From: Tridacna crocea
Lineage: Eukaryota > Mollusca > Bivalvia > Cardiida > Cardiidae
Assembly (NCBI GenBank): GCA_943736015.1
Contig: OX031065.1
Coordinates: 24,380,427-24,444,426 of the forward strand
Reading direction: 5' to 3'
Length of the DNA stretch: 64,000 nt
Positions 1 through 64,000 of the stretch are shown piece after piece (within the stretch, counting starts at the first letter, position 1; the number at the start of each line of letters is the position of its first letter). Position numbers and translations under genes: made by a program. The notes under the pieces are model-generated. The model did no database searches. It saw only the letters and a list, made by a program, of their open reading frames with translations, and was not told where the DNA came from.

Positions 1-23
1 AACATTTTTGTATAAAGTCTTAA

Positions 24-237
24 CTATACTGTAAAATTCCAGATTTGTCCAAGCTGAAAGCATTTGCTGACCAAAAACTATATGCAACGTGGTCTACGCT
101 GTTTGCCATGGGATAGAAAACATCGTTGGGAAAGGAGAAAATGCTTATATCCAGCATTTTCTCCTTTTCCAATAATGTTTTCCAAATGCTTCTTTCTCAG
201 TGTCTTTAACAGTCGGCATTGTAAGGTATCTATAGGT
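24..237 (+). mobile_element. TTAA-flanked palindromic MITE, copy 1
   Basis: The element is flanked by TTAA on both sides (20-23 and 238-241). Its 5' part carries the family motif 'gtccaagctgaaagcattt'. The centre is a long hairpin from 'aaaacatcgttgggaaagg' at about 117 to its inverted copy ending near 185, with the family core 'ggagaaaatgctt'. About 35 relatives occur in this window. It has no coding capacity. The + strand ORF that crosses it (64-279) is an artefact of the palindrome. Confidence 0.75.
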
Positions 238-241
238 TTAA

Positions 242-1318
242 AGAACTATTTCTACTGGTCATTTCATAGATCAGTGTAGCATTGTTACATGTTGTAAAAG
301 TAAACATGATACATGCCATGTATAGATTTAGGGTGAATGTTTTAGGGTGGTTCCTACCTGGTGTAACAAACATTAAACATTTTACGGGTTCTTTTTACCG
401 TATACATTGGTGTAGGGGTATGCTACAATGGTTGGATAATTGTTTGCTTCACTAGCTTATTGTCAGCGAGTTCATTTTACGACACTGTATCCGTCGTGAG
501 TCTGTGCAAACAAATTTTAGTTAATTTCATTCAGACAAAACCACTGCTGCATAGTCATCAAAAACCATACCAGCTTGATGACCTGACTGTAAAGAGTAAA
601 TTATGGCAAAGTAATGGCAAAGACTTGGCAGCCACTAAAATATCATTTATGCAGGTCTGTTTTTGTATGTGAATGAAATTTACTTCTAGGTCAAGGCAAA
701 GGGGTTGTTCTCTTGAAATCGTGTTTATAACCTGGTGACCCTGTCAGTCATGTAGGAGTATCCTTGAGTAAGGCATGCCATAGCCAAAGGCCAGCACCGG
801 TTGAAACATTACTAAGTAAAGATGATAATAACATTACGAAAGCTGAATTGCAATAGAAAGTAATATAAAAACACCATTTAAACAAATAATTACAAATTTT
901 CAGATCTACAAATCTAAATCTCTGACAATTCTTAAACATTCCTAGATCTATGTCCCTTTAGTCATGAATGTGAACCATTTGTTGTTTATAACTTTAATTG
1001 AGAAATACAAGTACTGTGTCTTCAAACAATGACTACATGGATATGAATTCAGTTTAAATGTCAATGTCAGTTAATGATCAGACCCATGATATTTAACCAG
1101 CCTCTTTTGGCCCAATCCTTTCTAAATTTTAGACTTTTTTTGGATTGATCAATTGCTGTTGTACTCCCGCTCATTTCATATGTATCAAGCTGACCGCTCA
1201 CTTTATATAATTATTTTCCTTGATTTTACAAGCAGTCCATATTTGGAATTTGGCTTTCCTTACCCTAGAAACTGCTATACAAGTAAAAGATTATATTGAC
1301 TTGGGATCTAACAAAAGA
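242..1318. other. No gene recognised
   Basis: This is AT-rich sequence. Short ORFs such as 460-672 (+) and 748-939 (-) have no recognisable motif. I see no repeat shared with the rest of the window. Confidence 0.5.
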
Positions 1319-1867
1319 ACTTAAAGGTGGCCCTTCAGATTTTGAGACAAAAATTTTACAAAAGTTAAAAAAAATCATCCTTATACTCCCATTGTCTTAC
1401 TATTTTCATTCATAAAACCCCAGTAGTCGAAAACCATCCGACAACAAGTGAAATTAGAGATTTGATAAGGCCCAGGTCGACACCGACGGGAAATACGTTC
1501 TATTTTTACATGAGCAACTCGCTCATTTACATACTGGAAATACACATGCAAAGCTTCAAACATAGCGTCCGAACAAGAATATATGAAAAATAACTACATG
1601 TTTGTTATGTTATGGAATTTAAGCGTAATTAGTCACGTGCCAGTCACTTAACATTCCCACAATGCTTCTTTTTATTTTTGGCGCGAAATCTAAAAATAGC
1701 TTAAGAGGCTACGTAGCCTTTTAAGGGAATACCATTAAAGAAATATTATTTGGTAATTTTATGATTCTTAATTATTGATGATTTGTATTGTTTTTTCATA
1801 CAAATTTCAATGATATATAAATTTTTTAATTTGGTGTGATGTGAAAATTCTAAATACCCACCTTTAA
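1319..1867. mobile_element. Possible non-autonomous element with AGGTGG/CCACCT ends
   Basis: The left edge reads 'ttaaaggtggccc' and the right edge 'acccacctttaaa', so short inverted ends sit against TTAA on both sides. A palindrome, 'aggctacgtagcct', lies inside at about 1706. The inverted ends are very short, so this could be chance. No coding content was seen. Confidence 0.25.
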
Positions 1868-3109
1868 AATTAATGACTCAACACCTTAAGCACTAAGCTA
1901 TCCAAGACAACTCAAAACTCTTTGGAAGCTGATACCACATTTCCTATAATACATGTATTTATTTACATACAGAAAAGTTTTTTGAGAAGAAAAATCATGA
2001 TAAACTTTGGTATAAAGAAAATATCCTATTTTACACGAAATTTCTCATTTGTGCAAATGGTAATATTCAAGATGAAAATTAATTATGATGATGGTTTTAA
2101 CTATTTGACTTCACAAGATGGCATTATGATGGCACTTATCATTTGAATAACTTACAGTTATGGCTTAATTGTTAAATTTTGACTACACAAGTCATGAAAT
2201 GAACTGGTCTGTTAAATACAAAGACGACTTGAAATGCCTCTTACGAATAATGTTAAAACCATTCAGGGAAAGGGAGAATTCATAAAATTGGAAACCAAGA
2301 TATTCTAAAGCCGTATCTAATTATAAATATCATGAATGTCATTTGTAGACATGAACATAGAATATCGTGATAAGTTTACGATGAGAATTATCACCTATTT
2401 TTACGATGAAAAAGTTTTTATTATTTAGATATTATTTCCAGGAAAGTTTCATGACAGTAGTTAAATCGAACTATCACAATAGTTACCTTGCATCTTACGG
2501 CAGAAATATGCCACCCTATGGTTAAATACAAGAAAAAAAGACTGAAAGTCCTGAAAAGCGGATTTGTTGAACAGTTTTAAGCTATGATTTGATGGAATGA
2601 GAATTAAGAAAAATATTACACGTAATACATGTATAATATGCAAGTAATTAGAAGGGTAAGCAAAGACAATGTGAGTCAAAATTGTTCTACCATGTGTGCT
2701 ATGCAGCAATTTTATTTTGCTACTTATTTGAGCGGCGGTAATTTGATGCAACGATTTGACGTGTTTTTATGATGTAGTGTATCCGGACTTTAAACAGGCA
2801 TTGGACTGTATATCGTCCAAAAAAAAAGAAAAAAAAAAAAGAAGTTGGGGTGTACCAGCAAAAAGTTAAGGAAGATGGTACATGCAAGTGTGCAATCGTG
2901 TACACATGGCAGTATCTTGTTTGGGTCAAACTGATAACATTGTGCAGTCTTAAAAAAAAAGAATAATATTCCAGGCTAACATCAGCATGAAATGAAGAAG
3001 TTTGAGAGGTAATTATGGCTCTACATAAAAAAAATATTTACACTTGCTTATTTCGTCAGAATTCTAAAGTCTTCTAAAACTTCAAAATTCATCAAAATAT
3101 TCATTTTTG

Positions 3110-4097
3110 AGTCGCCTGTTTGCGTAGCAAACAGGCTCTTATTGTTATCGTCCTGATCTATGGAGTGACGTAAGCATACCTCCGGCTTTGTACTGCTTCC
3201 TGTCCCAAGTTCCGGTTTACGAGACAAAACAGTTTTCTTATTATTCGGTGAACAAACCAGTTTTTTTCTGTTGTAAATAATTTACAATTGTGCCTTTGTG
3301 ATAATGAATATGTCTATAAAGACTGACCTGCTTAACGGTTCAAACCTTAGTCATTTCGTGCACAAGGGTGTACACATTAGCCTGATGTCTGTGTAAGACA
3401 TCATCTCTAAAAATAGCGCATTACGTATATGTAAAAATAGCTGCCGTGAACTAAACAAGTCTGCGGACACGCTGAGAAATCTTCAACTACAAGCATCTTT
3501 TCTGCTTCTATTAGTGGACAATTCTCAGTGAAAATTGTTTGAAAATTACCCATTAGAAGTACACTCTATCTCTTACAATCTTACAATCCTAACCTCAAGC
3601 CTTATTTCAATGTAAACGCTCAACCTATGATTAGACAGAGAAAGGCGATGCCGATTTAACATGGAAGCTTTCAATTGCTTTTTTTCTCAACAGCAGGCTA
3701 TTTTTTTAACAAATTTATAACGACTTGGAATGGTTGCATTGCCTTCTTAGACATTCCTACACGTTGCTTCTTCCCAGCTTTTTAATCTAGACTTTAGATA
3801 CTTTGCACACTCATATTCTAGGTGCACCAGAGATCGTACATAGCGTGTGCAAAGTCCACGGTTCTAGGCTGTACCAAGTTATCGCTTTGCAGGTGTTTTC
3901 CGGAATGTAGCTTTACCCGAGGACAAAATCTTCTACTCCCCCCTCCAAGAAAAAACATCTATTCAGGTTTTCCTCCTTTCATCAAACTCAAAAATGACTG
4001 TAAATTACAGTTCAAAGTCGTCGTGAGAAAAGGACAACATGTTGTCAGCCAGTATTTCATCATTTTTCAGCATAAAAAGTCTGTATGGTAGCAAACA
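3110..4097. repeat. Interspersed repeat with palindromic start
   Basis: It begins with the hairpin sequence around 'gcctgtttgcgtagcaaac' (about 3117-3139). It ends near 4097 with 'gtagcaaacagac', a copy of the right half of that hairpin. Most of it interrupts the left arm of the inverted duplication. The hairpin layout resembles the palindrome at the arm edges (14107-14132 and 22565-22592), so it may belong to the same loose family. The ORF at 3822-4091 shows no known motif. Class unknown; a Helitron-like or SINE-like element is possible. Confidence 0.4.
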
Positions 4098-4324
4098 GAC
4101 TACGCATGCGTCGGGGACAGCAAACACACTTCTTTTGGCTCCACACATTTTAACATCTTTTCACGATCTTTAAAGTTTCATTCACCTCTTTAGCATCTGG
4201 CGTGGTGGGTAAGTTACATAACTAACAAATTCTAACAAAACACTGTGTTAGATCTTTAGTATTAGAAATAGATTTGATTTTTCTGTCTTTTTTTTTTGTT
4301 TTTTTTTAAGGAACCGCAATTTTT

Positions 4325-5039
4325 GTGGGTCTACTTCCTGTTTACATTGGGACTCTTATATCCATCATGAACTTAAATATCACGCTCTTGCTGCTGTATG
4401 GAACACTGTTTCTATACCACTTATTTCTAGAACACGAAGAAAAAAATTCTGGAATTGATCGGACAGTCTCTAGAAGGGATCTATTAAATGAAAACCTTAA
4501 TGCTTGTTGTTGGTTAGGCAGTCTGAGGATAAAATACAGGCCAAGATCCAAAGCTTGTAGAGAAAACTTGAATGGTAAAGCAGCTCTCATAATTCTCCAC
4601 TGCTTCCTGATAACCCAAGCATCAGATATAGAATCAAATCCTGGTCCCAACTCGCTGTCCACATCATGTTATCCATGTGGATTCTGTGGTGATGAGGTGA
4701 CTTGGAACCAAAAGGGGATTCTTTGTGATACATGTAATATATGGTACCATGCAGACTGCCAAAACATTGGCAATTCAACTTACAACTGCTTGTCAGATTT
4801 CCAGATATGTTTGGCATTGTACCAAATGTGGTGAGTTGAACTTCTCCTCCCTTATGGAATCACTCGATACTCTTAGCGAAACAACAATATATTCAGTATT
4901 AGATTCTAATACATCAATACTTTATAACAGCGAGGAGATGTTACCATCTCCTAATATAAGAACAAGTAGTCCTTACAAACCCCCTATAGCAACATCTACC
5001 CCAGCTGCAAAATACAAAGATAGGGAATCCATAAAGTAA
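4325..5039 (+). pseudogene. LINE N-terminal region: hydrophobic leader, 2A motif, PHD finger
   Basis: The first frame runs 4325-4834. Residues about 14-36 form a hydrophobic stretch. Residues about 87-108 read as a second hydrophobic run ending in DIESNPGP, the 2A consensus (D-x-E-x-N-P-G-P), with the predicted skip between Gly107 and Pro108 (4645/4646). A PHD-type zinc finger follows directly: C118-x2-C121, C134-x2-C137, x4-H142-x2-C145. Its last W-x-C-x2-C pair is in another frame ('YVWHCTKCG', near 4809-4835), so there is a frameshift near 4800. The second frame ends at 5039 and the endonuclease continues in a third. 2A motifs in APE-type non-LTR elements are established knowledge. Activity here is inference. 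Confidence 0.8.
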
Positions 5040-7831
5040 GGCCCAAACTTAAACCAAGTGAAAGGATCACTGTACTCAATATAAATTGTAGGTCAATTAG
5101 AAACAAACGTGCAGAAATGCAACAAGTAATTTATCAAATTAAGCCAGACATCATATGCTGTACTGAAACCTGGCTAAAACCTGATGTTAATTCAGCTGAA
5201 ATTTTCCCTACAAATTTTAATTATCATGTCTATAGGGATGACAGATTAGAAGGTCAAGGTGGTGGCACATCAATAGCAATAACAAAGTCCCTAGTGAATG
5301 AAGAACAACTGCAATTAAAATCAAACTGTAATGCCACCTGGGTTAAACTCTCTCTTAAAGGTATAAAGGATATATACATCACAAGTTTCTATAAACCAAA
5401 TGAAAAAGACGAGTCCTCCCTTAATGAACTCTGGTCATCCATCTATAAATAAAATTCCCACTAATAGCATTATATGGGTGCTCGGAGATTTCAATATGCC
5501 TCATATGGATTGGTTAAATGAATCTCCCGCTGATGGATGTAAATTTCCAAATATGTACACGAAATTCTTAGAAGATATGATAAACCATAACTTGCAACAA
5601 ATGGTCAATATCCCTACTAGAGGAAACAACATATTAGACCTGTTTCTTACTAATGTGCCCTCTCATATCCATAATATAAATGTATTATCCCCCCCTTGGG
5701 AACTCAGATCATGACATAGTATTTCATGAAATCAAAATAAATAGAGGCCGCCCTGTGCAATCAAAAAGAGAAATAAAATGTTACGGCAAAGCAAACTGGT
5801 TAGAATTCAAGCAAAATCTTAATAATTTTGTATGTGTATTTAAAACCATAAATTATATAAATCCAAATACAGCTTGGCTAGATTTTAAGAATGAGATTTG
5901 CCGTCTGGCTGCACTCCACATTCCATCGAAACAGTGCAAGTTACGCAGAGACCTTCCCTGGATAAACAGGTCCATAATTAGACTCATTAGAAAAAGAGAC
6001 AGACTGTTTTATAAAGCAAAAAAGACAAATTCTCAAGTCATCAGCAAACAGTACAAAGCAATTAAATGCAAAATACAGAGAGATTTAAGGAACGCATATT
6101 GGCAATATCTGAAATCAGTCATTTTCACAGAAGACTCAAAGGCAGGAAAGAACAAAAAATTCTACTCATATATTAAGAGTAATAAAACAGAGAGCAGTGG
6201 GGTGGCCCCTCTTAAACATAATGGTCAGACATTTACTGACCTTCTCTCTAAAGCGAATATATTAAATGCCCAGTTTGAATCTGTATTCTCACGGCCACAA
6301 CCATTGAGTCTTGTACAATCATGTAAGCAAAAGCTCATCGCAGAAAAAAACCCAGCCATGCCCAAAGTCACCATAACAGAAGATGGAGTAAACAAGCTTC
6401 TTCAGGGTCTTAATCCAAACAAAGCTTCCGGTCCAGACCAAATATCACCAAGATTATTAAAGGAGCTCCACAATGAGGTTACTCCAATTCTCACTTTTAT
6501 ACACAGGTATTGTTCCAAATGACTTGAGACATGCCACCATAGCCCCTGTCTATAAAAAAGGACCAAAAAACAAACCCAGTAATTATAGGCCCATCTCGCT
6601 CACCTGTATCGCACCAAAACTTATGGAACATATTCTGGTCACAAATATTATGTCATTTTTGGATAAAAACAAGATACTAAGTAAATTCCAGCATGGATTT
6701 CGGTCTAAACATAGCTGTGAATCACAGTTAGTGAGCTTTACCCAAGAAGTCCATGACAATCTTGAACTAGGCAAACAAACGGACATAATAGTTATGGACT
6801 TCAGTAAAGCATTTGATAAGATTGACCACCATAAACTTGTCCTGAAACTACACAGATTAGGAATTAATATAGAGGTTATTAATTGAGTAGGATCCTTCCT
6901 CAAATAAAGGTCCCAGGAAGTAGTAGTTGAGGGACATAAATATGATACTCTTCCTGTACTATCTGGTGTCCCCCAGGACTCAGTGTTAGGTCCTTGTCTC
7001 TTCCTGTGTTATATAAATGACCTCCCAGATAGAGTCCAAGGCAAAGTTAGACTATTTGCTGATGACACAATTGTATATCTTGTGGTTGATTCCCAGGATG
7101 ATGCACAAAAATTACAAGAAAATTTGTATTCACTGGAATCATGGGAAAATGATTGGGCTATGGAACTCAAGCCAGATAAATGTGAAACATTAAGCATAAC
7201 AAGAAAAAGGATGCCCACTATATTCCAATACACTTTACATGGGATTCCACTGCAATCAACAGATGCTGCCAAATATTTAGGTCTAACTATAAGTCATGAT
7301 CTCTCCTGGAAGAAACACATTAACAATATAACTACCAAAGCAAATAACTCATTAAGATTTATCAAAAGGAATATAAAAACTTCAAATAAAAGGATTAAAG
7401 AGGTAGCCTATAAAACATATGTAAGACCCCAAGTAGAATACTGTTCTTCTATCTGGCAAAAGACCCTTACAAACAAAGTGGAACAAATGCAACGCTCAGC
7501 AGACAGATATGTTTTCAATGATTATTCCTATACCAGTAGTGTGACAAAAATGATTGAAGACCTAGAATGGCAAACCCTAGAACAGAGACGTTACATCAGC
7601 TCTGTAATTCTCTATTATCAAATATTATATAACCTTGTCTGCGTGGATCACCATCATATTACCTACACAAGATATCTAAATTGCCAAATACCCCATTCTA
7701 GAACTCAGTATCACGCAAATTCTTTTTTCCCGAGAACCATCCGCCTGTGGAATAATCTCCCATACAGCATCCAGTCAAGCCCCTGTGTAGCAGTCTTCAC
7801 TGAGAGGCTTGACCCATTTCAAAAATTCTAA
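5040..7831 (+). pseudogene. LINE endonuclease-reverse transcriptase, broken
   Basis: APE-type endonuclease motifs appear in order: 'NINCRSIRNK' near 5085, 'CTETW' near 5160, 'GDFN' near 5484, and 'SDH' near 5704 after a frame change in a C-rich run. The reverse transcriptase follows, with 'NYRPISL' near 6580, 'DFSKAFDKIDH' near 6800, 'SGVPQDSVLGP' near 6965, and the catalytic 'FADD' at 7055-7066. The C-terminal 'TIRLWNNLP' near 7738 is typical of CR1/Rex-like elements. Frames change near 5450, 5690 and 6510, and stops occur at 6884 and about 6904. The protein would copy element RNA into DNA at a nicked target, but this copy cannot make it. Confidence 0.85.
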
Positions 7832-8367
7832 AATAGTCAGGTTTTTTTTTTTTTTAACTTTTTATCATGTTTCAAACTTTATAACCGTAGATCTAGTTAT
7901 CTTCTTTTTTTTTAAAAAAGCTAACCATTGCATACTTTTTTCTCTAACAACTGTTCCCACACACGCGCCTGCTAGTAATAATCAGTAATGATTGTCAAGC
8001 AGTAATAAGTAGAAGTAGAAGTAGAAGAACATATTTTGAAAACATAACCTCCACCCCACCGGCCGAACAAAATTAGTCATCTTTTTAAATGCAAAGATAA
8101 TGTGAGTGAAAACAAGCGGGTTTATTCATTAGCATGAAAGGTAAAGTTCTGAAATCAATTTTAGTAATAGCATACCATTAGCATCAAAATGAAACAGAAC
8201 ACTTCCTCTCCAAAAAGCTGAAATACCAAACTCCAATAATGTATAAGTGCAGTGTGATCATCAAGAGAGGTAAATAGTTACATGTTTTATCTCGTACAAC
8301 AGGATTTATTTCCCTTGATTACTATTTTTAAACTATAGCATATGTTAAACTTGTGATCTCCAGGGCA

Positions 8368-8735
8368 GAGCAAATTTTGATCCCAGGGCTAAAATATGAA
8401 GGATTTTGATAGAAGTCCATTAGAAAAAACTACAAGCAAAGTTTGGTAGCCCTGGGTCTTATGGTTTCAGACATGAAGATTTTCAAAGATGTTCAACACT
8501 TTTTCAGTTTTGTTGTCATGGCAACCAGACTCTTTGAAGGAATCGAATACTTCAGGAAATTTTAAAGAGGACCATGGCAGAATCATTTCAAATTTTGATG
8601 AGTACTTTCAGAGAAGTTTGAAAAAAAAGTTAACACACGCACAGATGGACGGACGCACACACCCATGGACGGACGCAAGACTGATACTGGTCCATGAGAT
8701 AAGCCTTCAGCCAGTGGAGCTAAAAAATAATGGCA
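8368..8735 (-). repeat. Interspersed repeat with GTCCGTCC-type tract, reverse orientation
   Basis: On the - strand it starts near 8722 with 'tagctccactggctgaagg', then a 'gtccgtccatg' tract, then 'ggttgccatgacaac' near 8515. This is the same layout as the repeats at 33020, 51227 and 53183. ORFs on either strand here are repeat shadows. Confidence 0.6.
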
Positions 8736-9599
8736 TTTACTTAATAGACTACACAGCTTCTTTGGTATCATTAGATTTCATTATCAGTTCTGGACAGTCT
8801 TGCGGGAATGGTTCATAATCAAGAAGCACCATCAACAAGGATTCATATTCAAATCAGTGTCATGACACCATACCTGGTGTAACAAAAGATAAACAAAGTG
8901 ACCCATTGCTAAGGTAAACTACCATGACAAAATGCTCAAAATTGCATCATTTTAATAAATCTAATCGAGCACTTTATATGAAAAGAAATATATATGTGGT
9001 AGTATTTATTGGCCTTTTACAAAAAAAAAAAAAAAAAAGATTTGTGGCATAAAAAATAAAAAGCTCCTTTTTTTGAGTGTTAACAAACATTCTCATAAAT
9101 ATTGCTCAGATTACGTGGTTTGTATTGGTAAAGGGTAGAAAAAAATCTGGAAGAAAATAAAGAAAAGAAATACTGATGTCTTGCTATCCAACAATGTTTT
9201 CATATGCCCTTTCACACAGGACTAATAAAACATAAGGTTTATTCAAATTATTGTGTGGCTGAGGGCTTAAAAAGAAATCCTCAAAACTTCTCACAATTTG
9301 ACTTTGTATGATGAAGAATTCAAGGGTCAAATATAGGATTTATTAGTTAATTAGTTTCTTTTGTTCTAACAGTGTTTTCAGTCATATGAGTAAACTTCAG
9401 CCCATTTTGTATCAGTTTCTGACTTGCTGTCCACGGATGCATTTGAAGAGCCTAAAACTTATCATATGTGGAAGGAATGAATAACGGAACGGCATCCATT
9501 TGATTACCCTTCTTGTTATTAAAACAAAAAGTAACTTATGCACTGATTGTGGAATGTGTAGACTAATCTATACAATCTCATAAAAAAATAACTCCCTTT

Positions 9600-9835
9600 T
9601 AAATGTGGATCTGGGGTCCAGCATGGCTCACCAGTAATTTGTAGGACTTCTTGTCACCAAATAGCCTAGATTCCAGCCTTACTGGAAGCTGCATGTTTTA
9701 CGGATGGAGTGTCCTTAAGCAAGAAACTTTGAACAGAGTCCTAGCGTAGTACTGCTGATACTTCGACATACATAATTAAGCTAGTTGTAGCAGTTATATG
9801 ACTGAAATAACATTGAAAGCAACATTAAACACCAT
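9600..9835. repeat. SINE-like unit, present in both duplication arms
   Basis: It contains 'gatggagtgtccttaagc', which resembles the 'gtgtccttgggcaagacac' motif common in invertebrate tRNA-type SINEs, and a weak B-box-like 'gattccagcc'. The matching inverted copy is at about 29590-29830, so it predates the duplication. Family not identified. Confidence 0.4.
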
Positions 9836-11268
9836 TCAATTCGTCAATGTGGATCTCAAATTGGCCTGCAAGGGTAACCTTTATCTAACATTTCCTTAGT
9901 CTTGCAAAAGGTAGTAATTAAATTTTTGAAAATATTGGTAGACCAACAAAATTTTCATTCTTTTTTATTTTTCATTCTCACTAAATTCATTTTTCCCGTT
10001 CCATTACACCATAAAGGATACAAAGTATTTTAACTAAGGTAAGTGTGGCTCTATTATGCCATTTTGAAGAATGTTCTGAAAACCTTTTCACACAGCTTAT
10101 CCAATCGGCTGAGCTTTTCTTAGCTACATGAAAAATTAAGGGTTTACAGAAAAACTAGTGAAGGTGGTTTTGGTCTGAGATTATGCATTTAATCAGATTG
10201 GAAATATTGATAGCTCACCCTAGGTTTTGTAAACATGGGAGCTCAAAAAGATACACTAAACATGATGGCTACATCTTTCTTGTCCACAGCATCTAATGCA
10301 TTACAAATCTGCTCAGACTATAAACACAACACTTTCAAAATTTTTATATAGTGGATATAATCATGCAGACTGCAAAGAGTTCAAATCTAAAATAGTATAC
10401 CTATATAAATGGATTTTTACTATGCTAGGTTGTCAGTTCTTAACCTACTTTTGCTACATTACAAATAAACTGTCCTCAGTCTGAAGTATAAAGTATGTAT
10501 TGATTGAAAACCACTATGTTTTAGGTTAAAAAAAACACACACACATCAAGGAATACTCTACGAAAAGAAGAAACATTGGTATTTTGTATGCAATTTCTTA
10601 CTGAAAGTACCTTGTCCTTTGCATAACTTTAACACCCAGAAATCCCATCAAGGGTTCCTCCTTATTACTACACAATTTGGAAATACATGTATTGATGTAA
10701 AAATGAAATAAAAAGGCAACATTATATTAGAAACAACATTAGATTGTTAAGATGCAATGATTTCTTCTTTTCTTTGAAAGGAATGTTCTTGGTTTTATTT
10801 CTGAACTTAAGAATGTTATGTCATAGTCTGAAAGGTGAAAGCTGAATGGTGTGTTCAGTATTTTCTAAAATTTAGGCCATGTTTAGTTCATGAATATTGA
10901 ATGAACCTTCTTTCTGTTATATATTATTTCTGTTTCATCTTATGCAGCGCCACAAACCATGAAGTTAATTGTAACTACCATCAAGAGTAATTTGATAGTG
11001 ATCTCTGGTGATAAATTCGTAACAACACTGCTTCAGTACTACTGTGCCAATAACTCATCTGTGTACCTCGATATCTCTGGTTTTTCCAGGGCTAGGCTGG
11101 TTCTCAGCAGTATCTTTTCCATAGGCACTTCTACAAAATCCTGCCACCTAGATTTTGATAAAACCCGGGATAATCCATTCTACACCTTCACCAATCAACG
11201 ATATTCTCAAAGCATTTCAGTAAATAAATGAATTTATGTAATTTCACTGCTATTTTGGTGCAACTTAA

Positions 11269-11550
11269 CCCATTACCACATAATCCCTACTTTTGATGAC
11301 CCTGAGAATGGAGCCTTTAGAAAACATTGAACCTATTATCATATGATCCCTACTTTTGATGACCCTGAGAAAGGCGCCTTTAGAAAAAATTGAGGGAAAC
11401 GATAAAATGCTGGTCACTAGCATTTTCTCCCTTTCTTATGTTTTTTACCCTTCACAAAATAGATTTAAAAATTTTCCGTCACTTTTATTTTTGTCGTCTG
11501 CAAATGCTTTTGATTTGGACAAACCTAAAATTTTGTCATTTGGTAATGAG
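11269..11550 (-). mobile_element. TTAA MITE inserted only in the left arm
   Basis: It is flanked by TTAA at 11265-11268 and 11551-11554. The corresponding site in the right arm is empty and has a single TTAA (24701-24704), flanked by 'ggcctaag' and 'agttgcacc' as here. The core is 'aaaatgctggtcactagc'. The 'ccctacttttgatgaccc' part of one end is duplicated in tandem (11271-11340 and 11341-11400). The ORF 11356-11571 is an artefact of the element. Confidence 0.85.
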
Positions 11551-14106
11551 TTAAAAAGGGAAAAAAATTAGGCCATGTAGATTCAATCTCAGACCTCATA
11601 ATCTCTGCAGTCTGAAGTTGAAAAAAATGATGTCACACTTAACTAAACGAAAATGCAGTTGTCATAGTACATTTAAATTTAGATAATACCATTTTAAAGA
11701 CTGGAAAATACTGTGGAGATGACAGGCTGTGATCTTGTAGTCAGGTCATAATTGTTAGTCACTGGCAGAAAAAAAGGAATTTTAGAATCAGGCAAAAAAT
11801 AATCAAAACACAGCTACCCGGCAGGTTTTTGAAATTAACTTCTCTGTCTGCGACTACCATAACACTTGGACGGACCGCACAATGAGAGATTGTCATCTTC
11901 ATAATAATTTCCATACTTTTAAATTATTCGATAAAAATTACAGTGCATTTGAAAACCCGCTGTAATTATATTTGGCCTTTTTTGTTCCTTTAATAACTTC
12001 GAGTTCATTTTAAGAGTATCGCATAAAACATAACAGACCTAGATGTAATATGCAAACTCGGACTTCACATTCTTGGGTATTTCTATTCAGTAAAAAAATG
12101 CAGATGTGAATAAAGACAATGCAAAAAGTAGACTTTAGTTTCACATATTGAGAGAAACAGTTAGAGTATGATGGGAGTTGAAATTTTGTCTGATAATGTA
12201 AATTTTCTTCAAACATACAGATCTAGATTTATTTTTTTTTTATTTTTGAGACTATGTCCTAATGACTTTTGACAGTTATTCATGTACAAATACATGTATT
12301 TACCTTTGTTTCTTTTGATTGACTTGTTTCTTTACCAACTTTTCATTTGTATGCATGTTGTTTCCGTTCATGACCGGAAAGACACCGTCTTCTCTACATA
12401 CTAACCCGAAATTTATTTATTGTATTTTTTTAAAATATTTCTGGCAATAACATATGTTTAAACTATACATGTACAAGATAATTGAGCCATTGCAGGGACA
12501 TGTGGAAAAAAAAACTGATGTTGCCTTATGAGATACTTGAAATTTAATATTAACACTGGTAGAAGGGCAATCTATTACAGGCCAATGCAGTTTTGGGCGA
12601 ATCCATTTTCATTGTGAAAAAACAGATCATCATTCATAACCGGGGAGAACATGGTCCAGATTTTTTTTTCTTCCCCCAAAAAATGGATCAAGATACACAC
12701 TGTGTTACGAGCAAAGTAAAAATTGATTTTTACTTCAATAAAATGAAACTTTCATGTCGAAAGTAAAATCCAAATATTGTTATTTCAAACTTCTTTTTTT
12801 TTTTTTTTGGGGGGGGGGGGGTGGATACCTCCTTTCCAGGCAGCATCTAGATCCAAGATCCAACTGCATGTTCTGTGCAATCTAATCCTGATCTATACTG
12901 TCTGCAAAATGTCTTTGACTAGCAATTAGCTGCCGAAGGACTAAAAGAATTCTGTCCCTCTATAAAATTTTATAAAAACTATAGGCATACTTTCATTCAA
13001 AGGTTTGAATTACTAGCTGTTTATATGAAGCAAGGTTTTTTTTAATTTGGGTTGAGCAGCAGCATTTCATCATAAAATTTTATATTAAGAAACAAAGTGC
13101 AAATATTCTAAATATGCTCTGTACATGTTCTTCAAATTCCAGTCATCAGCAGTATATCCGGGAATTTAAATCTACATGTCCAAACAGTAAAACGTATAGA
13201 TGAGTTTCTGTGGACTCTTTATCATAAATCTATCTTCTTTAAATTCTGCATTCCTTATCTTAATTATTCTGTTGCATGAAAGGCAACAAAGTAAAATTCA
13301 AGCGTATTAGAAGGACTTGTACACCTTGATAACAATTGTAAGCCTCAAAGGCTTAAAGTCGAGGATATTAGATTAAGTTAATGGATATCTAGTTCACTGA
13401 GAAGGACACGAATCCTCAGTATAAATTCATGTCACGGGTTTGTACTTGATCGGGGCCTTTTGTAACTGATGATTTCTTCATGTTCATTCCATAAATGGAA
13501 ATCTGGGAAGCTTTTCCAATGCAATCTTGCATGAATAACCTCAAATAAATTTCTGTTGATAGACCACATGATCTCCATTTCTTTAAAAGTTTCACAGAAT
13601 TGTTTCGAACAATTCGGAAATTCATCGATATACGAAGGGCGATAAGAAGGAGCCAAATTGACGTTATGGGTTATCGAAATGGCTTTAAATTATTTACTAG
13701 CTATCAGAGCAGTTATTATAGATGTTTTATATAATGCATGGTTGAAAATGTTCAAAAGTTGAGTGCTTAAAATCTCCTTGTTTACTTTGACAGTGGAATG
13801 CACAAGTTGTGAATGAATATTTCTTGAATGAAAATGAGGCTAAACAATGTTAATACGCATATGGCGATAAAAAATCTTTGTTTAAGTATCTATAGTATTT
13901 TAAATTGATAGACCTTTAGTTCTAACGAAATCTAAATAAAGAAACCATACATTATTTGTATGAATTGCTCTAAAGTAAGAGCTGAATATCATTTGTAGAT
14001 CTGCGTTATTCGCCCGTTCATCAGCCATGCAAAACTGGAAGTGAACGCGCATGCTTCGTTACACATGATGTACTAGTATTTGGTTCTGGTCAAAACGATT
14101 AAAGTA

Positions 14107-14132
14107 AGCGGATTTGCTATAGCAAATATGCT
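14107..14132. repeat. Palindrome at inner edge of left arm
   Basis: An imperfect palindrome around 'gcggatttgctatagcaaat' marks the point where homology with the right arm ends. The right-arm equivalent (22565-22592) is a perfect 28-bp palindrome. Confidence 0.7.
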
Positions 14133-14404
14133 AAAAAGGTGCAAATGTTGTGTTCAAAAATAGATGTGATTTGAAATATGTTACTGTGTTTACTCCTTTG
14201 CCAGCAAATACTAATTTAAATACAACCACATACATTAGAGGCACATTTATTTTTATGACATAATCAACTTTGTTTAAACAAGAAAATTCAAAATATGTAT
14301 ACAAGAAAATTCAAAATATGTTAACATATGGCAGCTATGGCGTTCCATATACATTACTGATCAATTTACGTTTCTTATCACCTTTGCCTAATTCTGAAAT
14401 GAAA

Positions 14405-14580
14405 CCATCTTGGCCAGGTAGCTTGGTGGTTTGTAATGTACCTGACTCATGACCCGGTGGTTGTGGGTTCAATACCAAGTTCAGACATACTATATTTCCA
14501 GCAACTTTTAGCCTCTCACTTCTGATGCATTTGAGAAAAGTAATCAATAACTTGAAAGAAAGTTAGTAAGGGAGGAGGTG
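14405..14580 (+). repeat. tRNA-derived SINE-like unit
   Basis: There is an A-box-like 'tagcttggtggt' at 14419-14430 and a B-box-like 'ggttcaatacc' at 14466-14476, spaced as in a tRNA promoter. The body after the B box is about 100 bp and ends in a purine-rich stretch. It is not a functional tRNA, since no cloverleaf can be closed by eye. Confidence 0.45.
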
Positions 14581-15186
14581 AGGGAGAGTGGGTTTTCTTA
14601 ATAGTCTATTCATTTGTCTTTCTTTTTTGCTGGTGGTTCGCCTGTAGTTGCTTTGCTTAATTATGAGATTAATCAATTTTTAACATCAGTGAGATAATAA
14701 AAAATCTGATATCGTGAGATAAATCTAGATTTACCCCCAATATATTTGTAGGCATTTGATAAAAAAAAAATCTATGCATTCTTTATCATTTATGAAAGTA
14801 ACAAAAACATGCTGCGTTGTTCGCTTTTAGGCTTTGCCTATGTTCATATTACAATAACGAATAAATTAATGCTTCAGTACTTAGGCAATATCTGCTTCGT
14901 CGTATTTTCTAAAACGCGATACCCATTACATTAAAACGTATGGCATAACCTCGTCACTTTCTCTGTCATCATCAGATAAAGAATTAATGTCAATCTAACG
15001 AGTACATGTACAACTTTATCGGTTTAAAATATCAATATCGCTTAATTCCCTATCATGCACAACATCTATATTTACATATCACCGACTCTGACGTCACATC
15101 AAGGTACGCGACAAAATTAGTAAAGGAGGAACGCAATGTTGCAAAAACGAAGAAACAGAAAAGATTAACTGGATTAAAGTACTTTT
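14581..15186. other. No gene recognised (duplication spacer)
   Basis: AT-rich sequence between the two arms. The 15006-15188 ORF has no recognisable motif. Confidence 0.45.
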
Positions 15187-16680
15187 AGTGCTCAAAGGGA
15201 GCCTTTAAGACCTCGCTGTGTCCGTCGTGGGTCGCGCAGCGTCGACAATCCTTTAAACATCTTGTCCTCCAAAACCGTTTGGCCGATTAGCACCAAACTT
15301 GGCTGGAATGTTTCTTGGGGGGTTCCCCTCTTAAAAGTGTTCGAGAACTTTGATTCCATCAAAAACTCTGGTTGCCATGGCAACCAAATGGAATTTTCCA
15401 AAAAATCCTGTAAAAATCTTCTCCTCTGAAACCACTTGTTAGATTTTGAAATAAATATATTTCACAGATATGTTCCTTAGGCGACCCTTTTCAAAAAGTG
15501 TTCGGGAAATTTTGATCCTTCAACAAACATGGCCTTGGTGAATGGAGTGCTACTTGCACTATACAGAAATGAAGATATTCTTAAAATTTCTTCTTCCCTG
15601 AAACCGTTGGTCAGATTTCATTTCAAATCGGTAAATTAAAAAATCTTCTTCTCTGAAACTGCTGATCAGATTTTAAGATAATTTCACAAAGATGTTTCTT
15701 GGATGACCCCTTTCAGAAATTGTTTGAGATATTTTGATCCGACAAGAAACACGGCTCTTGGGGCTACTTGCACTATATGGCTATGAAGAAATTCTTAAAA
15801 ATTCTTCATCTCTGAAACGGCTGGTCAGGTTTTGAAATAATTTCACAGAAATGTACCTTCGGTAACCCTTTTCAAATTGCTCGCCAAACGCTGATTCGTC
15901 AAGAAACATAGCTCTGGAAAGAGTAGAAGTGGGGGGGGGGGCAACTTGCCCTATTTGGACATGAAGAAATTCTTTAAAAAATTTTCTCTGAAATGGATTG
16001 TCAGACTTTGAAATAATTTCTCAGAAATGTTTATTGGGTAACACTTTTCAAAAACTGTTTGAGAAATTTTTATCTATCAAGAAACATGGCTCTGATGGTT
16101 GTGAGCTATTTAAACTTTCTATGTAGAAATTCAAAAAAAATCTTCTCTAAATGTTTCTGTGGTGACTCTTTTCTAAAATTGTTCACATAACTGTGATCTG
16201 TCGAGGAACATGGCTCTGGTGGTGGGGGCTATTTGCACTACAGGGACATGAAGAAGGATTTCCTCATTCTTCATCTCTGGAACAGCTTGTTAGATTTTGT
16301 AATAATTTCACAGAAATGTTACTAAGGTGACCTTTTTCAAAACTTGTCAAGGGAATTTTTATCCATCGAAAATAAAAGCCAACTGTTGGCACCTGCATGT
16401 GTTTATCTTTTTCGATTTATGTTTTTAGTCACTATCGAGAATGTTCTCTTCTTCAAGAAATTGTTCTTTGGTGACCATTCCAAAAATTTATTTGCATAAT
16501 TCTTATTCATCAAAATCATTGCTGTGGTGATGATGATAGGCGTGGTTACAGATTTTGAAATGAATTTTACAGGTGACCTTTTCAAAACTGCTTGGCAAAA
16601 TAATGATTGGTTTCGAAAGTTTCATTATCTCAAAAATTCAGGTGAGCGATCTAGGGCCATCTTGGCCCTCTTGTGTTAGA
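15187..16680 (+). repeat. Long interspersed repeat built of degenerate ~160-bp tandem units
   Basis: It starts near 'gtgctcaaagggagcc', followed by 'tgtgtccgtcgtgggtcg' and 'cttgtcctccaaaaccg'. It ends with 'ggtgagcgatctagggcc' near 16642. In between, the phrases 'tctctgaaac', 'ttttgaaataatttcacag', 'aaatgt', and 'caagaaacatggctctg' recur about eight times. The beginning and end match the 'agctcacctgagcac ... ggtgagcgatatagg' repeats at 51227 and 53183. No coding capacity. Confidence 0.7.
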
Positions 16681-16940
16681 ATATTATCAGGTTGCCATCT
16701 GATAAACGTAGTTCTGAACATTAACATTTTCTGAAACGTGTCTATTTGCCCTTTACAGAAGGCAGCTGATTAAATCTACAAAATGTACACACATGTTTTT
16801 GCAAATTTTAACAGCTGGCTTTAAAATGCTAACTTCATCAAAATCTTTAGTTTGTATTACATAAAACGAAAGAATTGACAAGTGAAGAAAGATCCAGCTA
16901 TTATGCAATCTAACCTATTGCTTTGCATAAAACAAAATAT

Positions 16941-17204
16941 TATATGGAGTGCAACACGCGAAAAGGTGCATTCGGACATTTGCGTAAAGTGTCGTCCCGG
17001 ATTAGCCTGCGCAGGCTAATCCGAGACGGCACTTTACGACTACATTAGATTTTGTGCTACAGTATAGACTTGCGTAAAACAGAAAATCACATAAAATCGG
17101 AGAGTGTCGTTTCGGATTAGCCTCTGCGGACTGCCGAGGCGGATCTGAGACGACACTTTACGCAAATGTCCGAATGACCCTTTTCGCGTGTTGCACTCCA
17201 TATA
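16941..17204. mobile_element. Hairpin MITE with GCAACACGCGAAAAGG inverted ends, copy 1
   Basis: Inverted ends of about 50 bp start 'tatatggagtgcaacacgcg' and return as 'cgcgtgttgcactccatata'. Inside are two small hairpins built on 'cggattagcctgcgcaggc' and 'gtaaagtgtcgtc'. A unique centre holds 'actacattagattttgtg'. Copy 2 (19260-19512) carries that centre in the opposite orientation. Confidence 0.8.
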
Positions 17205-18319
17205 TTGTTTGCATGGTTACACTACAAGCATAGAGAGTACATGTATGTACTATCACACAAACATATGTACATGTATTTCATACATTCTCTTCAAAGACGA
17301 TCGCTACAGTTTCACCATTCTTTGACAACATTCAAAATTTTATGAAACTTTGTTTGGTGATAGTATAATTTACAAATTGATCTACATAAAAAAAAAAGAT
17401 AAAAAGGGGCCTCCAGCCTTGGGAAAATTCTACGACTAGTTCTTTTAGTACACCCTGCAAACCGGCTGTTTAAAATGAAATTTCACCTATGGAAACAAAG
17501 CCTATGCATATTTGTATTAAATGACAACACTAAATCACACTTTTGTCATTGTATTGTTGAAACATCAAATTTAATTTTAAAAAAAGTCAGTGGATACTGA
17601 GTATCTATCTTTTATAAAAAGCCCTTTACTTATGGCTAGAACACCTTTACTTTAGAAAACAAAAACATACACACATACAAAAAAAAAAAAAAAAAAAAAA
17701 TAGATTTTTTTTTTTAAGTTATATTTTTTAATGTTTAACATTCAGATTTTTCTTATTTTGCCTATGAATTATATTCAGGTACTAAACTCAAAGAATCAGG
17801 CTTAAAACAAATAGATTACAAGCCTTATTTTTTAAGAAAATACATTTTAACTTTTTGGGTAGTACACTAATGAATAATCGTAGGGTTTGTAAAAGACAAA
17901 GACATTACAATAAATGATCTCATTTTTTAACAACAATTTAACCATATTTATAAGAATCAAGTTTATAATAACCCGTTCGAGAGTATATAAATGTGATAAT
18001 GATGTTGGCATTTAACACATTACCAAACGACTAATTCAAGACTTTTATAAATTTGACACTAAACCAAAACCTGGTATTCATGTATCATAGTTCTTTCATG
18101 GATCAGAAATCATTAGGAGCGATTTCTCCTTTTGACCAGAAAAACAATACTACCTAAAAACTATCATCGTGCTAGGCATTGCATCTTTTAGAAAATAAGA
18201 TTTCTTTTTTAATTATCTTACATAAAGTGTTCTATTACTTACTTCATTTGACCTGGCCAAGGTCAACATCATTTACATGAATTAAAATTCTATTTTTATC
18301 CTCGGCATCACACGGGGCT
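17205..18319. other. No gene recognised; poly-A/T tract
   Basis: AT-rich, with a long A run ending near 17700 followed by a T run at 17705-17715. No repeat shared with other parts of the window was seen. Confidence 0.45.
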
Positions 18320-18532
18320 GCCGGTGTACTGCAAAGAAATGACCCCCATTACAAAATGACCCACGGGCCATTTCACGACGTAGAGGAATGATCCATGGGT
18401 CATTTCTATACGTAGAAAAATGACCCGGGTCATTATTCTAAGTCGATAAATGACCCATGGGTCATTTCTCTACGTCGGGAAATGACCGTAGGTCATTTTG
18501 TAATAGGGGTCATTTCTTTGCATTACACCGGC
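18320..18532. mobile_element. MITE made of repeated ATGACCC/GGGTCAT palindromes
   Basis: The inverted ends are about 43 bp: 'gccggtgtactgcaaagaaa' on the left, and the same sequence inverted ('ttctttgcattacaccggc') on the right. The inside is a run of palindromes such as 'aatgacccatgggtcatt', about 35 bp apart and separated by 'acgtag'-type spacers. The whole can fold into one long hairpin or several short ones. No coding capacity. Confidence 0.75.
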
Positions 18533-19259
18533 GGTTTTATCCCGAATTATCACATAACAATCTCCGAGCAGAGTTGTCGTTCGTTACCTCACATACATCT
18601 CTGCGATGGGCTAAATGACAAGAATCTTGTCAAACCGAGGAAAAGATGTTTTGTTCCTGTTTAGCTGTTTCATATGTAAAATTGTACGTTAGACAAAGGA
18701 AATATGATTCTGGATACATTATAGGTGCGTTCAAACTGATGAATTTACCTGTATAAAATAGAACTATTTTTTTCGAGCCTCTTCACTTTTCAGAATCTTA
18801 CGCCGATTTTAACAAAAATGGCTGCGCCCATGAATGATGACAACTGATTTGACACACCGCTGGATCTAAGTTTTTACGATTAACAATCAAGTTATCGTCC
18901 TTTAAAGATATTTAGGCTTTTCAGAAAATCCCTATTTTGTTCATTTCCTATCACTAAGTCTGATTGGTCCCATGCTGTTTGAACAGCACACGAAACAATC
19001 GATATTGGTCTTTCTTTCACCGGCGTTTGTGTAGCCATTTTGAGTTATGGTCATGTGACAAAAATATGACGTAATGACGGACTACTTTCGGAGCCCACTG
19101 CAGAGGTGAATGTAATGATCCGGAGTGCAAGAGAGTGATCACATAAATGTTACGTAAGGTGTGCACGAATTGAATTGCGTACCTGTGCTTTCCGTGTATA
19201 TAAACAGGTAACTTCCCGAATAATAGTCGGAGTTATATTTAGATACATGTACCTTCTTA

Positions 19260-19512
19260 TATGGTGTGCAACACGCGAAAAGGGGCATTCGGACATCTGC
19301 GTAAAGTGTCGTCTCGAATCAGCCTGCGCAGTCCGCGCAGGCTGATTCGAGACGACACTTTCCGTTTTCATGCAATTTTCTGTTTTGCGGATGTCTACTG
19401 TATCACAAAATCTAATGTAGTCGTAAAGTGCCGTCTCGGATTACGCGCAGGCTGATCCGAGACGACACTTTACGCAGATGTGCGCGTGTCCCTTTTCGCA
19501 TGTTGTACACCA
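19260..19512. mobile_element. Hairpin MITE with GCAACACGCGAAAAGG inverted ends, copy 2
   Basis: It runs from 'atggtgtgcaacacgcgaaa' to 'ttttcgcatgttgtacacc'. It has the same internal hairpins as the copy at 16941, but the unique centre is in reverse orientation ('cacaaaatctaatgtagtcg'), so the two copies lie in opposite orientation. Confidence 0.8.
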
Positions 19513-19910
19513 ATTATATCCAGCACAAAGGTCAGGATCAGGTTACATGAAGTAGGCAACAAGAGAAAAAGAAGACGCAGGGGCGTCAGGGTCGCCCGAA
19601 AATGACTTGCTTTTCCACTGTTAAACAGGCAAATATGTAGATCTAGACAATATAATCTTGTTCATCATTATTTTTCTTTTGTGAAGGATTAGATATCGTT
19701 TTCCAATAAAATTGGCATGATAATAGTGACCCACAAGGTCATCTATTTTCCATATGACCAATTGTCAAAATAAGGTATGGGTTTTCGGACTGCAAAACGT
19801 TCAAATGTACGACTTACATTTTATGCCACATGTTGACTTACCACCATCATTCAATTAGGACTTACAGGTTTGAACCATCTTATAATTTCGTTCTGCAGTA
19901 ATGATTTAAC

Positions 19911-20285
19911 TCTTAACCAACCAAACAACAAAATTTTAGAGTAGACCAAAATAGAAAGTATTTGCGGACGACAAATACAAAATTGATGTCTGTAACTGGA
20001 TGAGTATAAAACATTGTCTAAAGAGGAGAAAATACTGGTTTCGCAAATACGATTCCTATCTCTAACTCTTTAACAAACGACATTTTTTTTGACTGGCCCA
20101 CAGTGTTTGCAGACGACAAAATGAATATGACGGGAAAATTGAAATTTGTTTTGGGATGGGTAGAAAACATTGTGGTAAAAGGAGAAAATGCGGGTTACCA
20201 GTATTTTTCCTTTTCCTACAATGTTTTCTAAATGTCTCTTTTTCAAGGATATTATAAGTCGGGGTTGTGTGGAAAAGAGTAAGAA
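19911..20285 (+). mobile_element. TTAA MITE family: partial copy followed by a full copy
   Basis: A partial copy, with 'caacaaaattttagag' and 'gaggagaaaatactgg', runs to about 20062. A full copy then starts near 20065 with 'gtttgcagacgacaaaatg', holds the core hairpin 20165-20235, and ends 'gttgtgtggaaaagag'. The long - strand ORF here is an artefact of the palindrome. Confidence 0.7.
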
Positions 20286-20368
20286 GAGGCGCTAAAAATG
20301 ATATAAATTGGTACCCGTTGTATCTCCCGTAACCGTCCGATTGATACGAAGATGATAACAAGCTGTCA

Positions 20369-20580
20369 ATTTAAAACCCTTTCCCAAATAATCCCTAAAG
20401 AACAAGGCTTTTGAAAACATTTTAGGAAAGGGAGAAAAGGCGCAAACAGTATTTTCTCCTTTTCCCACATTGTTTTCTTACCTATATAAGACAAATCATC
20501 ATTTAAGCAATATTAAATTTATCGTCTGAAAATCTTTCAATGTGGTCAAGGCCAAAGTTTTATCGTTCGGGAAAGAGTAA
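20369..20580 (-). mobile_element. TTAA MITE family copy, reverse orientation
   Basis: It starts 'accctttcccaaataatccc', has the core 'gaaagggagaaaaggc ... ttttctccttttccc', and ends 'gttcgggaaagagtaaatt'. Confidence 0.65.
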
Positions 20581-20830
20581 ATTAAACATGAACGCTTCAT
20601 AAACAAAGAAAACCTCCTACGATCGGTCATGTTGAGTCTCGTGGGTAAGGTGCGCGCAGTTTTGCATTTCTATTGGTTTCTAAAATCACGTGATTGGGCG
20701 AGTTCATTTGCATAAATAAATGCTTTCTATACTTGAACATTAATTCTTTCACAAAAGTTAAAAAAATGCAAAGACCCCCATACACATCCACATCCATCGG
20801 CTTCAAAACAATTCAATAGCTTCAAAAAAG

Positions 20831-21052
20831 GTGAAAACCCAACATAACAATTTCACAAAAATTCACACCTATTTTACCAAAATAAACCTGGCGAATATCA
20901 TGAAAGATTTCAACCGGAAGTACCTACACTCTCCATCAACATCTCTTCCCGACTATATTAAATATAGGGCGCCTGCTTCTGCCGGGCGACCAATAACATA
21001 CGTTAAACGCATGACTTCCGGGGAAGATTTTTCCCTGGACACATTTCTATGA
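20831..21052 (+). other. Unassigned 73-codon ORF upstream of the METTL24-like exon
   Basis: The ORF lies about 420 bp upstream of the exon at 21471 on the same strand. The product is basic and shows no domain I recognise. No clear splice donor in the phase required by the next exon (two bases of a split codon) was identified. It could be an upstream exon, a retrocopy piece or chance. I would not treat it as a gene without transcript data. Confidence 0.15.
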
Positions 21053-21470
21053 AATTGAATAAAACCATCCTAAAGGATGCTTTGCACAGAAAAAATTGCA
21101 GCCTGTGGTTTCAAACATAAGGGATCTGACCAAAGTCACCCGGGGTTACCCGATATAAGACACTCCGAGGGTCCAGGAACTCGGAGGTCAACAAAGACTA
21201 TAAAATAATCGTATATGATAAGTTTAGAAGCCAAATGATCTATAAGCTTACAGGCCATTTACAATGAAAAATTCCTCTAAACTGGAAATTTTACTATTTT
21301 TAAAATCAATTTCAACTCTAAGCGTCCCGTGTAGGTTAAGGGGTGATTTGTCGCAATACTTCTATTGTCGTCTTAAATTATAGGCTCTTTTTTTCAATGA
21401 ATAGATTAAAATCAGCCTATAAAATACTATTTCAGATTTAACTGACATGTGCTTCTTTCTTGTTTTACAG

Positions 21471-21593
21471 ATATATAGAGAATATACAGCAAGCTTGCGG
21501 TGACTCACATCACATGGGAGGGGAGTGGGATGGTGGTTATCACGTCTGTGAGAAATATTTGACAACCAATTCCTGTCTTGTATATTCTTTTGG
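21471..21593 (+). CDS. METTL24-like: METTL24-like gene, internal exon A
   Basis: The exon is bounded by 'tgttttacag' and 'gtgagt'. It reads (one base completing a split codon) 'YIENIQQACGDSHHMGGEWD' ... 'GGYHVCEKYL' ... 'CLVYSFG', and ends two bases into a glycine codon. The pattern of tyrosine-rich start, conserved Cys, 'G-x-W-D-G-G', 'C', 'C-x-V-Y-S-F-G' matches the start of the METTL24/FkbM-like methyltransferase domain (Methyltransf_22 type, named from memory). The split codon is completed exactly by the exon at 31793. Coding exons 5' of this one were not found, so the N-terminus is missing from my annotation. Confidence 0.75.
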
Positions 21594-22391
21594 GTGAGTA
21601 CTTCATGTTTCTCTGTAGTTTATCGGGAAATAATGATGGATTATGGTTTGATGATTTCACCAATTCGAACTATGCATAAATCATTTTGATAAACCCATCT
21701 GTATGGAATTGTATATGACATTGTAAACAGAAAACACGACACAGGCTGACCGTCGCTTAATTGTTTATCATCAATACAGAAAAAGTTTACTACATCGAGA
21801 TAAGAAAACAGGTTAAGAATTAGCAATCTTACTCTCCGATGACATTATATTTGAAATATAAAAAGTAGTCTTGTCTTCTTCATAGCACTAATGAGATGCA
21901 ATGTTATCACGTGACGTTCTCGAAGACCTAGTTCGAATTTACACGAACAATAACGAAGGTTTTCTCGATCCATGTCGTCCCTGAAATCGACGGACTTCTC
22001 CATGCATTTTCGCACACGTATATTATGGCAACCAGGGCAGTAACTGATACGTTCGGGTTTTTTGAATATATGTGTTGTAATTGGTAATCCGCTATATTTT
22101 CGATTAATAAACGGTGAGAATAACAGAGCTATGCTTTGGCTTTCCTGGGGCTTTAAGAACTAGTTCAGACGGTTATTTAAATGAGTTAGCTATAAAATTC
22201 CACCTTTTCAAAAATATATACTTATCCTGTTAAGTTGTGTCACTCTAGAAAATAGTAACGATAATATTCACTCGATGAAAACGATTTCTATCTTTCACCG
22301 AAAAAAACCCAAAATATTCTCTTTGTATCTTGCGCATACATATGTCAGTAAGAAATTGCCATAGGTACACAAAACGGAAAGGTAGATTCAG

Positions 22392-22392
<1 letters not shown>

Positions 22393-22424
<32 letters not shown>
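22393..22424. repeat. (GA)n microsatellite
   Basis: About 16 GA units. The 'SLSLSLSL' ORF on the - strand (22245-22454) is translated microsatellite. Confidence 0.9.
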
Positions 22425-22431
<7 letters not shown>

Positions 22432-23856
22432 ATAGTATATGACGAACAAATCATGCTTTTCGCATGACGTTGTATTCTTTGAAACAGTGTTCATACCAAT
22501 ATTATCATAGTTTATAGAGTTGCAGATTCAAACTAGTACATTCGGATATACTTAATTCCATCATTTTAGCGGATTTGCTATATAGCAAATCCGCTTTCTG
22601 TGATCGTTTTGACCGGAACCAAATACATCATGCGTAGCGACGCATGTGCATTCACTCAGTTATGCATGGCTGGTGTACGGAACGAGCAACGCAGATCTAA
22701 AAATGGTATTCAGCTTTTACCTTTAAAAAAATGAAAAAAAATCGGAATCATTTGAGACATTGCTGTGAAACGTTTAAAGAAATGCACATCATGTGATCTA
22801 TCAAAAGAAAAATTATTTTACGTTTGATTTATGGAAGATTGCATTGGAAAAGCTTACAAGATTTCTCTCTCTTCTTCATCGAATGAACAAGAAGAAATGA
22901 TTTGTTTATAAACGGCCCCGATCAAGTACGAACCCGTGAAATGAATTTATACTGAGTATTCATGACCTTCTCAGCGAGTTAAACATCCATTAACTTAGCC
23001 TTATATCCTGGACTTTAAGCCTCAGAGACTTACAATTGTCATCAAGCTGGAAAAGACTGTCTAATACGCTTGAATTTTACTTTGTTACCTTTCATGCAAC
23101 AGAATAATTAAGACTAAGAATACAATTTTGCATGTAGATTTTCGCTAAAGAGTCTACAGGAATGCATCTAGAGGTTTTACTGTTTGGACAAGGAGATGTG
23201 AATTCCCTGATATATTATTGATGTCTGGAATTTGAAGTGCATGTACAGAGTGAATTTAGTATATTTACGCTTGATTTGAAAAATAAATTTTTATGATGAA
23301 CTGCTCTTGTACAACCCAAATTAGAAACTGTGCTTCTGTAAACAGCTAGTAATTCAAACTTTAGGGTGAAAGTATACCTATAGTTTTAAAAGTTTCATAG
23401 AGAGACAGAATTCCTTTAACCCTTATGCTGCTAAGTGCTGCATAAGGACATTTTGCAGACAATGTAGATCAGGATCAGCTTTTAAAGAACATGCTGTCTG
23501 ATCCTGAATCTAGATAATGCCCCCCAAAATAATTTTGAAATCGCAATATACATGTGGAGTTGTACTAGCGACGTGAAAGTTTCACTTTTGTTATGTAAAA
23601 CTCAATTTTTACTTTGTTTGGAAACTTGTCATGAGGAATGTATTTTGATCCATTCTGGAGGTGTACGGAAGGAAGAAAAATCTGGACTATGTTTTGCCAG
23701 GTTATCCGTGATGATTTTAATTGTTTTCTTTGCACAATGAAAATTGATACACTCAAAACTGAATGGACTGTAATGAAATACCTATTTACCAGTGTTAATA
23801 TTGAATTTCATGTATCTCATAATGCTACGTCAGTTTTCTTTTGATTGCACATGTCC

Positions 23857-24076
23857 TAGACTGGCATTCAGACCCTGCATTTAAGTCGTTCTAATAAACA
23901 AGGTACACAGCTACAGCAAAGTCACAGAAATATGTGTTGTTACTTGCCCTTCTTCTGAAATACTGGGTTAAATCAGACATTCAAAACATTGAGAACACAG
24001 AGGTTTTGTTTTGCAGTTTTAATTGATGATTTTGTTTTAATGAAAATGCTCTAATTAACGGACTTACACCAGTCTA
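23857..24076 (+). mobile_element. 220-bp MITE with TAGACTGG ends and 9-bp target duplication
   Basis: Its ends are 'tagactgg' and 'ccagtcta'. The flanks 'cacatgtcc' (23848-23856) and 'cacatgtca' (24077-24085) match at 8 of 9 bases. The left arm has the empty site (reverse complement of 12490-12507, 'cacatgtccctgcaatgg'). Other copies are at 50589-50808 and 52834-53049. A 9-bp duplication suggests a Mutator-like source; an 8-bp reading would suggest hAT. Confidence 0.85.
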
Positions 24077-25263
24077 CACATGTCACCGCAATGGCTCAAC
24101 TATGTAGTACATATATGACTGTCAAATCCTTTAGGAAATGGCTCAAAACTTAAAAATCAAATCTAGATATACCATCATACTATAACTGTTTCTTTCAATA
24201 TAATAAAAGATTATGTCAGATTAAAGTCTAGTTATTATATTGTGCTCATTCACACAGCTTTCATTTATTTATTTACTTATTTATTTATGTATTTTTTTGA
24301 CTGAATAGAAAATTCATAAGACCCAAGAATGTGAAATCCGAGTTAATATATTACATGTAGATCTATATCTGTTATGTTTTTGTGATACTCATGAAATGAA
24401 CTTGAAGTTATTAGAGTAACAATAAAGGCCAAATATGGACAAAACGGGTTTTTAAATGCCTTTGTATTCATATCATACAATTCAAAAGTATGGAAATTAT
24501 TGCGAAGATGACATTTTGTCATTGTACGGTTATCTCCACATTTATTTTCCATTCTTTAAAATGCTATTATTTAAATCTAAATGTATCATGACAGTATATA
24601 TATTAAGTGTAACACAATTTTTTAATCTGTTATTTAATCTAAGTTCAAATTACACAGAACATGAGGTCCGAGCTTAAAAATACATGGCCTAAGTTTTTTC
24701 TTAAAGTTGCACCAAAATAGCGGTAAAATTACATAATCTCATTCATTTATTTAGTAAGGTTCTTTGAAACTGTGGTTGATGGGTGAGGTGTAAGATAGAT
24801 TATCCGGGTTTTATCCACGCGTAGGTGCCAGGATTTTGTAGGAGTGCCTACAGAAAAGACACTGCAGAGGATCAGCCTAGCCCTAGTACAACCAGAGGGG
24901 TACACAAATGAGTTGTTGTCGCTGTAATACGAAAACAGCGTTAAAACTAAGTAATCGCCCTACTTCAATATCAAATTACTCTTGATGATAGGTATGTACC
25001 AATTTCATGGTTTGTGGCACTATATGAGTTGACCTTACTTTTGTTTTGTGAAATTATTATTTTCTTGACTTGTGTCTGTAACGATACAAGGTAAATTTCT
25101 ATTTATGCAATGGAGGTTAGATACACTACATCCAATATTCATGGCAAGAACAAAATACTTTTAGTAAGAAATGGCATACAAAATACCACAGTTTCTATTT
25201 TTCATAGAGGACTCCTGTGTGCGTTTTTTAAAAACCTGAATCCATAGTAGTTTCAAAACAATA

Positions 25264-28200
25264 CGTTACAACACATCAGAAAGTTTGAAAGAGTATTCAA
25301 GCGTTGAAAGTAACTTCAAACTGACATGATAACTTTAAAAGTGAAGTTGATACCTAAAATATCAACCCAAGAGTGGTATGATTATTTTGAAAGTTTATTT
25401 GCGGTGGACTGAAAGGACCCACTGCCGAGCAAGAGCACTCAAAGCTAATTCTAAATGACACCGTCAATGAACACGATGATGAAATCCATTATAAAATATT
25501 AAATTCGTACATTACTGACGGAGATGTATCAGCTGCTGTAAAGGCGCTAAACTTATCAAAAGCGTCATCAGGATTACTTGCAGTTGGACACTTTAATTTC
25601 AGTATTAACTTCATTTTACCATATTTACGAAAGTTATTCAATAATTTATTCATGGAAGGTGTTTTTCCTTCAAAGTGGGCCACTTCAGGCACAGCACTTA
25701 TACATAAGAAAGGAAGCATAAATGATCCAGATAATTACAGGGGTATCTCCCTCATTGACGTGTTTAGCAAAATTTATAATCATATTTATACCCCCCAAAA
25801 CTCTGTTTGGGGGGTATATAGGAGTCAGCCTGTCGGTCGGTCCGTCCGTCGGTCCGTCCGTCCGTCGGTTGGTCCGTCTGTAGCTTTTTGTCCGCTCTAT
25901 TTCTCATAAACTACCAAACGAATTTTATTCAAACTTCACAGGTAAACTCAGTATCAAGCAAAGATGTGCATATGAAATGTTGGTTATGGTTTATTGATTT
26001 TTCACTGAGTTATGGCCCTTTCGTGTAATTTCTTGTCCGCTCTTTTTCTCATCAACTATTGAACAGATTTGTTTCAAACTACACAAATAGACTCAGTATA
26101 AAGCAGAGATGTGCATATCCTATTTTGGTTGTGGTTTCTTTAGGTTTCATGGAGTTATGGCCCTTTGATGATTCTGGACAAATTTCTTTTTCATACTTGA
26201 ATTTTGTCCGGAGCATATCTCCAAAACTATACTACTTACGGTTATGAAATTTCATGGGTGGATAGATCTCATCGAGGGGGAGTGCAATGTACAGGAATCA
26301 TAACTCTTGCTAGCTTAATTTTTGAGTTATTGCCCTTTGTTGTTTTTTTATACTTGAATTTTGTCCGGAGCGTATCTCAATAACTATAATAGCTGGGATT
26401 ATGAAATTTCATGGGTGGATAGATCTCACCAAGGGGGAGTGCAGTGCACATGAATTATAACTCTTGCTTGCTTAATTTTTGAGTTATTGCCCTTTGTCGT
26501 TTTTAATACTTGAATTTGGTCCGGAGCGAATCTCCAAAACTATACTAGCTAGGGTTATGAAATTTCATGGCTGAATAGATCTCGCCAAGAGGGAGTGCAG
26601 TGCACAGGAATCATAACTCCTGCTCGCTTAATTTTTGAGTTATTGCCCTTTGTCGTTTTTAATACTTGAATTTGGTCCGGTGATTATGTCCAAAACTATA
26701 CTTGCTAGGGTTATGAAATTTCATGGGTGGATTGATCTCATCAAGGGGGGGGGGTGCAGTGCATAGGAATAATAACTCCTGTTCGCTTAATTTTTGAGTT
26801 ATTGCCCTTTGTTGTTTTTCATACTTGAATTTTGTCCGGAGCGTATCTCCAAAACTATACTACGTAGGGTTATGAAATTTCATGGATGGATAGATCTCAT
26901 CAAGGGGGAGTGCAGTGCACAGGAATCATAACTCTTGCTTGCTTAATTTTTGAGTTATTGCCCTTTGTCGTTTTTCATACTTGAATTTGGTCCGGTGTAT
27001 GCCCCAGCTTAACAACTTGGGGTAAGACGGGCGTATCTTGCGACAATTTGCCGCTCATGTTCAACTCTTACTTTTGTACTCAACCATTCTGCATTCTGTG
27101 ACAAAGACCTGTTTGGTGGGTATGATCACGTTATGTGATAGCTCTAGTTTAAATAAACGTTTGACTACCTTTGCAGGTATTTATGGACTCCTTTCAGAAT
27201 CACAAGCAGGCATTAGATCAGGATATTCATCAATAAATAATGTCTTTGTATTAAATTCCATTGGAACCAAATGTCTGTCGATGAAACGCAAAAAAAAACT
27301 TTACGGTAGCCTTTATCGATTTTATAAAGGCCTATGACTTTGTTGACAGGCAAAAATTATTCTATGCTTTATCTATGAGTGGAATAGATGGAAAATTATT
27401 AAGCCCTATTAAGTCTATGTTTCCACAGTTTAAACTGTAATCCGCAACGGTAGCGAGCTGAGTAATTCACTCCTTTGCACAATCGGTTTCAGAAAAGGTG
27501 TTGTCTTATTAACGAATTACACAACGTAATTTCTGGTAGTGGTATAAAAGGAGTTCAATTATTTCCTTATTTTGAAGAAATTTTTCTTTTAATGTTCGCG
27601 GATGATGTTGGTTTTATTGCTGATACAAGAATAGGATTGCAGCAACAACTTAATACTCTTTACTCCTTTTGCATTGATTGGAAATTAACAGTGAACATAG
27701 CAAAAATTAAAATAGTAGTTTTCAGAAAAGGTGGAAAACTATCAAGAAATGAATGTTGGCATTATGCAAACCATCCCATTGAATGTGTTAATAGTTTTTC
27801 GTATGTTGGTGTGAACTTCAAGTCTTCTTTACCTTTATACAAAATGCCCGAATCTAATGCTTTGAAAGCAAAACGTGTTCTTGCAAATATTCTTTCGTAC
27901 CTAAAACGGTTTATGCCCCTGAATAGTATGATATATTTTAAAATCTTTGACTCTAAAATCACATCTATTTATGTCATGGTTGTGTACTATGGGGACTGCA
28001 GTCAATGGACAGTATTGAACGGATACAAAAATACGCATGTAAAAGATTTATGTATGTTCCATCAAATGCACTATACGAATCCGTATTAGGCGATTGTGGT
28101 CGCTTTCCTTTACATCTCTACTATAGTAAAAATGTAATCAAGTACTAGCTAAGAATATTAACTATGTCAGAACACAGGTTTGTAAAGAAATGTTATTCAA

Positions 28201-28965
28201 TGTTAAAATTATTTGATTCATTTGGCTATGTCAAATGGGTTACAAGAGTTAGGAAAAATTTACGTGAAAATATGTCTGGGACAATCAGTCTGTCAACAAT
28301 AAAAAACAATTCATTTCTATCTACTTGTAGAGACTTAAAGATCAGTATCTGCAACTATGGAGAAGTAATTGCTGTACTCGTTCAAAGCGTTCTTTCTATA
28401 GTGGCTTTAAAGTCACCTTTGAAAAGGAATTCTATCCAGATAATGTTAAAACTAAAAAATCAGAAAGGCTATTTCTTATTTTAGAACTTCTACTCTGCTG
28501 CTTGCTGTCGAGCAGGGACGACACCGTGGAATAGAATATGAAAACAGGTTATGTTCTTATTGTAAAAATGCTGTAGAAGATTCGTATCATTTTTTGCTAG
28601 TATGCCCTCTCTATTGTAACATAAGAAAACAATTTATTAAGAAATCGTATTATACACATTCATCTATGAATAAATTGAACAGTTTATTGAACAGGAGAAA
28701 TGAAACTGATCAAAGAAATATAGCAATGCTTCTGTACTACGCTTATGAAAAAAGAAGAGATTTTATGCAGTCATTGGATGCAGTACACGCATGAATCAAA
28801 CATTTAATTTCATAACTGCTTTCACTTTCTAATAAGTACTTCAAAATATTATCTCACACTGGTTGTGTATCGCATGTTGTATTATTGTATTGTTATTGTA
28901 TAGACTGGAGGCCATATATCATATTAATAAACTATGAACTTTAAACTATATAAAGAATATATACT
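25264..28965 (+). mobile_element. 5'-truncated non-LTR retrotransposon, decayed, with nested repeat
   Basis: Reverse transcriptase pieces appear in order: 'NYRGISLIDVFSKIY' near 25735, 'SESQAGIRSGYSS' near 27193, and 'FADD' at 27595-27606 followed by 'WKLTVNIAK'. Later come 'NSFSYVGVNF' near 27790 and a C-terminal Cys-rich segment with 'SYHFLLVCPLY' near 28585. The frames are interrupted many times. It differs from the CR1-like element at 4200 (no PHD or endonuclease seen). Both edges are visible because the left arm is uninterrupted at 10488-10545. It is split by the repeat at 25787-27023. The clade is not certain. Confidence 0.8.
25787..27023 (+). repeat. Interspersed repeat of GTCGGTCCGTCC tract plus ~165-bp tandem units
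   Basis: It opens with the hairpin 'ccccccaaaactctgttt' and a GTCC-rich tract (25830-25880). The unit around 'ggttatgaaatttcatggg' plus 'tttttgagttattgcccttt' then repeats about six times at roughly 165-bp spacing. It closes near 'ccccagcttaacaacttgg'. It interrupts the LINE between 'KIYNHIY' and the next RT block. A diverged stretch of the same units is at 49240-49640. Confidence 0.75.
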
Positions 28966-30035
28966 TTATACGTCAGAGTGAAGACAGTTCGTTTGTAACG
29001 TAGAAAAATTAGATTAAGATCAGACAGCCTAGCATAGTAAAATTCCATTTATATAGGCATACTATTTTAGATTTGAAGTCTCTGCAGTCTATATGATTAT
29101 ATCGGCTGAATAATTATAAGTTATGAAAGTGGTGTGTTTATAGTCTGAGCAGATTAGTAATGCTTTAAATGCTATGGAAAATAAGATGTAGTTATCGTGT
29201 TTAGTGTATCTATTTGAATTCACAAGTTAACAAAACTTAAGGTGAGCTATTAATATTTTCAATCTGATTTAATGCATAATCTCAGACCTAAACCAGCTTC
29301 ACTAGTTTTTCTGAAAACCCTTAATTTTTAATGTAGCTAAATAAAGCTCAACCAATTGGATAAGTTGTGTGGAAAGTTTTTCTGAACATTCTTCAAAATA
29401 GGATAATATAGCCACACTTACCTTAGTTAAAATAATTTGTATCCTATATGACAATACGGAACAGGGGAAAATGGCTTTAATAAGAACTGAAAAAAAGGAA
29501 AGTTCTACCAATGTTTTCACAAACTTAAGAGTCTTATTTTGTGAGGCTTAAAGAAATGTTAGGTAAAAGTTATCCTTGAAGGCCAATTTTAGATCCACAC
29601 TGACTAATTAAATGGTGTTTAATGTACTTTCAAAATTAAGTAAGTCATATAATGTAGTACTAGGCTAGGTCTCTGTTCAAAGTGTCTTCCTTAAGGACAC
29701 CCTCACATTAAAACATGCAGCTTCCAGTAACGCTGGAACCTCGACCATCAGTTGACAAGTCCTATACATTACTAGTGAGCCATGCAGGACCCCAGATCAA
29801 CATTTACAGGGGAGTTAATTTTTGTAAGATTGTATAGATTAGTCTATGTCCACAATCTGTGCATAAGTTACTTTTTATTTTTCAATCAAAAATTGCAACC
29901 AAATGGATGCCATTTCGTTATTCATTCCTTCCTCATATGACAAGTTTTAGGGACATTACATGCATCTGCGGACAACAAGTCAGAAACTGATATGAAATGG
30001 GCTGAATTTTACTCATATGGTTGAAAACACTGTTA

Positions 30036-30440
30036 GAAATGGAGAAAATAGAGCTTACCAGAAGTTTATCTTCCTCCCGTAATGCTTTCAATTTCCTAAT
30101 TCCTTCCGGGTTTATCAACACGGAGTGTTTGGTAAAGTGTTAAAATAAACCCAAAACAAAATTTTCTTAAGAACCAGACTTTGCCAAGGAAACCTAATAT
30201 GGATAGGCTGCATACGGGTTTATCCTATAGATTAGTATAAATGTTAAGCACCTATTTGTAGGCCTAAAAGGGGACACTCATACTGTCTTGCTACAGAGCT
30301 AGCTTTTATAGCAACACAATAGAGCATTTGCCTTAGGACCAGAAGGTTCTGGTCTGGACTCATTACGAGCCTTGGGAGGTTATTTAACAGAACTGTTACA
30401 AATTCATGTAATCAGTTTTCAGAATGCATAATGTTTTGTT
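30036..30440 (+). repeat. Insertion in right arm with tRNA-like segment
   Basis: These ~400 bp have no counterpart in the left arm (9340-9365). The segment 30318-30362 ('agagcatttgccttaggacc' and 'agaaggttctggtctggac') resembles the D-stem to T-arm part of a tRNA, so it is probably a tRNA-derived SINE head or tRNA pseudogene. TTAA-MITE-like pieces ('gtgtttggtaaagtgtt') occur near 30128. Confidence 0.45.
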
Positions 30441-31792
30441 CATAAGGCCTATATTTGACCCTTGAATTCTGTATCATACAAATCAAATCAGGAGAGTTTT
30501 TGTTTGTTTGGGTTTTTTTGGCTCTCAACCACACAACAAACCCTAGTATGTTTTATGAGTTCTCAGTGAAAGGTCTTATGAAAACAGTCTTGGATAGGAA
30601 GACATCGGAATTTTTTTTTTATTTTCTTCCAGGATTTTTTCTACCCTTTACCAATACAAACCACATAATCCGAGCCATATTTATAGGAATGTATAAAGTG
30701 TACGCTTAGATTAAGTAAGGTACATTTTGGGCGTTTTATCATGGAATTGTTCCTCAGCAATGGGTCACTCTGTTTATTTTTTGTTACATCAGGTATGGTG
30801 TCTTGATAGATGTAAATCCTTGTCGATGGTGATTAATTACCATTCCCACAAGGCTTTCGAGAACGGTAGCATGAAATTTAATATACCAAAGAGGCTATAT
30901 AGACCATTTTCCAGCAAGAATTCACTGATGAGTCATTTTATATTTATATTGTGGAGATGGGGCGGAGTAAAAGATTTTGTCCTCCGGTAAAGCGTTCAAC
31001 AAGAAGGCACAAACATTTTATAGTCAATACATGTGTAAGTAGTAGTATCTTGATCTTTGATAAAATCGGTGCATGATTGCAGACACTAATTGACAGTTGT
31101 AAACATTAACACTTGCTTTTACAGAGTTATTATATATTTATTGTTTTTACTTTCTAGTACGTTTACATGCGGCTACACTTCACCATTCAGCGACAAAAAA
31201 AGTAAAATGTCTGGATGAATTTCAAAGTTTTGGGAAAACCTTAAAATTCTGATGAAATAAGCAAGTGTAAATAAAACATATCTTTTATATAGAGACCTAA
31301 TTACCTCTTAAACTTCCCCATTTTATGATGACATGAGCCTTGAAAAATATTCTCTTTTCTTTTTTTGACCGTACAATGGTAGCGGTTTGACCCAAAACAC
31401 ATACTGTCATGTGCACACGATTTTGCACTTAACATCTTACTTTAACTTTTAGCTGCTACACCCAAACTTCGCTTTTTTTTTTTTTTTTTTTTGAAACAAG
31501 ATATAGAGTCCTATGGGTGTTTAACGTCCGATATACAGTAATGTAATAACATCATTGCATCAAATTACTACTCAAATAAGTAGCAAAATAACATTGCTGC
31601 ACAGCACACTTGGTTGAACTTCGACCACAATTGTCCTTGGATACTCTACTCGACTAAATACTTACATATTAATATGTACTATGTGTCATATTTTCTAAAC
31701 ATTTTCATTATATCTAATCATAGCTTAAAACTGTTCAACAAATCCGCTTTCCAGGACTTTTCGTCCTTTTATTATTCTATATCCTTCAATAG

Positions 31793-31867
31793 GAGTCACC
31801 GAATGTATGCTTTTGAAGATGGTATTGAGAAAGATTACGGGTGTGAAATTCATGTGTTTGATCCTTT
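31793..31867 (+). CDS. METTL24-like: METTL24-like gene, internal exon B
   Basis: The exon starts after 'ttcaatag' and stops before 'gtgagt'. Its first base completes the glycine codon opened by exon A, and 24 codons follow, including 'MYAFEDGIEKDYGCEIHVFD' and then Pro. The pattern 'F-E-x-x-I-x-x-x-Y-G-C-E-[IV]-H-x-F-D-P' is the SAM-binding strand region of METTL24/FkbM-like methyltransferases (the acidic Asp of 'FDP' is expected to contact the cofactor ribose, from family knowledge). It ends two bases into a codon, which exon C completes. The inverted left arm keeps the intron up to this acceptor but not the exon. Confidence 0.8.
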
Positions 31868-31977
31868 GTGAGTATCTTTCTGATGTATCTAAAAAGCTAG
31901 ATTGAACTAATTTGCTCTTAACTTTTATTGGATAGATAAAATAAATATTACCAAGACTACATCATTATTTTACCAAA

Positions 31978-32222
31978 CAAATTCTAGAATCATTCAAATT
32001 CAAACCGTTTGCAGATAGCAAATAACGTTTGACTCAAAAAAAGATATTACCTTTGGAAGGATATAAAACATTATAGGAAAAGAAGAAAATGCTTCTTATC
32101 TGCAATTCTGCCATGTCTTTCAATGTTTTCAAAATGCTTACAAGCATGTTCTCCTTTTCATTCAATATTTTCAAAACCCTTCTTCACAGGCTCATTAAAA
32201 TTGGGGAAATGTGGAAAAGGTC
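31978..32222 (+). mobile_element. TTAA MITE family copy, diverged
   Basis: Recognised by 'caaaccgtttgcagatagc', 'gaaaagaagaaaatgctt' and the closing 'ggggaaatgtggaaaagg'. It lies just outside the 32257 transposon. Confidence 0.55.
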
Positions 32223-32256
32223 ATTATTATTGCCTACTGACTTTTTGTCTTAAATA

Positions 32257-32525
32257 CGGTGGCACAAAAGTGACATGGAAGATATATTTTATACTACGTG
32301 CGCACGTAATAGTTATTACGTGCCCACGTAATAGTTAATACGTGCGCACGCAATAGTATTACGTGCGCACGTATTAGTTAATACGTGCGCACGTATTAGC
32401 TACTGCGTGCGCACGTAATACTATTGCGTGCGCACGTATTAGTTATTACGTGCCCACGTATTAGTTAATACGTGCGCACGCAATAGTATTACGTGCGCAC
32501 GTATTAGTTATTACGTGCGCACGTA
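32257..32525. repeat. Left TIR (38 bp) plus subterminal array of 11 palindromic units
   Basis: The TIR is 32257-32294. From 32295 to 32525 the motif 'tacgtgcgcacgta', or a one- or two-base variant (central gcgc to gccc, outer tac to tgc), repeats every 21-22 bp. The linkers are 'atagtta', 'ttagtta', 'atactat' and similar. The spacing equals about two helical turns. A likely role is binding of the THAP domain to bring the ends together (inference). Confidence 0.9.
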
Positions 32526-32532
32526 ATAATCC

Positions 32533-32542
32533 ACCAATCAGA
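32533..32542 (+). promoter_or_regulatory. CCAAT box inside left array
   Basis: 'accaatcaga' lies 8 bp inside the array, upstream of the SWIM/YqaJ gene on the + strand. It matches the NF-Y consensus core CCAAT with CAG after it. The mirrored copy is at 43399-43408. Confidence 0.5.
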
Positions 32543-32599
32543 ATCATGAACGGAAGCCATTGTTTCAAGATGGAAGTAGACATTTATTGATTCGTGAAT

Positions 32600-32760
32600 A
32601 TGGTGGACAGAATAGTGAAACTATGAGAAGAAGATATAAAAGGCGCCGTACTACCTGATCCAGTTGTTGAGGACAACGATGCAAAGGATCTCGCAAGAAG
32701 GCTGAATTGTTGAGGCTTTGCGGCGAACACAAGTTGTTCAAAAAAGAGATTTATTAACAG
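32600..32760 (+). pseudogene. Candidate first coding exon of the SWIM/YqaJ gene
   Basis: An ATG at about 32600 opens 'MVDRIVKL' and then a stop. The next frame gives 'EEDIKGAVLPDPVVEDNDA' and 'KDLARRL', and a third gives 'KAELLRLCGEHKLFKKEI' before the donor 'cag|gtaaat' at 32760/32761. The last segment resembles the SAP/LEM-like helical start of such proteins, but this is weak. Two frame changes and no alternative use suggest a decayed exon. Its position next to the array and CCAAT box supports it as the 5' end of the gene. Confidence 0.35.
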
Positions 32761-33019
32761 GTAAATTAAGAGAAATATCTTGCCCACTTGCGCGACGAGC
32801 TGTGACTCTGAGCGAGTTTGAATCGCCGTCCTTATGTTTTTCAGACATCGCCCATATAGACTGATTATACACTAAACTGTTTATCATGCATCCAAAGCCT
32901 AAGTTGTGGATATTCTTTTGAAAGGGAATTCCAATGGTTACGGGTCCGTAACTTTGATGTTTTGGCCTACGATTCGGGGTTCCCCTAAGATCCATTTCCT
33001 TCTATGTGCTGGCGGTTTT

Positions 33020-33510
33020 TAGCTCCACTTGCCGAAGGCCAGCGAGCTATTGTCATGGCGTTGTGTCCGTCATGCGTCCGTCCGTTCGTCCGTCCGTTCG
33101 TTCGTCCGTGCGTGCGTCCGTAAACTTTTTCTTTAAAAAACTTCTCCTCAGAAACTATTGACTGGATTTTTTACCAAATTTCACAGGAATGTTCCTTAGG
33201 TGGTCCTCTTTCAAATTTCTTCAAATAACTGTGTTCCATGAATAATTCTGGTTTCCATGGGCATGGCAACCAAAGTAAAAAACCTTTAAAAATCTTCTCC
33301 TCCCAAACCACTAATTGGACAGCATCACTATTTTGCAGGAATGTTCCTTAGATAGAGGTCTACAGAATTCCTTAAAAAAAAAGATCCATCAAAAAACATG
33401 GCTTTTATGGGAGACTCATTTTCCTTTTATGGTATAAAGTAAAATCTTTGAAAAATTTCTTCTCTCAAACTGTTCGTTTTGATTTCATTGTTGTATTGCA
33501 GGTTAGTTCC
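33020..33510 (+). repeat. Interspersed repeat (AGCTCCACTTG ... GTCCGTCC type) inside transposon
   Basis: It begins 'tagctccacttgccgaagg', then a 'gtccgtccgttcgtccgtcc' tract, then 'tttccatgggcatggcaacc' at about 33252. It is the same general repeat type as at 51227. It stops where a TTAA MITE begins at about 33521. Confidence 0.65.
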
Positions 33511-33520
33511 TATGGTGGTA

Positions 33521-34300
33521 AGTCTTTACCATACAATCCTGACTTTTAACGACCCTAAAGAAGAAGTCTTTGGAAAACACTCTTGGAAAAGGAGAAAATG
33601 CTGGTAATCAGCATTTTCTCCTTTTCCCTCAGTGTTTTCTACTCCATCAAAGAGAGAAATAATCATTTCATCAATGTTTAATTTGTTGTCTGCAAATGCT
33701 TTCAGTTTGGTCACATCCCAAATTTTGTCGTTTGGTAAAGAGTTAAAGATGGTTGCTTTACATAATCTATAATCCTTTTCATATAAAACAAGAGAACCTC
33801 TGCACTTTGATTAGTTCTGGTAAAGGTTTGTTGACCTACTGGTGACCTAGTACAAAGAGGGACAGGGCTTTACTGTTGTGATAAGGCATTTTGTTATCCA
33901 ATCAAACTGATCCCTGACAAAGAAGACTTTAGAAAAGATTGTGGGAAAAGGAGAAAATGCTGGTAACCTTTTCCCACAATGTTATCTACCCTACACAGAA
34001 CAACTTTCAAATTTTCAGTCACTTTTATTTTTTCATCTACAAATGCTTTCCATTTGGGCAACCCTAAAATGTTGTCGTTTGGTAATGAGTTAACTATAAC
34101 CAGACGACAAAATCTTTATAACTGGCCATAATTGAAAGATGTTGCAGACAACATAAATCTTCAAATTAGTAAAACTTGTATCAAAAAGGGTAGAAATTAT
34201 TGTGTAAAACTAAGAAAATGCAGGTTACTTTTATTTTCTTCTTTTCTCACAATGTTTTTCATAGCCTTTTTTCTTAAAATGCAGTAATGAATGGTAATTG
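33521..34300. mobile_element. Three adjoining TTAA MITE copies inside the transposon
   Basis: Copy 33521-33744 is reversed ('ctttaccatacaatcctgac' to 'gtttggtaaagagttaaag') and has an intact hairpin at 33575-33640. Copy 33890-34089 is reversed and lacks one half of the hairpin arm. Copy 34095-34300 is forward ('accagacgacaaaatc') and diverged. Confidence 0.75.
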
Positions 34301-34664
34301 TTAAAAACTTCTCTTCACCGTTACAGAAAAATCAGGCCTGTGGAGCGATACAGGTGCTCAAGCGCCTCTAGTTATTTTCCACAAGAATATTTTCTGTATT
34401 TGGTCTAAACCAATGTGGAAAAAGATGACTTCAGCATATGCAAACTTAAGCAATATGCACTAGATTCCCATTCAGCTGTTATTAATAAATTTAACACCTG
34501 TAAACGGCATTTATTAATGATTTATTTATTTATAAATATATCTAACTATAGGCTAGCATACTTATAACTTGAAAAGCCTATCACATAGAAGCTAGGACTA
34601 GTAACATTCTACACTTGATGTACAGAATAACTTTTAAAATATTGTGCATTGTTTGATATTTCAG

Positions 34665-35306
34665 GGTGAAAGATCTTCAAGAGAATGGACTTTCAAAGTT
34701 TGTTGTTGACCTGGATGGATCAGAATGTAGTCAGAATGTGTTAACTGAGGCAGACTGCGGAATCCGTAAAGATATTAATTTTCCACTTCCATTACTGAGA
34801 AACTGGACAACAAATATGGGTTCTATTCCAAGAGGTTTCAACTATGCTTGCATAGTTGACTATCTAGTTAAAAGAAAATTAATGATAGTTCATGCTGCAG
34901 ACTCTGACAATGAAGACTCTGTTACAATCACAGATTTGCCTGTTGCCCAGAAACCACTGAGGAAAGGTTTTAACTTTTTTAAATCTGGTCATGTAAGTGA
35001 TGTAAAATTTAATAAACTGGAAGACTACACACATGTCAGTGGAATGGTGTTGTCATCATACAAGAGCAAGACATTTCAAACAGATTTAGTTTTAAAAAAC
35101 AGCACTGGTGAAGTTATGAAAGGAAAGTACAGATTTATGTGCAGCAGGACTTGGAGGAAAGTGCAATCATATAGCCATTGTACTTTTTGGCCTATTGGAC
35201 TTTCAAGAATCTTTAAATGATGCACCAGAAAGCTGCACTTCCAAGGAACAGAAATAGCACCTGCCTTCAAGAAAAGCAAAGAAGCTAACCAAACCCATAA
35301 AAACAG
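34665..35306 (+). pseudogene. SWIM/YqaJ gene, exon with SWIM zinc finger, broken
   Basis: Acceptor 'atatttcag', donor 'cag|gtattt'. The exon reads from 'VKDLQENGLSKFVVDLDGSE' to 'TGEVMKGKYRFM', as in the region N-terminal to the SWIM finger of YqaJ-partner proteins ('VSGMVLSSYKSKTFQ'). Just after 35137 the frame must shift to read the SWIM motif 'CAAGLGGKCNHIAIVLFGLL' (35138 on; C, then C-x-H). A TAG at 35255-35257 then stops that frame where a tryptophan would fit, and the reading continues 'HLPSRKAKKLTKPIKT' to the donor in phase 1. SWIM fingers bind DNA or proteins. So there is one frameshift and one nonsense change in this exon. Confidence 0.7.
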
Positions 35307-35353
35307 GTATTTTTTTTTACATTGTCCAGTTGTGATAAAAAATCTATAAAATG

Positions 35354-35482
35354 TCTTTGATAGGGTAGAAAACAATGCGGGAAATGGAGAAAATGCTGGT
35401 TATCAGCATTTTCTCCTTTTCCCACAATGTTTTCAAAATGCTTCTTTGTTTGGGTTGTTTAAAGTCAGGATTGTGTGGTAGA
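35354..35482 (+). mobile_element. TTAA MITE copy, 3' part
   Basis: It starts at 'gatagggtagaaaacaatgc', holds the complete hairpin 35366-35435, and ends 'ggattgtgtggtagagttaa'. It occupies the intron of the SWIM/YqaJ gene. ORFs on both strands (35375-35575 and 35344-35724) are artefacts. Confidence 0.75.
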
Positions 35483-35689
35483 GTTAAAATAGAGGTCTTG
35501 TGCATTTTCATTATACAATGTACAGTACTACAACAAACATCAGAAGCTTTCCCCATTTGTTCTGAAAATTTGTGACATTTGTGTGATGCTTTGCATCGCT
35601 TTCGAAGTGTATTTATAATGTTTGCTGTCGCTTTCGACAATTTTTTTTTCATTTTATATTTCTCATGTGACCAGAAGGTCTGTTGTTGG

Positions 35690-35790
35690 GACTTGAAACT
35701 TTGAACCACAATCAGTGTGACCACAATACCTCACAGGTCTGAGATTACAAGCTTTAACCACTGAGCCTCACTAACCCTGTTATGCATTTG
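35690..35790 (-). repeat. Possible tRNA-derived SINE fragment
   Basis: The reverse complement contains 'gaggctcagtggttaaagc', close to a tRNA A box, and 'gtaatctcagacctg' further on. Too short to assign a family. Confidence 0.35.
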
Positions 35791-35904
35791 GAAATAAACT
35801 TGGACTAAGAATGGAAACCAAAATGTTTGGTGAACAAAAGATCCATGCTAATCAAACTGTGTTCTTTTAACATTTTTACAAAAAATCTGATTCTCCCATT
35901 TCAG

Positions 35905-36068
35905 GTGTTCGTGTTGTCCAAAAACATGTATTTGGACGCTCTGTATGACGAAAAAGACCTCTTGAAAACTATGATGGGTACAGTGTACGAATGAAAAAGG
36001 CCATCTTAGATACCACTGCCTTAAAAGAAGACTTGAAGCAATTACTTCATGAAAAAGGCTTGCTGATG
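35905..36068 (+). pseudogene. SWIM/YqaJ gene, exon between SWIM and YqaJ
   Basis: Acceptor 'cccatttcag', donor 'gtaagc'. Two bases complete the split codon of the previous exon. The reading then runs 54 codons, ending 'KKAILDTTALKEDLKQLLHE' and 'KGLLM', with a single TGA at 35946-35948. The phases fit both neighbours, which supports the exon despite the stop. Confidence 0.55.
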
Positions 36069-36506
36069 GTAAGCACTAAAATTTCAACATTGATGAAAAC
36101 CATTCTTGGAGCTTCTTTGAAATAAGTAACATTTACATGCAGTGTCTTTTTCATTGTTGAAAATAATCACAGGGACAGCACTGTGCCAATCTTTCAGGTG
36201 GTTGACAAATGTATTCTTTAACATTTACGTTGACTTTTGTCAACATTTACAATGTTGAGTAAACATGATGAACTTTTTTCAAACATTGTGCAAGGTTGTT
36301 TCAACCATAACCTGTAGTAAGGTATTGGACAATATAGATCAAAGATTAGTCTGCATGCTCTGTGTAGTCTGATCTTGATCTGCACTGATGGTAAAAGCAA
36401 GTTTACTTGAATTTAGCATTGTGAAGGTTAGAATGAAAAGCAAAGGATAAAAAGGATAAAAAATAACCCAACATACATGAAAAACTATTTAATTCATTTT
36501 CTTCAG

Positions 36507-36584
36507 ATTCTTAACTCAAGCACTGATACTGCTAGTGAAGTTGAAGAAGAGAGGATTAATACTCATCAACTTCCAGAGGAAATA
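36507..36584 (+). pseudogene. SWIM/YqaJ gene, small acidic exon
   Basis: Acceptor 'ttcttcag', donor 'gtttgt'. It holds 26 codons in phase 0 at both sides, rich in Glu, Ser and Thr ('STDTASEVEEERINTHQLPE'). It is an unstructured linker by appearance. Support comes from phase and splice sites only. Confidence 0.4.
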
Positions 36585-36659
36585 GTTTGTCAAAAACTTA
36601 AGATATTTACATATAAGACTTTATCTTATAATTTTTTATCAACAACCTCAGTTTAACTC

Positions 36660-37341
36660 ATCACAAAAGGACAATATTTTAGGCTGGTCCAAATCGATAG
36701 CAATTGCAGACAACAAAATAATAATGACTGAAAATTTGAAATATGTGTTGTGAAGGGTAGAAAACATTGTGGGAAAAGGAGAAAATGCTGGTAACCAGCA
36801 TTTTCTCCTTTTCGCACAATGTTTTCTAAAGGCTTCTTTCTCAGGATCGTCGAAAGTAGGGATAGTGTGGCAATGGATTAAATTACCTCAGTAAGAAAGT
36901 TAACATAAAGTTCTGTTAACTCCTTACGGAACAACAAAGTTTTAGACTTGTCCAAATTGAAAGCTTTTGCAGATGACAAAATTAATGTGACACAAAAAAT
37001 GAAATTTAATTTGTGAAGGGTAGAAAACATTGTGGGAAAAGGAGAAAATGCTGGTTACCATGTTTTCAAACAACTTCTGTCTCTGGAGTCCTGAAAACCA
37101 GGGATTGTTTGGTAAAGGGTTAAAGACATCAAATCTTTAAGCAAGCAACATTTTTCATCTGCAATATTTTACATTAGGTTTAGTAAAGAAAGAAAAAGGT
37201 TGATTTTTTTCCCAGCAGGGTCAAAAACAATGTGTGAAAAGGATGAAATGCTGGTTACCAGCATTTTCTCCTTTTCCCATAGGGTTTTCTAAAAGGTTTT
37301 TTTCTCAGGGTCATTAAAAGTCGGGATTGTGTGATAAAGAG
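36660..37341. mobile_element. Three TTAA MITE copies inside the transposon
   Basis: Copies are at about 36660-36879, at 36921-37119 (exact TTAA at 36917-36920 and 37120-37123; part of the hairpin arm missing) and at about 37210-37341. All are forward and end in variants of 'gggattgtgtggtaaagg' + TTAA. Confidence 0.8.
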
Positions 37342-37393
37342 TTAACTTGAAAGCAGTCGATAAATGATAACAGCTAATTTATTGCCTTTATAG

Positions 37394-37960
37394 GTCACAG
37401 AGGCACGACAGAAAGAAATCAAAAAGCAAACTCATGGACAAGCAAATAACCCATTGTGGTTCAGGCACAAGAAAGGCAGGATTACAGCAAGCAAGGCGAA
37501 AAAGTTTGTCGGAAAGGGAAATATTGGAACCCTAGTTAAAGATATTATTCAGATAAGAAAACCAAAATTGACATCCATTCCAGCTGTCAAATATGGGATA
37601 GATAATGAAGTTGTTGTCGTTAAATACAAGCAGCAGAAAGCAGCACAAGGTGTAAATATAACAGTCTGTGGGTGTGGTTTGTTTGTTGATTTGGAATTTG
37701 GGCAGCTTGCTGCTAGTCCTGATGGCCTGATTACAGATCCTTCAGAGAAAGATCCACATGGATTGGTTGAAATTAAGTACATTTATTCTTGTAGAGATAT
37801 TTCTCCTAAAGAAGCCATTGAAAGAAAAAGGTCTTCTAGCCAGTTTTCACTTAAAGCATTTGGAGAAACAATCATTATGAAAGAAAGCCATTCTCAAAAA
37901 GTTGTTGGACTTCCACACAATGAACATTGTACCTACTTTGGTAGCTCAGGGGTTTTATAA
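37394..37960 (+). pseudogene. SWIM/YqaJ gene, exon with YqaJ-type nuclease domain
   Basis: It follows acceptor 'gcctttatag'. After 20 lead codons it reads 'WFRHKKGRITASKAKKFVG', the usual YqaJ opening (R-x-G-R-I-T-A-S). An acidic residue follows in 'GIDNEVVVVKY', then 'LAASPDGLI' (Asp at 37721) and 'GLVEIKY' (Glu at 37769, Lys two residues on). These form the S-P-D-G ... E-x-K core of the PD-(D/E)xK fold shared with lambda exonuclease. The exon is an uninterrupted 189-codon reading, but it ends at 37960 just before a TTAA MITE, and the C-terminal part of the domain is lost or altered after 'KESHSQKVV'. The family processes DNA ends; its role in transposition is not known to me. Confidence 0.75.
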
Positions 37961-37977
37961 AAAAAGGATAAAAATAG

Positions 37978-38795
37978 GTCTTGAGTGGTAGAAAACATTG
38001 TGGGAAAAGGAGAAAATGTTTCCATTACTTTTTCCTTTTCCTACAATTTTTTCGAAAAGCCTTCTTTCTAAGGAGTGTTAAAAGATGGGATTGTATGCTA
38101 TGTGTTAGAACAAAGAATTTGCATTTAACCCTCTACCAAACAATCCCTGGTTTTTACGACCCAGAGGAAGCAGCCTTCTGAAAACATCGCAGGAAAAGGA
38201 GAAAATGCTGGTAACCAGCATTTTCTCCTTTTCCCAAAATTTTTTCTACACATCTAAAGTAAAGTTTCAGTTTTTGAATCACGTTTATATTGTCGTCTGC
38301 CGAATTTGGACAAATCTAAAAATTTGTCATTAGGTAAAACCTAGAGCACTTGTGAGAAAATAGAAACTACTGGTAACCAGCATTTCCTCCTTTTCTCACG
38401 AAGTTTTCTAGAGCTTTCTTTCTTATGATAATCAAAACTCAAGGTTGTTTGGTAATGTGTTAATTTAAGATGTCCACAATGTCTACAATTATGCATTTTT
38501 TCTTCCATTTAAGACTTTCACTGATAAACATAATATATATTATGTAAAAAAGACTAAGGAAAGTTGACACATAATTTATTTTACTAGATGACAGAATTGT
38601 AGACTTACTCACTTTGAAAGCATTAGCAGATCACAAATAAAATGTCAATGAAATATGAAATTTGTCTCTCATCTAAAGAAAGGAAACTTGGAAAGGGAGA
38701 AAATGCTGGTTACCAGCACTTTTTCTATCTTTCCACAATGTTTTCAAAAGTTTTTTTATAGTGAAATGCTTAATTCAGGACTGTGTGGTAATAGA
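37978..38795. mobile_element. Four TTAA MITE copies in a row inside the transposon
   Basis: Copies are at 37978-38107 (forward, 3' part), 38129-38338 (reverse, TTAA at 38125-38128), 38345-38457 (forward, 3' part, TTAA after it), and 38580-38795 (forward). Each carries the 'ggagaaaatgctgg ... ccagcattttctcc' hairpin or its remnant. Confidence 0.75.
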
Positions 38796-39076
38796 TTGAA
38801 ATTCACAACACTTACTCACCATGTTTATAAAATGTGCCATTTTAATAAAAAATTTTGAAATTTAGTAATTGTTACTTCTTCAAAACATTTGTCCTGATGA
38901 AAATGGAAATAAAATGTAAGTGAAAAATTTAGACTCTGGTTAGCCTGCAGTCAGATTTATGAAAGTGGATGCTTTTCCCTTTTCCAGAGAAACCTTTAAT
39001 AGCTAACATTTGTTTTACTGACAAGTAATACGTGGGTAAAAATGGAACACATTTGCACAGAAAGATTAATTATTAA

Positions 39077-39236
39077 CCCTGTCCCAAACGACAAATTTTA
39101 GACTCTTCTCAATTGAAAGGGCTTGCAGACGATAATTTTAAGTTTCACTCATTACAAGCAATTTCTCCTTTCCCACAGTATTTTCAAAAGATTTGTATGG
39201 CAGACAAGTAAAAACCAGAGCTTGTTTGGGAAAGGG
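39077..39236 (+). mobile_element. TTAA MITE copy with internal deletion
   Basis: Exact TTAA on both sides (39073-39076 and 39237-39240). The ends are 'ccctgtcccaaacgac' and 'gcttgtttgggaaaggg'. Most of the left hairpin arm is missing. Confidence 0.75.
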
Positions 39237-39528
39237 TTAATTAAAACTTAAAAGTTTTCAAATGCATTATTTCCAAGAGGAGTTGACAGTTGGCATTGCA
39301 GGATAAAGGTTCAAATCTTTACCAGACGACAAAATTTCAGACCTTTGTCAAAATTGTATCTGCAGATGACAAGTTCACTTTGTTAAATAATGACTGCTCT
39401 GCATTCATAATTCTGTTGAAAAGTATGTGTATCATCACCATTTTGTTGGATGAGTTCAATACCATTCTAAGTGCCTATACAATGTACATGTATAGGCACT
39501 TAGAATGGTTCTGCACTCACTCATCAAT

Positions 39529-40690
39529 TTACTCAGAGTCCTTATCTACTAATGGGGGCCAAAATAAAACCAACATTACACACAACTGGAAGATGTGATT
39601 AATGTGCTTCCAAAAAGTGATAGGCACTTTAGAAGACAAAATGACCCACTGCTTCAAGCGCCCCGTGAGCCTTTCAACATGAATTCTGACACGAGCAATA
39701 GAAACAGATTCAACAAGATTCTGTATTTGCATTTGGTCTTTATTGCTCAAGAAATGTGGCGTTACAAGTCTAATTTTATGTTTTGCAAGAGACTCCCGTC
39801 CTGTAAATCCACGGTCTGCCATGATGGCATCTCCCTCCTGAAGTTTTTCAACCAATCCACTATCAAAAATTATCTGATTGTCAGAAATAATCCCTTCGAA
39901 AAGATCTGAAATCAATGTCGGAATTCCATTTGGACTTATACCAATGAGGTCTTTCAACGTGTTGCAACTCTTGTACGTGGAGTAAGTTGCTGCCTGTACT
40001 TCAAAGTCAGATGGTCTTTCCAGTGATATTTCTGTACAGTCAATTATAATCTGTACATCCTGGTAAATTTCCTTGAATATATTTGGACTGTTACGCCTTA
40101 TTTTTCCCCTTGACATCCAAATGTCTAAACTACACAAGACACTGTGCATAAAGTTCACCCATGTAATAAATATGCGTGACACATGGATTTCACTAATACC
40201 AAACCTCTCTGCCAGATCCAAGTTGGCAGAGCCTTGCCTTAGTTTCACTAGGGTCATGAACATTTCATCCATTGGAATAAGTGTTCTCTTTCTGCCACAT
40301 TTCAAACTGTCTCCATCTTTAGTGGTTGAGTTATTTGCGCCCCAGTACTGTAAACATTTTGCCTCCTGCTCCAGCATATTATGATAGAATGTCATCAAAG
40401 CCTGGTAGGAGTAAAATCCTGTCCAAAAACCTAATGTCCGAATCACTTCCCTCAAACCTTTTTAGGAAAAATCTGTCATAATGTCTTAACTCAACCACAC
40501 AGTCCAACTGCTCTTCCACATTCATAAGCAATTTGGTCACAACAATCAGCAGGGCTTGTAATTCCCTTATACTGTTTGGATCGGGGTCAGAATCTTGGGA
40601 GGATAATTTGTTTAGAATATTTTGGAGCAGCTGTTGAAGTTTGTCTTTTACTATTACCGTACTACCCTTTTGGTTTTTGCAGGCTTTTTC
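39529..40690 (-). pseudogene. Transposase exon 3: HTH plus DDE domain, one frameshift
   Basis: Acceptor (- strand) 'tgtatttcag'. The exon opens with a helical, acidic stretch ('EKACKNQKGSTV' ... 'LLMNVEEQLDCVVELR'). It changes frame in a five-A run (five T on the coding strand) at 40425-40429 and then reads 308 codons to the stop. That part holds 'FWTGFYSYQALMTFYHNML', an HTH_Tnp_4-like helix-turn-helix ('MDEMFMTLVKLRQGSANLDL' to 'ISEIHVSRIFITW'), and the DDE triad: D139 in 'IIIDCTE' (about 40040), D214 in 'IMADRGF' (about 39815), E261 in 'RIHVERLTGR' (about 39674). Spacing and motifs fit DDE_Tnp_4 (IS5/PIF-Harbinger-related). One T too many in the run is the only lesion seen; it could also be a sequencing error. 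Confidence 0.85.
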
Positions 40691-40766
40691 CTGAAATACA
40701 AAATTATGATTTGGAATATAATAGTCTTAAAGGCACAAGTCTTTTTGACTTGATTTTGTTCCTTAA

Positions 40767-40987
40767 CCCTTTACTCCATAGATACTCATTTCTACTCATT
40801 GCTTGCAGGAGCCTATGGAAAACATTGTGGCAAAAGGTGAAATTGCTCGTGACAAGCAATTTCACCTTTTGTCACAATGTTTTCTATGCTGTCAAAAGGT
40901 AACATATACACATAAGAAACGGCTTCATCCTTGTTGTTATTTAGGGTAAATTAGAGATACCACAGAAATGCCTTATGGGGTAAAGGG
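40767..40987. mobile_element. TTAA MITE, variant subfamily
   Basis: Exact TTAA flanks (40763-40766 and 40988-40991) with ends 'ccctttactcc' and 'ggggtaaaggg'. The hairpin core differs: 'ggtgaaattgctcgtgac' mirrored as 'gcaatttcacc', instead of the usual 'ggagaaaatgctgg'. It lies in the transposase intron between exons 2 and 3. Confidence 0.8.
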
Positions 40988-41029
40988 TTAACCAGCTGTT
41001 TTTTTAGGTATTTGTTCATCTTGCCAAAG

Positions 41030-41470
41030 CAAAGAATGCAGGTCTTTTATGAACCTATCAAAAACTGAGGAGTGAAAAAGGGAGAAAATGCTTGTGTTCT
41101 GTATTTCCTCCTTTTTCCATACTTCTTTCTCCTGTAGGAGAAACAAACTTCATACTTTTGATAACATTTGTAATCTGCAACCAAAACTAAAACTTTGTAC
41201 GATGCTAGGGCTCTGAAATGCTATGCTACAGTCTTGCCAGTTTTTCTCAACCACAATGCAAGATAACATCATGGGTTATAAATGTTACAAAATTTATTCT
41301 AAATCTTAAAACATTGACAATTTAAAGTTAACTTTGGGAAAAGACAAAAATACTTGTACCAGTAACCACAAAGTTTTCAACCCTACAAGATGCATATTTT
41401 GTGTAACATTTTAACTGTTATTTACAGACTCTTTCATAAAAATTTCTTGCCTGGTAAAGAGTTAAGAAAA
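41030..41470. mobile_element. Diverged TTAA MITE remnants
   Basis: Core pieces 'aaaagggagaaaatgctt' near 41078 and 'ttcctcctttttccat' near 41106, and a terminal 'cctggtaaagagttaag' near 41452. Boundaries are uncertain. Confidence 0.5.
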
Positions 41471-41485
41471 AGACAATATTATAAC

Positions 41486-41602
41486 CTGAGCATTTGGCTG
41501 TCCGACTGTCTCTAACAACAAATGATTTTCATCTGCGATTGTAGATTCATCCAAGCTTACTGTATATGATGTTCTCTCCACATTTAAGGTACTGATATTT
41601 GC
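41486..41602 (-). CDS. Transposase exon 2 (linker)
   Basis: On the - strand it is bounded by 'ctatttcag' and 'gttata'. It is 39 codons with no stop, phase 0 at both sides, matching exon 1 (ends phase 0) and exon 3 (starts phase 0). It reads 'ANISTLNVERTSYTVSLDES' and onward, a linker without known domain between the THAP finger and the HTH/DDE part. It is inferred from splice sites and phase. Confidence 0.65.
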
Positions 41603-41639
41603 CTGAAATAGACAATACAGTATGAAAAGAAAAAATTAC

Positions 41640-41815
41640 ACCTTCATGTGGACCAAAAGATAGTGGAGGCTCCGAGTTAAAGCGTCACTGGATACACTAT
41701 ATTTTTTATTGGAGTGTCCTGGGCAAGACACTTCAGGGCACCAGCCTTGTACTACAGAAACCCAGGAAATACATGAATATGTGATACCAGTTAAACAATC
41801 CTTCAATCAAGTAAA
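41640..41815 (+). repeat. Possible SINE unit
   Basis: 'gtgtcctgggcaagacactt' near 41706 matches the SINE-type motif also seen, in weaker form, at 9712. Upstream 'ggaggctccgagttaaagc' resembles a degraded A box. Lies in the first transposase intron. Confidence 0.4.
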
Positions 41816-41914
41816 CTACACCATCAAGATCAAGGGTAATATTTTAGACAAAATATTGTGAAATAGCAACAGACAGACTGAATCCTTTCAATGTTAGGCC
41901 AGTGGACTACCCTC

Positions 41915-42060
41915 TTTAAACTAGTCCTAATTCAAAGCACTTGCAGATGACAAATTAAAGGTAACTAAAAAATCAAAATTGTTTTGGGAAAGGTGGAAAA
42001 CCTTTTGGGAAAAGGAGAATAATTATGCCGGTAACCAGCATTCAAAATCTTTCGACAACA
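41915..42060 (+). mobile_element. TTAA MITE copy, 5' part only
   Basis: 'gcacttgcagatgacaaatt' through 'ggaaaaccttttgggaaaag' and half of the core. It is cut by an unrelated segment beginning near 42056. Confidence 0.65.
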
Positions 42061-42395
42061 CCCCTTCCAAGCGCGGATCCATATATCTTTCTCAGGGGGG
42101 GTCCCACCGAAAACACACTTGTCTTATTATATGATACTTTGGTTTACGGATTTCAGTGGATGTAAGCCGTTTACAAGAAAAGTCAACGTTTCCAGTTCTA
42201 ACCATGAGGAAGTCTCCACATTTAGAACCTTTCTTTTTTAAAGTTATGGCTGTATTTTACATAAATGCTGTGCAATATCAAACCAGTACCATTTCACGAA
42301 TCCGGCAACCGCATTATTGCCAAAATTCCAGGGGTGTCCGGACCCCCAGTCCCCCCCTCTGGAGCCGCCCATGCCTTCGTTGGGTCATTACAAGG
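42060..42395. other. Unassigned insertion between MITE pieces
   Basis: A GC-richer stretch with 'caggggtgtccggacccc' near 42329 and G/C runs at both sides ('agggggggtccc' near 42097). It looks like a separate repeat nested in a MITE, but I found no second copy. Confidence 0.3.
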
Positions 42396-42870
42396 TAGGA
42401 TTGTGTGGTAAAGAGTTAAGCCAATACCAGCTCTTAACAACCATATGGAAGAAGCATTTTGAAAACCAGATGGGAAAAGGAGAAATGCTGTTAAACAGCA
42501 TTTTCTCCTTTTCTCACAATGTTTTCTATAGGAGTGGCAACATAAATCATCATTTGGTATGATGTGTTGTCTGCAAATGCTTTGAATGTGGTCCATTTAA
42601 AAACTTTGTTGTTTGGTAAAGAACTAAGCTGATTTGCTGTTAGTTTGTTTGATTGAACTTTAATCTTAGTAAGTTACGGGTTGTGATTTTAACCCTTGAC
42701 CAAACAACAGACAATATTTGACACATCCAACTTTGCCGATGACATATTTGTCACTGACAGGTATGAAAACATTGTGGGTTAAGGAAAAATTGTTGGTTAC
42801 TATAATCTTTTCAAAATGTTTCTTTCACATGGTCGTTTTAAAGTCGGGCTCGTTTGGTAAAAAAAAAAAA
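42396..42870. mobile_element. TTAA MITE pieces inside the transposon
   Basis: A 3' end 'aggattgtgtggtaaagag' + TTAA (about 42394-42420), a reversed full copy at about 42421-42627 with hairpin 42470-42530, and a forward copy at about 42695-42862 starting 'cccttgaccaaacaacag'. Confidence 0.7.
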
Positions 42871-42938
42871 TGATTGGTTGGTTATTGTCCAAAATATGCA
42901 TCCATTTGCATCTATTGATTTAAAAGAATATGGTATAC

Positions 42939-43340
42939 CTGTGTATCAAAAAGTCTTTTTCTCATCCTCTTTTCTCTTGCTGTACTTCCGTCTTCACCAG
43001 TTTTCTGTCTTTTCCTGTAAGACTGAGGCTGAACCATTTTGAATGATCTGAATTTCGGTCTTGCAGGGTCAGATCTGTTGTTATACGTGTAAATTACTTT
43101 CTCCCAATCTTGCGACCTTGGAAAGATTGTAGGACAAGAGTCATCATATGTCTTGCGTCCATTAACAAAGTGGAGACTGCACACGCTGGTCCATTGAGAC
43201 TCAGTTCGCAAGTTTTCGTTCCGAATCAGCCTTATCCAAGTCTGTCTTTCACCCGTTCCTTTCTTGGGAAGCCGATAAAAAGGTAGGTTACCTTTAGATT
43301 CGGCAGTACACAAAGGAACACAATAATTTACTCGAGGCAT
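42939..43340 (-). CDS. Transposase exon 1: THAP DNA-binding domain
   Basis: The start ATG is at 43340 on the - strand, about 60 bp inside the CCAAT box and 75 bp inside the right array. The THAP finger has C7-x3-C11, conserved W35, and C54-x2-H57 followed by Phe, with the 'FYRLPKKG' and 'CSLHF' motifs of the C2CH family. A basic stretch follows ('KMVQPQSYRKRQKTGED' and 'REKRMRKRLFD'), possibly nuclear localisation. The exon is 134 codons and ends at the donor 'gatacacag|gtatac', phase 0. In transposons such as P and ISL2EU/Kolobok types the THAP finger binds near the element ends. Here the 14-mer arrays are the obvious candidate sites (inference). Confidence 0.88.
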
Positions 43341-43398
43341 GGTGAAAATGCAGCGCGACTGATATTTGTTTACCAGAGTGACATCATAGGGGTAGAGG

Positions 43399-43408
43399 TC
43401 TGATTGGT
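43399..43408 (-). promoter_or_regulatory. CCAAT box inside right array
   Basis: On the - strand it reads 'accaatcaga', 7 bp inside the right array and about 60 bp before the transposase ATG. It is the same 10-mer as at 32533, so the mirrored ends share array plus promoter element. Confidence 0.55.
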
Positions 43409-43415
43409 CGATTAA

Positions 43416-43793
43416 TACGTGCGCACGTAATAGTTATTACGTGCGCACGTATTAGTTAATACGTGCGCACGTATTAGCTAATACGTGCGCACGCAATAGT
43501 ATTACGTGCGCACGTATTAGTTAATACGTGCGCACGTATTAGCTACTGCGTGCGCACGTAATACTATTGCGTGCGCACGTATTAACTAATACGTGGGCAC
43601 GTAATAACTAATACGTGCGCACGCAATAGTATTACGTGCGCACGCAGTAGCTAATACGTGCGCACGTATTAACTAATACGTGCGCACGTAATACTATTGC
43701 GTGCGCACGTATTAACTATTACGTGCGCACGTAATAACTATTACGTGCGCACGTAGTATAAAATATATCTTCCATGTCACTTTTGTGCCACCG
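43416..43793. repeat. Right subterminal array of 16 palindromic units plus TIR
   Basis: The motif 'tacgtgcgcacgta' and variants repeat at 21-22 bp from 43416 to 43755. The 38-bp TIR (43756-43793) follows, the exact inverse of 32257-32294. This array is five units longer than the left one. The order of variants (tgcgtgc ... followed by tacgtgc with cgcaata linkers) is partly shared with the left array, which suggests copying between ends or expansion in blocks. Confidence 0.9.
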
Positions 43794-43869
43794 TACTTAA
43801 AGCCTACTGATATTGAATCAATTCGATAGAAGTTAAATGTAAATGGAGCAATGCCTTTTCCTTACGATA

Positions 43870-44428
43870 ATGCAAAAAAAAAAAAGATTTTAGCAAACGC
43901 TGGGTACAAGCATTCTTTCTTTTTCCATCGATGATCTGTAAACATTGTAGAACAGTTGTTTCTATTTATGCTACATTTGATAAGTCATCTGAAAAATCCT
44001 TCATTTACATCAAGGACCGAATTTTGTTGTCTGGTGAAGAGATACGGTACTGATTTAAGTCTGCATTCCAATCTGGCAACATTTTTTCTGCAATCTTAGG
44101 GATCAGCATTTCCTCCTTTTCTCTGAATGTTTTCTACGTTTTGAAATAATAAATCCTACCTTTTTAGCCCTGCTGTACAGTTTGTTGTCTTCAAATCTAG
44201 CATTATCGTATATAGTGTAGAATTAACTCTTTGCCAGTCTACAAATCCAAGTCCTGTTCAAATTCAAATGATTTGCAGACGACATACTGGAACTTTTTCT
44301 TTGAAAGGGTGGTAAATATTGTAACCAAAAATGCAGGTTACCAGCATTTCCTCCTTCTCCCGCATTGTTTTTTAAAAAAAGTTCCTTTTCTAGTCAATAA
44401 ACCCGGTATCATGTAGTAAAGGGTAAAA
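43870..44428. mobile_element. TTAA MITE remnants and one fuller copy
   Basis: Degraded pieces lie at about 43885-44150 ('gctgggtacaagcattc', 'catttcctccttttctctg'). A fuller forward copy runs 44226-44428, from TTAA + 'ctctttgccagtctac' to 'tcatgtagtaaagggtaaa'. Confidence 0.6.
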
Positions 44429-44470
44429 TGATAATAGTACAACCTGTATTTTCTAATTCATTCGTTTCAG

Positions 44471-44594
44471 CGATGGGCAAAAAGATCACCAACACTCGGC
44501 TAAAATTAAATTTCATTCATTAGGCCTTGGAGGCGAGGATAAAGGCAAATTACTGACGCTTACCTCAGTAAAGGACAGATTGAATCACTCAAAT
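44471..44594 (+). CDS. METTL24-like: METTL24-like gene, internal exon C
   Basis: Acceptor 'attcgtttcag', donor 'gtaggc'. The first base completes the codon begun by exon B. Then come 41 codons, 'DGQKDHQHSAKIKFHSLGLG' followed by 'GEDKGKLLTLTSV' and 'KDRLNHSN', ending in phase 0. The sequence has the family pattern 'FDP-x-D/N-x-x-x-x-D-H ... F-H-x-x-G-L-x-G' and then the 'L-x-T-L-x-S-[IV]' segment that precedes the catalytic-core strand in exon D. It was too short to be noticed as an ORF and was found by phase and motif between exons B and D. A pyrimidine-rich tract (44600-44690) follows the donor. Confidence 0.8.
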
Positions 44595-45667
44595 GTAGGC
44601 CTTCTCTCTCTCGCTCCATTTCTTTTTCTCCATCTCTTTCTTTCTCTGTCTATGTCTTTCTTTCTCTCTCTATTTTTCCCACCGGCAAAGGGACTGTGTT
44701 CCATGTAAAAGTTGGTGTTGGCTCTCGGTATTTTTCTATCTGTCCTTAAGTAGTGTTTCACCAATATTATCTACAGATTTAAAAAATGCTTGATACACTT
44801 ATAAAATTGACGAATGATAAAAAAAAAAAAAAAAATAGGACTTGCTTTTAGAATCATTTATTTTTCCCTCGAAGTTCTTAAACTGTCGACGATTTTTTTC
44901 CTTTTCCTCTTGTAATACATGTATATTTTTTCTTCAAGTTTATGTTTATGAAAAAACACAACATCTTTCATTTTGTTATATACCTATTGATTTCTATGAG
45001 TACGTTACCTGCGTGCAGACTGCCTTTAGCCTAGTTTCTGTTTTGATGTTACGTATGATTTTCATCTGCCATTCAAAGAGAATAATAATAAAAGAAGCAT
45101 CCACTAACCCACTATGTTTTATGAAAGTCTTACCTTTTCATAAAATTGTACATAATTGGAATAACCGTTGTTGAATTGTAGAAATATGACAAAAGAAGTA
45201 CATGAATCATGTTGAAGTAATCATCCTGAAGCTTGTGTTTGCTTGTCGCTGTATAACAGAATTTCGAATCTAATGTTATATTTTCCCTCTTAGCTAGAAG
45301 TATACAAACGCCCAAGCAAGTAACTAAAACAAACAAAATGTATTCCATACATATTTGGCACATGATGTCCAGCTTCAGTGATAAAGAATGTCAAGTATAC
45401 AAGATGTCTTTTAAGAATATCTGGCAGAAACACACCAAATATAGTTATGGAAAGAAAAATATCTTGCAAAAAGGAAACACCCACCATGATGACCACGTAC
45501 AAAATATACTTCGAGTATGATTGGTGTATTTAAACCTTTTTCTTAAAACAGTGATGAAGCCCTGCAACATTACATTAAACAGGTTTTTGCAGCTCTTCCC
45601 TTGAAGCAAAAGTTTGAAGCCAGCACTTTGTGGCAAAGTACAAAAAGCCCACAAGGGTCAAAACGGG

Positions 45668-48600
45668 GGTAAAAACGTTTTCCAAAAACACGTAATGAAG
45701 TGAATTTAAAACACGTTATAACGCAAAAAGTCGCATTAACGCGAAAAATAATGTATTTTACGTGTTTAAAAGTCTAAGTAACGCTAAAGATCTCGTTGTA
45801 ACGTGAATTTGAAACACGTAATAACGCAAAACAAAGTCGCATGAACATGAAAAAATATGCACTAATGTGTTTTAAAACATTTACTAACGCATTTAAAAGT
45901 GATAACATGAATCGAAAATTTAAATAAAGTGTTCTTTTTACCTTTACAACATTACATGGGAACGGTTATCTTAAATTTAGAATAAGTTCATTGATATACA
46001 ATCGAATATCCCAACTCTTTTTTCATGACCTTTCTAGGATTCACTAGTATTAGGTCTGCATCTTTACTTTTTTTGCAACTGTTAGATGAGGGGTCACTAA
46101 TGGCAGCGAAGATCGAATATGGATTACAGCAATGAAAGAAAATTTTCACTATCATTATCCTTCATCTTGACAAGACTGTTGAAAATCTTTGTTCAATTGA
46201 TGTTTCGCATTCTTTCTTACATTTTTCATGTATTTAGCCTCGGGAGTACGCTTACCAATACTGGCTAGTTTTTTTTTCAGCAATAACTCGCCAATTACTA
46301 CCAATAATTCGGTGAGCGATATTTGCAAGCCACTGGCTGCTATTCTACATAGTCATCTTTGAAAGATGCCAAAAAGTGAAAGAGGAATGAAACCTTTAGC
46401 ACTGACGACCATCGCTCTCCAAAAAGAATTTTTGCTCAGCCGTTACATCGAGCCATCGGACGGCCTCCCGGCCTGTTTCAAGCCTTTTATGTTTACAAAC
46501 TGACCTACCAAGGTCAGAGAGGTCTCAATGTGTAGATATTCATTGAGGTGGCATTCATGAAGGATTAAATAATCAGCAAATATTGCAGTGATTTAAACAC
46601 CAATGAAAACGGGGTAAAATCGAAATAAACAAAAAACATCCAGACATTAGCGAAGTCGCAATGTTTGTTTCGTTATAAAGGTTTCATTTGGAAATCTTAT
46701 GTGGTTTGAGGGTCAGAATTATTAGCTTGTAACTTACGCTAGTCACGTCTAATGGCAGAAAACAGAAAAGCTGCATACTTATATTGATGATATTTGAATT
46801 GGAAGATTCACTGGACTTCTTTGAACTCAATCATAACGTTAACAGTAAAAGAAAAGTGGTGTTACTAGAGGTTTCTGATTCGCGTTACTACGACCGCTTT
46901 AAACAAATAAATACGAGATTTTTTCACGTAAGTGTGACTTTTTTGCGTCGTATTGGGTGTTTACACCATGTTCGCGGCAGCCACGGCAGCCCCATTTCTG
47001 ACAACGGTGAACAAAACCTGATTGACGTAATACAACGTAGAGGAACGGGATACGCAAACTTGATCGTATCAGAACTTACCAGCAAATAACAAACCGCAAT
47101 AAGACTCGGAGACGATCCGTGTCTGGACGTGGAAGCCCTTTTTGCACCGGTATGGCCCAGGTCCTAAAAAGTCGCAACGATCGATCCATTCCGCTACAGC
47201 CTGTCAAGTTTCTCACCAGTACCGTGGTAACCCAGGCGATCACGGTCTGACAAGTTTGTTTATCACGTTCCTCTGTGTCGTACACGTAGCGTAAAGAGAC
47301 TTAGATAAATTTAACTAAACTTGGTAAATGAAGAAAAAAGGAACAAAATCTCACAGCACACCACGTTTCAGACAAACGGGACTTCCGTTGCTGCCGAAAA
47401 TATACTATAAACGTAGGGTTACTACGACTTTTAAACGCATTTATTGTGTGGTTTAAATAGAGGATAATGCATGAGTGTTTTATGTATTAAATTATCATTT
47501 TTATCAAACGAGTTGGCAATTTAAGTTGTATGGCACGAGCGTCCAATACATTTTCGTCAACGAGTTTGATAAAAACGATACTACCTAAACACGAATGTGA
47601 GATTATATTCATCACAGAAAAAAAAAAAAACGAAGGACAGACGGAAAAATGCCCTGCATCATCACCTGATCCTCTATACTGTTCATGGGTCTATGTTTAC
47701 AATTTTGGTTTCGTTTCAGATCTGTATTCACAAGTAAATAGTTCTTTGACATTTACACCGAAAGAAGAATGAGATACTTTAAAGTGGGATTAAATCCACT
47801 TCCTTCCGCTATATTATTGGTTTTAAGAGACTTTCGCCGCATTTCAAGATTTCTATAAAACATGAAAAGCAAAAAGTTTCCGCGCTTATACGTCTTGGCA
47901 ACAGTGACGTCATTTTTCCATAAAACGGCGTAGCAGTACAACTTCGTTTGGTTTCTCTTGCTTCACGCGCTCATTACTGAAAATTTATCAGAACCGAGAC
48001 CAAAAAAATGATAATACTCTAGTGTATTATCAAAAATAAGTCTAATACACTGCCAGAGGAGATGTAAATGTGATAAGACACGTTACTGCGGTATTTTTCG
48101 CTTTAGTGCGACTTTCTTAAGTATTTTTACGAGCTTTGCTTCACGTTATAACGACAATTTTTACGTTACTACGACTTTTTAACAGATTATCACGCGTTAC
48201 TACGACTTTTTAACAGATTATCACGTGTTTTAACGTAGTTGACCCCTAATAGAAAACAGCTATTTCCACAATAATATTATCCTACAAAATTTGCTATGAT
48301 TAAAAAAGAGTGTTATTGTACTTCTTTAACCAAGCCACTTTGAAATCCCTTTTTGTCTTTTCTAAAAAAATCACTTATAAATCTAAAACCACTATATTTT
48401 CATAACAAAGATAGATATTAATTACCTCCCTTTTCTGAAAACTAACAAAAGTATCTACAAATAATTTCAAGATAGATATAAAGAAATTTCTGGTCGGTTA
48501 AAAATGTGTAAAAGTATTATACCTGTATAAATCCATAATTATCAACTATCAAGAAAACTTTATGCGATGCAGCACCAGAGGTATTAGGGGTCTACTACCT

Positions 48601-48788
48601 TAAACCACGTTTTACGAGATTTTTTTCACATTGGTGCGTTTTCGCTTGCGTAATTACTTGTTTTGAATTCACTTTTTTTTTTGCTTTACTACGACTTTTT
48701 TCACGTGTCCTAAATCACGTTTATATGAGATTGTTCGCGTTAGTGCAACTTTTTTGCCTTATAATGTGTTTTTGGAAAAAAAATTACC
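45668..48788. mobile_element. Unclassified element with repeat-rich inverted ends
   Basis: The left end starts 'ggtaaaaacgttttccaaaa' and the right end is its imperfect inverse ('tttttggaaaaaaaattacc'). Over about 100-200 bp both ends carry repeats such as 'aacgcaaaaagtcgcattaa' or inverted 'ttagtgcaacttttttgcc'. Related motifs 'ttactacgactttttaacag' occur inside at 48145-48235 (two close copies) and 47410. 'gacccctaat' at 48241 and its inverse 'attaggggtc' at 48585 may mark a nested insertion. No transposase was recognised. It lies in the last METTL24-like intron. Confidence 0.6.
46784..47089 (+). other. Unassigned 101-codon ORF inside the 45.7-48.8 kb element
   Basis: It has more complex composition than its surroundings, with no repeats in the peptide. 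The C-terminal half ('GSPISDNGEQNLIDVIQRRG' then 'TGYANLIVSELTSK') vaguely resembles the first helix-turn-helix of a transposase, but the reading stops there. It may be a remnant of the element's own gene. No domain is certain. Confidence 0.2.
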
Positions 48789-49239
48789 TTCATTTTGATC
48801 CATCTAGGTTTTCGTAGAAAAGTATCTAGTATAACAAAAATGCTGTTTTAGCAAGACTGTACACCATCCATATCTAATACTAGTATCATTTCGAAATGGT
48901 TGAAAATGAAGTTAAAAATCAATTAGAATTAAGAATGATCTTGAAAACAGCGCGATCATGACCACCTCATCTGCCGTTTTTTTCACATTTTCTCAAGGAC
49001 AATGCGTATGAAGTCCACCCTCAGACAGTAGATTAGCTAAAGGCAAGAAAAGTTCCAGAAATGAGCCTGATCATGTCTTAGATCGATGAAAACAAATTTT
49101 ATGAAGAGACAAATAACCTGCGACTTCAAAATGACTTTATTTTAAACATTTAATGTAAATCGATGTATCTTTTGAAAGGCTCTAGCTGCCTATTTTGTTC
49201 AATGTTTTCTTAAACACTGTATTTTCATTAAAATTTGAA

Positions 49240-49640
49240 TAGAATTTGTATAGATGAAACTTCACGGTTGATAGATGCCGATGAGAAAAAGTGCAGTACA
49301 CAAGAACCATAACTCTTGATTACATTATTTAAGAGTTTTTACCCTTCGTTATTTTTCTTGGTGACTTTTTGTCCTGATCAAAACATGATACTACATGAGA
49401 GATAAGCATGAAACTTCACAAATGACACTGTGGCAAAATGCAGTGCAAATAACTTTCAGTGCCAAATTTTAGTTGTTGTTGCCCTTTGATATTTGCCATA
49501 CTTAAATTTTGTTAAGAGCATAACTTGAAAACTACAAGAGATATAGTCATTAAACGTTACAGGTTGATAGATGACATTGAGGAGAAATGCAGTGCACAAG
49601 AACCATTAATCTTGATTCAATAATTTGGGAGATCTTGCTA
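49240..49640 (+). repeat. Diverged tandem units related to 25787-27023
   Basis: 'gatgaaacttcacggttgat', 'aagtgcagtacacaagaacc', 'ataactcttgatt' and 'ttaagagttttta' recur at about 150-165-bp spacing, in the same order as in the repeat at 25787. Confidence 0.55.
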
Positions 49641-50287
49641 TTTCGGCTCACAAACAAACGACTGTTAACGTTGGAGGGATGCAATACTATTTATTTATTT
49701 TGTGTTTTTAACGTTTGAATTTAAGGAAAACCTTAAAATACGTGCTTTGCAAACGTGCACCGCTGACGTGAGATCACGTAGAGGCTATAGAAAAGCTTGA
49801 TTTATAATAATGACTGAAAATTTGGACTAATGTAAAGAGTTCTAATGGGTGCTGGAAAATGGATTAATTTAAATAATATTTTCCACTCTGAAAGAAAAAT
49901 TGGAAACAAAGGTAAAAATAGACTTATATGAAATACTAACAAAAAGAAAATACGTTTACTTGAATATCTTACCTTGTTCAATAACCTATGCACATCCAAA
50001 CAGTTGCCGCGTAACTTGTCACCAGTGTTTCAGTTTGACATTAATCTTAACCCATGGTGCATAAGAATATGCTAAATGTGTAGATATAGATCGGGCTGAG
50101 CATTATATGATGTTTAGTCTTGGATTTAAACTAACTGCTATTTACAATAAGTACTTAAAATGACGTGTACTTCTTACTTCCTCACTAAGGGTAGATTTCA
50201 ATTTTAAAAAGGTTTATCTTTTGTACTGGTGGAAATTTAGCCCAATGGGCAATATGTTAATTTTTCTTTTGACTCAGCTTTTCCAAC

Positions 50288-50505
50288 CGTTCGTCACATA
50301 AACCCGAGTTTTGACGACCCTTAGAAAGATGTTAAAAGTTTCTCGGAAAAAGGAGAAAGTGCTTGTAACATCCATTTTCTCCTTTTTGACAGTGTTTTTG
50401 CGCTCTCAAAAACAAACATTAATTTTGAATCATATCTTTTGTTGTCTACAAATTTTTGTGGTTGGATTGTTCTAAAACAATTTGTCATTTGGTGACGAGT
50501 TTGAG
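50288..50505 (-). mobile_element. TTAA MITE family copy cut by a tandem duplication breakpoint
   Basis: 'aacccgagttttgacgaccc' to 'atttggtgacgagttt' with hairpin 50335-50398. Its last ~55 bp are also found at 52692-52745, so the copy spans the start of the 2-kb duplication. Confidence 0.65.
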
Positions 50506-50588
50506 TGGATTAGCACATCTGCACATTAGCACAAAGGGTGTTTTGGCAAACTGTTGATAGGAAATGTGTTTGATTGCAAAGCATTCTG

Positions 50589-50808
50589 TAGCCTGGCATT
50601 CAGGCCCTGCATTTAAGTCATTCTAATAAACAAGGTACACAACTACAGCAAAGTCACAGAAATATGTGTTGTTATTTGCCCTTCATCTGAAATATAGACG
50701 TTAAATCAGACATTCAGATCATTGAGAACACAGAGGTTTGATTTTGCAGGTTTACGTGATGATTTTCTTTAATGATAAGGCTGTATTTAACGGATTGACA
50801 CCAGTCTA
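50589..50808 (+). mobile_element. 220-bp MITE with perfect 9-bp target duplication
   Basis: Ends 'tagcctgg' and 'ccagtcta'. 'agcattctg' stands directly on both sides (50580-50588 and 50809-50817). Same length as the copy at 23857. Confidence 0.88.
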
Positions 50809-51226
50809 AGCATTCTGCCGCTCTTATCAACTTGACCACCCGTTGTCAAAAGATAAAACAAACTATCGTCAAATCATATTAACAATTTCTTAATTGACAG
50901 CACACTTAAGTTCAATGCATTTTAAAATTATCAGACAACACTATTCCCCTTAATCCGATATTGAAATTTTTCATTAACTTAAACCTCTCTGTTAAATCAG
51001 AGTTAAATCTAAATTTTTTTGAAATATTTGTAATTCATTGTTATTTAATTTGGTATGATGCTGAGATGACTTTATTAGCCAAACGAAAGCAATCAGTATC
51101 TGTAATCAAATAATTCTGTGGTAGAAGGGAGATCTGTTGATTTTTTCCCTTTCGAATTGAAGTTCAAAATTTTGTTTAAAGATTGTTCTGTTACATTGGC
51201 CTTTGCCTCGGTAATTCTCCCTTTTT

Positions 51227-52175
51227 AGCTCACCTGAGCACGAAGTGCTCATGGTGAGCTTTGGTGATCGCCCAATGTCCGTTGTCCATCGTGCGTTGTC
51301 CGTCATGCGTCGTCCGTTGTCCGTCGTCCACAATTTCTTTTCACATCTTCTCCTCCCAAACCACTGGGCCAATCTTAATGAAACTTGGCAGACATGTTTC
51401 TTTGGTAAAGGTCTAGCAAAGTTGTTCAAGAGATTGAATTCCAGTCATAACTCTGGTTGCCATGGCAACCAAAAGGAAAAAATAGCAAAATCTTTGAAAA
51501 TCTTCTTCTCTGAAACTATAAGGCATAGAGTTTTGATATTTGGCATGTAGCATCTCCCAGTAGACTTCTATCAAGATTGTTTGTATGATGCCTCTGGGGT
51601 CAAAACTGGCCCCGCCCCGGGGGTCACAAGTTTTAAACATACCAACAAAGAAGGAAAACTTTAAAATTCTTCTTCTCTGAAACTAGAAGGGACAGAGCTT
51701 TGATATTTGGTATGTAGCATCCCCTAGTAGACTTCTACCAAGATTGATTGTATGATGCTCCTGGGATCAAAACTGGCCCCGCTCCGGGGTTCACAAGTTT
51801 GAAACATTGGAACAAAGAAGGAAAACTTTAAAAATCTTTTTCTCTGAAACAAGAAGGAGTAGAGCTTGGTATTTGGTATGAAGTATCTGCTAGTTGACCT
51901 CTACCAAGTTTGTTCACATGATGTCCCTGGGGTCCAAACTGGCCCAGCCTCGGGGTCTTCGAAACATAGGAACAAAGACGGAAAACTTTAAAAATATTTT
52001 TCTCTGAAACTTGAAATCGTACAGCTTTGATATTACATTATGAACTATCTTCTTGTGGACCTCTACCAAATACGATACGATGATCTTTTCGGAAAAGAAG
52101 AATTTTCATTGTAGACCTTTACTGCTTACTAGTACTCAGGTGAGCGATATAGGACCATCATGGTTCTCTTGTTAT
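51227..52175 (+). repeat. AGCTCACCTGAGCAC interspersed repeat (unit 1 copy)
   Basis: 'tagctcacctgagcacgaag', a 'gtccgttgtccgtcgtcc' tract, 'ccaaaccactgggccaatc', then ~165-bp units holding 'tttgatatttggtatgtagc' and 'tgatgcccctggggtc', and closing 'ggtgagcgatataggacc'. The - strand ORFs such as 51106-51429 are repeat shadows. Confidence 0.75.
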
Positions 52176-52833
52176 ACATATCCGTGTGCTTATTCGTTCA
52201 AGCATATTTGAATTACTTACCGAGAATTTATCATCGACAGAAATATACGATTAAAATATTTTTCCGAAATTTTATTGAGAGAAACATTCATGACAGCAAG
52301 ATTTAAGTAGCCTATCTGCTCTACTGTAAATGTATTGACTGTGTTTGTTTGTGAGCCCTAGGGCTCGAGGCAAGTTTCCAAGACCCCTGCCACCTGACCG
52401 TATATGTATTGACAGTGTTTGTTTGTGAGCCCTAAGGCTCGGGGCAAGTTTCCAAGACCCCTGCCACCTGACCGTACAACTAATAATGACACTTTGTGAG
52501 AGGGAGATCTTTTTGCCACTAAGTTAATTATTGTAGTCAGTATTTTAATAGATATGATACAGGTTTCAGTATTTGCTAACTGAAGTATAAATTTGATGTA
52601 ATTCGTAGCAGAAAATATTTTGACAATTAGTGAAATAACTTTAATTTACAAAACCTACCTCCTGTGACAGTTTTCTTTTCAATTTTATATATACAAATTT
52701 TTGTGGTTGGATTGTTCCAAAACAATTTGTCATTTGGTGACGAGTTTAAGTGGATTATCACATCTGCACATTAGCACAAAGGGTGTTTTGGCAAACTGTT
52801 GATAGGAAATGTGTTTGATTGCAAAGCATTCTG

Positions 52834-53049
52834 TAGCCTGGCATTCAGGCCCTGCATTTAAGTCATTCTAATAAACAAGGTACACAACTACAGCAAAGTC
52901 ACAGAAATATGTGTTGTTTTTTGCCCTTCAACTGAAATACAGACGTTAAATCAGACATTTAGAACATTGAGAACACAGAGGTTTGGTTTTACAGGTTTAC
53001 GTGATGATTTTCTTTAATGAAAAGGCTCTATTTAACGGACTGACACCAG
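52834..53049 (+). mobile_element. MITE copy carried in tandem unit 2, right end truncated
   Basis: Same insertion as 50589, with left flank 'agcattctg'. The right end stops at 'ccag' and joins directly to 'caatcagtatctg', which in unit 1 lies ~280 bp further on. Confidence 0.8.
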
Positions 53050-53182
53050 CAATCAGTATCTGTACAAAATTCTGTGGTAGAAGGGAGAGATCTGTTGATT
53101 TTTTCCCTTTCGCATTGAAGTTCAAAATTTTGTTTTAACATGTTCTGTTACATTGCCTGTTGCCTCGGTAATCCTCCCTTTT

Positions 53183-54285
53183 TAGCTCACCTGAGCACGA
53201 AGTGTTCATGGTGAGCTTTTGTGATCGCCCAATGTCCGTTGTGCGTCGTCCGTCGTCCACAATTTCTTTAAACATCTTCTCCTCCCAAACCACTGGGCCA
53301 ATCTTGATGAAACCTGGCAGGCATGTTCCTTGGGTAAAGGTCTGCCAAAGTTGTTCAAAAGATTGAATTCCAGCCATAACTCTGGTTGCCATGGCGACCA
53401 AAAGGAAAAAAATAGCAAAATCTTTGAAAATCTTCTTCTCCGAAACTATAACACAGAGACTTTTGATATTTGGTATGTAGCATCTCCTAGTAGACTTCTA
53501 CCAAGATTGTTCATATGATGCGCCTGGGGTCAAAACTGGTCCTGCCTCGGGGTCACAAGTTTGAAACATAGGAACAAAGAAGGAAAACTTTAAAATTCTT
53601 TTTTTCTCAAACTAGAAGGGACAAAACTTTGATATTTGGTATGTAGTATCTAATAGTGGACCTCTACCAAGATTCTTCATATGATGCCCCTGGGGTCAAA
53701 ACTGGTCCCGTCCCGCGGGGTCACATGTTTGAAACATAGGAACAAAGAAGGAAAACTTTAAAATTCTTCTTCTCTGAAACTAGAAGGTGGAGAGCTTTGA
53801 TATTTGGTATTTAGCATCTCCTATTAAACCTCTACCAAGATTGTTCAGATGATGCCCCTGGGGTCAAAACTGGCCCGGTCCCGGGGGTCACAAGTTTGAA
53901 ACATTGGAACAAAGAAGGAAAACTTTAAAAACCTTCTTCTCTGAAACAAGAAGGAGTAGAGCTTTGATATTTGGTATGAAGCATTTGCTATTTGACCTCT
54001 ACCAAGTTTGTTCACGTGATGTCCCTGGGGTCCAAACTGGCCCAGCCTCAGGGTCACAAGTTAGAAACATAGGAACAAAGATGTAAAACTTTAAAAATAT
54101 GTTTTTTTCTCTGAAACTTGAAATCGTACAGCTTTGATATTACATTATGAACTATCTTCTTGTGGACCTCTACCAAATATGATACGATGATCTTTTCGGA
54201 AAAGAAGAATTTTCATTGTAGACCTTTACTGCTTACTAGTACTAAGGTGAGCGATATAGGACCATCATGGTCCTCTTGTTATACA
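53183..54285 (+). repeat. AGCTCACCTGAGCAC interspersed repeat (unit 2 copy)
   Basis: Same structure as 51227-52175, with one more internal unit of the 'tttgatatttggtatgtagc' type by eye. Confidence 0.75.
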
Positions 54286-55061
54286 TATCCGTGTGCTAAT
54301 TCGTTCAAGCATATATGAATTACTTACCGAGAATTTATCATCGACAGAAATATACGATTGAAATATTTTCTGAAATTTTATTGAGAGAAACATTCATGAC
54401 AGCAAGATTTAAGTAGCCTATCTGCGCTACTGTAAATGTATTTACTGTGTTTGTTTGTGAGCCCTAGGACTCGGGGCAAGTTTCCAAGACCCCTGCCACC
54501 TGACCGTACAACTAATAATGTACACTTTGTGAGAGGGAGATCTTTTTGCCACTAAGTTAATTATTGTAGTCAGTATTTTAATAGATATGATGCAGGTTTC
54601 AGTATTTGCTAACTGAATGTATAAATTTGATGTAATTCGTAGCAGAAAATATTGTGACAATAAGTGAAATAACTTTAATTTACAAAACCTACCTCCTGTG
54701 ACGGGTTTTTTTTTCTATTTATTTATTTCTTTGTAATACTTATCAGTGTTTTTAAAAGTATATACACTAAAATAAATTGAAACTCTTTTGTTCTAAATGA
54801 ATGTCCAGAGTAATTAGGGCTGAACTAATGTAACCAAATTTTAATTCACGATTCTATATTCTGTGTAAAGGTGCATTCAAAAACATTGTGAATAAAGGAA
54901 GAAATACTAGTTTCCATTTTTTTCTCATTTTCTAAAAATATTTCCTCTCATTCAAAGACAGTCCCTATCAATTTAGCAACACTGAACTTGTCTACAGTAT
55001 AGTTTTATTATAGTCAGATTTTAATTCTAGAAAGAATAAAAAATTTACCCCAATATTTCAG

Positions 55062-55373
55062 AGAACGCTGGATATTCTAAAAGTGGACATTGAAGGAGGA
55101 GAATGGGCCGCATTACCGAACATCATGGCTTCTGGTGAATTTGACAGAGTAAAACTTTTTATTACTGAGTTGCACATCTGTCTCGGACCGTGTAAAAATC
55201 TCCCATATAGAACAAAAGATCATTATTTGAGAAGACTGGCTATACTGCGGAAACTGTACAATATGGGATTTAGGATGTACTATTTCCGCCTATGGACAGA
55301 TTGTAGACTAGTAAATGAAAGAAAAGAACTTATAACAGGGTGCCATGAGTCCCATTTCATGAAAGTTAACTAG
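55062..55373 (+). CDS. METTL24-like: METTL24-like gene, last coding exon D
   Basis: Acceptor 'caatatttcag', then 103 codons and TAG. It begins 'RTLDILKVDIEGGEWAALP', the signature of METTL24/FkbM-like methyltransferases (L-K-x-D-I-E-G-x-E-W). It continues with 'FDRVKLFITELHI', and ends with a Tyr/Trp-rich C-terminus ('NMGFRMYYFRLWTDCR', 'GCHESHFMKVN'), again as in the family. It starts in phase 0, where exon C ends in phase 0. From exon A to the stop about 209 residues are coded with no lesion. METTL24 proteins are usually longer, so N-terminal exons (signal/anchor region) are missing upstream. Substrate unknown in the family as far as I know. Confidence 0.85.
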   Translation, partial: RTLDILKVDIEGGEWAALPNIMASGEFDRVKLFITELHICLGPCKNLPYRTKDHYLRRLAILRKLYNMGFRMYYFRLWTDCRLVNERKELITGCHESHFMKVN

Positions 55374-55435
55374 TCTTAGTATTCCAGCTATAAATTTTAG
55401 ATTTTCTTTTTTTTTTCAATTTTCCGTTTTTATCT

Positions 55436-56445
55436 CGCCTGAGCACAAAGTGCTCAAGATGAGCTTTTGAGATCGTGCTGTGTCCTCTTCCAATGTGCAT
55501 CGTCCGAGGTGCGTCTTCAATTTGTACTTTAATGTAGTGTTTGGTCCGGTGGCTACATTTTCAGTCCAAAAGTCTTAAAAGTTGGTCTCAGAATGTGACA
55601 TCTCGTATGAGTTTGAAAGAGGGTAATGTCGGATAAAAACTGGGTCATTTTGGTAAAATCTTAGAAAAACCTTGTCTACACAACATTCTCCGTCAGAAAC
55701 GCTTAAAAGTTGACCAGAATGTATTTCTTGATATTTTGGACGAGTTTGAAAAGGAGGTACATCAGATAAAAAGATATTTGAAAAACAGTTTGTACGCTCT
55801 AGAGTCCATATTTTCATACCAGAACTCTTAACACTTGGTCTCAGAATCTGTGCCTTAATGATATCTGGGACGAGTTCGAGAGTAGGTCAAGTCGTGTCAA
55901 AAATAAGGTCACTAGAATCAGTCTTAGATAAAAGAAAAACACTTTTGTATGCTCTAAAGGTCACATTTTCAGGCCAATACTCATACAAATGATCAGTTTG
56001 TAACTCCTGATAAAATCTCGGACGAGTTAGAAGATGGGTCATATCGGGTCAAAAACAGGTTCTCCGGGAAATATCTTTAGAATAGTTTATGTACTCTCTA
56101 GAAGTCACATTTTCTTTGCAATTCCTATGAACACAAGTGTGAAGATTTTTCACATTGGGTCAAACAGTAGGTAGACAGGTCAGATCTTGAAAAACCTAGC
56201 GTACACTCTAAAGGCAGCATGTTTCTCCAAATAATTATGAAAGGTGGTCAATGGGCTTTGTTGGGATAAAATGTAGATCACAGAGACAAATTCTAGAAAA
56301 GGCTTGTACTCACCCTAGTGGCCAAATTTTCAGTCAAATAATTTACTTTTGAAAGCTTGTTAGACTGTTTGTCATATCTCGAAAGAGATTGTAAATGGGT
56401 TATGTTTCTTCAAAAGGCTCAGGGTGAACGACCCAAGGGTCCATA
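55436..56445 (+). repeat. Interspersed repeat (TCGCCTGAGCACAAAGTGCTC) with ~130-bp units
   Basis: Starts 'tctcgcctgagcacaaagtg' and closes near 'ggtgaacgacccaagggtc'. Units around 'cagaatgtgac', 'tcggacgagtt' and 'catattttcag' recur about six times. Lies just downstream of the METTL24-like stop and may be in its 3' UTR or beyond it. An AATAAA occurs at about 56610. Confidence 0.65.
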
Positions 56446-56596
56446 TTTACTAACCATTCTAAAGGACAGTCTTAGTCTTATTCATCAGAAGTTTGTCAGT
56501 GTGAAAATAACAAAACTTCTAATCGGCTAAACTATTTGAATCCTGAAGAATAAGACAGAAAATACTCTTAAGAATGGTTGGTGAATACTGACCCAG
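56441..56596. mobile_element. Small hairpin element
   Basis: 'ggtccatatttactaaccat' and its imperfect inverse 'atggttggtgaatactgacc' are 110 bp apart, with the pairing extending inward over about 45 bp to 'gtcttattc'. No target duplication identified. Confidence 0.5.
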
Positions 56597-56939
56597 AGCT
56601 ACAGTTAAATAAAGGGAAAACATGTTCTCTTCTACGGATGTTTAGAGTAGAAAAAACAATGCATTAAGAATGAATCTCTACGTTTGTAAAATCTTTTTTT
56701 TTCCTGTGAATAAGCAGGCATTAATCCTTAATTTTTCTATGTGGTAAAAACAGTAAATACATGTAAGTTTGTCCTTTCTTTCTCACATTTGTTTCAAAGG
56801 CGGTCTTGGAGTGTGTATGGTAAAAGGTTCAAACAAATGAATCTTTATTCACAATAGTTTTATTCATTTTCATTTTTTTTTTTAGTGAAAAGTATCTTTT
56901 CGTGTGGTGACTCTTGTTTTAGCAGGCTTGCTGCATTTA

Positions 56940-58045
56940 CACTTAACCAAACAAAACTCTAGACCAAACAAACAAAATTTTAGACCATGGAATTTTGACG
57001 ATATTGAAAGCATGTGCAGACAACAAACCTGTTTATGAAAATAAACATTGAGACGAAAAGAATAAAATGCTGCTTATCGGCATTTTTTTCCTTTTTCAAT
57101 TTAATGTTTTCAAATGCATTCTTCTTTTAGCGTGGTTAAAACAAAGGATTGTTTTGTAAAGAAGTACCACAAATGTATACAATGTTGGGCTATTTATTGA
57201 GGGTTGATCTTTATTGGACTGTTCATAAATTTATAGCTGAATGACAGAGAATAAAACCAAGCTTTCAAAGATTAATGCTGACAACTGTTTTTAAAGAAAA
57301 AAATATTGGAGGTTTTGTCATATGCCTATTGATGTCTTCGACGTTGTCTGCGTCGTCATGTGAACCTTTAGCTAATATGTCTGAAAGGCTCACTCGTCTC
57401 TCATAAGACTTAAACCCGTTTTTCGACTCAGAATTTTTACTGAAATAGCGACTCAGTGGATCATTGGTATCTGCACGGTGTGCCTTTGGTTTCTTTTCAA
57501 AATGAACTCGCTACCGAATGACAAAATTTTAGACTCATCTATATTAACCCTTTACCACACAGCAAAGGTTTAGACCTATGCAAGTTGAAATCATTTGCAG
57601 AGGACAATTTCAAAGTGGCGCAAATGGTGCAATTTTGCTTTATTAGGGTAGAAACCATCGTGGGTAAAGGATGAAATACTGGTTACCAGCATTTTCTCCT
57701 GTTCCCATAATGTTTTCAAAAGGCTTCTTCCTCAGGGATGTGTGGTAAAGGATTAAAGGCGCTTACAGTTCTAAGACAGATTATTCGTGATTCAAAGGAG
57801 GAATTTCTTTTAATAAGCATATTCTACTTTTCCCATAATATTGCCCAAAGACGTATTCATCAGGATCAATAAAACATAGAAATTTAACATTTCATAGAGG
57901 GTTACATGTAACTCTTTACCAGACGACAAAATTTGAGACTTGAACAAATCCAAAGCCTCTTTAGACAACAAATCAAATATGGCACAACTAATTTAAGTTG
58001 TCCATGAAAGGGTAGAAATTACGGTTATCAGCATTTTAGTTTAAA
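56940..58045. mobile_element. TTAA MITE copies downstream of the METTL24-like gene
   Basis: Copies are at about 56943-57165 (forward), at 57548-57752 (exact TTAA at 57544-57547 and 57753-57756, ends 'ccctttaccacacagc' and 'gatgtgtggtaaagga'), and at about 57911-58045 (5' part, cut inside the core). Confidence 0.75.
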
Positions 58046-58387
58046 CATATTTTATTCAATATAATAACATTAAATATTCATGTACAACAACATATTACGA
58101 AAAGGATTAGAACGAAAGCATCAAAGCTTATATAGTTCCTCTCCCTAAAGAAAGTCACGTGGTATGACAATTACAGTAAGCAAAAGTAAATAAAGACACT
58201 AAAATAATGAACGGACAGTGAAAGATTTAGAGAGTAACGGAAAAAATGAGGAACGAAAAAAAGGAATAATAATAGAGGTTGTGCAGAGTTAAGAGAGAGA
58301 ATGTAAAAGTAACTTTTATAGGCCTCGTGTATATATGTGTGTCTTCGGCAGTACAATATCAAAAGAGAGGTACCATACACTAGTAAG

Positions 58388-58500
58388 TATAAGTTATTGA
58401 TCATATATTTCATTTGTATGAAATTAAATCGGAGGGAGGCAAAGCCGACCGACGATTTAGTTTCATATAAATGAAATATACTGATCAATAACTAACTTAC
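58388..58500. repeat. Inverted repeat hairpin
   Basis: 'aagttattgatcatatattt' pairs with 'atatactgatcaataactaa' across a centre with 'cggagggaggcaaagccgac'. The arms are about 45 bp with mismatches. Confidence 0.55.
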
Positions 58501-58689
58501 AGTTTGCCCTACTTTCTATTTGATTGACAGGTATGGATGGGTGGAAAGAGCCATACAAGAACGACAGAAAGCTCGGTTCGCCACGCCTCTTTTGATTGAC
58601 GGTTGTACGAACGTGGTTTTCAGTCGTTTATCTTGTCCTTGAACTAGTTTCAGGACAATTGTCTGCAGTCAGGCTCATTCGGCATATCA

Positions 58690-59190
58690 CGGCCCCTGCG
58701 AAATGGAGTTCTTAACTCAAGTGCTGTTCTTGAACTGCTCTTAAGAGTTCTTAATCTGTTCATGAAGGATTTCAAGAACATTTGTACTTGAACTGTTCAA
58801 GAACACACCCTAGGAACAGTTCAAGAACTTTTTAAGAACTTACGATGTTCTTGAACTGTTCTTAAACTTTTCATGAACATTTTAAAGCCTTTTCTTGAAC
58901 AACATGATGACTCTGATGTTCTTGAACTGTTCTTAAATTTGTTTTTAATGATCATCATGAGACTATTCTTAAAGAAATTATGTTCTCACATGTGTTCTTA
59001 AACTGTTCTTAAATTTGTTCTTGATTATTTCCAAGACTTTTCTTGAACTTGTGTTCTTAAAATGTTCTGAAATTCTTCTTGAGTTTTTTTCAAGAATAGC
59101 TTCAGAACAGTTTCAGAACTGCCATGTTCTTAAAATGTTCTTTTCTCCTGCGAAATTCAGTTCTTGTGATATAGAACTGTTCATAAAAAG
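58690..59190. repeat. Degenerate GTTCTTGAACTGTTCTTAA satellite
   Basis: Variants of 'gttcttgaactgttcttaa' recur without fixed register about 20 times. The repeat contains overlapping 'ttcttgaa' and 'agaac/gttct' half-sites. The ORF 59015-59215 is a by-product. Confidence 0.7.
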
Positions 59191-59199
59191 ACCATTGAA

Positions 59200-60400
59200 A
59201 GTCATTTACATGTAATTACCATTTCTGAACCAACTTTACTTTCAGAAGTCAAATGAATATAAATACAGAAACTGTACTATTTCTGGAACAATTGGACATG
59301 TAGTCAGTCCAACATAATACTTGTGCCCTATTACAAGAAACTCTTTCATATGCAAAGAAAATGGTATAGATCAGCCTGCACATACTTGCAGTCTAATTAT
59401 TACCATTGTTGTTTTCTGCCTAGATAGTATAATGTTGAAAGTCTTCTTTCTATACAAACATTTCAAGATTTTACCTCTATGGCAGAGCTAGCAAATTTGA
59501 TTTTTACAGGGTCAAAAAAATAAAGAAATACTTTCTCATGATGTGACTCTACCTGACCTTTTTATTATTTATAATGCTTGTTTATCGTTCGACAACACAT
59601 TCACTCATGTCATGGTTCACTTTTATGTACACAAGTGTTTCAATTAACCGATCAACAGCAATTACATCTTCACCATCACTCTTTTTCATAGGAAAAATGT
59701 ATTTTCCACTTCTTGCTGGTTTCTTTTGAGTTTGAAGCACTATCATCTATGAATTACTAGATTACCAGTTATCCTTGATGACATCAAGTCTGAAATATGA
59801 ACAAAAAAGATCTATAACTATTAGATGTTCAACTTAAATGTGGTCAATATTTTATGAGGATTGATGGTAGTAATTGTAGGATTCCTTTCTGTCTCACCGT
59901 CCAATGACCATTTTTTGGACAATGACTATGTGGGAAAGCAGTCAGTAGCTTGGAAAGAATATTGTGCAGAGTATTGGTAAAAGAAACTCCAGAAAAGTGT
60001 GGAGTGTATTGAGCACACAAGACTAAAACCAGGGATTAATTGGCAAAGGGTTAATAGGATTCAATCGGACAAATAATCTGGGCAAATGTCAAACAAATTG
60101 GATCAACAATGTGGACTTCATTGCTGTAAATGTTAATTTTCAACTTCATATGGCTACTCCCCTCTTACTTATTGTCAGAATTTTTCAAAATTAATAGGGC
60201 TTAAGCCACTGGTGATATACATCTGGGCCAGTTTTATGAAATCATGCAGACTTTTAAGCAAGAAATGTAAAAGTTCATCTTTATAGGTAGGTATTTAGAT
60301 TTTTCACACCTCACCAAATTAAAACATACATGTATATATCAATGAAATTTATATGAAAAACAAAACAAATAAATTACAAAAAAAAGTTTTTTTAATGGTG
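59200..60400. other. No gene recognised
   Basis: AT-rich intergenic sequence. Isolated pieces of the TTAA MITE end ('ggattaattggcaaaggg' + TTAA at about 60033) are the only familiar elements. Confidence 0.45.
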
Positions 60401-60404
60401 TTCC

Positions 60405-61365
60405 CTTAAAAGCTACTTTTTTATCATTTGCAAATGCCCTCAAATTGGACAAGTCTAACATTTTGTTGTTTGGTAAAGAGTAAATTAATGCCTGTTTACC
60501 TTCTGATGGGATGTCAAGTTTTTTCCCAACTAACACTTATCCAACTGGATTGTACCATGACAGTCTTTCTTGAAATTCTTCCGTTTCCATCTTGCCAGAG
60601 TACTCTTTGGAACTTTCAGTTCTTTGTCATCTACATAGTGTTTTTTTACATGTTTTCACAGGACCTAAAATGAAATTAAACAGACTACATCAGTATATGA
60701 AATGTAGAAGTTCACAGGAAAATTACAATCATAGCAATGAGCAATGGAAACAGCTATAACACATTTAGGCTCCATATGAGAGTTCGTACAGATAACAGCA
60801 CCAATCTTAGTGGCACTTCCTCTAAACTTGTGAGAAAAGTGACCCCGTATGGGAAAATCAGTCCAAAGTAAAGTTATCTCTTTACCACACTATCCAAAGT
60901 TTTAACATGTCTGAAGACCAAGCCTTTTCAAAACATTGTAACCAGCATTTTCTCCTTTTCCAATAATGTTTTTCATCATATCATATCAAAGACGGAAACA
61001 TCATCTGAAATACATTTCCTTTTCCCTCTGCAAATGCTCAAAATACAGGCGTATTTAACTTCTTTCTATATAATCGTTTAATTCAATCAATTTAGTAGAG
61101 TAGATAAAGACAAGCTGAAATAAAGTAAAACATTTATTATTCTTGAATAACTGTTGAGGTGTCGACAAACATCTGTTTCATTTTCAAAATGGACAAACCG
61201 TAGGGTCGTCTTGTAAATTGTGAATAAAACCTGCACATTTTGCATACTTTTAAGCCTTATACTTGGCATAAAGATAAAGTTGAGCTCCACAAAAGTGTGG
61301 TGTTCCAAATGCATGAAATGGCATCCCGCCCCGACCCCTCCCCACCCTATCCCCTCCCCTCCCCT

Positions 61366-61396
<31 letters not shown>

Positions 61397-63135
61397 GGGG
61401 GGAGAGAAAAACATTTATTATTTCTGGTAAAAAATATTTTTGTCCTTTTAGTGTTTTCAAATGTCTTCTTCCTCAGGGTGGTTAAACAATAATATTTATC
61501 GCTAAGGTACATGTATTTGACTGCCACATAAATCCAATTTCCTGTCAATGGTATTATACTTTACAAAATCAGGAAATTTGGGACTGAGTTAACAGAGTGC
61601 ACTTGCAGACACTAAATCAAATAAAACATTATTGATAATTTCTGCTCATGAAAGGATAAAAAGCTTGGAAAAAGAAAATGCTAGTCACTAGCATTTCTAC
61701 TTTTCCCATACAACAAAATTTTAGACAAGCCAAATTAAAACCACTTACAGACAACAACTTTGGCGAAAACTCAAAAATTGTAATTTGTTTCCAGCAGGGT
61801 AGGATACACTGTGAAAAAAGGAGAAAATGCTGGTCACAGCATCTGGTTACAGCATTTTCTCCTTATACCACAATGTTTTCAAAAGGCTTCTATCTCAGGG
61901 TCGTCAAAACCAGAGATTAGTTTAAACATATTTATTTTACAGCGATTGAGAAAACAAGTACTTACAACTTATACTAATTTCTCTCGATTTTGCTTCCTAG
62001 TAGTGTGGGCCAATGAAAAATCCCAAAGTTGTTCTTGAATAACTGTTGAGGTGTCGACAAACCTCAATTTCTTTAAAGTTTTGTTTCCAATCTAATTTCA
62101 TGAGCACATCTTCCGCTGTTTGTTATGGATAATCTGCTGTATCAAATACAGGATTAAACATGATTTTGAAATGTCCTTAAATTCTAACTGTATTGTCAGG
62201 TTTGAATACTCAGGCCTTTGCCAACTCTCAGAATTTCAGGAGAAGCTACTTCCCTCTCGCCTGAGAATTGGAGAAGTTCTTCAAAATGGAGAAAAGTTGT
62301 CAGACTTTGATAGACATTAGAAACAGTATATGAGCTGAGTAACACAAGGAAATAATATTTTAACAGTTTTACAGATTAATTAAAAAGAAAACCATTTCAA
62401 TACATGAAATTTTATAATACTTTCTATCAATTCGATCAATATCCTTATTAATATTCCTATAAAAAAACAACTTTGTAAATCTTTGCAGCAAAGCAAAGTT
62501 TTACACCAAATTAAAAGCTTTTGCAGATGACAAATAAATTGGGCACAAATGACAGTATCTGTCTTACTCATTCATACACAAACATTTCAGACCATTCCAA
62601 ATTGATAGCATCTGCAGGCAACAAACCTGACAGAGACACAGATGAAGTGTACATGTAGTTTTATTACAGAGTAGAAAACATGTTGGGAAACGGAGAAAAT
62701 GCTGGTAACCATCAGTTCACCCTTTTCCAACAATGTTTCAAAGGGTCTCTTCTTCAGGGTCGTGAAAACAAGGGACTGATTGGTAAAGGTTAACTCTTTA
62801 GACTGGTCCAAATTTAAAGCATTTGCAGACAACATATTAAAGGCAACGCAAAAATTGTTAATTGTTTGTAGCAGGGTAAAAAAGAACATTGTGGGAAAAA
62901 GAGAAAATGCTGGTTACCAGCATTTTCTCCTTTTCCGGCATTTTTTTCAAAAAACTTCTATGTCAGGGTCATAAAAAACCAGGGATTGTTTGGTGAAGGG
63001 TAAAGATTTCGAAAAAAATATGGAAAAAGAACAAAATGCTGGTTACCAACAATTCTTTCTTTTCCCACAATGTTTTCAAAAGCCCTTTTCTTCAGGGTCT
63101 TCAAACCTAAGAATTGTGTGGAAAAGAGTTAAACA
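60405..63135. mobile_element. Cluster of TTAA MITE copies
   Basis: Reversed 5' end at 60410-60482. Partial copies at about 60885-61045, 61440-61490, 61660-61920 (hairpin with an extra 'tggtcacagcatc' insertion), 62490-62535 and 62580-62789. Full copy 62794-63001 (TTAA at 62790-62793, intact hairpin 62885-62940) and partial 63003-63128 (TTAA at 63129-63132). ORFs here are artefacts. Confidence 0.75.
61366..61392. repeat. (GA)n microsatellite with G/C-rich flanks
   Basis: About 13 GA units between a 'cccctcccctcccct' tract and 'gatggggggggag'. It produces the low-complexity peptides of ORFs on both strands. Confidence 0.9.
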
Positions 63136-63256
63136 TATTTATTGTTTCCCCAGCTCTATTCATTCACATTTTGGATGAAAAACATTATGGAAAAAGGACA
63201 CATTACTCGGTTCAATAATGGTTTCCCTTGGCACGTTTTTGTTATCTTGTTTATTT

Positions 63257-63840
63257 TACCCTTTACCACACAACAAAATTTCAGACCTGTTTGAATTGAA
63301 AGCATTTGCAGATGATAGTTTCTGTGTGGCTCATATCAATTGATTCTTCTTTGATAGGGTGGAAAACATTGTGGGAAAATGCTGGTAACTAGCATTTTCT
63401 CTGTTTCCCACAATGTTTTCGAAAGCTTTCTCTTTCAAACTGTTAAGTCATCATTGTGCAGTAAAGGGCTAATCTTCCAAACACTATTATTTCAAACATC
63501 CTGGACAGAGTTTTTTGCTGAAAAAAATTCTGTTAACCAGGTAAGATAATTTCTTACTGTCAAATTTAAAGCAATTTTAACACACAAATACAGGTAATGC
63601 CTTAATTCATTACCGAACGACAATATTTAAGGCTTATAAATTCAAATTGAAAGCATCTGCATACGACCAAGTAAAAGTGACTGAAAATTTCAAATTTGTT
63701 TATTCTCCTATTCTCACAACGACCAAGTAAAAGTGACTGAACATTTCAAATTTGTTTATTCTCCTTTTCTCACAATGTTTTCTAGTGCTTCTTTCACAGG
63801 GTTGTCAAGAGTAGAGATTGTGTGGTAATGTGTAAAAGGA
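63257..63840 (+). mobile_element. Two TTAA MITE copies at the window end
   Basis: 63257-63470: 'ccctttaccacacaacaaaa' to 'cattgtgcagtaaaggg'; the hairpin is shortened. 63607-63832: 'cattaccgaacgac' to 'gagattgtgtggtaatg'; a ~55-bp block around 'cgaccaagtaaaagtgactg' is duplicated (63665 and 63720) and the left half of the hairpin is missing. Confidence 0.7.
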
Positions 63841-64000
63841 TGTAAATAATGTTAAAAAATAATGAAAACTATTTTGTCGAAAGGAAAAAAGCTTAAGTAC
63901 TACCAGCTTTTTCTCACATTGCCACAATGTTTCAACTTTTTCATGGTAAGAAAAACCCAGTTTTTTTTTTTTTTTTTTTCAAAACCAAAATTTTGACTTT

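Follow-up and report, generated by a model that had tools for sequence, protein, structure and literature searches.

A Tridacna crocea transposon with IS3EU-type ends carries a broken ISL2EU-like gene pair and is probably moved by a borrowed enzyme

In the passages of the literature drawn on here, ISL2EU elements, of the PHIS superfamily, encode a THAP+HTH+DDE transposase with a YqaJ partner, make AT duplications and usually have GG termini (PMC4482050), while PHIS elements are given duplications of 0-4 bp (PMC12730594 / PMC10045372). IS3EU, a Repbase superfamily placed together with GingerRoot (PMC10045372), is described there as having TA..TA or TAYGG..CCRTA ends, 6-bp target-site duplications (TSDs), terminal inverted repeats (TIRs) of more than 30 bp and an rve-type integrase as its transposase (PMC12730594, PMC10045372), and its fungal members are described as carrying cargo such as TET/JBP dioxygenase and alpha-kinase genes (PMC12730594). 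The composite-like KolobokP transposons, described as common in bivalves, pair their transposase with a neighboring nuclease gene (PMC9587614).

Here, we report an element from a 64,000-nt stretch of the Tridacna crocea genome (the window) that pairs ends of the IS3EU type with genes of the ISL2EU type. It occupies 32255-43795 (11,541 bp), runs from TACGG to CCGTA, in agreement with TAYGG..CCRTA, and is organized as follows:

32249..32254, unstranded: left TSD CTTAAA, an exact 6-bp direct repeat
32255..32294, plus strand: left TIR, TACGGTGGCACAAAAGTGAC..., from the end pattern and the inverted-arm comparison
32295..32525, plus strand: left subterminal array, in which a 14-bp palindrome occurs 11 times in units of ~22 bp
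32526..32599, plus strand: what is left of an IS3EU-type (rve_4) integrase gene, namely its start with the ATG, from the match to locus L055
32600..43363, unstranded: cargo module with the ISL2EU-like gene pair, delimited where similarity is lost to L055 (left) and L060 (right)
34665..35306, plus strand: exon of the YqaJ gene judged SWIM-like by eye, from splice sites, with a 4-bp frameshift and a TAG
35905..36068, plus strand: further exon of the YqaJ gene, from splice sites, with an in-frame TGA
37394..37960, plus strand: YqaJ/alkaline-exonuclease-like exon (PF09588, PF01771), 128 bp shorter than in L046
39529..40690, minus strand: transposase exon 3, with a T5 frameshift, then HTH_Tnp_4 and DDE_Tnp_4
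41486..41602, minus strand: transposase exon 2, 117 nt, TTTCAG acceptor and CAG|GT donor
42939..43340, minus strand: transposase exon 1 with the THAP domain (PF05485), 402 nt, CAG|GT donor
43364..43412, minus strand: right inner sequence shared with L060, another same-ended locus
43416..43755, minus strand: right subterminal array, in which the palindrome occurs 16 times
43756..43795, minus strand: right TIR, ...CCACCGTA, from the end pattern and the inverted-arm comparison
43796..43801, unstranded: right TSD CTTAAA, a direct repeat of the left one

The first-pass annotation had recognized the element, its inverted ends and its palindrome arrays, all of which hold, and had set its limits at 32257 and 43793; the real ends lie 2 bp further out on each side, next to the CTTAAA duplication, and the terminal TA, present at the ends read, is part of the element. 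The inverted arms extend over 280 nt at 98% complementarity, the window has two matches to an 18-nt end pattern (at most 3 mismatches) versus a mean of 0.05 in shuffles, and the palindrome TACGTGCGCACGTA (at most 2 mismatches) occurs 27 times, against a shuffled mean of 0.01. The TIR proper runs for 40 bp before the arrays start, above the 30 bp given for IS3EU. A scan of the window for further TAYGG pairs with a 6-bp duplication returned the 11.5-kb element alone. As for its surroundings, said earlier to be a METTL24-like intron, traces of Methyltransf_22 (E=0.017) and Methyltransf_21 (E=0.0011) do lie on either side, both below the Pfam cut-offs.

Further copies with the same termini exist: the end pattern is found 370 times genome-wide (185 forward, 185 reverse) and its reversed control 0 times, so that a solitary element is excluded. 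Identity to the element in the window is 99.5-99.8% for 12 of 14 full-length copies read, which makes the family a recent multi-copy burst. An exact 6-bp TSD flanks 29 of 31 complete elements (24/26 in one set and 5/5 in another), the remaining two being mismatched at one base; mismatched pairings of flanks, used as a control, agree in 2/650. The TSDs vary in sequence, and no other duplication length recurs. One copy is nested in another, and its flanks, joined with a single GAAAAT, reproduce window positions 43290-43403 at 100% over 114 bp, which gives an exact empty site and a duplication of precisely six bases. On these grounds, together with the TA at the ends read, we rejected TA or TTAA, including the TTAA of Kolobok, as the target duplication.

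The genes tell of a different superfamily. Frames reading inward from the right match DDE_Tnp_4 (1.1e-37), HTH_Tnp_4 (5.8e-13) and THAP (2.3e-9), which upholds the transposase first proposed, and the inward-directed frame on the left matches YqaJ (PF09588, 4.5e-6) and Viral_alk_exo (PF01771, 8.9e-9); of the SWIM/YqaJ gene annotated there, the nuclease part stands, while the SWIM call was made by eye, with no Pfam match in the element's frames. Searches of viral contigs gave no relative, and sequence searches of the PDB gave no lead. The domains match the gene pair published for ISL2EU (PMC4482050), and the earlier assignment to that superfamily holds for gene content. It fails at the ends: ISL2EU has AT duplications and usually GG termini, versus 6-bp duplications of varied sequence and TACGG here, so this is not an ISL2EU element. 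An ordinary, intact ISL2EU family is refuted on both counts and faces, in addition, the broken genes and integrase remnant described below and a scan that found no AT|GG..CC|AT ends inside the element; we give it next to no credence. A nested complete ISL2EU with its own ends was likewise rejected, since the same scan, for paired ends of this kind (at least 12/14 bases alike, more than 3 kb apart), found the outer inverted repeat alone.

Both genes are disrupted, and the well-preserved reference copy that the first-pass annotation saw here is not one. In 14/14 main copies read, the YqaJ gene is broken by a frameshift and two stops and has lost 128 bp. Locus L046 lacks the 4-bp frameshift and TAG of the SWIM-like exon, has an arginine codon in place of the TGA and retains the missing 128 bp. 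The transposase frame is broken in exon 3 by a run of five T (40425-40429), found in 15/15 copies read; genome-wide, the T5 form has 102 matches versus 1 for T4 (at most 3 mismatches each). This single T4 relic is in frame across the point of the T run and is broken further on. An intron at the T5 run was considered and rejected, as no plausible splice sites were seen by eye and the T4 relic is in frame there.

A trace of another enzyme lies next to the left array. The left inner end matches the start of the integrase gene at L055 in 72/74 aligned bases with one 7-nt gap (score 61, versus at most 15 in 50 shuffles), and L055 is a same-ended locus with a broken rve_4 integrase and with PF24764 matches of 1.4e-12 and 2.7e-6 in its ORFs. 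On the right, the inner end is identical to L060 at 48/49 positions before L060 diverges. Among the element's own ORFs no rve/integrase-type transposase was seen, the gene start alone being left. Because its integrase gene is reduced to that start, we do not call the element an autonomous IS3EU but a non-autonomous derivative whose ends are of the IS3EU type: it shares with IS3EU the ends, the 6-bp TSD, the TIR length, the rve_4 remnant and, with the fungal members as described, the carriage of cargo genes (PMC12730594), and differs in its lost integrase gene, in a transposase and nuclease that belong to another superfamily and in its length of 11.5 kb. On the left, shell and cargo meet where the L055 integrase gene has an AATT, the published target of ISL2EU, which is suggestive only.

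Ends and TSDs of one superfamily combined with broken genes of another suggest that the element is probably moved by a borrowed enzyme, not by its own encoded one. The reading we favor, at a probability of roughly 0.76, is an IS3EU-type shell with ISL2EU-derived cargo that is moved in trans by an rve-type integrase. The shell would be an IS3EU-type DNA transposon, to judge by its terminal sequences, its subterminal palindrome arrays and the integrase gene start, with an interior that would have been replaced by a module of ~10.8 kb from an ISL2EU-like element (THAP-HTH-DDE_Tnp_4 and SWIM/YqaJ genes) and enlarged by intronic repeats. An rve-type IS3EU integrase acting in trans may then recognize the ends, cut and paste the element and leave the 6-bp duplications, with the ISL2EU-like genes as disrupted passengers. 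Since the assembly yields no intact close integrase, the mover is one that we infer, supplied from another locus or individual, with neither cargo protein needed. Among 112 first-look candidates scored with the L055 core, the sole close match was the broken L055 copy itself, and a second end of the L055 element was not found in the 11.3 kb read (at most 6 mismatches, ungapped scan). Another same-ended locus (L017) was rejected as the autonomous partner: judged by ORFs, its integrase lies within a Gypsy-like retrotransposon that interrupts a small same-ended element.

That missing partner also suits a self-mobilized PHIS/ISL2EU lineage whose own THAP-DDE protein works TACGG ends and leaves 6-bp TSDs. 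Against the reading we favor, a +1 frameshift or a split protein could still yield a working cargo enzyme: the T5 run could be bypassed by slippage (UUU-UUG-G read as UUU UGG), which by its sequence would re-pair perfectly, or the enzyme could consist of two polypeptides, one of 276 aa with the THAP domain and one with HTH-DDE. All 14 main copies have an open HTH-DDE frame (one of them with a 9-bp in-frame deletion), the window copy keeps the catalytic D141, D216 and E263 of a 310-aa frame, and T5 is retained throughout its 102 matches. We nevertheless consider self-mobilization unlikely, given the duplications reported for PHIS (0-4 bp) and ISL2EU (AT) in the passages cited above, the T4 relic, the integrase remnant in the element's ends, stops in the THAP exon of 4/14 main copies and a DDE frame that breaks off in L046. 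Divergence within the burst is 0.187% in coding and 0.173% in non-coding sequence, so that coding constraint is not seen; among such young copies this is weak evidence, because any burst would be expected to show it. An equally improbable variant is a fusion of two transposase systems, in which the cargo THAP-DDE, by +1 frameshift or as two chains, would drive or assist movement via the IS3EU ends; if true, ends, duplication length and transposase fold would have been re-paired between superfamilies.

Cross-mobilization, in which a related integrase family moves the TACGGTGG ends, appears very unlikely. Intact 306-aa frames of such a family are present at seven loci with the same score, suggesting that it was probably active recently, but their identity to the L055 core is just 50-51%. 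At one of the seven, the 1.6 kb on the left side has other subterminal repeats, with neither the TACGGTGGCACA end (at most 3 mismatches) nor the palindrome (at most 2).

KolobokP resembles this element in its composite-like build and in a nuclease gene adjoining the transposase, and differs, in a comparison by description (PMC9587614), in its Kolobok transposase, long terminal direct repeats and His-Me nuclease. A literature search for chimeric elements gave no lead. Coding content alone would misfile this transposon, which would be annotated as ISL2EU from its genes but has the ends and target mark of IS3EU. Here nature has placed the transposase of one superfamily between the ends of another, and with about a hundred very young copies the question of which enzyme moves the element can be put to a direct test. 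PMC4482050 leaves open whether the extra ORF of ISL2EU is needed, and the element has a bearing on this: no main copy read from a recent burst retains a working YqaJ partner gene.

At the ends inspected, CGGTGG is preceded by TA, and the flanks repeat outside the TA. A 6-bp duplication is exact in 24/26 complete elements, the other two being off by one base, and a control with mismatched flank pairings gave agreement in 2/650. Five more small elements, met during the search for an autonomous partner, all show an exact duplication (5/5), bringing the total to 29/31. The strongest proof of the 6-bp duplication is a nested copy: once its two flanks are put together around one GAAAAT, they are identical to window positions 43290-43403 (100% over 114 bp), and its target site is unbroken in all 14 other full-length copies read (13 at 100%, L046 at 97%). 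Together, the duplication counts and this empty site place the element at 32255-43795, with CTTAAA duplicated; the first-pass annotation had recognized a real element, but its limits of 32257..43793 were too narrow. The nested copy, itself full-length, interrupts its host copy where the THAP gene begins, on contig C9:44166351-44189407 (L043-L045). Only 63 bp separate two full-length insertions on contig C1:49861619-49884789 (L039-L042). Two small elements on contig C3 (L013 and L014, at 50.08 and 50.15 Mb) occupy the identical host-repeat position GACA|GTTAAG|AC, a possible preferred target.

The check for further same-ended copies in the source genome (1.05 Gb, 31 contigs) returned 185 forward and 185 reverse matches to a 30-nt end pattern with at most two mismatches, compared with 0 for the reversed control. 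Pairing by eye among the first 100 places listed gave 39 facing pairs and 22 single ends; 24 pairs span 11.4-12.1 kb, nine less than 2.5 kb and six other lengths. Among 14 other full-length copies examined, 12 are 99.5-99.8% identical to the element in the window, L039 reaches 99.1% over 11.2 kb and L046 approximately 97% by blastn (1.9% divergence counting substitutions alone). Pairwise differences among 13 copies, including the window and excluding L039 and L046, are 0.13-0.49% (mean 0.27%); a half copy (L048) and a partial copy (L045) stayed outside the alignment. The burst of copies is recent. The union of ends and cargo predates it, since an older, tandemly duplicated pair of places on contig C3 carries the same end with the THAP exon (93% over ~840 bp).

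The terminal inverted repeats extend into arrays of a 14-bp palindrome, as the first-pass annotation described, forming arms of 280 nt that are 98% complementary; the palindrome occurs 27 times in the window (shuffle mean 0.01). Pfam domains likewise bear out a transposase reading inward from the right end (THAP, HTH_Tnp_4, DDE_Tnp_4), modeled as three exons whose GT/AG splice sites all share one phase, and YqaJ and Viral_alk_exo are found inward from the left end. Within the element, 15 places in 33573-42812 are at least 60% alike to a 48-nt palindromic motif (GAAAACATTGTGGGAAAAGG...), and are probably nested MITEs accounting for much of its length.

Published traits divide the element between two superfamilies. 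ISL2EU elements are described with AT duplications, usually GG termini, and a THAP-HTH-DDE transposase plus a YqaJ ORF (PMC4482050); IS3EU elements with TA..TA or TAYGG..CCRTA termini, TIRs longer than 30 bp, 6-bp duplications and an integrase-type transposase; and PHIS elements with duplications of 0-4 bp (PMC10045372, PMC12730594). The genes thus point to ISL2EU, as first proposed, whereas the ends and the 6-bp duplication are those of IS3EU. Internal AT|GG..CC|AT ends were sought in the element and none was found. Among the titles and abstracts listed, and the passages seen, of open-licence literature on ISL2EU/IS3EU, YqaJ, THAP, SWIM and mollusc transposons, none described such a pairing of genes and ends.

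Ten end-places (L051-L060), chosen as having no listed T5 motif alongside, were read. One of them, L055 on contig C2, shares the TIR at its start, continues into a short array of the palindrome, and then codes for an HTH-like part (0.0043, under cut-off) and for the core of an rve_4 integrase (PF24764, 1.4e-12 and 2.7e-6); this integrase is scattered across shifted frames and hence broken. The side matching the integrase start is common to the small same-ended elements L013, L015 and L018. Gypsy-like LTR retrotransposons were met at L017 and L062, one of them inside a small same-ended element. Loss of likeness to L055 on the left and to the same-ended locus L060 on the right delimits the cargo:

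32526-32599: match to the start of the L055 integrase gene, including its ATG (72/74 aligned bases, one 7-nt gap)
about 32600-43363: cargo, with the YqaJ gene reading inward from the left and the transposase from the right
40425-40429: T run (T5) in transposase exon 3
43364-43412: stretch shared with L060 (48/49), which diverges beyond

Both cargo genes are disrupted, so the well-preserved copy first claimed does not hold. All 14 main copies (window, L019-L043) share a 4-bp frameshift and TAG in the SWIM-like exon, a TGA in a further exon of the YqaJ gene, and loss from the YqaJ exon of 128 bp held by L046, whose YqaJ exon has its own lesions. In the transposase, T5 shifts the frame between the THAP and HTH-DDE parts in 15/15 copies. 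Across the whole genome, 102 places match the T5 motif and one matches the T4 form, an exon fragment without recognizable ends (95% identical) that stays in frame across the T run and breaks later; judging from this single relic, T5 appears to be the derived state. Downstream of the T run, all 14 main copies keep the HTH-DDE frame open, although one has lost 9 bp; in L046 this frame is broken. The THAP exon is open in 10/14 main copies and in L046. Divergence within the burst is 0.187% in coding and 0.173% in non-coding sequence, with 31 non-synonymous and 7 synonymous differences in the transposase exons over about 1314 and 345 sites, giving no sign of coding constraint, although a young burst would look alike regardless.

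The duplication length and ends argue for an rve integrase as mover. We favor trans-mobilization by an IS3EU-type integrase of the same-ended family, with a probability of roughly three in four. Against this reading, a whole-genome search with the L055 core (all 112 candidates scored, 59 matches) gave no other close copy; the mover may therefore be lost, absent from the assembly, more distant than expected, or the cargo enzyme itself. The last alternative, in which the cargo enzyme would be made by +1 slippage or would work as two separate chains, gains from this lack of a close integrase, and the same ends and duplication length speak for the integrase instead. A related family has intact 306-aa frames at seven loci (50-51% identity to the L055 core); in the 1.6 kb read at the left side of one such locus, the subterminal repeats are different and the element's end does not occur.

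Outside the element, AACACGT/AACGCGAAAA-type repeats at 45690-48230 look, on visual inspection, like the subterminal array in this intact related family (contig C5; L063/L064) and are perhaps a decayed relic of the family. Reverse-transcriptase-like fragments at 25391-28791 (RVT_1 E=4.2e-6 in 27466-28086, slightly under the Pfam cut-off) are perhaps a LINE. Frames resembling methyltransferase exons flank the element at 31584-31868 and 55014-55370, both below Pfam cut-offs, with a likeness to METTL24 judged by eye.
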